The position numbers and the translations under genes are program-made. A stretch of 42,456 nt of DNA. It comes from a virus. The notes beneath the pieces are model-generated. The model was not told the DNA's origin. It did no database searches and saw only the letters and a list, made by a program, of their open reading frames with translations. Of the stretch, positions 1-42,456 are shown one piece after another. How positions within the stretch are numbered: position 1 is the stretch's first letter; each line of letters begins with the position of its first letter. The DNA is taken from positions 1 through 42,456 of the IMG/VR virus record IMGVR_UViG_3300046836_000302; one strand, given 5' to 3'.

Positions 1-193
1 CCGGCATTCTGGCATCCGTCGGTACGAGCATCGATGCGTGCGCGCGGCTCGACCAGGTTTCGCAGATCGGGAACGCCTCGTTCGCCACGGACTACAACGG
101 CGGAGCGGGCCCAAAACTGATCTGGTCGGACGGCACGCATTTTACCGCGAGCGCGAATGCCAACTATGTGGCTCCGCCCATCGCGGCCGCCGT
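1..193. repeat. terminal repeat, left copy (matches 42264-42456)
   Basis: The first 193 bases repeat the last 193 with a single difference, A at 66 against C at 42329. The repeat lies inside the spike gene and the frame continues across it. This shows that the sequence closes into a circle. It is more likely an assembly overlap of a circular or permuted genome than a true packaging repeat, because it lies inside a coding sequence. The mismatch changes Ile to Leu in the spike and points to variation in the sampled population. Confidence 0.9.
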
Positions 194-236
194 CAACTCG
201 TTCCTAACCCGCAGGCGCGTGCTTATCGCCGCATAG
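1..236 (+). CDS. tail spike with SGNH-hydrolase domain, C-terminal end
   Basis: This is the 3' end of the gene that starts at 41087. Reading from base 3 gives 77 residues and a TAG at 234-236. It carries the last SGNH block, SDGTHFT, with the catalytic Asp-x-x-His. Joined across the 193-base overlap, the protein is 470 aa. A purine-rich AGGAG at 235-239 overlaps the stop and serves the next gene at 244. Confidence 0.9.
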   Translation, partial: GILASVGTSIDACARLDQVSQIGNASFATDYNGGAGPKLIWSDGTHFTASANANYVAPPIAAAVNSFLTRRRVLIAA

Positions 237-243
237 GAGCCAC

Positions 244-753
244 ATGACCGACGGACCCGACTACAAGCCGACGCCCGTTGTGGGGATGCCCGCGCAGCCG
301 GCTACCGTGGCGCTCGAGAAGCCTCCCGCATGGGCCATCGCGCTCACCGAGAAGGTGGTCACCGGGTTCTCGCGGATGGACGCCAGGATGGACACAATGG
401 AGTCCAACCTGGAGCTGCAGGGTGGCTCGCTCGTGGACGTCGGCAAGCGGATGACGACGCTAGAGACGCGGGTGGGCAACATCGAGGAGCGGCAGAACAC
501 CGGCAGCCTGCGCGTCAAGCAGGAGAGCCAGACCAACCTGAATCAGGATGCTGCCATCGCCTCGATCATCACCGAGCAGGCTGAGGCAAAGAAGCGCGAC
601 GAGGCCACTCAGGCCGCGCTCGCGAAGAACACGGACCTGACGCAGAAGGGCGTCGACCTCGCCAAGACGGCCGCGAAAAACCCCGTGGTCCTCGCCCTCC
701 TCATCGCTCTGGCCAGCTACGTGACGTCGTGGCTTGGCCATCACACTCCCTGA
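244..753 (+). CDS. tail-anchored coiled-coil protein, holin candidate
   Basis: This is a 169-aa protein not recognised by sequence family. The first 120 residues are polar and heptad-like (MDARMDTMESNLELQ, then VGKRMTTLETRVGNIEERQ), which suggests a coiled coil. The C-terminus, about residues 147-165, is a single hydrophobic segment (PVVLALLIALASYVTSW) followed by a short tail. ATG at 244 has AGGAG five bases upstream. It sits directly between the tail spike and two predicted cell-wall-acting enzymes, so a holin or other lysis-membrane role is the best inference. Single-span C-tail-anchored proteins are also used as phage membrane effectors, so the assignment is open. Confidence 0.55.
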   Translation: MTDGPDYKPTPVVGMPAQPATVALEKPPAWAIALTEKVVTGFSRMDARMDTMESNLELQGGSLVDVGKRMTTLETRVGNIEERQNTGSLRVKQESQTNLNQDAAIASIITEQAEAKKRDEATQAALAKNTDLTQKGVDLAKTAAKNPVVLALLIALASYVTSWLGHHTP

Positions 754-775
754 CCCCGAAAGGAAAGGTCACGCC

Positions 776-1108
776 ATGAATATCCGCCCCATCGTCCTCG
801 CCGTCGGTCTCTTCGCCCTCGGCACCGCCATCGAGACCGCGTGCAAGCCCGCCCAGAGCCTGGTTGAGAGCTCCTGCGATACGTTGATCGCCTACAACGA
901 CACGCCGCTGGAGGAGCAAATCTGCGCCACCCTCGAGGACATGATCGCACTCGGCAAGCTCGTGCTAGGCAGCCGCGCCGCGAAGGCTCGCGCCCCCGAT
1001 GCCGGCATCGCGAAGGCGTCGACCTGCCAGCTCATCCCGCATACCGACGTCTGCGCCACCGACGAGGAGCTTGCCGCGGCCATCACCGCGCGCAAGGCGA
1101 CGAAGTGA
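776..1108 (+). CDS. small exported or membrane-anchored protein of the lysis cassette
   Basis: 110 aa. ATG at 776 is preferred over an upstream in-frame ATG because AAGGAAAGG lies just before it. Residues 4-20 form a hydrophobic signal or anchor (RPIVLAVGLFALGTA), followed by TAC at Cys22. That resembles a lipobox but with Glu at -3, so lipidation is doubtful. Four more cysteines follow (Cys33, Cys50 and two near the C-terminal third), which suggests disulfides in the periplasm. The stop overlaps the GTG of the peptidase gene (GTGA). By position it could be an outer-membrane spanin-like component or a partner of the peptidase; no family is recognised. Confidence 0.6.
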   Translation: MNIRPIVLAVGLFALGTAIETACKPAQSLVESSCDTLIAYNDTPLEEQICATLEDMIALGKLVLGSRAAKARAPDAGIAKASTCQLIPHTDVCATDEELAAAITARKATK

Positions 1109-1794
1109 GCATCGTCCGCACCCAGATCCCCGAGGTCGTCGTCCCCGGTAAGCGTCTTGGGCGGCACATCGAGCACGACCCGCGCTCGCGCGCATTCGAG
1201 ACGCCTCACGCAGCCGCCCCGCTCATCTCGGCGAAGTGGCTTCGCCACTGCGCGCCGTTCGATCAGGGCGACCTTGGCTCCTGCACCGGCAACGCGATGT
1301 GCGGCGCCGTCATGACCGAGCCGCTCTTCCGGGGCGAGGCGCTGACGGAGACGGATGCCGTGGCGGTCTACTCCGCAGCGACGAGGCTCGATGCCGTGCG
1401 CGGCGTCTACCCGCCGACCGACACGGGGAGCTCGGGCCTGGCGGTCGCTCGCGTGGCGCGGTCGAAGGGCTACATCACGAGCTACGCGCATGCATTCTCG
1501 CTCCAGGCAGCGCTCGCGGCGCTCGGTCGCGGGCCGGTCATCATCGGGATCAACTGGTATGACTCGTTCGACGATCCGGCAGGAGCGCACGCCGAGTTGA
1601 TCATCAAGCCGGGGGCGGCCATCCGCGGCGGCCACGAGGTGGAGCTGAACGAGATCGACATCGCGAGCAAGTACGTCCGCGGCGTCAACAGCTGGGGCAT
1701 CGGATGGGGTGATGGTGGCTGCTTCGTCATGTCGTTCGACACGCTGGGGCGCCTGCTCTCCGAGGGTGGAGACTGCGTCGTGCCGAGGCTCTAA
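1105..1794 (+). CDS. papain-like (C1 family) cysteine peptidase
   Basis: 229 aa with the full papain-type catalytic set in order. Gln54 (oxyanion hole) and Cys60 lie in DQGDLGSCTGNA, His177 in RGGHEVEL, and Asn195 in VNSWGIGWGDGG, the family's NSWG-xx-WG signature. There is no long inhibitory propeptide and no signal peptide. The first 40 residues are short and polar, so it is presumably made active or released by other lysis proteins. GTG at 1105 overlaps the preceding stop and its own TAA overlaps the next ATG (TAATG). Lying between a putative holin and a putative glycosidase, it may cut peptides during lysis or mature a virion protein. Family assignment is firm; the role is inferred. Confidence 0.85.
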   Translation: MSIVRTQIPEVVVPGKRLGRHIEHDPRSRAFETPHAAAPLISAKWLRHCAPFDQGDLGSCTGNAMCGAVMTEPLFRGEALTETDAVAVYSAATRLDAVRGVYPPTDTGSSGLAVARVARSKGYITSYAHAFSLQAALAALGRGPVIIGINWYDSFDDPAGAHAELIIKPGAAIRGGHEVELNEIDIASKYVRGVNSWGIGWGDGGCFVMSFDTLGRLLSEGGDCVVPRL

Positions 1795-1958
1795 TGGGCA
1801 AGCAGGTCTCCTTCGAGGTGCTGTTCGTCACCGACTACGAGACGGATCCGGACATGCTGCGAGACTGGCTCATGGGCGTCGTCGACGACTATGATCTGCC
1901 CGCGGGCGTCAAGCGCGTGGACGTGCTCACTCCACCGCCGCCGGAGGACGGGACGTGA
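1794..1958 (+). CDS. 54-aa acidic protein, unknown
   Basis: This short frame fills the space between the peptidase and the glycosidase exactly: ATG overlaps the previous TAA (TAATG) and its TGA overlaps the next GTG (GTGA). It begins MGKQVSFEVLFVTDYETDP and ends TPPPPEDGT. The residues alternate as in a beta-alpha-beta fold and the tail is Pro-rich. No family is recognised. The coupling on both sides is the main evidence that it is translated. Confidence 0.6.
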   Translation: MGKQVSFEVLFVTDYETDPDMLRDWLMGVVDDYDLPAGVKRVDVLTPPPPEDGT

Positions 1959-2659
1959 ACCTCAAGGCCGTCCCTGCGACCCCGGGCGCGCTCGTCGTCG
2001 ACTCCCTGCCGTTCTGCCTCGGAGGCACCGAGGCGGCGGCCGCTGCCATGCGCGCCGAGGGCGTCGCCTGCCTCGTGGGCTACCTCGGGGCGATGACGTG
2101 CGCCCGGCTGGTCATGCTCCTGGACGCTGGGATCGCGTTCATGCCGGTAACCTACGGCTTGGACCCCCGGCACTACAGCGGCCCCGCGTCGGTGGCGCAA
2201 GCGAAGAAGCTGGGCCTCCCGCCGGACACGTCGGTGTGGCTCGACCTGGAGGGTATGCCCGCATTCCGTACCGACCCGGCGACGCTCATCGAGGCGGCCA
2301 ACGCATGGGCGACCGCTATCGAGGAGGCCGGATGGATGCCCTGCCTTTACGTCGGCGTGCCCCAGCCGCTGACGAGCGACGAGCTATACGGCCTCCGTCA
2401 CGTTCGCTACTGGCACGGGCAGGGCGATATCCGCGACCGCGAGAACCGGCCCGCAGCTCCGGCGTGCGGGTGGACCCTGCGGCAGAAGTGGCCGAGCCTC
2501 AAGCGCGGCGGCGTGCTCGTGGACGACAACACGCTACAGCCCGACCTGCTCGGCCGCGTCCCGAATTGGGTCATCGCTGCCGAGGAGGACACTCAGCCCG
2601 AGATCCGCCTAGACTCGCCGGACCTGGATGACGATGGGTCGCCGGGCGAGGCCGCCTAG
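1955..2659 (+). CDS. DUF1906-type glycoside-hydrolase-like protein, endolysin candidate
   Basis: 234 aa resembling the DUF1906 (Rv2525c-like, GH25-related TIM-barrel) family. Features seen: an early acidic strand (VVDSLPF, Asp16), LVGYLG, AGIAFMPVTYG, a helix with AKKLGLP, and the acidic pair VWLDLEG (Asp97, Glu99) where GH25-like lysozymes have their DxE. No signal peptide is present. GTG at 1955 overlaps the preceding stop. The gene ends the rightward transcript and converges on the leftward operon with a 4-base overlap. The most likely role is peptidoglycan cleavage at lysis. DUF1906 enzymatic activity is not well established, so endolysin is an inference from fold and place. Confidence 0.7.
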   Translation: MNLKAVPATPGALVVDSLPFCLGGTEAAAAAMRAEGVACLVGYLGAMTCARLVMLLDAGIAFMPVTYGLDPRHYSGPASVAQAKKLGLPPDTSVWLDLEGMPAFRTDPATLIEAANAWATAIEEAGWMPCLYVGVPQPLTSDELYGLRHVRYWHGQGDIRDRENRPAAPACGWTLRQKWPSLKRGGVLVDDNTLQPDLLGRVPNWVIAAEEDTQPEIRLDSPDLDDDGSPGEAA

Positions 2660-2883
2660 TATGGCTCGCGGCCGGTCATCTGGCGCAGCAGGTCCCTCTC
2701 CGCCGGGCGCATCCGCTGGCATAGCCAGATCCAGGACGACTCGTCCAGCGTAGCGGCCTTCACGAATACGTTGGCGAGCACGACGCCCTGCTCGCGGTCG
2801 TGTCTCACGGCTTCGCGGATCTCTTTCCGTAGCCGTCCGATCTCAGCAGGGGTAGCTCGGTATCCGACCATCGAGGCAAGCAT
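2656..2883 (-). CDS. 75-aa helical protein, last gene of the leftward operon
   Basis: ATG at 2883 with GGGGAG upstream on the minus strand, three bases after the preceding stop. The sequence is charged and mostly helical (IGRLRKEIREAVRHDREQGVV, then RMRPAERDLLRQMTGREPY). No family is recognised. Its stop and that of the rightward endolysin candidate overlap in a CTAG, so the two long transcripts converge with no spacer. Confidence 0.6.
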   Translation of the reverse strand: MLASMVGYRATPAEIGRLRKEIREAVRHDREQGVVLANVFVKAATLDESSWIWLCQRMRPAERDLLRQMTGREPY

Positions 2884-2886
2884 AGC

Positions 2887-3096
2887 TTACTCCCCGGCGT
2901 TGCCCTTCTTCGGCGTTGCGGGACGCGCGTAGGTCTTCTCGCTGACCACGACCTTCAGGCTCGACGTGGCCAGATAGACGAGCTGCCACTCGTCGTCGAA
3001 CTTCACGTGTGCGTTTCCGCTGGGCCAGACCTTGTCCACCCAGCCCAGACAGAAGCGAGGGTGGAAGACTCGACTGCCGACGATGAGATCGCTCAT
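2887..3096 (-). CDS. 69-aa beta-rich protein, unknown
   Basis: The start is ATG at 3096, overlapping the upstream gene's TGA (ATGA); the open frame extends further upstream but that part is shadow. The sequence MSDLIVGSRVFHPRFCLGW, then HVKFDDEWQLVYLATSSLKVV, looks like a small SH3/KOW-like barrel, a fold used for nucleic-acid or protein contacts. The tail is basic. No family is claimed. Confidence 0.6.
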   Translation of the reverse strand: MSDLIVGSRVFHPRFCLGWVDKVWPSGNAHVKFDDEWQLVYLATSSLKVVVSEKTYARPATPKKGNAGE

Positions 3097-3593
3097 GGCT
3101 TGTCCTGGCCGGAATCGCCTGAGCTCGGCGACGGCATCCAGTCGTGCGGAAGTAACCACCCGTCGCACGCCGTGTTGACCTTGTCCGACCAGAGAGCGCC
3201 GCACCGAGCGCAGATCGTCGCCGGCTGCGCCTCGCTTGGGCTTGGCGGGACCGGCATCCAGTCGTGCAGAGCGCCGTTGGAGCAGTAGCCCCCCAGCGCG
3301 TTGGCGGTCGCGCGGAGCGAGCAGTGCCGGCACACGTAGGGCTCGCGATGCGCGCCAGGTCTATCCACGCCCTCGGACGGCGAGGCCAAGGCGTCGTCGA
3401 CCAGCTTCCGCAGCCACACGGCATCGGCGAGCAGTCCGGGGTACGGAGGATTGATCATGTCCCACCGGGAGATTTGACGCAGCGCACTCCGCAGCCGCTC
3501 GACCTCGGCCCGCAGCTCGTTGCGCTCGTCCTCGGCCCGGTAGGCGCGCTCAAGCATCTGCTGCCATTCGTTTTGAGACGGAGGTGCCGCCAT
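3093..3593 (-). CDS. coiled-coil protein with two duplicated zinc-ribbon-like modules
   Basis: 166 aa. Residues 5-45 form a heptad-rich helix (RAYRAEDERNELRAEVERLR). The rest holds two repeats of one module: CRHC, a later Cys, then HDWMPVPPS; and CARCG, a later Cys, then HDWMPSPSS. The DNA under the two HDWMP stretches is also nearly identical, indicating an internal duplication. The Cys/His spacing suggests zinc binding. The same CxxCG ... C ... H-[DE]-W module appears once in the neighbour at 3593-4042. Role unknown. Confidence 0.65.
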   Translation of the reverse strand: MAAPPSQNEWQQMLERAYRAEDERNELRAEVERLRSALRQISRWDMINPPYPGLLADAVWLRKLVDDALASPSEGVDRPGAHREPYVCRHCSLRATANALGGYCSNGALHDWMPVPPSPSEAQPATICARCGALWSDKVNTACDGWLLPHDWMPSPSSGDSGQDKP

Positions 3594-4042
3594 CAGCGAG
3601 CCGATCCTTCCTCACCCGACGACTCTCGCGTCAGGGGACAGAGCACCGTGTGTCCCCAGTTGTTGAGCGGCGTGCAGTAGGGGCAGTCGGAGCCGCTTAC
3701 CTTCGTCGCAAGATAGCGAAAGACGCCCCTCAGCCTCTCGACCTCGGCGTGCAGCTCGGCCTCCCGGTGGTCGCTCGCGGCGAGCATTTCGTCCCGGCGC
3801 TCCACCTCGCGCTGGTAGTCCTCGATGCGGGCGCGGAGCTGGTCGCGCTCGGCAAGGTCGGACTCGGCCTCCGCCCGCGTCTTGCGATATGGGCCGCTCA
3901 CCCACCCGCCCCAGACAGCCCAGACTGCTCCGCTCACTTCGTTCCACTCATGGCTGGCCGCGGTGGAGCGCCTGCTCGGACAGGGGCCGGCGATCATCGC
4001 GTTGCAGACCAGACCGCAATGCTTGCAGCGGTAGTCGCTCAT
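3593..4042 (-). CDS. zinc-ribbon-like plus coiled-coil protein
   Basis: 149 aa. The N-terminus carries CKHCG, further Cys residues, and HEW (residues 6-34). Then comes GPYRKTRAEAESDL, a motif shared with the gene at 7060-7287, then a coiled coil (RDQLRARIEDYQREVERRDE) to about residue 105. A second Cys pair (DCPYC, with a later Cys) sits near the C-terminus. Start and stop overlap both neighbours by a few bases. Probably a paralogue of the 3093-3593 product. Function unknown. Confidence 0.65.
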   Translation of the reverse strand: MSDYRCKHCGLVCNAMIAGPCPSRRSTAASHEWNEVSGAVWAVWGGWVSGPYRKTRAEAESDLAERDQLRARIEDYQREVERRDEMLAASDHREAELHAEVERLRGVFRYLATKVSGSDCPYCTPLNNWGHTVLCPLTRESSGEEGSAR

Positions 4043-4218
4043 CGCGTTCCTTCCTCACCCGGCAACGGCAACGGCCGACAGTGCTCGCACGCATGCTCCT
4101 GGCAGACTGGCATCATGGCCACCGCCTCATCGCCTCCGAGCAAGCGAGCACGGTGCCGGTGCGTCGCAGGTTTCCCGCAGAGCATGTCGCCGCCGTCCAC
4201 GTAGTGCCCGCACGTCAT
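4039..4218 (-). CDS. 59-aa Cys/His-rich protein
   Basis: ATG at 4218 overlaps the methyltransferase-like gene's stop (ATGA), which fixes the start in a frame that is otherwise open much further upstream. It contains TCGHYVDGGDMLCGKPATHRH and CQEHACEHC, two likely metal-binding clusters. Many phages carry such small proteins. No family is claimed. Confidence 0.6.
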   Translation of the reverse strand: MTCGHYVDGGDMLCGKPATHRHRARLLGGDEAVAMMPVCQEHACEHCRPLPLPGEEGTR

Positions 4219-4859
4219 CGCTTCGTCTCCCGTCCCGGCTCGCTCCCGTACTGCGATCCCACGCATCGCCTGGCGACCTCGATGAGCCACGCCGCGAAAG
4301 CCGGCGGAGTCCGGCGGCGCTGTTGTGCCGAACACACCTTGATCCCGGGCGGCACGGGCGAGCCCCGGCGGCTCGAGCGCGTGCGGCCCCCGCTCGCCCA
4401 ATGTGTCGGTTCCCGCGCCGCGGGCATGGGAGGCAGTTCGAAATGGGGGCCGACTCGCCCGACGATGTAGAGCCACGTCCGTTTCCTGGCCGGGTGTCCC
4501 CAGTCGCACTGAGAGACCTCGATCGTCCGGCCGAAAAACGAGTCGAACGGGTCGCCCGGTCGAGGAAGACCGCAAGCCTCGAACAGCGTCGACCCGGCCG
4601 GATGCTCCAGGACGCCGCCGCAGCGCTGGACGATGGCCACCGCGTGGGGTGCGAGGGCGATCTCCTCGGCGTGCTTGTGGAGCCGCGATAGGCGGCTCCA
4701 CGGGCCGCACGGCGGATGTGCGACGACGGGCAAGCTCCCGCGGTAGGTCATCGCGTTTCGCTCCTCGCCGTACCAGTCCCGGACGAGCCCCGGGTACGGT
4801 CCTCGCGGGTCGGCGTAGAGCACGACGACGTCATCGGCAAGCGCTACGGCGCAGCTCAT
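4215..4859 (-). CDS. possible DNA cytosine methyltransferase-like protein
   Basis: 214 aa from ATG 4859. It has HPPCGPWSRL (residues 48-57), like the catalytic Pro-Cys motif IV of C5-cytosine methyltransferases, and VLEHPAGS (83-90), which takes the place of the usual ENV motif. An early strand VVVLYADPRGPY may correspond to the cofactor region, though a clear motif I (FxGxG) is absent. It is shorter than typical C5 enzymes (over 300 aa), so it may be a minimal or divergent member or another base-modifying enzyme. It directly follows an adenine methyltransferase, which suggests a DNA-modification pair protecting the phage from restriction. Confidence 0.5.
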   Translation of the reverse strand: MSCAVALADDVVVLYADPRGPYPGLVRDWYGEERNAMTYRGSLPVVAHPPCGPWSRLSRLHKHAEEIALAPHAVAIVQRCGGVLEHPAGSTLFEACGLPRPGDPFDSFFGRTIEVSQCDWGHPARKRTWLYIVGRVGPHFELPPMPAAREPTHWASGGRTRSSRRGSPVPPGIKVCSAQQRRRTPPAFAAWLIEVARRCVGSQYGSEPGRETKR

Positions 4860-4903
4860 TTCGGATCGCTCATGCCCAGCGATCCGATCTGCGTCGCCTT
4901 CAT
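4856..4903 (-). CDS. 15-codon frame linking two methyltransferase genes
   Basis: ATG at 4903 overlaps the adenine methyltransferase stop, and its TGA overlaps the ATG at 4859. It encodes MKATQIGSLGMSDPK. The double 4-base overlap follows the operon's rule, so ribosomes may pass through it, either as a leader peptide for the next gene or as a real micropeptide. There is no independent evidence. Confidence 0.3.
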   Translation of the reverse strand: MKATQIGSLGMSDPK

Positions 4904-5637
4904 GCGACCTCCGAAGCGACGGCCGGAGACGCCGAGTGACGCCGAACGAACACGGCCTCCAGGCTGACCTTGCCGCCGCGGCTCGACTCGTTCCCCTTGA
5001 TGCGAGCGAACGGCACGAACGGGAGCCAGTCGGCACCGACGTTCTCACACGCGATCGTCAGGCCGTGCCGCGTCTGGATCCACGTCGCGAGCGCCGCGAA
5101 GTCAACGTCCGCAAAACGGTAGTGCTTGCCGGCCTTCTGGTACGGAGGGTCAACGAACCACGTAGCCTCGACCTGCGGCGCCTGTTCGTACGAGCCCTCG
5201 ATGATGCGCCAGTGGCGAATCTTCTCGACCTGCGACGCGAGGAGCGCGCGCACCTCCGGCCCCCAGAACGACTTCGGGCGAATGCCCTGCCGCATCCACG
5301 CGGACGGCCTCTTGCGCGGCGCGGACACCCCCTTGTTGAGCCAGAAGCCGGCGAGGTTACGCGCCTCCTCGCAGGCCGGCAGATCGTCCACCGTGCCGCC
5401 CTCAGGGACGTTCGGAATGCGCTCGATCTCCGACGGCGATACCCGCGTGAGGTAGCGCCACAACCCCGCCACGATAGGGTCGCGCTCGACCAGAACAACG
5501 TTCCGATCGGCGTAGCGCGTGGCGTACCCGGCCGCCCCGGCGAACGGCTCGACGATCGTGGAGTGCTCCGGCGGCGGGTACTTCGGCGCCGCACGCCACT
5601 TGCCGCCGTAGTAGCAGAAGAACGGGCGCAGGCTCAC
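4900..5637 (-). CDS. Dam-like DNA adenine methyltransferase
   Basis: 245 aa with alpha-class N6-adenine methyltransferase motifs in the expected order: YYGGKW (9-14, motif X), VEPFAGAAG (29-37, SAM-binding motif I), VVLVERDP, and DPPY (163-166, catalytic motif IV). The start is GTG at 5637, which overlaps the previous stop (GTGA) and has GGAAGGGG about ten bases upstream. The long extension further upstream is not conserved-looking and is rejected. It probably methylates adenine in phage DNA to evade host restriction or time replication. The recognition site cannot be read from sequence. A cluster of GATC sites lies near the predicted origin. Confidence 0.85.
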   Translation of the reverse strand: MSLRPFFCYYGGKWRAAPKYPPPEHSTIVEPFAGAAGYATRYADRNVVLVERDPIVAGLWRYLTRVSPSEIERIPNVPEGGTVDDLPACEEARNLAGFWLNKGVSAPRKRPSAWMRQGIRPKSFWGPEVRALLASQVEKIRHWRIIEGSYEQAPQVEATWFVDPPYQKAGKHYRFADVDFAALATWIQTRHGLTIACENVGADWLPFVPFARIKGNESSRGGKVSLEAVFVRRHSASPAVASEVA

Positions 5638-5909
5638 TTGAGGCGATCCCCTTCCGCTTCGGATTGGGCATCCTTGGCGGGAGCGAGCGCGTCCGCGTAG
5701 GCGCGGACGAAGGCGCAGAAGTCCCCGCCGTGCCAGTGCTCGTCCGATCCCCTTCCGCTGCGCCCCTGCTGGCTTTGGTGAGAGGGTTCGCCGCTGACGA
5801 TACATGGCCAACTTATATTTGCATGCATAATGTGTACATGCCCTGGAGGAGCTGCGGGCCGACATGCGAGGGGAGAGCCCGCGCGCGACGTGGGATGACT
5901 GAGCGTCAT
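5634..5909 (-). CDS. 91-aa protein, unknown
   Basis: ATG at 5909 overlaps the upstream stop and the gene's own TGA overlaps the methyltransferase GTG. The sequence is Pro/His/Ser-rich in the first half, then GGDFCAFVRAYADALAPAKDAQ, a likely amphipathic helix. A 15-base direct repeat (CGATCCCCTTCCGCT) occurs at 5644-5658 and 5745-5759 inside it. The first copy also carries the ribosome-binding site of the methyltransferase. The 5' part has lower G+C than its surroundings. Confidence 0.5.
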   Translation of the reverse strand: MTLSHPTSRAGSPLACRPAAPPGHVHIMHANISWPCIVSGEPSHQSQQGRSGRGSDEHWHGGDFCAFVRAYADALAPAKDAQSEAEGDRLK

Positions 5910-6256
5910 GGCTTGGCGGGCCAGTTCCACGTCCCGCACTGGCACTCCCAACTACAACGCCTCGTCATGCCATCCGTCGCCTTGGGCGGGTCGTAGCCTT
6001 CGCCATTCGATCCAGGCGGTCGCGGGCCTCGTCGCTCCGACGCTCTGGCGACACCGATCGCCGGGGCCAAGCGGCGAGCCAGCGCGGCTACCTCGATCAC
6101 CTTCTCGTTGACGTCGCCGGGCTGCGCGAGCACGCGGATCGACTCTCGCATGAACGCGATGGTGTACCAGCGGTCGTGCCGCCCGTTCGATCGCCGCAGG
6201 AACCGCAGCGCGTCGAACAGCTTGCGCCGTGCCATCCTCTTGCTCGAGCTTCTCAC
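5906..6256 (-). CDS. 116-aa basic helical protein with C-terminal Cys cluster
   Basis: The start is GTG at 6256 (VRSSSKRMARRKL), overlapping the previous stop as GTGA. The internal ATG at 6235 is less likely because a purine run abuts it directly. The N-terminal half is basic and helical (FDALRFLRRSNGRHDRWYTIAFMRESIRVL). The last 20 residues hold CSWECQCGTWNW, a possible metal site. No family is recognised; a nucleic-acid-binding role would fit the charge. Confidence 0.55.
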   Translation of the reverse strand: MRSSSKRMARRKLFDALRFLRRSNGRHDRWYTIAFMRESIRVLAQPGDVNEKVIEVAALARRLAPAIGVARASERRGPRPPGSNGEGYDPPKATDGMTRRCSWECQCGTWNWPAKP

Positions 6257-6399
6257 GTCTTCGCCGTTCCTTTCTCGCCCCGCTGCTCCGCTGCGCGATA
6301 GCGCCCGCAGTCCTCGCAAGGGCAGACCTCGCGCCACCACTTCGGCTCATCGGCGAGCAGCTCGCCCGTCTGCGTCGTCGTCGCTGGTGCGTCGCTCAT
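6253..6399 (-). CDS. 48-aa protein with CPCEDC motif
   Basis: ATG at 6399 overlaps the preceding stop and TGA overlaps the GTG at 6256. It reads MSDAPATTTQTGELL, then WWREVCPCEDCGRYR: a single CxCxxC cluster with a flanking basic residue, probably half of a zinc site. Both overlaps support translation. Function unknown. Confidence 0.55.
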   Translation of the reverse strand: MSDAPATTTQTGELLADEPKWWREVCPCEDCGRYRAAEQRGEKGTAKT

Positions 6400-6782
6400 C
6401 GCGTCCCCGGTCCTTTCTCGCCGCTCGCCGGCGATCCCTCTAGTCGCCTACGGAACCTGGCGTTCTCGGCGAGCACCGTCTTGTTCTCCTCTTCCAGCTC
6501 GCGAATGCGGGCGACGAGCTTGTCCGCGTCCCGGTATCGGAGCATGCGCTCGGCGCGCCCCTCGATGGCCGCCACGACTCCGCCCGCGTAGACATAGATC
6601 GTGTCCGAGTAGCGGTCGACGCCGAGAAGCATCGTGTATCGACGCTCTCCGCGGAGACGCGCAAACTCAGCTTCGTACGCCTCCCTTTCGCAGCCTGGGC
6701 AGTGCTGGATCGGGTGCTCCTTGTAGCGGGAGCATCCGCAAGCGCACTGGATCAAGGTGACGATTTCGCCCGCGACGTTCAC
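6396..6782 (-). CDS. zinc-ribbon plus coiled-coil protein
   Basis: 128 aa from GTG 6782 (overlapping GTGA). N-terminal CACGCSRY ... HCPGC gives a four-cysteine cluster at residues 13-31. A beta-rich middle follows (YTMLLGVDRYSDTIYVYAGG), then a C-terminal coiled coil (ADKLVARIRELEEENKTVL). The order, metal cluster then leucine-zipper-like helix, recurs in four other genes of this phage (3093, 3593, 15247, 17411). Function unknown. Confidence 0.65.
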   Translation of the reverse strand: MNVAGEIVTLIQCACGCSRYKEHPIQHCPGCEREAYEAEFARLRGERRYTMLLGVDRYSDTIYVYAGGVVAAIEGRAERMLRYRDADKLVARIRELEEENKTVLAENARFRRRLEGSPASGEKGPGTR

Positions 6783-7063
6783 GGCTTCTTCTCCTCGCTG
6801 ATCGGAGGCGTTGCGGGTCCGTCGACGAACATGGGGCCGCCGACCCTGACCAGGGCGTCCCAGAGCTTTTGGCAGAACGCCAACTCGGGATCGGTGAGGT
6901 CGACGCCGACCGGATCGTGCCCGGTCACCATCTTTCCGGCGAAGAGCAGGCAGCCCGTCCCGTCCGTTTCGAGAACGATCGCCACTCGACTCTGCTCGCC
7001 GAAGAAGTGGATGTAGCGGGCCCCGTCGGCCCCCACTGACGTCCGGTAGCGCGGATCGATCAC
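6779..7063 (-). CDS. 94-aa protein, unknown
   Basis: GTG at 7063 overlaps the upstream stop and TGA overlaps the next GTG. The sequence is beta-rich (YIHFFGEQSRVAIVLETDG, then GCLLFAGKMVTG) and then helical (ELAFCQKLWDALVRVGG). No family is recognised. Confidence 0.55.
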   Translation of the reverse strand: MIDPRYRTSVGADGARYIHFFGEQSRVAIVLETDGTGCLLFAGKMVTGHDPVGVDLTDPELAFCQKLWDALVRVGGPMFVDGPATPPISEEKKP

Positions 7064-7287
7064 GGCCCCTCCTTCGCGGGTCCCGGCCCGGGGGACGTAG
7101 GCGTTGCGGGGCTGGGAGCGCTGGTGGACACGGTGACGCCGGCCATCGGTCGGGCGAGCGCCGTCCCGAGCTCGACCAGGTCGGCCTCCGCCTCGGCCCT
7201 CGTCCCCCGGAGCGGGCCGACGACGCGCCAGAACGGGCCCACCCGGTCCGAGTCCTCCATCACTAGCAGATCGTGCTTCGCGTTCAT
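7060..7287 (-). CDS. 75-aa protein with TRAEAE module
   Basis: ATG at 7287 has GGGAGAAGG upstream and overlaps the pentapeptide gene's stop. It contains FWRVVGPLRGTRAEAEADL, which matches GPYRKTRAEAESDL in the 3593-4042 product. The two genes therefore share a small domain, here without zinc ribbon or coiled coil. The C-terminus is a Pro/Thr/Ser-rich tail. Confidence 0.55.
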   Translation of the reverse strand: MNAKHDLLVMEDSDRVGPFWRVVGPLRGTRAEAEADLVELGTALARPMAGVTVSTSAPSPATPTSPGPGPAKEGP

Positions 7288-8090
7288 CGTCCTTCTCCCT
7301 TCTTTTCCGTTGCTTGCGGCGGGCGTTTCCCGACCGGCTTTGCCGTCGCGCGCTCGTGCTGCCATTGCGCGATCACGGCGGCAGCGAACGCCGCGCTCGG
7401 ATTCGTCACTGGCGTGTCGCCCTTCCGGATCCGCAGGAACCAGCGCTCAGCGGGCCGGGACGAGTCCGGGCGAAGGCCTGGGATCGCGTCGTATCGGCAC
7501 CCGCGGACCTTGGCGACGGAGCCGACGAGACAGGCGCACTCGCCCTCGTACACGGTGCCGTCCACCCTGCCGTCCCAGAGCAACTGGAGCAGTCCTGGCA
7601 CCTCGTGCGGAGAGGTGTCGAGGACCGTCCGGATGTCGTCGCGGATCGCCTTCGCCCAGTCGCCAACGCCGATCGCGCCGGCCAGGTACGCGCCGTCCAG
7701 GTTCGCGCCGTCCAGGTTCGCGCGGGCCAGGTTCGCGCGGGCCAGGTTCGCGCCGGCCAGGTTCGCGCCGGCCAGGTTCGCGCCGTCCAGGTACGCGCGG
7801 GCCAGGTTCGCGCGGGCCAGGTTCGCGCCGGCCAGGTACGCGCCGTCCAGGTACGCGCCGTCCAGGTTCGCGCCGGCCAGGTACGCGCGGGCCAGGTTCG
7901 CGCCGGCCAGGTACGCGCCGTCCAGGTACGCGCCGTCCAGGTTCGCGCCGGCCAGGTACGCGCCGTCCAGGTACGCGCCGTCCAGGTTCGCGCGGGCCTT
8001 GACGGCTTCCTCCAGCGCCTCGCGGACCGTCTCGACCTGCGAGGTGTAGACGACGGCGCCGGTGTGTCGATGCTTGATCTCGATGGTCAC
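7284..8090 (-). CDS. pentapeptide-repeat protein
   Basis: 268 aa from GTG 8090 (GTGA overlap). After a 33-residue N-terminal domain (IEIKHRHTGAVVYTSQVETV), residues 34-138 are 21 unbroken pentapeptides of the form A-[NY]-L-[DA]-[GR]. Such repeats fold as a right-handed quadrilateral beta-helix. A 130-residue C-terminal domain follows (VGDWAKAIRDDIRTVL, YEGECACLVGSVAKVRG). In bacteria, some family members (MfpA, Qnr, McbG) mimic DNA and bind gyrase; in phages the role is unknown. Here it could modulate gyrase or a host defence protein. The repeats are almost identical at DNA level, pointing to recent expansion. Confidence 0.85.
   Translation of the reverse strand: MTIEIKHRHTGAVVYTSQVETVREALEEAVKARANLDGAYLDGAYLAGANLDGAYLDGAYLAGANLARAYLAGANLDGAYLDGAYLAGANLARANLARAYLDGANLAGANLAGANLARANLARANLDGANLDGAYLAGAIGVGDWAKAIRDDIRTVLDTSPHEVPGLLQLLWDGRVDGTVYEGECACLVGSVAKVRGCRYDAIPGLRPDSSRPAERWFLRIRKGDTPVTNPSAAFAAAVIAQWQHERATAKPVGKRPPQATEKKGEGR
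7677..7991. repeat. 21 tandem 15-bp units inside the pentapeptide gene
   Basis: The region is a 315-bp tandem array with a 15-bp period. Each unit encodes one pentapeptide and differs mainly at the Asn/Tyr codon and at the Asp-Gly, Ala-Gly or Ala-Arg pair. A 45-bp higher-order unit (ANLDG, AYLDG, AYLAG) occurs three times. The near-identity suggests slippage or recombination and predicts length variation between isolates. Confidence 0.9.
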
Positions 8091-8314
8091 TTGTCTTTCC
8101 TTTCCGTCGCTTGGGTCGGGCGATGCCCGTTCAGGATCGCCCTCACGTCGTGGACGAGCAGGCAGAGGCTGCACCAGTCGTCGACCTCCAACGGGTCGTC
8201 CTCCGTGCACGGCGGATCGTTCGGGCAGTGGTTTAGCTGCGCGCAATCGCAGAGGGTTGCGAGACGATCGCGCTCACCCTCGGTCAGCGTCTCGGGACCC
8301 GGGCCGGTCATCAT
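8087..8314 (-). CDS. 75-aa Cys-rich protein
   Basis: ATG at 8314 overlaps the upstream TGA (ATGA); a second Met follows immediately. It contains LATLCDCAQLNHCPNDPPC and DDWCSLCLLVHDVRAIL: six cysteines with nearby histidines, probably one or two zinc sites, ending in a helix. No family is recognised. Confidence 0.6.
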   Translation of the reverse strand: MMTGPGPETLTEGERDRLATLCDCAQLNHCPNDPPCTEDDPLEVDDWCSLCLLVHDVRAILNGHRPTQATERKDK

Positions 8315-8475
8315 GTCCGCCTCCGGTCCCGCATCGCCTTGCAGCGCCGCGGGTGCCCCTTGCTCGGCCCCGCGGCGTCGTCGCGGTAGGGCAGCTCCGT
8401 CGGCTCGACCCACGGCAGGCCGTCCCGCGGCTCGGAGCAGAGGCAGAGCCTGGTCTCGTTCTTCGGCTCACACAT
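8311..8475 (-). CDS. 54-aa protein, unknown
   Basis: ATG at 8475 lies inside the last codons of the XRE gene (8-base overlap) and the stop overlaps the next ATG. It begins MCEPKNETRLCLCSEPRDG and ends in a basic tail (RRCKAMRDRRRT). Three early cysteines may bind metal. Support comes from spacing only. Confidence 0.5.
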   Translation of the reverse strand: MCEPKNETRLCLCSEPRDGLPWVEPTELPYRDDAAGPSKGHPRRCKAMRDRRRT

Positions 8476-8761
8476 CGGCGTCACCGTCACCGCATGGAAT
8501 CAGGTCGTAGACGTTGCAATCGAGCGCATCGGCAAAGTCGAGCAGCGCAGGCACCGTGACGCCCCAGCCCTGTTCGGCGCGGTGCACGGCCGACGGCGGC
8601 CGACCGCTGGCTCGCGCAATCTCGGTCTGGCTCATGCCGCGCTCGCGTCGGATACGGCCGAGCTTGAGCCCGATCCTCTCCATGACCTGCGCGTCGAGCC
8701 GCTGCTTGGCTGTCGTGTGGTTGCCGTTGCTCTTCGGTCGGCCGCCCAGATTCATGGTCAT
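8468..8761 (-). CDS. XRE-family helix-turn-helix regulator
   Basis: 97 aa with a HTH_3/Cro-CI domain at residues 30-90: LGRIRRERGMSQTEIARASG, then PSAVHRAEQGWG and LLDFADALDCNVYDLIP. It starts with a basic, flexible stretch (GGRPKSNGNHTTAKQR). ATG 8761 overlaps the nuclease stop; an in-frame ATG six bases later is an alternative. It lies within the leftward early operon rather than at the switch, so it may be a delayed regulator that turns the early operon down or controls late genes. The target is unknown. Confidence 0.8.
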   Translation of the reverse strand: MTMNLGGRPKSNGNHTTAKQRLDAQVMERIGLKLGRIRRERGMSQTEIARASGRPPSAVHRAEQGWGVTVPALLDFADALDCNVYDLIPCGDGDADV

Positions 8762-9498
8762 TGGAAAAAGCCTGCTTCCTCGAGGCTGCGCTCGCTGTCG
8801 TCAGCCTTCGCGGCCGAATACGCCGGGCACGCCGGCTTCGCCTCGCAGTAGTGACAGTGATCGCCCGGGCTGGGCTCTGCCACCGGCAGCTTGCGAAGCA
8901 ATCGCGCGATCCGCCCGGCCTCATGGTCCAGGCGGTCCGCGTCCAGCGTCTCCAGTTCCGGAGGGTCACACTTCGTCTTGCGGCCGTAGAGGTAGCCCAC
9001 GCGCACCGTGTCGAGCTTGAACGCGCGCGACACGGCCACGGCCTGCGCGTAAAGCTGCTCGCGGTCCTTCACGAGCTTGCCTGACTTCGCGTCGATGACG
9101 AGCGCGGCGTCGGGCTCGATGGCCACCAGGTCCAGCGTCCCGGCGATGGCGCCATCCTCGTGCTGGCCGTAACCTGGCGTTCCGCGTCCCCCGCGCGTGT
9201 ACGCCTCGTCATGGCGTGAGTCGTAGACGATGCCAATCTCGGCATGCGCCCACGGGATCGAGTCGAGGTAGGCGATAAGCGGCGCGCTGAACCGCGAGCG
9301 CGCCTCCTCCGCCTCCTCAGACTCGCCGATGCCGAACTGGGCGCCCTTGACGTGGCCCTCCACCAGCTTGTGAAAAAACGTGCCGATGCGAGCCTCCTTT
9401 CCTGGGGGGCGAGGGAAGGTCTCGACATCGGCACGGAACCCGTAGGCGCACTTGTAGGCCAGCGCCATCTTGCTCATCGTGAGCCTGTGCGCACTCAC
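8758..9498 (-). CDS. PD-(D/E)XK nuclease of the Cas4/RecB type with Fe-S cluster
   Basis: 246 aa from GTG 9498 (GTGA overlap with the annealing protein). Motifs: an early substrate-binding helix (SKMALAYKCAYGFRAD), GTFFHKLVEGH (motif I His), GTLDLVAI and VIDAKSGK (the D ... D-x-K core), and CHYCEAKPACPAYSA near the C-terminus. Those cysteines with one further upstream (KCAYG) match the 4Fe-4S pattern of Cas4, AddB and related phage exonucleases. Immediately downstream of a single-strand annealing protein, it most likely supplies the exonuclease of a Red-like recombination pair. Confidence 0.8.
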   Translation of the reverse strand: MSAHRLTMSKMALAYKCAYGFRADVETFPRPPGKEARIGTFFHKLVEGHVKGAQFGIGESEEAEEARSRFSAPLIAYLDSIPWAHAEIGIVYDSRHDEAYTRGGRGTPGYGQHEDGAIAGTLDLVAIEPDAALVIDAKSGKLVKDREQLYAQAVAVSRAFKLDTVRVGYLYGRKTKCDPPELETLDADRLDHEAGRIARLLRKLPVAEPSPGDHCHYCEAKPACPAYSAAKADDSERSLEEAGFFQ

Positions 9499-10235
9499 TT
9501 CGGCCCCCGCAGCTCGGCCTTCTTCTCGTCCTTCGCCAGTCGAAGCGCCTCGACATGCTCGGCCGGCGGCTGGAGGCGCTTCACGTCGTCGTTGACGTCC
9601 GCCCAGGCCGCCGTGAGGCTCCCCATGTCCGGCGCGCCCTGGATGGCAGCCAGGTGCTCCGCGGCCCACTTGCCCCAGTCCACGCTTGCGGCGAGCTGCT
9701 TGGTCAGGTCCGGCTGCGATGGAGGCTCCACGATCTCCCCGTCCGCGGTCACGGTTACCGGCTTCGCCGCGCGGACGTCGGCAACCTCGGTCTCGTCGAG
9801 CCAGCCGAGGCCGCAGATGGAGAGCGTCACCCGGCGCTTGGCCTTGGTCTCGGCCTTCATCAGGGCGTTGGACAGGCCTTCGCCCTTCAGGCCAGCGATG
9901 CTGACCGCGCCGATGCTCTCGTCGGTGCGCCCGCTCGGCATCGTGGCCCGAGCCGTCACGATGTAGAGGTCGTCGGTCCGCTCGCGCTTCGCAACGATGA
10001 CCGAGACCTCGTAGAGCTTTCGGAGCTGGTCCGCGGCGTCGCGCTTGGCGTAGAGCGTCAGTTTGCCGTTCAGCCGGACGTACATGAACGGCTGCGTCAG
10101 GGGGTTTAACCCCATGCTTTCGCATACTTTCGTGTAGTACCGCGCGCGCTCGCCCGGCTGCATGCTCTCGAGGTCGCCCATCGCGATGACCCGTTCCGCG
10201 ATCTGCCCGTCCACCCTGGCCATGCCGTTGTTCAT
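9495..10235 (-). CDS. single-strand DNA annealing protein (RecT/Rad52-like superfamily candidate)
   Basis: 246 aa. ATG 10235 overlaps the previous stop and has GGAGGGCGGAGC upstream, so it is chosen over the in-frame ATG 21 bases earlier. The region KVCESMGLNPLTQPFMYV, LNGKLTLYAKRDAADQL and ALMKAETKAKRRVTLSICG with LGWLDETE is typical of a phage recombinase family that often sits beside a Cas4/RecB-like nuclease. The C-terminal third is acidic and helical. It probably anneals single strands exposed by the neighbouring exonuclease, serving recombination-dependent replication or repair. The exact family (RecT, Erf, Sak) cannot be fixed by eye. Confidence 0.7.
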   Translation of the reverse strand: MNNGMARVDGQIAERVIAMGDLESMQPGERARYYTKVCESMGLNPLTQPFMYVRLNGKLTLYAKRDAADQLRKLYEVSVIVAKRERTDDLYIVTARATMPSGRTDESIGAVSIAGLKGEGLSNALMKAETKAKRRVTLSICGLGWLDETEVADVRAAKPVTVTADGEIVEPPSQPDLTKQLAASVDWGKWAAEHLAAIQGAPDMGSLTAAWADVNDDVKRLQPPAEHVEALRLAKDEKKAELRGPK

Positions 10236-10411
10236 TGCTCCGCCCTCCGTTGCCAAACGCCCAGCCAGTACTGCAACCGCCCGATCTCCTCGTTCGCCGC
10301 CGACAGCCGCTCCTGCAACTCAGCGATGCGCCTTTCGTGCTCGGCTCGCTCCTCGTCGCGGCACCGCCGAATCCACTCAGCGGCCGACACGCCTGCCACC
10401 TCGAGGATCAC
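10232..10411 (-). CDS. 59-aa coiled-coil protein
   Basis: GTG at 10411 overlaps the preceding stop (GTGA). Nearly all of it is a charged heptad helix (RRCRDEERAEHERRIAELQE, RLSAANEEIGRLQYWLG). It precedes the annealing protein by a 4-base overlap. It may be a small oligomeric accessory factor. No family is recognised. Confidence 0.55.
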   Translation of the reverse strand: MILEVAGVSAAEWIRRCRDEERAEHERRIAELQERLSAANEEIGRLQYWLGVWQRRAEQ

Positions 10412-10713
10412 GCGGCCCCCTTGCGCCCGTTGCGGCGTCGCGCGTCCTGGATCCGCGCCAGCGCGAACAGCGGCGCCATGCTCCTCGCCAGCGGCGCCGC
10501 GTGGACGCCAGCCCGGCCGGCCTGCTCTTCGATCTCGGCGGACATGGAGCGCGCGGCCGCGGTCCACTCGTCGTGGTGGCTCTCGCATAGACGCAGCAGC
10601 CTCGGGCCGTTGGCCGCATCCACCGTGTCAGCCCATGGCTCACCGCAGCCCCCGATGTCGCAGCACTCCGTCTCGGTCGACGGCAGGTCTTCGGTTGGAT
10701 TGTGAGGGATCAT
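10408..10713 (-). CDS. 101-aa protein with CCDIGGCG ... CESHH cluster
   Basis: The start is ATG 10713, overlapping the HNH-like gene's TGA; the longer open frame upstream is shadow of that gene. Residues 15-45 include ECCDIGGCG and RLCESHHDEW, a probable zinc finger with Cys and His ligands like those in HNH-type or treble-clef folds. The rest is helical and basic (LARIQDARRRNGRKGAA). A DNA-binding role is plausible but not shown. Confidence 0.6.
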   Translation of the reverse strand: MIPHNPTEDLPSTETECCDIGGCGEPWADTVDAANGPRLLRLCESHHDEWTAAARSMSAEIEEQAGRAGVHAAPLARSMAPLFALARIQDARRRNGRKGAA

Positions 10714-11336
10714 GACGTCACCAACGACCAGGTCTGGCCGGTCACGAGAGAGAGCATTGAGGAGATCGAGAGGCCGTAGCGGCGAGCCAGCGCCGCACAC
10801 TCTCCCCTCGCACCGGTGTACCCCGCGCGAATCTCCGCGACCTGGGACGAAGTCAGCCTGGCCTGGTTGCCGATCCTGCTGGCGGGCTGGGTAAGTGCGC
10901 GTTCGACCGGCCACCCGCGAGCCAACCTGGTCGTGATCGTCTGGCCCGGGACGCCAAGTCGCTTCGCCCAGTCGGTGAGGGGCATTGTTTCGCCACGAAG
11001 AGTGAGCCACCGAATGACGGAGCTATTGCGGGACTGCTCTTTCCTGGTCGCCCAGCGAACATTCCCTGGCTCGTAACCACCGTCGTTGTCGATGCGATCC
11101 AGAGAGTGGGCGTAAGAAGGCCGGCGTCCGGCGTCTCTGATGAACAGATCGAAGCTGCTGCGCCAGGCCGGGCACACGAAGATGCCCCGCCCGCCGTACC
11201 GGTGAAACGACCGGTGATTCGGGTTCTCGCACCGCTGGATCATGCTGACGTACGCCTTCCACTCCGGCTGCCTGGTGCGCGCATTTGACGCGCCGGGGAT
11301 TGCGACGAAGCCGCCTCTCTCTGCTCGGCCCCTCAT
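10710..11336 (-). CDS. HNH-like phage protein with YGGRGI motif and C-terminal HTH
   Basis: 208 aa from ATG 11336 (ATGA overlap, GGAGGG about six bases upstream; ATG 11342 is the alternative). The N-terminal part matches a widespread phage family: MIQRCENPNHRSFHRYGGRG, then VCPAWRSSFDLF, SLDRIDNDGGYEPGNVRWAT and EQSRN. It is often annotated as HNH or homing-type endonuclease. The Cys/His/Asn pattern supports a beta-beta-alpha-metal-like site. The second half has TDWAKRLGVPGQTITTRLARG, a small HTH, and a last HTH-like stretch (CAALARRYGLSISSM). It may be a selfish or regulatory nuclease. No interrupted host gene is seen. Confidence 0.65.
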   Translation of the reverse strand: MRGRAERGGFVAIPGASNARTRQPEWKAYVSMIQRCENPNHRSFHRYGGRGIFVCPAWRSSFDLFIRDAGRRPSYAHSLDRIDNDGGYEPGNVRWATRKEQSRNSSVIRWLTLRGETMPLTDWAKRLGVPGQTITTRLARGWPVERALTQPASRIGNQARLTSSQVAEIRAGYTGARGECAALARRYGLSISSMLSLVTGQTWSLVTS

Positions 11337-11626
11337 CGCCATCCCTCCGCGCGCCGCTCGTCGCGCTCCTCGCGGTCACACTCGTCGCTGTCGTCCTCGA
11401 GCGCCTCCTCGGACAGCGCATCGACGATCCGCGCCCGGTCCGCCCGCGAGACGCCCGCCTCGTCGAGCGCGCGCCACTCGTCGTCAACCAGGATCTCCGG
11501 CTCGCCGTCGACGAAGGCCGACAGCCCGCCGCCGGTCATCTCCGTGTAGAGCTCGCCGCGGACGCTGTACTCGTCGGCGTCGAAGCCGGGGCCATCGACG
11601 CTCACCGTGGTCTGGTAGCGGCTCAT
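11333..11626 (-). CDS. 97-aa acidic protein, unknown
   Basis: ATG 11626 and the stop both form 4-base overlaps with neighbours. The N-terminal half is beta-rich (YQTTVSVDGPGFDADEYSVR). The C-terminal half is very acidic (ALSEEALEDDSDECDREERDE). Acidic small phage proteins sometimes mimic DNA; that is speculation here. No family is recognised. Confidence 0.6.
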   Translation of the reverse strand: MSRYQTTVSVDGPGFDADEYSVRGELYTEMTGGGLSAFVDGEPEILVDDEWRALDEAGVSRADRARIVDALSEEALEDDSDECDREERDERRAEGWR

Positions 11627-11805
11627 CGCCCACCACGCGCGCGGTAGGTGCCGAGGATCCGCGTCAGCTCGCGCTCAGCGTCGAGCAGCGTCGCCCAGGC
11701 GGCAGCGACGTCGACCAGCGGCTCGGCCGGCAGGAAGAGCGTGGGGCGCGGCGGAAGGATGGTTCGGGGCGGTCGCGTCGAGTCGTTCGTAGCGTCGTTC
11801 GGCAT
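11623..11805 (-). CDS. 60-aa first gene of the leftward operon
   Basis: MPNDATNDSTRPPRTILPPR, then a helix (DVAAAWATLLDAERELTRIL). ATG 11805 is chosen because it lies exactly 7 bases after the -10 of the strong promoter, with no room for a Shine-Dalgarno. Translation from a leaderless mRNA is predicted. The upstream in-frame ATG at 11817 would lie within the -10 element and cannot be in the transcript. Function unknown. Confidence 0.6.
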   Translation of the reverse strand: MPNDATNDSTRPPRTILPPRPTLFLPAEPLVDVAAAWATLLDAERELTRILGTYRARGGR

Positions 11806-11840
11806 GGAGACCATTATTGCCCAATGGCAAGAATTGTCAA
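11805..11840 (-). promoter_or_regulatory. leftward early promoter (PL-like), leaderless
   Basis: On the minus strand: -35 TTGACA (11835-11840, perfect), 16-bp spacer, -10 AATAAT (11813-11818), then 7 bases to ATG 11805. The predicted transcription start coincides with the start codon. It has the same architecture, and much the same sequence, as the rightward promoter at 12947-12974. Confidence 0.75.
11817..11830. promoter_or_regulatory. operator-like inverted repeat in PL
   Basis: On the minus strand it reads TTGCC-ATTG-GGCAA: perfect 5-bp arms with a 4-bp centre. It lies between -35 and -10 and overlaps the -10. The corresponding position of the rightward promoter holds TTGAC-GTTC-GGCAA. 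A second, imperfect site follows 17 bp away (11834-11847). It is the likely target of the repressor and the Cro-like protein. Confidence 0.6.
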
Positions 11841-11885
11841 TCGTCACGACGCGGAAAGCCGCATTCCCTTTTCCGTGCGCGTCGT

Positions 11886-11899
11886 TACAATGCGTCTTT
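11886..11899 (+). promoter_or_regulatory. candidate promoter of the metzincin gene
   Basis: -10 TACAAT at 11886-11891, five of six consensus bases, lies 8 bases before ATG 11900. The -35 is poor (TTCCCT at 11864-11869, 16-bp spacer). No Shine-Dalgarno exists between -10 and ATG, so a third leaderless start is possible. No operator-like repeat overlaps it, so it could stay active in a lysogen. Confidence 0.4.
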
Positions 11900-12406
11900 A
11901 TGGGGCGTTTCGCCGGATCCGTGGACTTCGTGGCGCTCGCCGTCTTGGGAGCAATGGCCTGTGGCCCGGCAGATCGCGGGGTCAGGGATTGCGGCGGCCA
12001 ATTCGCGGTCGATCCGACCTTCTTGCCGGAGGACGTCGAGACGATCCGTCGCGGCATGGCGCGGTTTTCCGCCTGGTCGGGAGAGCATGTCGAGCTCGCC
12101 GGTCAGACGACGGCGCTCGATTGGTGCGCCATCGCAAAAACGAGTCTCCCGTCGGCGGAAAAGGGGGCCTACTTCTCCGATACTGGCGTGATGTGGCTCG
12201 ATCTCGCCAACTGGGGCAGCCTCGAGGAGGGCCGGCAGCGAACGGTGATGCACGAATTAGGGCACTCCTTCGGCCTGGCGCACCTCGCCGCCGGGAAGGC
12301 GGGCATCATGGGCGCCCAGCGCGAAGGGAGTGAGGTGCGCTATGACTTCACCGCAGACGACGCGGACGATTGTCGCGCCGCCGGGCACTGCATGCACATG
12401 CCCTGA
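11900..12406 (+). CDS. secreted metzincin-type zinc metalloprotease, possible conversion gene
   Basis: 168 aa from ATG 11900. Residues 8-20 are hydrophobic and end at Cys21 (VALAVLGAMAC), which resembles a lipoprotein signal with a weak lipobox. HELGHSFGLAH (118-128) is the HExxHxxGxxH zinc site of metzincins such as matrixins, and GIMG (Met137) fits the Met-turn. Cysteines at 31, 76, 158 and 164 may form disulfides. The length suits a minimal catalytic domain. It lies between the early promoters, transcribed towards the repressor, where cargo (moron) genes are typical. Its substrate is unknown; surface modification of the lysogen is an inference. Confidence 0.75.
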   Translation: MGRFAGSVDFVALAVLGAMACGPADRGVRDCGGQFAVDPTFLPEDVETIRRGMARFSAWSGEHVELAGQTTALDWCAIAKTSLPSAEKGAYFSDTGVMWLDLANWGSLEEGRQRTVMHELGHSFGLAHLAAGKAGIMGAQREGSEVRYDFTADDADDCRAAGHCMHMP

Positions 12407-12410
12407 GGGG

Positions 12411-12887
12411 TTACCCCGTGCGCGGTCTGGGGCCACTTCGGCGCGGGCGCACACGCAGCACGCGCTCGAGGTAGACGCGCCACACGGAGCGTGGCCGCTG
12501 CTGGCCCGGGAGAGTAGCGGCCTCCCGCCGCGCCTCCGAGATGATGGCATCGATCGAGCCGAGGTCGACGTCGTCCGGCCAATCATAGTCGTCAAGCACG
12601 CGTTCTAGGGCATCTATGCCCTTTGCGGGCGCGGCGGCGGCGATCGGGGGCTCCGGAAGCGGCATGTTGGCGGGCACCATATCGCCGCGCCCATAGGCCA
12701 GCCAATCGGCATTTACTTCCAGGGCGCTTCGGTACTTGTCGATGCTGTCCGGCCGAGGCGCTTCGCCGCGCTCCAGGTGCCGGCTCACGGCCGACTCGGA
12801 GAGCCCAGCGAGCTTCGCCGTCGCCTTCTGGTCGAGGTGCTTCCTCTCCATCGCCAGAGAGAGGCGTTCTCCAAATGTGACGGGCAC
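12411..12887 (-). CDS. CI-like repressor, XRE family
   Basis: 158 aa from GTG 12887, just ahead of the HTH. The domain is FGERLSLAMERKHLDQKATA, LAGLSESAVSRHLERGEAPR and KYRSALEVNADWLAYGRGDM (residues 4-70). The C-terminal half is Pro/Ala-rich then acidic and basic, without the Ser-Lys S24 peptidase found in LexA-type repressors. Induction by RecA-stimulated self-cleavage is therefore not expected. An in-frame ATG at 12983 would add 32 residues across the operators and overlap the Cro-like start codon; I consider it less likely. No Shine-Dalgarno is seen at either start. It converges with the metzincin gene. Confidence 0.7.
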   Translation of the reverse strand: MPVTFGERLSLAMERKHLDQKATAKLAGLSESAVSRHLERGEAPRPDSIDKYRSALEVNADWLAYGRGDMVPANMPLPEPPIAAAAPAKGIDALERVLDDYDWPDDVDLGSIDAIISEARREAATLPGQQRPRSVWRVYLERVLRVRPRRSGPRPRTG

Positions 12888-12939
12888 ATGGACAGCTTGC
12901 CATGCGTCAACCGAGGCGGACAAGGGCGGAGATTCGGCC

Positions 12940-12953
12940 TTGTCCGTTGACAA
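12940..12953. promoter_or_regulatory. operator-like inverted repeat 1 in PR
   Basis: TTGTC-CGTT-GACAA: perfect 5-bp arms around a 4-bp centre, overlapping the -35 of the rightward early promoter. It is 17 bp (start to start) from the next site. The shape matches the operator seen in PL. Confidence 0.6.
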
Positions 12954-12981
12954 TTCTTGACGTTCGGCAATACTAGGGGCC
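12947..12981 (+). promoter_or_regulatory. rightward early promoter (PR-like), leaderless
   Basis: -35 TTGACA (12947-12952), 16-bp spacer, -10 AATACT (12969-12974), then 7 bases to ATG 12982. The spacing equals that of the leftward promoter base for base, and TTGACAATTCTTG is identical in both. The short AGGGG lies only two bases from ATG, too close for ribosome binding, so leaderless initiation is predicted. Confidence 0.75.
12957..12970. promoter_or_regulatory. operator-like inverted repeat 2 in PR
   Basis: TTGAC-GTTC-GGCAA, with 4 of 5 arm pairs matching, lies between -35 and -10 and touches the -10. It is equivalent in position to the perfect TTGCC/GGCAA site in the leftward promoter. Confidence 0.5.
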
Positions 12982-13266
12982 ATGGGAAAACGAGACCAAC
13001 GGGCTGCCGGGCGGCGCCTTCGGGCCGCGATGGAGGCCCAGGGAATGACGCAGGCCGAGCTGAGCAAGCAGGTCCGCGCGTCGCCGGGCGCGGTGAGCCG
13101 CTGGATCGCGGGCGAGCGCCGGCCTTCGCTCGGGAAGGCGATCCTGCTCGAGCAGGTACTGGGGCTGGCGCACACGATGTGGACGCCCGAGGGGGCGACT
13201 CCGTCTCCGGGGGACTCGTCGCTCGATGTGGAAGACACGTCGCTGCACGGTCGAGGTGCAGCGTGA
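12982..13266 (+). CDS. Cro-like XRE regulator, first gene of the right early operon
   Basis: 94 aa. HTH at residues 8-60: GRRLRAAMEAQGMTQAELSK, QVRASPGAVSRWIAGERRPS, then GKAILLEQVLGL. The tail (35 residues) is acidic and Ser-rich. ATG 12982 lies exactly at the predicted transcription start. It faces the repressor across the operator region, the arrangement of cro and cI in lambdoid phages. Its stop overlaps the next GTG. Confidence 0.8.
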   Translation: MGKRDQRAAGRRLRAAMEAQGMTQAELSKQVRASPGAVSRWIAGERRPSLGKAILLEQVLGLAHTMWTPEGATPSPGDSSLDVEDTSLHGRGAA

Positions 13267-13403
13267 GCGCGAGCATGACCCTTGTCGATGCTGAACGCGT
13301 GCAATTTGCAGATGTTGCAGTCTACACGTCCGACCAGTGTGTCACATTGAGCCAACCACTGAACGACCTGCGCGCTAGTGCAGCGGAACGGCACTGCTCA
13401 TGA
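13263..13403 (+). CDS. 46-aa protein, unknown
   Basis: GTG 13263 overlaps the Cro stop and TGA overlaps ATG 13400. It begins VSASMTLVDAERVQFADVAV and ends AAERHCS. Base composition here is less G+C rich than the flanks. Support is from the two overlaps only; a CII-like activator would occupy this position but no HTH is evident. Confidence 0.5.
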   Translation: MSASMTLVDAERVQFADVAVYTSDQCVTLSQPLNDLRASAAERHCS

Positions 13404-13705
13404 CGCCATGGGAAGAGAGCTGGGGCTACGCCACGCGCACGCAAACCGGCAATTGCGCTGAGCTGCACCTCGGCGACGGCCAGCAGATCTGCGTGCAAAT
13501 CGGCATCGACGACGAAGCCGACGCGTACGCCCAGCTCGCCGCTTGCGCCCCCGAGATGGCGCGGCTGCTGCTGGACCTGGAGTGGGCCCACCAGGACCCC
13601 TCATGGGGCCCCGCGTGCCCGGCGTGCGACGCCCTAGAGCGCGCAGGGCATGGGAGGGACTGTCGCCTCGAGCGCGTCCTCCGCAAAGCCGGGGTGAGGC
13701 CGTGA
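13400..13705 (+). CDS. 101-aa protein, unknown
   Basis: ATG 13400 (ATGA overlap). A beta-rich first half (NCAELHLGDGQQICVQIGI) is followed by a helix (AYAQLAACAPEMARLLLDLE) and a Cys cluster (CPACDALERAGHGRDC). This resembles small phage proteins of the nin or early regions that have no assigned function. Confidence 0.6.
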   Translation: MTPWEESWGYATRTQTGNCAELHLGDGQQICVQIGIDDEADAYAQLAACAPEMARLLLDLEWAHQDPSWGPACPACDALERAGHGRDCRLERVLRKAGVRP

Positions 13706-13791
13706 CCATTCTCGCCGCATGCGCGGGTTCCTTCGCGATCGGCTGGGTCGTCGGCCGACTCCTTCGCCCGTGGATCGGGGCGGAGCGGTGA
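13702..13791 (+). CDS. 29-aa single-span membrane peptide
   Basis: GTG 13702 and its stop each overlap neighbours by the GTGA rule. The sequence TILAACAGSFAIGWVVGRLL is one hydrophobic segment with a basic end (RPWIGAER). It is too short to classify, but the coupling on both sides and the clear transmembrane character suggest a real micropeptide. Confidence 0.45.
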   Translation: MTILAACAGSFAIGWVVGRLLRPWIGAER

Positions 13792-14159
13792 GCCGGCTGC
13801 CGCCAGAGGACATGCTGCTCTCCGTCAACGACGTCCGCGAGCTGCTCGGGATCTCTCGGAGCTTCGCCTACGAGGTCATGGCTCGCGTCGGCCTCACCAG
13901 GTTGGCGCCGAAGTGTGTGCGCATCACCAAGAGCGACCTGGACAAGTACCTGAAGGAGCTGAAAGAAGAATGCGACTCGAGCTCCGCAAGCGCGGCAAGT
14001 ACTGGCAGGCCTACGGGGGAGCCTTCCGGAAGTCCACCGGGCACACGAGCGAGCGCAAGGCGCGGCGCCTCGCCGACGCCTGGGAAAAGGAACTCGACGA
14101 CCCCGATCATTTCCGTGCGAACGAAGCCACCGTCGACAGCGCCGCGGAACGGTGGATGA
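13788..14159 (+). CDS. excisionase / AlpA-like HTH protein
   Basis: 123 aa from GTG 13788. Residues 9-60 are a winged-helix excisionase (HTH_17/MerR-like) domain: LLSVNDVRELLGISRSFAYE, VMARVG, then VRITKSDLDKYLKEL. It sits directly ahead of the integrase, as xis genes often do. The C-terminal 60 residues are low-complexity Ser/Pro/Thr/Arg and overlap the integrase gene by 190 bases in another frame, so this tail is probably an overprinted, disordered extension. It should direct excision and may also act as a regulator. Confidence 0.75.
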   Translation: MSRLPPEDMLLSVNDVRELLGISRSFAYEVMARVGLTRLAPKCVRITKSDLDKYLKELKEECDSSSASAASTGRPTGEPSGSPPGTRASARRGASPTPGKRNSTTPIISVRTKPPSTAPRNGG

Positions 14160-14947
14160 AGGAGCTGAAGGCGAGCCACAAGCCGCCGACGGTGCGCTTC
14201 TACGACGTGAAGATCCGCCACGTCCGTCGCCTTCTGGGCGCCGTGCGACTCGCCAAGCTGACCCATGACAAGGTGCTGGCCTACACCGAGAAGCGCCTCT
14301 CCGAGGGCGGCCACCGGCACACCATCCACCGCGAACTGACGGCGCTTCGGCTGACACTGAAGTCTGCCGCGCGCGCGCGCGAGTTCTCTCGCGACCCGAA
14401 AAGCGTCATCCCGCGCTTCCAGCCTGGCTACGAGCCCTCGAAGCACTTCGTCGAGCCCGAGGCCATCTGGGCGGCCATCGCCCACCTGCCCCAGCACCGC
14501 GGCGCGGCCGTGGCCTGGTGCATTGCGACCGCCTGCGACTTCTCCGCCATCTGGACGGCGGAGCGCGGCGACGTGCGGCCGGATCGCGTGCTCGTGCGCG
14601 GATCGAAGACGTCGACCCGAACGCGCGAGGTCCCGCGCGTCAAGGTCATGGAGCCGTTCCTTCGGCACGCCCTGGCCTACGCCGAGCCCACTCCCGCCCG
14701 GCTGCTCTTCCAGATGTGGCACTCGATGCCGCGCGACCTCCGCCGGGCCTGCCGGCGAGCCGGGGTTCCGGAGTTCACCGCGCGGACGCTTCGCCACTCG
14801 GCGGCCACCTGGCTGGTGCGAGCGGGTGTGCCGTACGAGGTCGCGGCCAAGTTCCTCGGGCACGGCAGCACGATCATGCTCCAGCGCGTCTACGGCAACA
14901 TCGCTCCGCCAGACGCGGGGCGACTCATCGACGAGAGGCTCCCGTGA
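13970..14947 (+). CDS. int: tyrosine recombinase (phage integrase)
   Basis: 325 aa from ATG 13970 with purine-rich AAAGAAGA before it. It has an arm-binding N-terminus (ELRKRGKYWQAYGGAF), a SAM-like core-binding domain (about 52-150) and a catalytic domain. Catalytic residues seen: Lys213 (RGSKTS), Arg275 (TLRHSAATWL), His298 (FLGHGS) and Tyr308 (RVYGN). The first catalytic Arg expected in TG-x-R is Asp190 (ATACDFSAIW), and the His of HxxR is Arg272. These variants may define a divergent subfamily or weaken the enzyme. attP lies about 110 bases downstream. Confidence 0.85.
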   Translation: MRLELRKRGKYWQAYGGAFRKSTGHTSERKARRLADAWEKELDDPDHFRANEATVDSAAERWMKELKASHKPPTVRFYDVKIRHVRRLLGAVRLAKLTHDKVLAYTEKRLSEGGHRHTIHRELTALRLTLKSAARAREFSRDPKSVIPRFQPGYEPSKHFVEPEAIWAAIAHLPQHRGAAVAWCIATACDFSAIWTAERGDVRPDRVLVRGSKTSTRTREVPRVKVMEPFLRHALAYAEPTPARLLFQMWHSMPRDLRRACRRAGVPEFTARTLRHSAATWLVRAGVPYEVAAKFLGHGSTIMLQRVYGNIAPPDAGRLIDERLP

Positions 14948-14949
14948 CT

Positions 14950-14964
14950 GTGTCCGGATTGTGC
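14950..14964 (+). promoter_or_regulatory. arm-type repeat, integrase side of attP
   Basis: GTGTCCGGATTGTGC matches 15158-15172 (GTGTCCGAATTGTGC) in 14 of 15 bases, in the same orientation, on the other side of the attP core. A related site in the opposite orientation lies at 14981-14998 (TCCCGATTGTCC on the minus strand). Such flanking repeats are typical of integrase arm-binding sites. Confidence 0.5.
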
Positions 14965-14980
14965 TCGCCCACAGCAGCCA

Positions 14981-14998
14981 ACCCGGACAATCGGGACC
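14981..14998 (-). promoter_or_regulatory. inverted arm-type site
   Basis: On the minus strand GGTCCCGATTGTCCGGGT shares the GTCC-x-RATTGT core with the two direct repeats around attP. It is itself partly palindromic (CCCG ... CGGG). It could be an integrase arm site or an excisionase site. Confidence 0.35.
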
Positions 14999-15049
14999 AT
15001 GCGGACCCACAAAACCCCGTGCAGTACGAAGAAACCGAGGTGAATTGAG

Positions 15050-15250
15050 ATGGCTTCGAGGATTAAAAGTCCGCTGCTCTGCCAACTGAGCTATCGGCCC
15101 AAGATTGCTAAACTATTCGGCAAGCTACGTGCCGCGCGCCCGGCAGTCAAGGGCCGTGTGTCCGAATTGTGCGCGGTCCCGCCCGCTACCGACTCCGACG
15201 ACGATGTCATGGCCGCACTCGGCGGCGTCGTCTCCGGGAGGGCGCCGTGA
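15050..15250 (+). CDS. 66-aa frame reading across attP
   Basis: ATG 15050 has GAGG about a dozen bases upstream, and TGA overlaps the GTG of the next gene, so the frame is joined to the operon. Its first 18 residues (MASRIKSPLLCQLSYRPK) are the antisense of the tRNA-Lys fragment. They are therefore fixed by attP rather than selected as protein. A later GTG at 15157 could start a 31-residue version. In a lysogen the N-terminus would be replaced by host sequence. A real product is uncertain. Confidence 0.4.
   Translation: MASRIKSPLLCQLSYRPKIAKLFGKLRAARPAVKGRVSELCAVPPATDSDDDVMAALGGVVSGRAP
15060..15100 (-). other. attP: attP core: 5' half of a tRNA-Lys(UUU) gene
   Basis: On the minus strand these 41 bases read as tRNA positions 1 to the 3' side of the anticodon stem: acceptor strand GGGCCGA, TA, D arm GCTC-AGTTGGCA-GAGC, A, anticodon stem GCGGA, loop CTTTTAA, then TCC. 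Similarity to a tRNA stops there, so no 3' half exists in the phage. The bases flanking the loop (GAGGA and TCCGC on the plus strand) form an imperfect inverted repeat, as expected for integrase core sites around a 7-bp crossover. A host tRNA-Lys is the likely attB. Confidence 0.75.
15122..15150 (-). promoter_or_regulatory. candidate promoter facing the tRNA-Lys fragment
   Basis: On the minus strand TTGACT (15145-15150), a 17-bp spacer and TAGCTT (15122-15127) point at the tRNA 5' end at 15100. The -35 is good and the -10 weak (3 of 6). Integration would remove the host promoter from the rebuilt tRNA, so a phage-borne promoter here would make sense. Confidence 0.3.
15158..15172 (+). promoter_or_regulatory. 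arm-type repeat, replication side of attP
   Basis: GTGTCCGAATTGTGC is the partner of 14950-14964. The two lie about 100 and 60 bases from the core on either side. Confidence 0.5.
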
Positions 15251-15879
15251 GCGGCTGCCGCTTCTGCAATCGCCCACTGGGTACCGCATCCATCCGGACC
15301 GAACTCGGTTACTTCTGCGGCGCTTCGTGCGCCGCCATGTCTGCCGAGAGCGCCGAGTCGATTAAGCGCGCCATCCTCCTCGAGCAGGGCATCTCGGAGA
15401 TCCCACCGGACTCGGCGACGAGGCCGCAGGGCCAGATCCAGGCCGAGATCGACAGCGTCACTAGGCGACTGCAGGAGGCTCACGAGGAGATGGCGTCGCA
15501 TGCCGTCAAGCCGGTGAGCGGCTGCATCAAGTGCAGCAAGACGCTCTGGGCGTGGGCTGCTCCTGCGGCCGAAGGTGGCTACCACTGCATGGCGTGCTGC
15601 GCCCCAGGCTTTCGCGGGGAGCCGATGCCGTCGTCCGCGGCCCCCGATATCGACTTCCTTCGCCAGCCGTCCGCGGACGCCTACGAGCAGGTTCGCGCCG
15701 TCGAGCCGTGCCCCCACTGCCGCCCCATCGCTGACCAACTCGCCTTCGACCAGGACCGGGCCAACCGCCTCTCCGACGAGTGCGGCCGGCTGGCGACCGA
15801 GAACCGCGAGCTGCTGGCCGAGAACGCCACCCTCCGGCGCAAGCTGGAGCGGGCCGAACGGAAGCGAGGTGCGCAATGA
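15247..15879 (+). CDS. multi-zinc-ribbon plus coiled-coil protein
   Basis: 210 aa from GTG 15247. Cysteine clusters: CRFC with CGASC (residues 4-31, treble-clef-like), CIKCSKT with CMACC (about 92-118), and CPHC (about 157). The last 45 residues are a coiled coil (RLATENRELLAENATLRRKL). The first gene beyond attP, it shares the ribbon-then-zipper design of four other phage genes. A DNA- or RNA-polymerase-binding role is possible, but no family is recognised. Confidence 0.65.
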   Translation: MSGCRFCNRPLGTASIRTELGYFCGASCAAMSAESAESIKRAILLEQGISEIPPDSATRPQGQIQAEIDSVTRRLQEAHEEMASHAVKPVSGCIKCSKTLWAWAAPAAEGGYHCMACCAPGFRGEPMPSSAAPDIDFLRQPSADAYEQVRAVEPCPHCRPIADQLAFDQDRANRLSDECGRLATENRELLAENATLRRKLERAERKRGAQ

Positions 15880-16055
15880 GCCGGCTCATCCGAGTCGAAG
15901 CCCGCGCCCTGCCCGATGGCCGCTGGAGGCTCGTCCGCGAGCACGACGGCGAGGGCGGCGGCGACTCCTGGACCTGCGATGACCTGCTCGACGTGTGGGA
16001 CACGGTCGACGCCGCGTATCGGCCCGACGGGACGGCGCGGGAGTCGCTGCCGTGA
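15876..16055 (+). CDS. 59-aa protein, unknown
   Basis: ATG 15876 (ATGA overlap). It reads SRLIRVEARALPDGRWRLVR, then a helix (CDDLLDVWDTVDAAY): a small beta-hairpin plus helix. Stop overlaps the next GTG. No family is recognised. Confidence 0.55.
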   Translation: MSRLIRVEARALPDGRWRLVREHDGEGGGDSWTCDDLLDVWDTVDAAYRPDGTARESLP

Positions 16056-16255
16056 TCGGGCGCCCTGTTGGCATGGAAGACTGGGCCTGGGCGGCGATCC
16101 GCAAGCTGCGGGCCGACGTGCGAGACCGCGTGCTCGAGCGCAGCGCGATCGTGTGGTTCGGAGGCGGAGTCGCGAAGACGCCTGCCGAGGCGGACGCGAT
16201 CGCGCTGGCGCAGGAGGCCGGCGTCTACCGCGAACTGCCGGGGGTAGGGACATGA
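16052..16255 (+). CDS. 67-aa protein, unknown
   Basis: GTG 16052 overlaps the previous stop and TGA overlaps ATG 16252. It contains MEDWAWAAIRKLRADVRDRV, a helix, and TPAEADAIALAQEAG. No family is recognised. Confidence 0.55.
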   Translation: MIGRPVGMEDWAWAAIRKLRADVRDRVLERSAIVWFGGGVAKTPAEADAIALAQEAGVYRELPGVGT

Positions 16256-16536
16256 GCCGCTTCCGCCCGAAGCAGTTCGCTCCGCCGCGGTCCCGCGCGG
16301 GGCGCGATCAGGCCGTTCGCGAGGCGCTGGGGCTCGGCCCCGTAACGACGACGGAGATGCTCAAGGTGCTCTACCCGGCCGACAATGACCGGGCACCGTG
16401 GGCGCTCCTGGCCTACCGGCGCGGGTGGCTGACCTTCACCGAGTACGCCCTGATCCCGCCCACCGAGATGGGGCCGCTGGAGCGGATGTTCGCGGCCGGC
16501 CCCTTCACGAAGTTCCTTCGGAAGAGGTCCTGGTGA
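16252..16536 (+). CDS. 94-aa possible winged-helix protein
   Basis: The basic N-terminus (SRFRPKQFAPPRSRAGRDQ) precedes REALGLGPVTTTEMLKVLYP and LLAYRRGWLTFTEYALIPP, which look like three helices and a wing. The gene immediately precedes the replication initiator (TGATG overlap), so it may assist initiation or act as a regulator. The fold assignment is a guess. Confidence 0.5.
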   Translation: MSRFRPKQFAPPRSRAGRDQAVREALGLGPVTTTEMLKVLYPADNDRAPWALLAYRRGWLTFTEYALIPPTEMGPLERMFAAGPFTKFLRKRSW

Positions 16537-17414
16537 TGGCTGACTTCGTCAAGGTGCGGACCCACATCACCAACCACGAACGGCTTCTGTCCGCCGGGTC
16601 GGCCGCTCGCGACTTGTACTTCTGGGGGATGCTCTACGCCGGTCAGCATGAGACCGACGGGGGGCTCCCCATGGTCGCCGTCCTGTCGACACCCTGGGGT
16701 CGCGGGGGCAAGGCCAACGTCATCCCGGCTGCCAAGCTGGTCGAGGTCGGCCTATGGGAGCGGACCGACTCGGGCTACCGGATCTGCCGCTGGGCCGAGC
16801 AGGGGAACATGACCCGCGCGGCCCTCGAGGAGAAGCGCCGCTCCGAAAGAGAGCGGAAATCCAAGCAACGGAACTCGTCCTTCCCGATCTGTCCCACTGG
16901 GACACCCACTGGGACAACTGATGGGACATCCACTGGGACATTGGGTGGGACTCCAGCGTCCGCTGGTTCCTCTACCTCTTACTCTCTCTCTGGATCTGGA
17001 TCTGATCAGAAGATCCCAGAAGAGATCCCATCCGCGCGCGAGGCTCCGACCGGCACCCGGCCCAAGCCCGCTCCCGACGCGCCTCCCGACTGGTGGGAGG
17101 GCGTGCTCGAGACGCTGGCCATGAACACCGAGCCCATCGCCGAGCCCGCCCTGGCGTGGCTCCGATACCGCGGCCACCGGCAGACCAAGGGCATGGCGCC
17201 CACCCGCGAGGACGCCCTGTACTGGCTCGGCGGCGTGGTCATCCCGGAGCAGAAGGCCGCCAGGCAGCGCGAGGCCGAACACCGCAAGCGCATGGAGCCG
17301 CGCGGAGGCGTCGCCCCGCCCAACCCGGCCGATCCGGCGAAGTACACCCCCGAGGAGCTACAGCGCCTGGCTGAGCTCGTCCCGATGAAGCGTCGCAACC
17401 GGGAGGTCGCATGA
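16536..17414 (+). CDS. replication initiator candidate
   Basis: 292 aa. The N-terminal 110 residues look like the winged-helix domain of phage replisome organisers: MADFVKVRTHITNHERLLSA, ARDLYFWGMLYAG, then ELTK-like VIPAAKLVEVGLWERTDSGY. A low-complexity linker (about 120-165) is encoded by tandem 12-bp repeats. The C-terminal part (WWEGVLETLAMNTEPIAEPA, ALYWLGGVVIPEQKAARQRE) is helical and could bind helicase or loader. Repeats inside the initiator gene recall lambda O and its origin. No phage helicase or polymerase is present, so host replisome recruitment is expected. Confidence 0.6.
   Translation: MADFVKVRTHITNHERLLSAGSAARDLYFWGMLYAGQHETDGGLPMVAVLSTPWGRGGKANVIPAAKLVEVGLWERTDSGYRICRWAEQGNMTRAALEEKRRSERERKSKQRNSSFPICPTGTPTGTTDGTSTGTLGGTPASAGSSTSYSLSGSGSDQKIPEEIPSAREAPTGTRPKPAPDAPPDWWEGVLETLAMNTEPIAEPALAWLRYRGHRQTKGMAPTREDALYWLGGVVIPEQKAARQREAEHRKRMEPRGGVAPPNPADPAKYTPEELQRLAELVPMKRRNREVA
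16890..16951. repeat. five 12-bp iterons, putative replication origin
   Basis: The core TGGGACA begins at 16898, 16910, 16922 and 16934, with a degenerate copy (TGGGACT) at 16946: exactly 12 bp apart. The first is extended into a perfect inverted repeat, TGTCCCA-C-TGGGACA (16890-16904). The array lies in frame in the initiator gene and encodes a Gly-Thr-rich linker (TGTP, TGTT, DGTS, TGTL). Iterons inside an initiator gene are the arrangement in lambda-type origins. Confidence 0.65.
16972..17030. other. AT-richer stretch with five GATC sites, possible unwinding region
   Basis: Right after the iterons, the sequence becomes pyrimidine-rich (CTACCTCTTACTCTCTCTCT) and lower in G+C than the genome. 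GATC then occurs five times in 35 bp (16993, 16999, 17004, 17012, 17024). An unwinding element is expected next to iterons. The clustered GATC resembles Dam-regulated origins, and the phage encodes a Dam-like enzyme. Confidence 0.45.
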
Positions 17415-17746
17415 AGCCGCTCGGCATCGACCTCGGGAAGCTGGCCGCAGCCGCGTCGCCGCTCTCCGGCGCCCCCGACTGCCCCGGCGGCAACGTCAGG
17501 GTCACCCGCAACGACCTCGCCCAGCTCAAGGCTGGCGGCGAGGTGTTCCAGACCAACCCGCAGGTCATCCCCGCGGACGGCTACGGCTCCGCCCGTGTCG
17601 CCTGCCGCAACCAGGTCGAGCAGCTGGCTGACCCCATCTCCGGCAGCCCGACGTACTATGGGCTCTGCCGGTCGTGCTCGCAGCTCGAGGCCGACAACCG
17701 GGCGTTGCTCCGCGAGCGGCAGAAGATCCGGGAGGGCGGCCGATGA
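17411..17746 (+). CDS. zinc-binding plus short coiled-coil protein
   Basis: 111 aa, ATGA overlap on both sides. Residues 20-90 contain CPGGNVRVTRNDLAQLKAGG, ACRN and a C-terminal CRSCSQLEADNRALLRERQ: a four-cysteine site followed by a leucine-rich helix. The same ribbon-then-helix layout is seen elsewhere in this phage. Function unknown. Confidence 0.6.
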   Translation: MKPLGIDLGKLAAAASPLSGAPDCPGGNVRVTRNDLAQLKAGGEVFQTNPQVIPADGYGSARVACRNQVEQLADPISGSPTYYGLCRSCSQLEADNRALLRERQKIREGGR

Positions 17747-18108
17747 TCTGCGTCACGATCCCCATCCGGACGGTCTCCGAGGCTAACCGGCGCGACCACT
17801 GGGCCGTCCGGGCGAAGCGCACGAAGCAGGCTCGGCAGACCGTCGGGCTCGTCATGGCCGGCTCCCTCTCGTTCCACGGACGGCCGGACTTCCCGCTCGT
17901 CGTGACCCTCACCCGCATCGCCCCGCGCGACCTCGACTCGGACAATCTCGCGATCAGCCAAAAGGGTGTCCGCGATGGCGTGGCCGATGCGCTCGGCATC
18001 GACGACCGCGACCCGCTCGTGGCCTGGCGCTATGACCAGCGCCGGGGAAAGCGCGGGCAATACGCCGTGGAGATCACCATCGTCGGCGCATCCGAGGTGG
18101 CGGCATGA
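17743..18108 (+). CDS. RusA-like Holliday junction resolvase
   Basis: 121 aa. The RusA-type acidic signature is present: PRDLDSDNLAISQKGVRDGV (Asp63, Asp65, Asp67, Asn68, Asp78), ADALGIDDRDPLVAW, and a closing strand GKRGQYAVEITIV. The N-terminal strand ICVTIPI and basic helix (RRDHWAVRAKRTKQA) also fit. Such enzymes cut four-way junctions and resolve branched phage DNA before packaging. With the annealing protein and nuclease it completes a recombination set. ATG 17743 overlaps the prior stop. Confidence 0.75.
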   Translation: MICVTIPIRTVSEANRRDHWAVRAKRTKQARQTVGLVMAGSLSFHGRPDFPLVVTLTRIAPRDLDSDNLAISQKGVRDGVADALGIDDRDPLVAWRYDQRRGKRGQYAVEITIVGASEVAA

Positions 18109-18458
18109 AGCATTGCGGCGTGTTCTTCACGCGCCTTGCAGATGGCGCCTTCGTCGAGTGCGCCCTGCCCAATGGCCACAACTGCGCGCACTCATGGAAG
18201 GATCCGGCCTTGACGAAGCGACCGAAGAGCATCACATCTCTACCAGCGGCTCGGAACCATAAGGGAAAAGCACGGGCCGCCCGAAAGGAGGCGCCCATGT
18301 CGCCCACGACCGAATCGCTGAAGCTGCCGCCGACTCTCACGCTCCGCCCGCGGGAGGCGAATCCGCGCTCGACTGACGAGGCGATCGTCGTCCGGGACCG
18401 AGACGGCCGCACCGTGGCACGCATTGACGTCCTGCGGGTCGACTTGCTGCCGAATTGA
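18105..18458 (+). CDS. 117-aa protein, possibly two genes in one frame
   Basis: ATG 18105 overlaps the RusA stop. The first 35 residues hold CGVFF ... VECALPNGHNCAHSW, a compact Cys/His cluster seen in small phage zinc proteins. In the same frame, ATG 18297 has a near-perfect Shine-Dalgarno (AAAGGAGG) and would give a 53-residue product (MSPTTESLKLPPTLTLRPRE, then TVARIDVLRVDLLPN). The right early operon ends here. Confidence 0.55.
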   Translation: MKHCGVFFTRLADGAFVECALPNGHNCAHSWKDPALTKRPKSITSLPAARNHKGKARAARKEAPMSPTTESLKLPPTLTLRPREANPRSTDEAIVVRDRDGRTVARIDVLRVDLLPN

Positions 18459-18625
18459 CGTCGGAGGCCTGGGCGCCGAAACGCGGTCCTAGGTGCCTTT
18501 GCGGCCCAGCAATCGCTACGCAATAAGGTCAGAGTAATATTGGGCGTGACAAACAACGTCATCCCTGATACTTGTTCCATTGCGACCTAGGTCGTCCAAC
18601 CAGCGAGAGTGCCGATGCCTGAGTC
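18459..18625. promoter_or_regulatory. 167-bp intergenic control region, late promoter candidate
   Basis: This is the longest gap in the right half and the only space before the structural genes. It is locally lower in G+C. It holds a perfect palindrome CGACCTAGGTCG (18583-18594). A weak sigma-70-like pair, GTGACA (18546-18551) and ATACTT (18568-18573) with 16-bp spacer, and a TAATAT at 18535-18540 are also present. The early operon must end or be antiterminated here and the late operon begin. I see no strong terminator hairpin. Confidence 0.4.
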
Positions 18626-19231
18626 GTGACGGACTGGACCATCCGCGACGCGCTACCCGAGGACGAGGCGTGCCTCGTGTCGATGTGGCTCAAGTCGTAT
18701 GCGCACAGCCACGATATGCAGAAGCTCGGCTTTCCGAGCGCCTGCGTCGACTCGCACCCGGATGAGATTCGGTACTGGAAGGTTTTCCAGCCCATCGTAA
18801 CGGCGCTGGTTCGGTCTGGCTCGGTCAAGGTGGCCTGCGATCCGTCGCGGCCGACCTACGAGAAGGGCCCGGCGATCATTCTGGCCTACACCTGCACCTC
18901 TCCCGGGCGCGTGCATTGGGTCGGCATCAAGCGGAATCTGCTGCCCATCCAGGGCGGCGAGTTCGCGCTCGACCTCGTGGAGGCGATGGCTCCGGGGATG
19001 ATGGCCGACGAGGCGCTGCGGTCCACGTTCGATCTGATGGACCTGCGCAAGCTGACCTTGGCGCGGCGCTGGGAGCGCGATCGCAGGTGGCTCGAGGCGC
19101 TGCAGCTTGCTTCGAAGCAGATCCTTGCGGGCGAGCGGATCTTCGCCCAGGTCTTCGGGCACATGGCGGATATCCACCGCCCCGAATGGATGCCGGCGAC
19201 GATGCGGGCGAAGTTGAGGGGGGCGGCATGA
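18626..19231 (+). CDS. GNAT-like protein upstream of terminase
   Basis: 201 aa from GTG 18626. The opening TDWTIRDALPEDEACLVSMW resembles the first strand and helix of GNAT acetyltransferases. HWVGIKRNLLPIQGGEFALD would correspond to the central strand before the acetyl-CoA loop, though the classic R/Q-x-x-G-x-G/A is not clear. The C-terminal half is helical (LRKLTLARRWERDRRWLEAL). GNAT-like genes beside terminase occur in some podoviruses; their role is not known. First gene of the late operon. Confidence 0.45.
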   Translation: MTDWTIRDALPEDEACLVSMWLKSYAHSHDMQKLGFPSACVDSHPDEIRYWKVFQPIVTALVRSGSVKVACDPSRPTYEKGPAIILAYTCTSPGRVHWVGIKRNLLPIQGGEFALDLVEAMAPGMMADEALRSTFDLMDLRKLTLARRWERDRRWLEALQLASKQILAGERIFAQVFGHMADIHRPEWMPATMRAKLRGAA

Positions 19232-19383
19232 AGGATGGCCAGCACATCGGGCATACGGCGCTGTCATACGGCTGGCTCGTCGGGCTCATCTTCGACGGCG
19301 ACCGCGTGCCCTTCGGCCAGAGCTGGGAATGGTACGAGCGCATGAAGCGCGAATGGGAAGACCGCGAGGAGAAGTGCCGATGA
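19228..19383 (+). CDS. 51-aa protein, unknown
   Basis: ATG 19228 and the stop overlap both neighbours. It reads KDGQHIGHTALSYGWLVGLI, then QSWEWYERMKREWEDREEK: a short hydrophobic strand then a charged helix. No family is recognised. Confidence 0.5.
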   Translation: MKDGQHIGHTALSYGWLVGLIFDGDRVPFGQSWEWYERMKREWEDREEKCR

Positions 19384-19661
19384 AGATCCGCGCTATCACC
19401 TTCGACGATGTTATCGTCGTGCATGGGCACGTGCCCGTCTCCGGCGGCCCGTCGACGAGCCGCGAGCAGGCGTTCCACGAGGACGACGGCTGGGACATCC
19501 GCGAGACGCTGCCGGGCACCTTCACGCTTTGCCACGAGACGATGAGCGAGCCGATCACCATTGGCGGCTACGGATACAGCTATGTGCGATCGGCGAGCCA
19601 GGAGGCGATCGCAGAGCCGGATGCCGTGGTGCACATCGGCAGGAAGGGCAAGCGGCACTGA
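19380..19661 (+). CDS. 93-aa protein, unknown
   Basis: ATG 19380 (ATGA overlap). Beta-rich: KIRAITFDDVIVVHGHVPVS, then PGTFTLCHETMSEPITIGG. It ends in TGATG with the small terminase gene. No family is recognised. Confidence 0.5.
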   Translation: MKIRAITFDDVIVVHGHVPVSGGPSTSREQAFHEDDGWDIRETLPGTFTLCHETMSEPITIGGYGYSYVRSASQEAIAEPDAVVHIGRKGKRH

Positions 19662-20125
19662 TGCCCGCGGGCCGACCACCGACGATCGAAGATCCAGCGG
19701 TCCAGGAGATCATCCTCGAGGCGATCCGCGCCGGCAACTATCGCCAGACAGCGGTCGCTGCCGCCGGGATGCACCGCAACAGCCTGTACCATTGGGAGAA
19801 GCGCGCCGAGGAGGGCGTCGAGCCCTACGCGAGCTTCATGGCTCGCATGTCCATCGAGGAGGCGAAGGCCGAGATTGCGCTGCTGGCCGAGATCCGAAGC
19901 GCGCAGGCCGCCGTCGTCGGCGTATCGGGCGCAGACGTCTGGACCGCGAAGGCATGGATCCTCGAGCGCCGCTTTCCGCAGCGCTTCTGCGCGCGCGTCA
20001 AGCAGACGGTCGCCGAGCAAGTCGACATGATGACGTCGCAGCTTCGGAGGGATCCGGAGTTGCACCGGAAGGTCTTGGATGTCCTTGATCAAGAGCCTGC
20101 GCCGGCAGGCTCCAGCAGTCACTGA
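19661..20125 (+). CDS. terS: terminase small subunit
   Basis: 154 aa. N-terminal homeodomain-like HTH (EIILEAIRAGNYRQTAVAAA, then MHRNSLYHWEKRAEEG) followed by helices (ARMSIEEAKAEIALLAEIRS) and an oligomerisation-like region. This matches small terminases that bind pac or cos DNA. It directly precedes, and overlaps by 47 bases, the large subunit. The gene start overlaps the prior stop (TGATG). Confidence 0.8.
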   Translation: MPAGRPPTIEDPAVQEIILEAIRAGNYRQTAVAAAGMHRNSLYHWEKRAEEGVEPYASFMARMSIEEAKAEIALLAEIRSAQAAVVGVSGADVWTAKAWILERRFPQRFCARVKQTVAEQVDMMTSQLRRDPELHRKVLDVLDQEPAPAGSSSH

Positions 20126-21671
20126 CGCGGATGTCCCGCCTACCTTCCTTGGCTTCTGTGCCTGGGCTGGCGTGCGGCTTACACCCGGACAAGCCGAGCT
20201 ATGTCGCGTGGCCTATGATGTGGCTGAGCCCGTGGATCGAGGCCTCGCCGCGGCGCTCTTCGGCGATCTGCCGATGGGGCGCGGTCGCCCCCCCGTTGTC
20301 GCCGCTGTCTGCGGAGCCCGAGCCGGCAAGAGCTATGTGCTTGTGGCTCTACGATTGGTGCATGGGATGCTCATGCGCGACGTGTCGGCACTACCACCGG
20401 GACAACGCGCGGTCGCGATGATCATCGCCCCACGCGACGACATGCGCATGGAGGTGTTCCGCTATGCGCTCGGCGCCGTCATGAATAGCCCGCTGCGGCA
20501 TATGCTCCACGGCTCGCCCCGCGTCGACGAGTTCACGCTGCGGCGCCCTGATGGCGCGCTCGTGAGCTTCGAGACCGGCGTAGCGACGATGGGCGGCACG
20601 GCCGCTCGCGGGCGATGGTTCACCGACTTCGCGCTCGACGAGTGCGCCTTCTTCCGCGATTCGACCTACAAGGTGAACGACGAGGAGATCTTCCGTTCCG
20701 CCACGGCACGCGTGCTGCCCGGCGGCCAGGTCATCGTCGCGTCCACGCCCTGGGCTCAGACGGGGCTGCTGTACAACCTCTGGAAGGATAAGCCGGAGGG
20801 CACGCTCGTCGTGCATGCGCCCACGCTGGTGCTTCACGACTCCGAGCTGACGCGCGACATCGTGGCCCGCGAGGAGGCGCGCGATCCCGACAACGCGGCC
20901 CGCGAGTATGGCGCCAAGTTCATGACGTCGGGTACCACGGTGTTCTTCGAGCCGGCGAGCATCGATGAGGCGCTGACCGATGAGCCGTTCGAGCTCGAGC
21001 CCGGCGACATCCCGGGCGCGGGAGCTGACTTCGGCTTCCGCTCAGATAGTTCGGCGCTGATCCTCGTGGCCCTGCGAGGCGAGACCATCCACGTCTTCGA
21101 CGGCGCCGAGGAGCGGCCGACCGAAGATAAGCCGCTGAAGCCGAGCCAAACCGTGGCCAGCTTCGCGGCCAAGGTGAAGGCATCGAGCGCGCTCTATGTC
21201 ATGGCCGACGGCCACGAGCGCTCCAGCATCGACGAGCATCTCACGGAGCACGGCCTCGTCTTTGCTGCGGCGCCGATGACGACGAGCGATAGCTACGGCC
21301 GCGCGCGGATGCTGCTCCGGCAGGGGCGCATCAAGATCCACGGCAAGCAGCTAGACTTCATGCAGCGCTTCGTCCAGCAGCTCCGCGAAGTGCATGGGCG
21401 GCCGACGAGCGGCGGACAGATCAGCATCTCGCACCCGCGGTGGGCGAAGGGCGGTCACGGCGACATCGCGGCGGCCTTCGTTTTGGCGGTATGGCAAGTC
21501 AGCGGCGATGCTATTCCGGCGCCGAGGCCCGAGGAGGGCACGGAGCAATGGTTGGCGAAGGCCAAGGAGCGGCGGCGCATGGCGCTCGTTCGCGATCAGG
21601 AACGGCCGGCGTGGATGCCGAAGGGGCAGATTATGGACAGGGGCGCGCGCGCATTATGGAGGAACCGATGA
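20079..21671 (+). CDS. terL: terminase large subunit
   Basis: 530 aa. ATPase: Walker A CGARAGKS (78-85), Walker B FALDEC (184-189), coupling motif ASTPW (221-225). Nuclease (RNase H fold): Asp317 in GADFGFRSDSSAL, Asp377 in VMADGH, and a third acidic site in GGHGDIAAAF. It translocates DNA into the procapsid through the portal and cuts the concatemer. ATG 20079 lies inside the small-subunit gene with GGAAGG upstream. Full length for the family. Confidence 0.93.
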   Translation: MSLIKSLRRQAPAVTDADVPPTFLGFCAWAGVRLTPGQAELCRVAYDVAEPVDRGLAAALFGDLPMGRGRPPVVAAVCGARAGKSYVLVALRLVHGMLMRDVSALPPGQRAVAMIIAPRDDMRMEVFRYALGAVMNSPLRHMLHGSPRVDEFTLRRPDGALVSFETGVATMGGTAARGRWFTDFALDECAFFRDSTYKVNDEEIFRSATARVLPGGQVIVASTPWAQTGLLYNLWKDKPEGTLVVHAPTLVLHDSELTRDIVAREEARDPDNAAREYGAKFMTSGTTVFFEPASIDEALTDEPFELEPGDIPGAGADFGFRSDSSALILVALRGETIHVFDGAEERPTEDKPLKPSQTVASFAAKVKASSALYVMADGHERSSIDEHLTEHGLVFAAAPMTTSDSYGRARMLLRQGRIKIHGKQLDFMQRFVQQLREVHGRPTSGGQISISHPRWAKGGHGDIAAAFVLAVWQVSGDAIPAPRPEEGTEQWLAKAKERRRMALVRDQERPAWMPKGQIMDRGARALWRNR

Positions 21672-21751
21672 ACGACACGGAGTCCTGCAATCTGCGACAA
21701 GCGGAACGCATCCGGGAACTGGAGTTGGAATTGGATCTGCACCGGCGATGA
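21668..21751 (+). CDS. 27-aa helical peptide
   Basis: ATG 21668 overlaps the terminase stop and TGA overlaps ATG 21748. It reads MNDTESCNLRQAERIRELEL then ELDLHRR, a single charged helix. Tiny coupled genes at this place are seen in other phages; translation is plausible but unproven. Confidence 0.4.
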   Translation: MNDTESCNLRQAERIRELELELDLHRR

Positions 21752-21963
21752 GCAGATCTGCATTCGCGCAGCTCCTCGAGGAGGGCCAGACGCTGCTACA
21801 CCAGCGCAATCGCCGCGCGGTCATGCTGCACTTCACCTGGGATGGCACCGATCGCGCCGATTCTTGGTGCGCCTGGCATGACGCCCTAGGTGGCGCCATC
21901 TACAAGGGCAACAGCGGCGAGCAGGCGCTTCGGCGCCTCGTGGAGGCATTGCATGGCGACTGA
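21748..21963 (+). CDS. 71-aa protein, unknown
   Basis: ATG 21748 (ATGA overlap). It has a helix (AFAQLLEEGQTLLHQ) and a strand (AVMLHFTWDGTDRADSWCAW). It lies between terminase and portal. No family is recognised. Confidence 0.5.
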   Translation: MSRSAFAQLLEEGQTLLHQRNRRAVMLHFTWDGTDRADSWCAWHDALGGAIYKGNSGEQALRRLVEALHGD

Positions 21964-22003
21964 CGCTCAGCTAGATTCCGTCGAGTGGAGACGGACGAGA
22001 TGA
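21953..22003 (+). CDS. 16-codon frame bridging two small genes
   Basis: MATDAQLDSVEWRRTR; it starts inside the end of the previous gene and its stop overlaps ATG 22000. It may only keep ribosomes coupled. Weak support. Confidence 0.25.
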   Translation: MATDAQLDSVEWRRTR

Positions 22004-22221
22004 GCCTCGACGACTTCCGAGCGCGATGCGCAGCGATGCGTGAGGCCGGCGCCGTGAAGGCATGGGGCATCGAGCTTGCCCCGCTGCCCATCGACAGCAT
22101 TACCGAAGAGCCAACCCAGCGATTGACCCCCTCCGAAGTGGAGCGACGTGCGCGCGAAGAGCGCCGCCGCATCGCCACCGCGTCGAGCGGGGGACCATTG
22201 CTGAAGCTTGGCGAGCGCTGA
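22000..22221 (+). CDS. 73-aa charged protein before the portal
   Basis: ATG 22000 follows GGAGACGG; an upstream in-frame GTG (21985) is the alternative. It contains SLDDFRARCAAMREAGAVKA, a helix, and a basic stretch (EVERRAREERRRI). Its end overlaps the portal gene start by 14 bases. Function unknown. Confidence 0.55.
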   Translation: MSLDDFRARCAAMREAGAVKAWGIELAPLPIDSITEEPTQRLTPSEVERRAREERRRIATASSGGPLLKLGER

Positions 22222-24250
22222 TCCCAGCAACGCTCCCATCTCCGCCAGGTGGTTCGCCGAGCCGAAGGGCTCCGTGCATACCACGCTTGTGCCCGTCTTC
22301 CGGATGGTGCGCGAGGAATCCGAGTGGCGCGTCGACTCCGACGAGTACCACGCGGGCCTCTACTGCGCCTCCGACAGGCCCGGCATCCGCGGCAACAGCC
22401 AGCGCGGCTGCGAATACGGGCCGGCGACGATGCCCTACAACGTCTGCCGGCAGGCGGTCGATACGCTTACGGCGAAGATCGGGCAGCACCGAAACCTCCC
22501 CGAAGTCCTGACGACGCGCGGGTCATGGAAGGACCAGAAGCGCGCCAAGAAGCAGACGCAGTTCCTCGAGGGCGAATTCTACCGGCAGCGCATCTTCGAG
22601 AAGCATATGAAGGTCATCCTCCGGGATGCGCAGATTTTCGGCCGCGGCGCGCTGAAGGTCTGGACGGAGGGCCGGCGCATCAAGACCGAGCGGGCCTTCC
22701 CCTGGGAGCTCTACGCCGATGAGTGGGACGCGCGCTACGGCAGCCCACGGAATCTCTACCACTGCCGCAGCATCGACAAGGGCGTTCTGCTCGAGCAGTA
22801 TGCGCGCACCGAGAGCGGCGGGTGGAAGAGCACGGTTCGCGACGCCATCGAGGGCGCCGGCCGCTTCGACCTTCACTACGACATGATGAACGGCGGCGGC
22901 GGCTGCACGGTCGCCCGCGTCGACATCATCGAAGCGTGGCACCTCTGCGACCGGCCGGAGGAACACGTCCAAGCGGAAGACATCGACCGCGAGGAGGAGG
23001 AAGAGGGCCACCGGGACGACGAGGATGAGCCCGCGACCGCAGAGCCTGCGGACCAGGGCGAACAGCCCCGGAAGCACAAATGCACCGGTCGCCATGTCGT
23101 CGTCACGACCGCCGGGACCCTCATCGATGAGCCGTGGGAATACGACTACTTCCCGTATGTCGTCCTCGCCTACAACGATGCGATCGTCGGCTGCTGGGGC
23201 CATGGTCTCGTGGAGCAACTCGAGGGCTACCAATACGAGATCAACATGTCGACGGAGCGGCTGGCGGAGATGTACCGCCTGTCTGGCGTCTTCGTCGCGA
23301 CGCCCGATGGCGCCAAGGTGCATGACTCCGAGTTCATGAACGGCATCCACGTGATGCGGCACGCGAACGGGGGCAAGCCGGAGGTGCTTCAGCTCGACCT
23401 CGTCAATGAGCACTTTCGCCAGCGTCCGCGCGAGCTGACGCAGGATGCGCTGAACGAATCCGGCCTATCGCAGATGTCGGTCCAGAGCCAGAAGCCGGCC
23501 GGCATCACCGCGGGCATCGCGCTCCAGACGCTCGACGACATCGAGACCGAGCGATTCATGATCTTCGGCCGCGCCTCCGAGGACTGGTGCCTCGAGCTGG
23601 GGCGGCGGTTCCTCGATTGCGCCAAGCAGATCGCCGAGGCCTATGGCGATCACGCCGTGACCGTCCCGATGAAGGGCGGTCTCGTGCGGCTCCGCTGGTC
23701 CGATGTCTACATCGAGGGCGTCGAGCTGAAGATGGAGTCCAGGTCGCTCCTGTCGACGCAGATCGGCGGCAAGCTCGACAAGCTCATGATGCTCTGGGAG
23801 TCGGGCAAGATTACCGACTTCACCTTCTATCGTCTGCTCGACGATCCAGATCTCCAGGCCGAGCTCGACCTCGAGACGGCCGACAAGCTCGTGGTCGATG
23901 AGATCCTTCAGCGCATGCTCGATGCCGAGGAGGAGGAAGGCGAAGCCGCGTTCTTCGCCCCGAGCGCCTACCAGGACTATGCCTGGTCGGCCAAGCGCGC
24001 CCAGCAGCGCTACAACCGCGCGTGGCTCGACGGCGCGCCCGAGTTCAACCTCGATCTGCTCCAGCGCTACATGAAGCAGTGCCAAGTCGAGATGCAGAAG
24101 CTCGCGCCTCCGCCTGCGCCGGGCGCCCCCGCGATGCCGGCCTCGGGGGCTAGCACCGGCCCGCTCGCGCCTGCTCCGGGAAGCCCGATGCCGGCCGCCC
24201 CACAAGCTCCCCCGCTCCCACCCATCCCAGGCATGGCCCAGGCCGCCTGA
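22208..24250 (+). CDS. portal protein
   Basis: 680 aa. The start appears to be TTG 22208; the next in-frame ATG, at 22304, would remove an N-terminal segment that looks authentic. Typical portal features: QAVDTLTAKIGQHRNLPEVL, MKVILRDAQIFGRGALKVW, a long wing, a strongly acidic insert (about 255-285, IDREEEEEGHRDDEDEP) and a helical stem/crown (LSQMSVQSQKPAGITAGIAL). The C-terminus is Pro/Ala-rich. It forms the dodecameric DNA gate. Position right after terminase and before scaffold supports the call. Confidence 0.85.
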   Translation: MASADPSNAPISARWFAEPKGSVHTTLVPVFRMVREESEWRVDSDEYHAGLYCASDRPGIRGNSQRGCEYGPATMPYNVCRQAVDTLTAKIGQHRNLPEVLTTRGSWKDQKRAKKQTQFLEGEFYRQRIFEKHMKVILRDAQIFGRGALKVWTEGRRIKTERAFPWELYADEWDARYGSPRNLYHCRSIDKGVLLEQYARTESGGWKSTVRDAIEGAGRFDLHYDMMNGGGGCTVARVDIIEAWHLCDRPEEHVQAEDIDREEEEEGHRDDEDEPATAEPADQGEQPRKHKCTGRHVVVTTAGTLIDEPWEYDYFPYVVLAYNDAIVGCWGHGLVEQLEGYQYEINMSTERLAEMYRLSGVFVATPDGAKVHDSEFMNGIHVMRHANGGKPEVLQLDLVNEHFRQRPRELTQDALNESGLSQMSVQSQKPAGITAGIALQTLDDIETERFMIFGRASEDWCLELGRRFLDCAKQIAEAYGDHAVTVPMKGGLVRLRWSDVYIEGVELKMESRSLLSTQIGGKLDKLMMLWESGKITDFTFYRLLDDPDLQAELDLETADKLVVDEILQRMLDAEEEEGEAAFFAPSAYQDYAWSAKRAQQRYNRAWLDGAPEFNLDLLQRYMKQCQVEMQKLAPPPAPGAPAMPASGASTGPLAPAPGSPMPAAPQAPPLPPIPGMAQAA

Positions 24251-24277
24251 CCGTCCAGCGAGAAGACCAGCCATGAA

Positions 24278-25246
24278 GTGAACCAGCCCCAGCAAACCGG
24301 CGCAGCACCCGCCGCGGCTACTCCCGAATCCGCCCCTGTCGTCACGCCCTATGAAGACCGTGCCGCCGCGGCCTTCTCCGAGTCTGCGGCCGACCCTGCA
24401 TCCCCCCTTGCTCCTGCCGATGGGTCGGCCGCAGACTCGGGGGAAGCAGCCAAGCGGGCCGAGCGCCGCAAGGAGCTCGATGCCGTGCTCTCCAAAGAGC
24501 GCGAGCGCGTCGACTATCAGGCCAAGCTCCGCGCCGCCGAGCAGGCGCAGCAGCGGGCCGAAGCCGCCGAGAGGCGAGCGGCCGAGCTGGAATCGCAGCT
24601 CACCGGTCGCGTGGACCCGACGACGCTCGACGCCCCCGGCTTCTTCGCGCTCGCCAAGCGGATGCAGGTCACGCCTGCCGAGCTTGGCAAATGGCTTCGC
24701 GATCAGGAGGCCAATCCGGAGCTGATCGCCCAGCACGTCGCGCAGAAGACGATCGACCCCAAAGTGTCGGCACTCGAGAAGCGCCTCGCGGATCAGGACG
24801 CGATCATCGCGCGCATTACCGGCGACCTGCAGCAGGAGAAGCAGGTCGCTCAGGCGATGGAGCGCGGCTCCGCCATGCTGCATTTTACCGAGCGCGCGGC
24901 GGCGCAGGCGCCCCACTCGTCGGCGTTTCTGAAGTCTTTCGGGCCTGAGGAATTCCTCAAGCTGGCGAACAGCGCATCGCCCACCGTCCCGAGCGGACCG
25001 GGTTGGGAGCAACACGTCCTCGATTCGGTCGAGGACATGCTCACCCACCTCGGGAAAATCTACGGCCAGCCCCAGGCGGCCGCTCCCCAGCAACGGCAAG
25101 CACCCACCCCACCACATCCCGGCGCAGCGAAGCCGATGTCCACCGTTTCGAACACGCTTGCGCAAGGCCGCGCATCCGTCGTCTCGGATGATACGGACTG
25201 GGCCGCGCTGCCTTTCGAGGAGCGGGCCCGGCGTGTCTTCGAGTGA
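24278..25246 (+). CDS. capsid scaffolding protein candidate
   Basis: 322 aa. GTG 24278 is used; five bases earlier an ATG opens only a two-codon frame (ATG AAG TGA). The N-terminus is disordered (Ala/Pro/Ser), the middle is coiled coil (AKRAERRKELDAVLSKERER, RAAEQAQQRAEAAERRAAEL) and the C-terminus is basic and Pro-rich with a helix (ALPFEERARRVFE). Highly charged helical proteins between portal and major capsid protein usually scaffold procapsid assembly and then leave or are cleaved. No protease motif is visible. Confidence 0.7.
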   Translation: MNQPQQTGAAPAAATPESAPVVTPYEDRAAAAFSESAADPASPLAPADGSAADSGEAAKRAERRKELDAVLSKERERVDYQAKLRAAEQAQQRAEAAERRAAELESQLTGRVDPTTLDAPGFFALAKRMQVTPAELGKWLRDQEANPELIAQHVAQKTIDPKVSALEKRLADQDAIIARITGDLQQEKQVAQAMERGSAMLHFTERAAAQAPHSSAFLKSFGPEEFLKLANSASPTVPSGPGWEQHVLDSVEDMLTHLGKIYGQPQAAAPQQRQAPTPPHPGAAKPMSTVSNTLAQGRASVVSDDTDWAALPFEERARRVFE

Positions 25247-25287
25247 CGACGTGATGTGAGCCGAGCGCGAGCCCACGGGAGGCTCGC

Positions 25288-26559
25288 ATGCCTGCTGCTC
25301 AAATCTCAACGTACAAACTGATTCGCAATCTGTGGCCGCGTGAAGCGTTCATGGAGCAGATCTTCAAGGCCTCGCCGGCCCTGGGGATGATTGGAAAAGA
25401 CACGGGCTTCGGAGAGAAGATCCGTTTCGTCACCGTCGGCACCAGCCCTCCGCAGGGCCTCGGCGACTTCGGCAACGCGAAACTCTTCAAGACCGCGTCG
25501 ACGGCCGAAGAGTTCCAGGTCCAGCTCGCCAGCTACTTCGGCAATTTCTCGATCGGCGGAGACCTCTACCGTCGCGCGAAGTTCACGGGGAACAAGGGCC
25601 TGCTTCGCGATCCGATGGAGCGCGACTCGAAGGGCCTCATCAACCAGGCCCGGAACGACTTCTCGTCGTTCATCCATGGCAACGGAGGCGGCGCCCTCGG
25701 CCGCATTCTCTCGACGTCTACGCTCTCGAGCCAGACTGTCACGCTCGATAAGGGCGCCGACGCTCGCCGGCTCGTCAAGGGCATGACGCTCTGGGCCGCG
25801 ACCACGGACGGCACGACGGGCGCGCCGCTCGTCGGACAGGTCACCGTCGCCTCGGTCCAGGGCACGACCAGCGCGCCGACCGTCACGATCAAGGAGTCGT
25901 CCTGGTCGAACGCGATCGCCGGGCTCACCACGACGAGCTTCCTCTTCCGCGCGGGCGCCTTCGGCACGAGCGTCGTGCACTTCGGCTTCGACGCCTGGTG
26001 CCCGGATTGGCTCACCGGCGGCACGCCGAGCGCCTTCCTCGGGGTCACCCGCGCGAACGCTCCGGCGCAGCTCGCTGGCGTCAACCTCACACTGACGAAC
26101 AAGACGCCGCGCCAGCGCATCATGCTCGCCGCGCAGGCGGGCGCCGACACCGGCCAGCAGAACGACGGCCGGCTCGTCTATCTGCTCAACACCACGGCCT
26201 GGACGGATCTCTACTTCGAGCTCTCGTCCGCGAACATGCTCCAGATGACGAAGGCGCCGTCGGCGCCGCTCGGGAGCATCAACCTCGGCCTCAACTACGA
26301 GGCGATCAAGATGATGGGGCCTGCTGGCCCGATCGAGGTCGTCGCGGATCCGTGGATGCCCTCCGGCGTCGAGCGGCTCCTCAACATGGACACCTGGAAG
26401 ATGGCGTCCTGCGGCGACTGGTTCCACTGGGACGACGACGCGACGCCCGACAATCCGATGCTCGAGGACGCCGCGGATAGCCGCGAGATCCGAGCGGTCG
26501 GCGATCAGCAGCTCATTTGCTCCAACCCGTGGGCCAACGTCCGCGTGAAGACGGCCTGA
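25288..26559 (+). CDS. major capsid protein
   Basis: 423 aa with GGGAGG before ATG 25288. The pattern fits a capsid protein of HK97 type or a podoviral relative: an N-arm (LIRNLWPREAFMEQIFKASP), a spine-like region (RRAKFTGNKGLL, LINQARNDFSSFIHGNGG), an insertion rich in Thr/Ser, and a P-domain end (MDTWKMASCGDWFHWDDDA). It lies between scaffold and connector genes. Sequence alone does not settle whether a delta domain is cleaved. Confidence 0.8.
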   Translation: MPAAQISTYKLIRNLWPREAFMEQIFKASPALGMIGKDTGFGEKIRFVTVGTSPPQGLGDFGNAKLFKTASTAEEFQVQLASYFGNFSIGGDLYRRAKFTGNKGLLRDPMERDSKGLINQARNDFSSFIHGNGGGALGRILSTSTLSSQTVTLDKGADARRLVKGMTLWAATTDGTTGAPLVGQVTVASVQGTTSAPTVTIKESSWSNAIAGLTTTSFLFRAGAFGTSVVHFGFDAWCPDWLTGGTPSAFLGVTRANAPAQLAGVNLTLTNKTPRQRIMLAAQAGADTGQQNDGRLVYLLNTTAWTDLYFELSSANMLQMTKAPSAPLGSINLGLNYEAIKMMGPAGPIEVVADPWMPSGVERLLNMDTWKMASCGDWFHWDDDATPDNPMLEDAADSREIRAVGDQQLICSNPWANVRVKTA

Positions 26560-26569
26560 GGAGGACATC

Positions 26570-27109
26570 ATGGCAACCGACCGACAAGCACTCAAGATTC
26601 AGGAAGCCGGCGGGCTCGGAACGTTCTCCACCGCGGGCACGGCAGTCGCCGCCGCGGCAGGGACGATCTCCCTCGCCCACTCCGACACCTTCACCTCTAC
26701 GGCGAAGGCTGCGGATGACGGCATGGCGTCCACGACGACGGCGGAAACCTCGCTCGGAATCGTGCTCCCTGCTCCGCCCCCGAACAACGCTGCCGCTCGC
26801 GCGTTCCAGGTGAATCAGATCACCTACACGCCAGTGACCGGCGCGATCACCAACGACAACACCAACAACTTCACCCTGACGGTGAGCTTCCGGCTCGCCT
26901 CCACGGGCGGAACGCTGACGACGATCGGGACCATCACCAATACGGTGACCACGTTCGGCGCCAGTACGGCGCAGTTCGCGGCCTACCAGGTGCCGGTGAA
27001 CGTCACCATCCCGTCCGGCGGCGCGACGCTGACATTCAGCATCGCCAAGGGCGGCACCGGCGTGGTCGTCCGCGGCGGAGTCATCGCCGTCGATGGCGAG
27101 TGGGTGTGA
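26570..27109 (+). CDS. virion structural protein, possible head decoration
   Basis: 179 aa, GAGGAGG before ATG 26570. Thr/Ala/Val-rich beta structure throughout (FTLTVSFRLASTGGTLTTIG, VPVNVTIPSGGATLTFSIAK), like head-fibre or decoration proteins placed directly after the capsid gene. No family is recognised. Confidence 0.55.
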   Translation: MATDRQALKIQEAGGLGTFSTAGTAVAAAAGTISLAHSDTFTSTAKAADDGMASTTTAETSLGIVLPAPPPNNAAARAFQVNQITYTPVTGAITNDNTNNFTLTVSFRLASTGGTLTTIGTITNTVTTFGASTAQFAAYQVPVNVTIPSGGATLTFSIAKGGTGVVVRGGVIAVDGEWV

Positions 27110-27112
27110 CCC

Positions 27113-27499
27113 ATGGCTGAGCCGATCATGGATCAGTACGCCAAGACCTCGGCGTACGACATCCACAGCTACCAGGTGCGCTGCACGCTTGGTGCAGGCA
27201 CGGCGCTGACCTTCCGGTCGCGCGATGCCATCCCGACGCGGCCGTCCGCGACCACTTTGGTCGTGACGCTGCCGAAGGTCTATGCCGAGGTCGTCGGCTT
27301 CACTGCCGCTCGCTTCGCCGCCACCGGCGTCGCGGGCCTCGAGTGGATCCTGACGACCAACAACGTCGCAGTGGACGGCACGCTCACGTTCACGTCCATC
27401 GTGACGGCGGGCACGGCGACCGCCTCGGCCAACGGCGACGTCGTCTTCTTCGACATCAAGGTGTCCTGCGACACCCTGAACGACCGGTTCACCGGCTAA
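27113..27499 (+). CDS. virion structural protein, beta-rich
   Basis: 128 aa. It follows the previous gene by three bases and shares its beta-rich, Thr/Ala-rich style (TLVVTLPKVYAEVVGFTAAR, GTLTFTSIVTAGTATASANG). It may be a second capsid decoration protein, perhaps a partner or paralogue of the 26570 product. Inference from location. Confidence 0.5.
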   Translation: MAEPIMDQYAKTSAYDIHSYQVRCTLGAGTALTFRSRDAIPTRPSATTLVVTLPKVYAEVVGFTAARFAATGVAGLEWILTTNNVAVDGTLTFTSIVTAGTATASANGDVVFFDIKVSCDTLNDRFTG

Positions 27500-27732
27500 T
27501 GGCAACCGGGCTCCTCGCGATGCTGGCTCCCAAGCCCAAAGTGGGCGCGGACGAGCCGGACGGAGACGAAGAGGCCGCGCCGAAGTCTGGCGGCGGGTCG
27601 GAAGACAAGCTCTTCCGGCTCGCTGTCCAGGCGATCGCGGACGGTGACGAAGACGCGGCCGTGGATGCCCTCCGGGGCGCCGTAGAGGCCTGCGTGAAGA
27701 AGTCCGAGGCCGGGGAATACCCCGAAGGCTGA
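27499..27732 (+). CDS. 77-aa acidic protein, unknown
   Basis: TAATG overlap at 27499. MATGLLAMLAPKPKVGADEP, an acidic linker, then a helix (LFRLAVQAIADGDEDAAVDA). It is placed between capsid and adaptor; similar small acidic proteins are found there in podoviruses without known role. Confidence 0.5.
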   Translation: MATGLLAMLAPKPKVGADEPDGDEEAAPKSGGGSEDKLFRLAVQAIADGDEDAAVDALRGAVEACVKKSEAGEYPEG

Positions 27733-27742
27733 AGGGATCCGG

Positions 27743-28447
27743 ATGGCGCTCAACCAGTCGCTTGCCCAGCTCCGCGCTTCCGTTCGGAAGTTCGCGAACG
27801 TGCAAGGCACGACCGCAACGCTGCGCCATCCGGATGCCGACATCAACGACTATGTCCTGCGGGCCATCGGCTCGCTCTACCGTCGGCTTACGGAGGCGGT
27901 CCCCGATCAGCGCTACCTCGACTCGGCGACCATCACGACGTCGTCGGGCATCAGCACCTACAGCCTGCCGGCGGGCTTCGCGAGCCTGATCAGCATCGAC
28001 ATGACAGCGCTCGGCATGAAGGTCTGGCTGAACGCCTACGAGATGCCCGAGCGGCCCGGGCTGACGGACCCGGCAACGACCTTTACCGGCGTGCCGTACA
28101 GCTACCGGCTACGACAGAGCAACATCGAGTACCTACCTGTCCCCGGCGGAGCCTACACGTCCACGCTCTGGTACGTCCCGGACGCTCAGCAGCCGGTCGA
28201 GGGGCAGTCGTTCGACACCATCTCGCGGCTCGACGATTACCTCGTGGCCTATGCGTCGCGCATTGTCGCGACGAAAGACAAGAACTGGGACCTGGTCGGC
28301 GAGTGCCGGAACGTCTGCGGCGAGCTCGACGCGGACATCACCGCGCTGGGCCGTAACCGCGACCAGAACAGTCCGGGGCGCATCACGGACGTCTACGCGT
28401 TCAATCGCTATGGGCGCCGGAGCTGGGGCCCGAGGCGGTTCCGATGA
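27743..28447 (+). CDS. head-tail adaptor (P22 gp4-like)
   Basis: 234 aa. Helical N-terminus (LAQLRASVRKFANVQGTTAT, DINDYVLRAIGSLYRRLTEA), then YSLPAGFASLISIDM and a late helical region (LDDYLVAYASRIVATKDKNW). This arrangement fits the phage adaptor family that docks under the portal and joins the tail nozzle. Its stop overlaps the next ATG. Confidence 0.7.
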   Translation: MALNQSLAQLRASVRKFANVQGTTATLRHPDADINDYVLRAIGSLYRRLTEAVPDQRYLDSATITTSSGISTYSLPAGFASLISIDMTALGMKVWLNAYEMPERPGLTDPATTFTGVPYSYRLRQSNIEYLPVPGGAYTSTLWYVPDAQQPVEGQSFDTISRLDDYLVAYASRIVATKDKNWDLVGECRNVCGELDADITALGRNRDQNSPGRITDVYAFNRYGRRSWGPRRFR

Positions 28448-28827
28448 GCGTGATCGTCCCCTTCGTTGGCAAGATGCGCGTGCTCGACCGTGCACTGCCG
28501 CCCGGCGAGCAGGTCACGCCCGACGAGGCTAAGGATCCGCACCGCCTCGCGCGCGCATTCACGAATGTCCTGCGAGACGTCGCGCTGCTGCGACGCCGTT
28601 GGTCGCCGCGCAGAGTCGACTTCGAGGATTGGCCGGTCGACGCCACCGGGACTACGAAATACCGCTTCGAGCACAAATTCGACGGCCGCGTGCGCTGGTG
28701 GCCGGTCGACTGGTCCGGATCGGTCGCGCCGATCCTGCTGAAGCACACCGACACGACCGCCAACACGCTGGTCCTGACGAGTAAGGCCGCAGGCACGGTC
28801 ACGATCCGAGTGGAGGAGTCCGGCTAA
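28444..28827 (+). CDS. virion-associated protein, unknown
   Basis: 127 aa, ATGA overlap. A helix (HRLARAFTNVLRDVALLRRR) and beta strands (TKYRFEHKFDGRVRWWPVDW, TLVLTSKAAGTVTIRVE). Between adaptor and nozzle it may be a small tail component that joins the two. No family is recognised. Confidence 0.55.
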   Translation: MSVIVPFVGKMRVLDRALPPGEQVTPDEAKDPHRLARAFTNVLRDVALLRRRWSPRRVDFEDWPVDATGTTKYRFEHKFDGRVRWWPVDWSGSVAPILLKHTDTTANTLVLTSKAAGTVTIRVEESG

Positions 28828-31800
28828 TGGGCGAGCCTCAGCTCGTTCAGATTGCGTTTGCCGGCAGCATCGATGAGAGCCAGCCGGCCGAGGTGCTTGA
28901 CCCGACGCAGGCGTTTACCGTCCTTGAGAATGGCCGCACGAAGCAGACGGGCGGCTATGCCAAGCGCCTCGGCTTCGAGGAGATCCCGTCGACGCGGATG
29001 GATGGCTCGAGCAGATCGGCCGGCCTGCGCACGTTCGCGGCCGGCCCGGACGGCAAGCAGATCTGCGTGATCGACGGCGTCACGCTCGACGAATACAGTC
29101 CCGCGCTCGGCCGGTGGGTCACAAAAGGCCCCGTTCCCGAGCCGACGTGCACACCTCTCCCCGTCCCATCGGTCGCGTTCGGCCAGAGCTCGCCCACCGA
29201 TATCGCTGCGCTGAACGGCTATACGGCCATCGCATGGAGCGCCATCACGCAGAACGATGCGGCCGCGCAGAAGTGCATCGCGGTGCTCGCTGTCATGGAC
29301 TCTGCGACCGGCGCGGTCATTCTTCCGCCCACGACGATTGGCGGGACGATCACCGGCTCGACGACCTCAATCGCCCTCGCGACGTATGGGACCTATATCG
29401 TCGCGCTGTTCAACAGCGTCACGGCGAACGCGATCGACGGCGTCTATCTCGACACGACGTCCGCGACGACTGTCGCGCTCGGATGGCAGGTCATCGCCGG
29501 TCACATTTGCACGGACATGAACGGCAATGAGGGGCGGGTAGTCAGCCTGACTGGCGCCAGCGCCATCGCCATCGCCTATCTGAACACGACAGCGCCCGGC
29601 GGGGCCAGTCAGCTCACGGTGCGCTCGGTCAACATCTCCGGATCTGTCGCTAGCAAAACGCTCACGACAGCGACGACGCCGGTCGCCTGGGACCTTGTGG
29701 AGGGTGGCTCGACGCTCTGGGTGGTCTGGAGCGAGAACACGTCTGGCAACGTCAAGGCTCAGGGGCTCGACCCTACAAACATCACAAGCACGCTCGTGAC
29801 GCTCGCTACTGTCTTCGTCGCCGCTCCGGGCACATACGGTGTGAGCTTCGACGTCCGCGTGTCGCAGATGTCCGGTGGCGGGGCTGCCGTCTACGTCAAG
29901 ACGAGCGCGGCGCTCCTGGCTCAAGCAATCCGTAACAACGCCGGAGCTCCTGCCACGAACGGGACGCTCGGCGTCATGGCCAGCATGCGTCTGCAGAGCC
30001 GCCCCTTTCTCATCGGGAGCAAGGTCTACGCGCACTGCTCCTCCCGGACATTCTCCGCAAATCTTCTCTCGAACGACATCGCGCTGTGTGAGGTGACTCC
30101 GGACACGACCAATGTCGCGCTTGTCGCGATGTATCTGCGGCCGGTTGCGGCCCCGACCGAGCGCGGGATTTACGTCTCCTATCTCGACACAAACCCGACC
30201 CCTAACGCGCGCGTCGCGGCGCTCGGCAATGGCCAATATGTGTGGGCATTCACGACGCAGAAGAGCGGCACGACGCAGGCGACTTCGGCCACAGTCTATG
30301 ACTTTGCAAATCCGGCGCGGTGGAGGGCGGCCACCGTGAACGGCAGCACGACCGTCCTTTCGGGCGGCATTGCGAGCGTGTTCGACGGCGTAAAGCTTAC
30401 CGAACTCGGCTTCGTCAGCGCGCCGGCGCCCCCTGTGCCCACGGTGGGCGCGGCCGGAGCTGTGTCGCTCACCGTAGGTCGCCGCTATGCGGCCACGTTC
30501 GTCGACACTGATGCAAACGGAGACACGCACGTCTCTGGCGTGTCGCTCACCGGATTCCTCGCCGGCCCCGTCGCGAGCAAGAAAATCAATGTCGCCCTGC
30601 AGGGCCCACTGACGATGACGTCACGCGGCATGGTAGCCGGCTCGCATCTCGTTTATGGGACGCAAAACAAGGCGCTTCGGCTATTCGTCTGGGCCACTGC
30701 CGACGGGGGGCAGCCTCCCTACTACTACGCAGGGGAGATCACGAACGACCCGACGGGCGGGGCGCTCATCTTCGTCGACAACGTCGCGGATGCCGATCTG
30801 ATCAGCAACGCCCTACTCTACGGCACCGGCAATCTGCCCGGAACCAATGGCGCGAGCCAGGACCATCGCGCCCCGCCCGGGCTGACGCATCTCGTCGCCT
30901 ACAATGGGATGCTCGTCGGCGCGGCTGGCTCGACGCTCTGGTACTCGAGCCAGCCGATCGATGGCGAGGGGCAGTGGTTCAGTCCCGTTTTTACCGTCCC
31001 GCTGGACGATATCGTGACAGGCCTCGAAGTCATGGACGGCACGCTCTTCGCGTTCACGCGCCGACACATCTTCGCGGTGACGGGGGATCCTCCGGCCGAC
31101 AACGGCAGTTCCGGCGGCCTCGGCACCCCGCGACGGATCGCGAGCCAGGATGGCTGCATCGACTCGAACAGCATTCGGGCCACGACGCTCGGCATCGTCT
31201 TCCAGAGCCAGCGAGGCATCGAGCTTCTGAATCGCGGCGCCGCCGTCGACTATTGGGGCTCGCAGGTGCGCGTGACGCTCGCAAACTACCCCGTGGTTCA
31301 ATCGGTCGTGGTGGACCGCCAGAACGCGCTCATCCGGATCTCGCTCGGCCAATCGCGATCGAGCGGCGTCGTCAGTGGCGCGACCGGGCGCGATGTCGTG
31401 TACGACACGACCACGGGCGGTTGGGTGTCGGTGGACCGGCGATTCGGGTCGGGCGCGGATCAGCCGGCGCAGGATGCCTGCGTCGTCTTCTTCAATGGCG
31501 CCTACCGCTACGCATGGCTCGCGACCGACGGAACACTCTATGTCGAGCGCGACGCCAGCGATCCGAGCGCCTACCTCGACGGCTCGCAGTGGATCGCGCG
31601 CGCGGCAGAGACAGCGAAATTCAAGGTGAGCGGCATTCAGGGGCGCCAGCTCTTCGGCCGGGCGCTGATGCTCGAGCGATACACGACGGACCACGATGCA
31701 TCAGTGGCGCTGTCTTACAACTACGAGGCGTCCTACCGGACGCCGCAGGTCTACTCGGCGGCCACGATCAATGGGCTCCTGAGCGCCGGCTGGCCGATCA

Positions 31801-31979
31801 CGCAGCTCCAGCACGACGCGCACAACGACGGCGAATCGCAGGCCGTCGGCATCCGCGTGACGGATGCGACCCCGTCCAGCGGCACCGTCGGCAATGGGGC
31901 CGCCTCCACGTGGCTCGCACTCACGCTCGAAGTGACCCCGCAGCCCGGCGCGTTCGAAGTGCCCGAAGGAGCGACGTAA
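28827..31979 (+). CDS. tail nozzle / stabilisation protein, beta-propeller-like
   Basis: 1050 aa of repeated beta strands. The opening (GRTKQTGGYAKRLGFEEI, then GPDGKQICVIDGVTLDEYSP) and the region MLVGAAGSTLWYSSQPIDGE with VTGLEVMDGTLFAFTRRHIF are typical of podovirus tail nozzle proteins (T7 gp12 / P22 gp10 type). These form the tube below the adaptor through which DNA passes. Large size and place after the adaptor agree. The start TAATG couples it to the previous gene. Confidence 0.7.
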   Translation: MGEPQLVQIAFAGSIDESQPAEVLDPTQAFTVLENGRTKQTGGYAKRLGFEEIPSTRMDGSSRSAGLRTFAAGPDGKQICVIDGVTLDEYSPALGRWVTKGPVPEPTCTPLPVPSVAFGQSSPTDIAALNGYTAIAWSAITQNDAAAQKCIAVLAVMDSATGAVILPPTTIGGTITGSTTSIALATYGTYIVALFNSVTANAIDGVYLDTTSATTVALGWQVIAGHICTDMNGNEGRVVSLTGASAIAIAYLNTTAPGGASQLTVRSVNISGSVASKTLTTATTPVAWDLVEGGSTLWVVWSENTSGNVKAQGLDPTNITSTLVTLATVFVAAPGTYGVSFDVRVSQMSGGGAAVYVKTSAALLAQAIRNNAGAPATNGTLGVMASMRLQSRPFLIGSKVYAHCSSRTFSANLLSNDIALCEVTPDTTNVALVAMYLRPVAAPTERGIYVSYLDTNPTPNARVAALGNGQYVWAFTTQKSGTTQATSATVYDFANPARWRAATVNGSTTVLSGGIASVFDGVKLTELGFVSAPAPPVPTVGAAGAVSLTVGRRYAATFVDTDANGDTHVSGVSLTGFLAGPVASKKINVALQGPLTMTSRGMVAGSHLVYGTQNKALRLFVWATADGGQPPYYYAGEITNDPTGGALIFVDNVADADLISNALLYGTGNLPGTNGASQDHRAPPGLTHLVAYNGMLVGAAGSTLWYSSQPIDGEGQWFSPVFTVPLDDIVTGLEVMDGTLFAFTRRHIFAVTGDPPADNGSSGGLGTPRRIASQDGCIDSNSIRATTLGIVFQSQRGIELLNRGAAVDYWGSQVRVTLANYPVVQSVVVDRQNALIRISLGQSRSSGVVSGATGRDVVYDTTTGGWVSVDRRFGSGADQPAQDACVVFFNGAYRYAWLATDGTLYVERDASDPSAYLDGSQWIARAAETAKFKVSGIQGRQLFGRALMLERYTTDHDASVALSYNYEASYRTPQVYSAATINGLLSAGWPITQLQHDAHNDGESQAVGIRVTDATPSSGTVGNGAASTWLALTLEVTPQPGAFEVPEGAT

Positions 31980-34558
31980 TGGGAATCGGCGACATCATCT
32001 CCGGCATCTTCGGCTCGAAGAACAAGTACGAGGCTCCGGCCCAGGGCGCCTACCAGGTCAACTCGAACGCCTACAACTATGGCGGCAACCCGAACGGGGC
32101 CGCCGAGGCGGCCGGCTACTACAACTCGATCGGTGCCAACGCAATGAACCGCGCCGCGCCGCAGGCGAACTTCCAATATGCGCAGCCGGATTACCAGTAC
32201 GCGGCGGGCCATGCGGCGATGGGGAGCGCGGATCGTACTGCGCAAGGCCAGACGGCCAACCTGATGTACCAGCGCGCCACGGGCGCTACGCCTAGCATCG
32301 CTGGCCAGCAGGCAGCGGTCGACCGGGCGGCGCTCGGTAGGCAGACGCAGGAGCAGAACCGGCAGGCCATGGCGGGGCAGGCCTCGATGGCCGCCTCGGC
32401 CCGCGGACCTGCGGCGCTCGCGCTGGCGCAGCAGAATGCGGCCAACAATGTCGCGAATGCGCAGGGGCAGATCGGGACCAGCGCGGCGAACGCGGCGCAG
32501 GGCATCTCCGACCAGGCACAGGCGAACGCCGCGAATGAGCGCATGCAGGCCGAGCAGGGCGCGATGGGCGCCTTCACTGGCATGCGTCAGGGCGACCAGA
32601 CCGCGCAGGATGCGGCGGTCCAGCAGGCTCAATTTGGCGCGCAACTCGCGACCGGCCAACAGCAATTCAATACGAGCGCCCAGTTGCAGAACCGGGCGCA
32701 GAACGACCAGGCCGGGCTTGGCTTCTCTCAGCTCGGAAACCAGGTGCAAACGGCGCAGCTCGGAGCCTCGCAGAACGAGCAAGCGCAGCGCTCGGCGAAT
32801 GCGAACGCGGCGATGGGCGTCAACGCGGGCGTGGCGGGGCAAAACGCCAACATGAACCAGACCAATGCAATGGGCCTCGTCGGCGCCGTGACCACGAGCA
32901 CGGCAGGCGCCGTGGTCCCGAAGGCCGAAGGCGGCATGGTCCGGGCCGGGGAGCCCCTGGTCGTCGGCGACGCGCCGGGCAACCCCTACCGGGCTGGCGG
33001 CGCGGAGCTGTTCCTTCCGGCTGGCCGGCATCCCGGCATCAACCCGACGGGGCCGCAGCGCCCGCCGCCGGCTCTGCTGGCTCCTCCCGCGGCCATGGCG
33101 CCCGGGGCTCGCACTTGGGGCGTGGGCCCTGGCACGACGCAGGAGCAGATCGCGACGATGGAGGCCGGGATCCGGGCCGACCGCGCTAGGCAGATGCAGT
33201 CCTTCGCCGCTCATGGGGACAACCCTGCGGGGCCGCAGGCCTACGCCAGTCCGATCGCGGTCCAGAGGGCGCGCGACGAGGAGACCCTGATGGGCGCGGG
33301 CGCTCGGAGGGCTGAGGGCCTCGAGTCGACGCCGAAGGAAGAGCAGGCGGCCAAGTCGGCTCGCTACCGGCTCAAGCAGGACGCCAAGATCGAGGGGGCG
33401 GCCGAGGCCGAAAAGGCCGAGCCCGCCGCGAAGCCGGCGCCTCCGGGCCTCGCCTCGGCGGTCGGCAACTTCGGCAAGAGCCTCCAGGACCAGGCCGCGA
33501 AGATCGATACGGCCTACCACGGGCCGGAGCAGGGCTACATCCCCCCGACCCTCATCGCCCCGCGCGCCGCGGGAGGCCCGGTCGACTCCGGAAACGCCTA
33601 CCTCGTGGGAGAGCAGGGCCCGGAGATCATCACCGCACCGTCGGATGGCTTCGTGATCCCGGCGCCGCAGACGAGCAAACTCCTGGGCGGCATCAACCTG
33701 GGTGGCGTCGCGGCCGGCTCGGGCAGCTCTGAGGGCTCAGCGGCCGACTTCTCCGGCGGCGGAGGCATCCGCGGCGTCAGCCCGATCGGCCAGTACAAGC
33801 AGGCGTCGAACTTCGCCGCGAGCTTCGCCCACGGCAATGGTAATCAGGCGCAATACGGCCGCGAAGACGGGGGCCCGATCGGCGAGGGCGATCGGGTCAA
33901 GGTCGGCGAGAAGGGCGCCGAGATCGTCGTCGAGCCCAGCCGCCGGGAGATGAAGACGTTCCAGCGCGGCAATCCGGAAATGGAAGGGTGGGCGATCCGG
34001 GACGATCAGGCGGCAGGGCCAAAGAGTGACGATGCGGCGGTCCTCAGGGACGCCGTAACGCCGGGCTCCCCTCTCCAGGCGCTCGCCATCCCGGATTATC
34101 TCTCCCGCCAGGTGCTTCGTGGGATGGCCGGCGCCGACCGGAAGTATGCAGCGGGGGCCGTCCGGACTCCCGCGCAGATCGAGGCGGACTATGTACAGCA
34201 GGGCAAGCCCCAGGGCGATAAGCGAGCCGCCGGGGTTATCGGCGCATCGTCGCCCGAGGAGCCGCTCCCGCCCGGCGTCGCGCCCGCCGTTCACCCGCTG
34301 CCGGCTCCGCCCGCGATGGCTGTCGCCGCCGAGCCGCAATACCGGTGGGCGGGCGACCGCCTTGTGCTCGACGACTCCCGGGTGGCGCCCTCTGGCCCAA
34401 GCCCGCTCCCACTCCCGAAGGCGCCTCCCATCCAGGCGCCCGCGCAGGCGAAGCCGCCGGTGAAGGCGAGCATTGCCGACGTGCTTGCGGCCATGAAGGC
34501 CGATCAGAAATTCTCGACGGGCTCGACCCATCGAACGCCAGCGAGGAAGCGCCAATGA
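31979..34558 (+). CDS. ejection / internal virion protein with tape-measure-like motifs
   Basis: 859 aa. N-terminus MGIGDIISGIFGSKNKYEAP, then about 270 residues of Ala/Gln/Asn-rich helix (AALGRQTQEQNRQAMAGQAS). Three copies of a GG-x-V-xx-G-x-x-x-x-VG motif follow: GGMVRAGEPLVVGD (about 318), GGPVDSGNAYLVGEQGPEII (about 532) and GGPIGEGDRVKVGEKGAEIV (about 632). That motif is common near the C-terminus of tape measure proteins in long-tailed phages. Here it is probably an ejection protein that leaves the virion and spans the envelope. The rest is Pro/Ala-rich and disordered. Confidence 0.6.
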   Translation: MGIGDIISGIFGSKNKYEAPAQGAYQVNSNAYNYGGNPNGAAEAAGYYNSIGANAMNRAAPQANFQYAQPDYQYAAGHAAMGSADRTAQGQTANLMYQRATGATPSIAGQQAAVDRAALGRQTQEQNRQAMAGQASMAASARGPAALALAQQNAANNVANAQGQIGTSAANAAQGISDQAQANAANERMQAEQGAMGAFTGMRQGDQTAQDAAVQQAQFGAQLATGQQQFNTSAQLQNRAQNDQAGLGFSQLGNQVQTAQLGASQNEQAQRSANANAAMGVNAGVAGQNANMNQTNAMGLVGAVTTSTAGAVVPKAEGGMVRAGEPLVVGDAPGNPYRAGGAELFLPAGRHPGINPTGPQRPPPALLAPPAAMAPGARTWGVGPGTTQEQIATMEAGIRADRARQMQSFAAHGDNPAGPQAYASPIAVQRARDEETLMGAGARRAEGLESTPKEEQAAKSARYRLKQDAKIEGAAEAEKAEPAAKPAPPGLASAVGNFGKSLQDQAAKIDTAYHGPEQGYIPPTLIAPRAAGGPVDSGNAYLVGEQGPEIITAPSDGFVIPAPQTSKLLGGINLGGVAAGSGSSEGSAADFSGGGGIRGVSPIGQYKQASNFAASFAHGNGNQAQYGREDGGPIGEGDRVKVGEKGAEIVVEPSRREMKTFQRGNPEMEGWAIRDDQAAGPKSDDAAVLRDAVTPGSPLQALAIPDYLSRQVLRGMAGADRKYAAGAVRTPAQIEADYVQQGKPQGDKRAAGVIGASSPEEPLPPGVAPAVHPLPAPPAMAVAAEPQYRWAGDRLVLDDSRVAPSGPSPLPLPKAPPIQAPAQAKPPVKASIADVLAAMKADQKFSTGSTHRTPARKRQ

Positions 34559-34562
34559 ACGA

Positions 34563-36302
34563 GTGAGCGATCCGTTCCTCCAGGACGTGCTTAGCGCCTA
34601 CCAGCAGCCCGCGCAGGCCGACCCGTTCGCCGCAGGCGCCGCCGCCGCCGGCATCGGCCCTGGGCTACCTCCGCCGCAGACGCCGGCCATCCCGATGCCG
34701 CCGCCCGGCGGCTCGTCCACGGCCCCGCTGGCCTCAATGCCGGAGCCAACGGCATCTGTCCAGCCGCCGATCAATCTGGATCAGACAACCGGCGCGCCCC
34801 TTCCGCCGCCAGCGCCGCCGGCTGGGCCGCCCAACGTCAACGCGCCGGCGGGACCGCCACCGCCGCCCGAGGACACGAGCGCGCATGGCGAGTTCCCGCT
34901 CACCATGGTTGGAGGTGGCGGCGTCACGCCGGCTCACGAGGTGGAGACGCGCGGCCCGACGCTGCTCGGGCAGCAGGGCGTAGCGAACGAGGCAGCGCAC
35001 CAGGCCGTCTCGGCGAATACGCAGAACACCGAGAACGTTGCTCAGCGTGAGTACGAGCAGGCCCTCGCCCAAGAGCGGCAAGCGCGGCTCCGCGAAGCCG
35101 CGATGCAGCAGTCGATCGCCGAGCGGGATCAGGAGATGTCCGACCGGCAGGCCGACTTCGACAACTCGGTCAAGTCGCTTTCGCAGATGGCCGTCGACCC
35201 GAACCGCTTTTGGGCGACGCGATCCACCGGGCAGAAGATTGCGAGCTTCGTCTCGATGACGCTCGGCGGCTTCCTCCAGGGCGCGCGCGGCGGGAGCAAC
35301 CCGGGGATGGATGCGATCAATGTCGCGATCGATCGGGACGTCCAGGCCCAGATGAGCGCCTACCAGGCGGCGCGGGATACGGTGAATGCCAAGCAGACCG
35401 CCTTCGGACTGGCGATGTCGAAATACCAGAACGCGGACGCGGCGCGGGCGATGGCTCGTGCAGCGGCGCTCGACACGGTTCAGGCGCAGCTAGGGCAAAA
35501 CGCGGCGCTCTGGAAGGACACTGAGGCCGCGAATCGCGCCAACAGCGCAATCGCGTCGCTCGAGGACCTAAAGGCGCAGCAAATCGCGCAGGGGATTCGC
35601 TTCATCCTGCCCCAGGCGGGCGGCCGTCTTTGGAGGGATCGCGACGGAATCACCTACAACGAGGCTCAGGCTCGCGAACTACAGAAGGAGCTTCGAGCCC
35701 ATGACCAGGCGCGCAGTCTCGTCGGCCTGAACGCCGCTGCGGACATGAAGAAGGACGATCGACACGCGGCGCTCCAGATGGCCATCGAGGAGCGGAAGGG
35801 ACAGGCCGAGCGGCCGGCCAAGGCCAATGAGGAGGTCGCGAAGATTGCCCAGATGCTGCAGACCGCCGGCATCCCTCAGGCGAAGCAGGCGGCGACCACC
35901 GCTCAGATGGCGCTCGCCAAGAGCCCTGGAGACTACAGCGAGCGAGCTGCGAGGGCCGTCCTTCCGGGCGTGGCACAGGAAGCGTTGCTCGACCCAGACG
36001 CCAACGCGCGCGAGCAGGCGTGGCAGGATTTCGCCAATCAGGCCATGAAGGCCACTATGGGCAATGTGGTCGCGGCCGAAGAGTTGAGGGCGAACATCGC
36101 GCTGGGCAATAAGTCCCAATCGGCACGAAAGCGGGCCATCGAGAACACGCTGAAGATTCTCAATAACGAGGAGGACAATGCGATGGCCTCCGCCACGCCC
36201 GAGGTGCAGGCCAGATACCGTGCTCAGAAGGCCGCCGCGACGTCCTCCAGGAAAGATGCCGGCAAGATGCCCGGGTCGACTTCCTACCATGGTGACAAGT
36301 AA
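34563..36302 (+). CDS. ejection / internal virion protein 2
   Basis: 579 aa from GTG 34563; an ATG overlapping the previous stop opens only a three-codon frame (ATG AAC GAG TGA). The first 120 residues are Pro/Gly-rich and disordered. The rest is long alpha-helix (QREYEQALAQERQARLREAA, SDRQADFDNSVKSLSQMAVD) with one hydrophobic, glycine-rich stretch (IASFVSMTLGGFLQGARGG) that may insert in a membrane. Size and order match podoviral internal proteins. No catalytic motif is seen. Confidence 0.6.
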   Translation: MSDPFLQDVLSAYQQPAQADPFAAGAAAAGIGPGLPPPQTPAIPMPPPGGSSTAPLASMPEPTASVQPPINLDQTTGAPLPPPAPPAGPPNVNAPAGPPPPPEDTSAHGEFPLTMVGGGGVTPAHEVETRGPTLLGQQGVANEAAHQAVSANTQNTENVAQREYEQALAQERQARLREAAMQQSIAERDQEMSDRQADFDNSVKSLSQMAVDPNRFWATRSTGQKIASFVSMTLGGFLQGARGGSNPGMDAINVAIDRDVQAQMSAYQAARDTVNAKQTAFGLAMSKYQNADAARAMARAAALDTVQAQLGQNAALWKDTEAANRANSAIASLEDLKAQQIAQGIRFILPQAGGRLWRDRDGITYNEAQARELQKELRAHDQARSLVGLNAAADMKKDDRHAALQMAIEERKGQAERPAKANEEVAKIAQMLQTAGIPQAKQAATTAQMALAKSPGDYSERAARAVLPGVAQEALLDPDANAREQAWQDFANQAMKATMGNVVAAEELRANIALGNKSQSARKRAIENTLKILNNEEDNAMASATPEVQARYRAQKAAATSSRKDAGKMPGSTSYHGDK

Positions 36303-38843
36303 ATGGCGGATCCGAAGGCGCCGGCTCCAGCCAAGCGAGTTGCGGTCCTCGACCCTGACGGGAAGTTCGCGACCATCGACGCTGCCGATGTCGACAAGCT
36401 TCCCGAGGGGGCGCAGGTTCTCACGAAGCAGCAGGCCGCCGAGCGCGAGGTGCAGGCGAAATACGATGCCCTCCCGACCGGGCGCAAGGTCATGGGCGCC
36501 ATATCGACCGCCGCGGGCGCGCTCAACCCGCTGCTGCTCGGCTCGAGCCCGGATGCGCCGCCTACTGCGGCAGCCTTCGGCGAGGGCGTGCGCGAAGGCG
36601 CGACGGTGGGCCTGGCGCAGGCCGGGATGCGCAAGCTCGCGGACGCCGTCGGCGGCCAAGCTGCCGGCGACAAGTACGCCGCAGACCTGGCGCAACAGAA
36701 GGAGGCGTCCCCAGTCGCCTTCGGCGCGGGCAACGTGCTAGGCATGGGCGCGGCCTCAGTGCTGGGCGCGGGCGGAGGGCCGGCGGGACTCGTCTCGGCC
36801 GGCGGCGAGGCGCTGGGGGGCGGCATCGCCAAGGCGCTGGCGGGCAACCTGGCGGCCAAGGGCGCAGTCGGTCGGGCCGCATCGGCAGCCATCGCCATGG
36901 GCGCGCGCGGAGCCGCCGAGGGCGCGCTTTACAACGTCGCCCAGACGGCAACCGACAGCATCACGCAGAACGTCGACCTGACAGCCGACAAGCTCTATGC
37001 CGCCGTGGGCTCAGGGGCGCTCTGGGGCGGGGGCGGAGGCGCGGCGCTGGGTGGCCTAGGCTCGCTCGCCAAGAGCGGCATTGGGGCGATGCTGGGTCGC
37101 GGCGGCCGCTCGGCGGAGGAGGTCGCGTCCAAGCTTGGCAGCGATGTGCCGAAGCCGGCATCGGTCGCGGAAGGCGCGGCGGCAGACGCAGAGGCCACGG
37201 CGGCTCGCGCGGAATCTGGCGGCGAGGGAGGCGTCCTATCGAAGGCCGACCGCGTGGATGACTGGGTAGAGAAGCAGGCCGATGAGGCGGCTTGGAAAGC
37301 GATCGGCGCAGGCCATGGGCTCCAGGGGACGCGATACGCGGCGATGGCCAAGAAAATGGGTGGCACCGATGTCGTGGGAGAGGTCATCAATCGCCGGGTC
37401 CTGAACAATGACACCATCTGGAGCGCCATCAAGTCTGGTCGGCCGGCGGACTTGCTTCCCCGGATCTCGGAGGAGCGGTCGGCCGTCGGTGCGCAGCTCG
37501 GACAGATGACCGAGGCGAGCGGCGCGCGCATTCACGCGGGCGAGATCAGCGACGCCATGGGCCGCGTTCGGGCAGAGCCTGCGAGCATCGCGGGCAACGA
37601 GAACGTCGTGGGGGCCATCGACAACTATCACATGTCGCTTCTGCAGCATCTCCCGATCGCGCCTGACGGTACGGTCAGCATCCAAGACCTGCTCAAGCAG
37701 CGGCAGGGGCTCGATCAGATCGTCTACCAGGAGACCAAGACGCTGGATCCGGGGCGCCGAGTGGCGGCACTTCGTGAAATCCGCGGCGAGATGGAGGGCC
37801 TGATCACCGACGCGCTCGACAAGGCGAGTGATGGGATCCCCGGGGCCGCAAAGGCCGAATATCAGTCGCTGAAGCATGACTATCGGGCCCTGTCGATCGC
37901 TCAAGACGTCGCGGATGACAGCGCCACGCGGATGGCAAAGGCGCGGACGATCTCGCCAACGGATTATGCCGCCGGCATCGCGGCGGCGGCCAGCGGGCAC
38001 CTCTTCGCGGCTCCGGTCGCGGCCATCGGTCACAAGCTGATCAAAGAGCGAGGCAATGCCGCGCTCGCCGTTGCCCTCCGCAATCTCGCCGACTCCGGTG
38101 CGGTATCCAAGCTCGTGGCCCATGTCGACGAGATGAGCGTCTCGGCCTCCAGGGGCCTGCTTACGGAGCCCGCGAAGGGCCTCCTCGAGGCGCATCCGAC
38201 GGAGCGGCCGCGCGTTGTTGCGCTCTCGGTCATGAAGCAGATCGCCGCGCTCCAGTCCGATCCGCAAGGGACCATGGACAGTCTCGCGAAGGAGACGGAG
38301 CCGCTCGCCGCCACGAGCCCGGAGCTGGCCGGAGCGATGACGCAGCGCATGGCCTCGTCGCTGTCGTTCCTCGCGAGCAAGATGCCGGTGGCGGCCGATC
38401 CGGACCCGCTGGACCCGCATCCGGCGCCGCATATGACTGATGCACAGGCATCCGAATTCGCGCGCTACGCCTGGTATGCGCAGAAGCCGTCACGCTTCTT
38501 CGCCGAGGCTGCCGCGGGCAAGCTGACGCCCGAGGGCGCCGAGACGGCGGAGGCCCTCATGCCCCTCGCGTTCGCCGAGCTCCAGCAGCGCACCATGGAT
38601 GCGCTGGCAACTCACATGGCCCGCGGGCGCAGCATTCCTTTCCAACAGCGGCTCAAGATCGGGAGCCTGCTTGGCATCCCCGCGACACCATCGCAGACGC
38701 CCGACCATGCTCGCCTGCTCCAGCAAAACGTTGTATCCTCCCCAAGTACTTCGACCGCACCAGCGAAGCCGCGGTCCACGAAGCTTCCATCCAGCGAGAC
38801 GGCCCTAGACAGGCTCGAGGGCTCAGGCCCCGGCCGCCGCTGA
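36303..38843 (+). CDS. ejection / internal virion protein 3
   Basis: 846 aa. Residues 75-260 are long Gly/Ala-rich hydrophobic segments (VAFGAGNVLGMGAASVLGAG, GALWGGGGGAALGGLGSLAK), which suggest membrane insertion. The remainder is helical (DLLKQRQGLDQIVYQETKTL, AALREIRGEMEGLITDALDK). This is typical of the largest podoviral ejection protein, which helps DNA cross the cell envelope. No lytic transglycosylase motif is found in any of the three. Confidence 0.6.
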   Translation: MADPKAPAPAKRVAVLDPDGKFATIDAADVDKLPEGAQVLTKQQAAEREVQAKYDALPTGRKVMGAISTAAGALNPLLLGSSPDAPPTAAAFGEGVREGATVGLAQAGMRKLADAVGGQAAGDKYAADLAQQKEASPVAFGAGNVLGMGAASVLGAGGGPAGLVSAGGEALGGGIAKALAGNLAAKGAVGRAASAAIAMGARGAAEGALYNVAQTATDSITQNVDLTADKLYAAVGSGALWGGGGGAALGGLGSLAKSGIGAMLGRGGRSAEEVASKLGSDVPKPASVAEGAAADAEATAARAESGGEGGVLSKADRVDDWVEKQADEAAWKAIGAGHGLQGTRYAAMAKKMGGTDVVGEVINRRVLNNDTIWSAIKSGRPADLLPRISEERSAVGAQLGQMTEASGARIHAGEISDAMGRVRAEPASIAGNENVVGAIDNYHMSLLQHLPIAPDGTVSIQDLLKQRQGLDQIVYQETKTLDPGRRVAALREIRGEMEGLITDALDKASDGIPGAAKAEYQSLKHDYRALSIAQDVADDSATRMAKARTISPTDYAAGIAAAASGHLFAAPVAAIGHKLIKERGNAALAVALRNLADSGAVSKLVAHVDEMSVSASRGLLTEPAKGLLEAHPTERPRVVALSVMKQIAALQSDPQGTMDSLAKETEPLAATSPELAGAMTQRMASSLSFLASKMPVAADPDPLDPHPAPHMTDAQASEFARYAWYAQKPSRFFAEAAAGKLTPEGAETAEALMPLAFAELQQRTMDALATHMARGRSIPFQQRLKIGSLLGIPATPSQTPDHARLLQQNVVSSPSTSTAPAKPRSTKLPSSETALDRLEGSGPGRR

Positions 38844-38856
38844 CCTGGAGGCCCTC

Positions 38857-39282
38857 GTGGCCATTGCCGAACACCAATACGCCGAGCTTCGGCCGCCGCG
38901 CCGCGGGCTCACCATGGCGATCGGGACGGATAACACCGCGCGTCCATACGACCTCGCCCTGCTCGACCTCGGCAGCGACGGGCAGCCGCCGGACGGGACC
39001 GGCGACCGGCCTCGCTTCGTCAATCTGTGGATGCAGGCGGACACGAGCGACATCATCTTCTACTTCTCGCCGACGACGCAGAACGACCTGACGACCACGG
39101 CCAGCGTCGCCGCTGGAAGCACGACGACGCCGACCTATGCGACCACGGATGGCGCGCTCCTGAAGGCCGGCAATCCGCCGGTATACTTCCGGCTGCATCG
39201 GACTACCGATCGCTGGCTGATCGTCCGCAGCGCGGTCGCCGCCAATCTCCGCATCTGGGCGCAGAGCACGGATTCGTTCTGA
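38857..39282 (+). CDS. small tail or fibre-associated protein
   Basis: 141 aa from GTG 38857 with GGAGG upstream. Beta-rich with Thr stretches (SDIIFYFSPTTQNDLTTTAS, VYFRLHRTTDRWLIVRSAVA); it looks like a compact jelly-roll or Ig-like domain. Situated between ejection proteins and fibre, it may attach the fibre. TGATG overlap with the fibre gene. Confidence 0.5.
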   Translation: MAIAEHQYAELRPPRRGLTMAIGTDNTARPYDLALLDLGSDGQPPDGTGDRPRFVNLWMQADTSDIIFYFSPTTQNDLTTTASVAAGSTTTPTYATTDGALLKAGNPPVYFRLHRTTDRWLIVRSAVAANLRIWAQSTDSF

Positions 39283-41087
39283 TGCCCTCGCCGTCGTCTG
39301 CGGTCGTCTTCTGGGGCGTCCCCTACGGCGCGGCGACATCGATCGCCGTCGGAAACCTCGTCCTCCCAGCCGACAGCGGCGGCTATGTCGTCGCGACGTC
39401 GGGCAACCGAACGCTTTATAGCCGGCGAGCCGAGGGGGTGGCCGTCACCACGTCGAGCGGGTCCGGGCTCGGCTCGATCGAGATTTGGCAGACTGGGACC
39501 ATCGACGCATCCGTGTCAGGTCTCGGGGTCGGCACCGCCTCCTGGGTCCGCTGCTCCACGACTGGGAGCATTGAGCGGTTCACCCCGGTAGCCGCCGGGA
39601 CCTCCGATGTCATCGGTAAATGCGACGCCAGCGGACGCGTCCGGCTCGAGTTCGGTGTGTGGACCGAGGACCTGGCCATCGGCGGCGGCAGTGGCGGAGC
39701 CGCGGCCCATGTCGCAGGAGGTCCCGGCGACATCCAGACCCGCGCAGCGATCGGCGGCGACCTCGCGGCGGCGGCGAACTGGTCTTTTACCCCCGACCCG
39801 TCGAACGGCCGGCTTTTCGTGGGCTATGACTTGGGTTTTTTTCCGGTCAAAGGCGCGATCTCCGTCTACGCCGCGACCGCGGGCACGGAGACGCCCGCAT
39901 CCGCGGTGCCGTCCCTCCCAGGCGATGGGTTCATCCAGCTCTCCTATTTCACCGCGGACGGCCCGTTCCACGGCGACAACTTCACCGTCGTCAGCTACCT
40001 CGCCTCCACAGAGAACACCGCCGCTTCCGGATTCAGCGTCGGGGCGATGGGAGTCAGCGGAGGTGTCCCTTTCTTCGGCGACCCTAGCCACCTCACGGAG
40101 ACCAACGTGTACGGCGACGGCATCTTCATCGATGCCGGAGCAGGCACCGGTGGTACCGGGACACACCCGCTCACGAGCTGGACCGGAGAGATTCGTCTCC
40201 AGTGCAAGGCCGCCACGTCGGCCGGTGGGTTCTCCGTCACTGGCGTCAGCTTCCAGAACGGCGCGCCATTGCCTGGTGTGGCTTCGTTCGATACCGGCTC
40301 TCCGCGTAGGCTCCGGACCTCGATCGGAACCTCGCTGCAGGTTCTGCGTACGAACGCTGGCGGGACGGATATCGAATGGGCGGCTGCGGGCGGATCTTCG
40401 ACCGGCGCCAGCGGCACCGTGCAGCTCAGCGACGGCGCGGGCGGCTTCTCGGCCGCCACGAACGTCCTTGGCGGAACGAGCATTCTGTCGATCGGAACGA
40501 CTCCATCCAGCACAGGGAACCTGCGGTTCTCCAACGTCACCACGGCACACGCGCGCGTAGCTGCCAACAATGCTGACTTTTCGATCTGGGAAACGGACAG
40601 CTCCAACAACCTGTATTTCGGGGTTGATGCCGCGTTCGGCGGATCGCTCTACGCAAACACTGTACGCGTTGCGGCGGCCACCTCGATCATCACGGGCATC
40701 GGTGGCGCTCGACAGATCGAGATGAACGGTAGCAACGTCATGATGGGTAAGCCCGTCATCGGCGGCAACCTGGCATCTTCGCCATGGTCCGGATGCAACG
40801 GCACCGTCTCTCAGGCGATGCTGAACACGGACCAGACGCTAGCGGCGACCTCTTATGCCAATACGTGCATTCTCACCAGCGGCGCGATCACCGCGAATCG
40901 CACGCTGACCTTTCCGTCCGCGACCGACGCTCAGGGCTACATGAAGTGGCTCAACAACACCTGCACCGGCGCATTCGGAATCATCGCATCGACCGGAGCC
41001 GGGACGACCATCACGGTCGCCAACGGTAAGAGCGCGTTTATTTGGGTCGACTCGCGCGGCGTGACGCGCATGACGGCGGACGTCTGA
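39282..41087 (+). CDS. tail fibre protein
   Basis: 601 aa. Start ATG 39282 (TGATG overlap). Repeated beta-rich, Gly/Thr/Ser-rich sequence throughout, including a collagen-poor shaft-like region (GASGTVQLSDGAGGFSAATN, VLGGTSILSIGTTPSSTGNL, LRFSNVTTAHARVAANNADF) common in phage fibres, and a C-terminal domain (TRTLTF-like NRTLTFPSATDAQGYMKW) often found at receptor-binding ends. No chaperone or endosialidase signature. Its stop overlaps the spike start. Confidence 0.7.
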   Translation: MPSPSSAVVFWGVPYGAATSIAVGNLVLPADSGGYVVATSGNRTLYSRRAEGVAVTTSSGSGLGSIEIWQTGTIDASVSGLGVGTASWVRCSTTGSIERFTPVAAGTSDVIGKCDASGRVRLEFGVWTEDLAIGGGSGGAAAHVAGGPGDIQTRAAIGGDLAAAANWSFTPDPSNGRLFVGYDLGFFPVKGAISVYAATAGTETPASAVPSLPGDGFIQLSYFTADGPFHGDNFTVVSYLASTENTAASGFSVGAMGVSGGVPFFGDPSHLTETNVYGDGIFIDAGAGTGGTGTHPLTSWTGEIRLQCKAATSAGGFSVTGVSFQNGAPLPGVASFDTGSPRRLRTSIGTSLQVLRTNAGGTDIEWAAAGGSSTGASGTVQLSDGAGGFSAATNVLGGTSILSIGTTPSSTGNLRFSNVTTAHARVAANNADFSIWETDSSNNLYFGVDAAFGGSLYANTVRVAAATSIITGIGGARQIEMNGSNVMMGKPVIGGNLASSPWSGCNGTVSQAMLNTDQTLAATSYANTCILTSGAITANRTLTFPSATDAQGYMKWLNNTCTGAFGIIASTGAGTTITVANGKSAFIWVDSRGVTRMTADV

Positions 41088-42456
41088 TGCCGGGCCCGGA
41101 GTCGTTCTCGCCAGGTCCAGCTGGTTCGTGGCGCGCGGACACGCTCTCCGGCAACGACATGGTTGACCTGTCCGGCAACGCCCGAACACTCACGGGCTCG
41201 ACGTCTTCGTTCGGGACTACCTCGCTCGCGAACGGGTGGGGCATCGCCGGCAAGGCTGTGGCGGTCGGCAATGGGTTCTCGGCCTACTGGAGTGCGGCCA
41301 GCGCGGCCCCGTGGAAGTTTCTGCACGACGGCTCGGGAGCGACCATCCTTCTGACGTTCCGGCCGATCTACACCGGGACCGCCTACACCATCCTCGACAC
41401 CGGGGCCTTCGTCCCGACGGGCAATTGCGGCATCTTCGTGCGTTACGACTCGGTCCTCGAGCGCGTCTGCGTCGAGTTCTCGGACGGCACGAACCGCGTC
41501 ATCGACTACTTCCTGACGACGGGAGGCCGCTGGTCGTCCGGGCTCTCGTGTCGGGTCAACAAACCCCATGCGCTCGCGATCACCATCTCGGCCGGATCGA
41601 ATCCCAACGTGGAGGTCTGGCTGGATGGCCGCCCCATCGACCGGCTCAATGTGGACGACCGGCAGCGCGGCTCAAGCGTGGTCGATCCGGAGCCGCGCAC
41701 TTTCGGCACGGGCGGAGCGGGGTTCCCGCTGCGATTCATGGCGCACGCGAACAGCGCGATCGAGCTATTGCAAGGCGAGCAGGCCGAGGCCCACGTATTC
41801 CCGCGCGTTCTCACGGGCGCTGAGCTTACGTCATGGTGGGCCTGGAACACGACCACCTACGGCTTCGAGTTCGATTCGTCCGCCTACGGCGTCGTCCTCT
41901 TCGACGGCAATAGCCGCACGGACAGCATCTGGCGCGCCGGAGGGTGGACGGACGTGGCCATCCCGTTCCTCTACCAGCCCGGTCTCTTCCTCATGCGAGC
42001 CATCGCCGGGATGACGCTGACGCAGCAGATTGCTCGCGTCGCCAAGCAGGTCGCGCCGTTCTTCGATTCGTCGCGGCTGTTCAACATCGCGGTGGTATGG
42101 GGCGACTTCATCAACGAGATTGTCGGCGGCACGACGAAGGAAACGTGTCTCGCAAACTATCTAGCGAAGTGCGCCGCGCTCCGCGCCCAGGGGTGGAAGG
42201 TCGTAGGCCCGACGGAACCGCCCAGCGCAGGCCTATCGACCGCAACGACGGACTTTCTGTCCGCCGGCATTCTGGCATCCGTCGGTACGAGCATCGATGC
42301 GTGCGCGCGGCTCGACCAGGTTTCGCAGCTCGGGAACGCCTCGTTCGCCACGGACTACAACGGCGGAGCGGGCCCAAAACTGATCTGGTCGGACGGCACG
42401 CATTTTACCGCGAGCGCGAATGCCAACTATGTGGCTCCGCCCATCGCGGCCGCCGT
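41087..42456 (+). CDS. tail spike: LamG-like plus SGNH hydrolase, runs through the junction
   Basis: 470 aa in total; this part is residues 1-456 and the rest is at 194-236 (see 1-236). Residues 75-250 are a concanavalin/LamG-like beta sandwich (GATILLTFRPIYTGTAYTIL, LAITISAGSNPNVEVWLDGR). Residues 263-465 fit an SGNH/GDSL hydrolase: LFDGNSRTDSIW (block I, Ser276, with Asn in place of the usual Asp), WGDFINE (block III, Asn343) and SDGTHFT (block V, Asp436 and His439). It probably binds and deacylates a surface polysaccharide to reach the cell. It is the last structural gene before lysis. Confidence 0.8.
   Translation, partial: MPGPESFSPGPAGSWRADTLSGNDMVDLSGNARTLTGSTSSFGTTSLANGWGIAGKAVAVGNGFSAYWSAASAAPWKFLHDGSGATILLTFRPIYTGTAYTILDTGAFVPTGNCGIFVRYDSVLERVCVEFSDGTNRVIDYFLTTGGRWSSGLSCRVNKPHALAITISAGSNPNVEVWLDGRPIDRLNVDDRQRGSSVVDPEPRTFGTGGAGFPLRFMAHANSAIELLQGEQAEAHVFPRVLTGAELTSWWAWNTTTYGFEFDSSAYGVVLFDGNSRTDSIWRAGGWTDVAIPFLYQPGLFLMRAIAGMTLTQQIARVAKQVAPFFDSSRLFNIAVVWGDFINEIVGGTTKETCLANYLAKCAALRAQGWKVVGPTEPPSAGLSTATTDFLSAGILASVGTSIDACARLDQVSQLGNASFATDYNGGAGPKLIWSDGTHFTASANANYVAPPIAAA
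42264..42456. repeat. terminal repeat, right copy (matches 1-193)
   Basis: Identical to 1-193 except C at 42329 for A at 66, giving Leu here against Ile there. It supports circularity of the assembled molecule. Confidence 0.9.

Follow-up and report, generated by a model that had tools for sequence, protein, structure and literature searches.

What happens to phage replication when the attachment site lies within the same operon as the integrase and the replication genes? The question arises from IMG/VR record IMGVR_UViG_3300046836_000302, a viral genome of 42,456 bases that was analysed over its whole length and is here called the window. In its early operon, attP is placed between int and the genes for replication. 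We consider it probable, at roughly 0.6, that the placement of attP within the operon transcribed from PR constitutes a gene-order lock, by which excision has to come before replication. In this phage as well as in at least five relatives, integration probably separates the replication genes from the promoter that serves them, and only excision of the prophage would join the two again. Whether excision takes place before or after replication sets how much host DNA a prophage amplifies and carries off, and for this phage the gene map could reveal which of the two comes first.

Gene order and reading frames in the early operon

The first 193 bases of the window (1-193) are repeated at its end (42264-42456) with 192 of the 193 bases equal, which indicates that the genome is circular or terminally redundant, and thus free rather than an integrated copy. 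The single mismatch, at position 66 of the repeat, points to a variant site present in the assembled circle. The combination of a P22-like portal (Pfam E 6e-10), a CI-like repressor, a Cro-like gene, xis and a tyrosine integrase identifies the window as a temperate podovirus. The repressor is encoded on the minus strand (12411-12890) and contains an HTH_3 domain (Pfam E 3e-5), its start codon not being fixed. The interval from PL to the repressor (11900-12406) may encode a secreted lipoprotein metallopeptidase, a candidate lysogenic conversion gene, with a match to Peptidase M66 that is weak (E 8e-4) and under the curated cut-off.

The early operon is preceded by a PR-like promoter, TTGACA-16-AATACT, located just upstream of cro (12947-12974, plus strand), and a PL-like promoter, TTGACA-16-AATAAT, is placed as its mirror image at 11813-11840 on the minus strand. 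The two lie in an inverted pair of 38-nt segments (11803-11840 and 12947-12984) that are 79% complementary, and from this symmetry and the match to the consensus we infer that they represent PL and PR. They are the only two promoter-like sites in the 14.5 kb between 8000 and 22500, as judged by a sigma-70 consensus that may not be that of the host. No terminator-like site was found on the plus strand from PR to 18458.

Downstream of PR, the plus strand contains the first gene of the operon, which encodes a Cro-like HTH protein (12982-13266; Pfam HTH_3 E 2.7e-12), the genes at 13400 and 13702, xis for an excisionase-like HTH protein (13788-14159; Pfam HTH_17, PHROG excisionase E 1.3e-5), int for a type A tyrosine integrase (13970-14947; Pfam Phage_integrase E 1.6e-9, PHROG integrase E 8e-37) and attP (14949-15175). 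The first gene downstream of attP encodes a cysteine-rich, Zn-ribbon-like protein of no confident family (15247-15879), and it is followed on the same strand by three small genes, the replication initiator (16536-17414; PHROG replication initiation E 3e-14), the gene at 17411, a RusA-like Holliday junction resolvase (17743-18108; PHROG RusA E 8.6e-10) and a last gene with no function assigned (18105-18458). Within the initiator gene, iterons of the sequence TGGGACA recur about every 12 bp on the plus strand (16898-16952) and form a candidate origin. The xis reading frame and int share 190 nt that are read in different frames, and the overlaps in the relatives L002 and L004 are similar, at about 200 nt.

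An earlier, sequence-only reading of this DNA had described the genes from the Cro-like gene at 12982 to 18458 as running in a single direction, and all of them are indeed located on the plus strand. It had also taken the attP interval as the one exception to a tiled operon, which does not hold, as two small open reading frames fill the interval. A frame of 34 codons (14944-15048) overlaps int by GTGA and is separated by 1 nt from a frame of 66 codons that crosses the attP core (15050-15250), which in turn overlaps the gene at 15247 by GTGA; all three junctions are on the plus strand. The open frames from 13400 to 18458 are thereby joined by overlaps or a 1-nt gap throughout, attP interval included, and the true gap in the operon is the 133 nt between cro and 13400.

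The attP interval was bridged by reading frames in all six phages tested (the window, L002, L004, L008, L009 and L012). When the interval was shuffled with the tRNA core kept, the P value for a bridged interval was 0.19 for the window, 0.06 for L002, 0.48 for L004, 0.56 for L008, 0.46 for L009 and 0.11 for L012. The product is about 3e-4 over five phages, with L008 left out, for sequences that are partly related and thus not fully independent. Tiling was rejected as strong proof of selection, since the shuffles make it only moderately unlikely by chance. The frame of the arm-site DNA relative to the tRNA part differs between L004 and L009 and yet is open in both, which hints that selection acts on translation through attP rather than on one protein.

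A different explanation for these frames is that they encode a small protein of 66-90 codons that changes form upon integration, a switch like the repressor of mycobacteriophage BPs. The frame is open in all six phages, and a C-terminus of the form DSDDDVMAxLxxVxSG is read in frame in the window, L004 and L008, where the shared DSDDDVMA segment may be a real short coding segment. However, the tRNA part is read in different frames in L009 and L004, and the forms in the window and L002 have no family match. The pairwise dN/dS values of 0.4-0.7 cover 24 codons only and are not decisive. We regard a protein switch as highly improbable. The possibility that the frame encodes an ordinary conserved protein was discarded on the same lack of a family match and the same difference in frame between L004 and L009.

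The attachment site and its probable tRNA-Lys target

The attP core (15060-15101, minus strand) matches a tRNA-Lys(UUU) gene over its 5' half and extends as far as the 3' side of its anticodon stem. The minus strand from 15100 to 15060 reads GGGCCGATAGCTCAGTTGGCAGAGCAGCGGACTTTTAATCC and is recognised by the Rfam tRNA model (27.3 bits, E 0.0033). The core is flanked by arm-type sites, of which the direct repeats at 14949-14967 and 15157-15175 share the sequence GTGTCCGRATTGTG at 14950 and 15158, with a spacing of 208 bp, and an inverted site is located at 14979-14989. The arm repeat in L002 has another sequence but exactly the same spacing of 208 bp, and paired arm-type sites are also found at attP in L004, L008 and L012. 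By its architecture, the attP of the window is of the two-armed, λ-type kind. The core of L002 is the same as that of the window except for one tRNA position, and the identity between the two phages extends past the first base of the tRNA by a few nucleotides, and then falls.

When the 5' half from the window is joined to the 3' half from L004, ARAGORN predicts a complete tRNA-Lys(ttt) whose acceptor stem is perfectly paired, a result that fits a single host gene with exchange in the anticodon loop. The Rfam match, the arm repeats and the rebuilt tRNA confirm the attP that had been called from the sequence alone. The 5' half is found in the window and L002, and the 3' half in L004, L008, L009, L010, L011 and L012. 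Elements that restore a tRNA gene usually carry the 3' half; among the Islander islands, this was the case for 3,760 of 3,919, and a displaced 5' fragment was present in the other 159 (PMC4383910). The window and L002 differ from the majority in this respect and belong to the rare class. A phage that carries the 5' half would need to supply a promoter for the restored tRNA, and a weak candidate for such a phage-borne tRNA-Lys promoter, TTGACT-17-TAGCTT (shuffle P 0.05), is located at 15122-15150 on the minus strand. It points at the tRNA half and away from the replication genes. The T-loop of the 3' half is normal in L009 and L010, and is altered (ATCGTGC versus TTCRANY) in L004 (about 3212-3242) and L008 (about 5874-5904), so the tRNA restored by these two phages may be impaired. 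A search for the exact 41-bp core, the tRNA-Lys 5' half, in 84,980 genomes gave no match, and an alignment search with int in the same 84,980 genomes likewise returned nothing, so that neither a lysogen nor an attB, attL or attR was found.

The integrase of the window contains both the core-binding and the catalytic domains of a tyrosine recombinase (Pfam SAM_1 and Phage_integrase). A sequence search in PDB gave no match, and a structure model was used instead; the best match of the AF2 model was lambda Int (probability 1.00). The column of catalytic Arg I contains Asp in the integrases of the window (13970-14947) and L002 (9984-10973), with the motifs TACD and TASD, respectively, while the alignment shows that the integrases of five relatives keep the arginine (TGAR). 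The Lys, the second Arg, the His and the Tyr are retained in the window and L002, which thus have an incomplete catalytic set. With a dN/dS of about 0.37, the type A int appears to be under purifying selection. The loss of the usual Arg I means that the activity of the window integrase is not certain, and an active recombinase without this residue would be surprising.

Conservation of the arrangement among relatives

Seven further tRNA-Lys attachment sites were identified in IMG/VR, and each lies either downstream of a co-directional int or within its end. The core sequence occurs once per record, so none of the records represents an integrated copy with both ends. Known replication genes then follow on the same strand in five of the seven (L002, L004, L008, L009 and L011). 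More specifically, the order int, attP, initiator is kept in the window, L002, L004, L008 and L009, and attP stands immediately after int and before the next genes in these five phages and in L012.

L002, found by an integrase search in IMG/VR, encodes an integrase that is 72% identical to that of the window, and has other structural genes; its order is int, attP, initiator, a DnaC-like loader and RusA. L004, found by a terminase search, shares 99.95% identity with the window across 13.4 kb (18229-31668). In L004, a different sequence extends from xis through the right arm of attP; it has no match to window positions 13791-15178, with 83% identity directly to the left of the swapped block and a short match of 81% from 15178. 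The L004 integrase is 35% identical to that of the window and its attP carries the tRNA-Lys 3' half. Thus, xis, int and attP have been exchanged in the same slot, with the gene order kept. L008 has the same integrase as L004 and other structural genes, and the second integrase type also includes L009, L010, L011 and L012. The cassettes of L004 and L008 are nearly identical and contain different perfect hairpins at the same spot downstream of attP, GTGTAGATCcacGATCTACAC in L004 (about 3362-3384) and GAGGCGAAAAgctccccccggTTTTCGCCTC in L008 (about 6025-6057).

The remaining phages vary in detail. In L010, several small genes stand between int and attP. The circular L011 has attP at 11066, inside the 3' end of int (10001-11224), a location of attP that is also known for Mx8 and SSV (PMC4383910). 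The replication genes of L011 are reached across an exact 120-bp overlap of the contig ends, and the genes past attP encode a DnaA-C-like protein, a helicase, a weak match to VRR-NUC and VapE. No replication gene was identified downstream of attP in L010 and L012. In the annotated neighbourhoods of three distant integrase matches, Aurca01, CRP-810 and Yong-L1-251, no named replication genes were located directly after int.

In temperate phages, int usually adjoins attP, and the gene order may accordingly be a neutral by-product, with int and attP travelling as one cassette that by chance stands in the PR operon, so that the order has been inherited rather than selected. The swap between L004 and the window, in which xis, int and attP moved as one block, is consistent with such a history, as is the drift in details seen in L010 and L011. 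However, attP is located upstream of co-directional replication genes in six phages that represent two integrase types and different replication modules, and the physical consequence of integration would be the same even if the origin was neutral. We therefore find a purely neutral origin rather improbable. As a broader and tentative reading, which we hold as possible but doubtful, these phages may form a group that infects uncultured bacteria and enforces excision before replication by gene order alone, through a xis-int-attP cassette placed in the PR operon, with translation through attP and a slot that is kept despite the exchange of integrases and tRNA halves.

Excision and replication

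In the free circle, the proposed lock would leave PR to transcribe cro, xis, int, attP, the initiator and RusA as one unit, with reading frames that stay open across attP. The early operon would be split once the phage integrates at the anticodon loop of the host tRNA-Lys(UUU) gene. The left end of the prophage would then consist of the host tRNA 3' half, the core and the replication genes (15101 onwards), followed by the late genes, and the right end of PR, cro, xis, int, the core and the host tRNA 5' half with its promoter. This separation of PR, cro, xis and int from the replication genes, as already envisaged in the sequence-only reading, is what integrase chemistry predicts for the order of genes in the window. 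Any leaky transcription from PR in the lysogen would yield no more than Cro, Xis and Int, and with the replication genes physically away from PR, replication would not start inside the chromosome. Upon induction, PR would first give only Cro, Xis and Int, and excision would then rejoin the circle and reconnect the initiator to PR, allowing replication. We infer that one transcript spans the operon, that the replication genes are silent in the prophage and that the gene order is under selection.

By geometry, the host tRNA-Lys promoter would face the 3' end of int in the antisense direction with both integrase types, and never the replication genes. A type A integrase would leave the restored tRNA beside the replication genes, with upstream DNA supplied by the phage, and an integrase of the second type (type B) would leave it beside int, with the promoter of the host. 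The position of attP recognised in the sequence-only reading stands, while that reading had overlooked the tRNA-Lys identity, the tiled frames and the antisense orientation of the host tRNA promoter relative to int. A point against the lock is that transcripts begun in host DNA could extend into the replication genes from the end of the prophage.

The replication genes may also have a promoter of their own downstream of attP, or be transcribed from host DNA, in which case the split would be without regulatory effect and replication could occur in situ as in P22. A separate promoter at 15100-15247 had been raised as a question in the earlier reading, and a scan with the sigma-70 consensus finds none that faces the replication genes. 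From the core to the next gene in the window, the best plus-strand match to this consensus is 6 of 12 positions, a value below nearly all shuffles (P 0.99); L002, L004, L008 and L009 likewise have no prominent match downstream of attP. The interval is densely filled by attP arm sites and reading frames. The scan covers sigma-70 consensus sites only, so that a non-consensus promoter is conceivable; L012 has a weak plus-strand match there (8.5, shuffle P 0.07), and the different hairpins of L004 and L008 could be regulatory. We consider transcription independent of PR to be unlikely.

P22 is, like the window phage, a temperate phage with a P22-type portal, and it has control of the CI/Cro type. 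It replicates and packages in situ before excision, and staphylococcal phages likewise replicate before excising (PMC8575938). This precedent counts in favour of independent transcription, but the gene order of the window predicts the reverse of the order in P22, which makes the prediction of the lock sharp.

No phage in which integration cuts off the replication genes from PR was found in the open-access literature. The nearest precedent for the proposed lock is Tn916: once this element has circularised, its transfer genes are read through the joined ends (PMC7288454, which cites Celli and Trieu-Cuot 1998). As described there for the Tn916 family, the genes at one end are transcribed by read-through of the attachment site only once the element has been excised, with int and xis at the other end, and the promoter and its target genes flank the attachment site on the same strand, as they do in the window. 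Tn916 differs in that it is a conjugative element with transfer genes rather than replication genes at this position, and in that the promoter is tet-regulated rather than a putative PR of the CI/Cro type. The lock would extend the principle of expression only across rejoined ends to phage replication. The integrative element ICEKp1 (PMC13023037) also has expression that depends on joined ends, and a host tRNA promoter beside int when integrated. However, this promoter drives int in ICEKp1, whereas that of the host tRNA-Lys would be antisense to the 3' end of the window int.

In mycobacteriophage BPs, attP is likewise located within the control circuit and integration changes expression (PMC4557955). 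The attP of BPs lies within the repressor gene, and the stable repressor arises by integration, whereas in the window attP (14949-15175) is downstream of int and separates off the replication genes, leaving the repressor gene (12411-12890, minus strand) untouched. The window shows one way for an attP inside an operon to join a control circuit.

The podoviruses P-SSP7 and S-TIP37 have an integrase gene followed by an attP in a tRNA gene (PMC8776855), as in the window, and these T7-like cyanophages provide a partial precedent for its anatomy. They differ from the window in that the target is tRNA-Leu, the genomes are T7-like, no stable lysogens were found and there is no CI/Cro circuit (PMC8776855). 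The unusual features of the window are the CI/Cro operon and the conserved way in which it is split. In Roseobacter phage CRP-118, for which a tRNA half as attP was looked for and none detected, an RNA polymerase gene is located 270 bp after int on the same strand.
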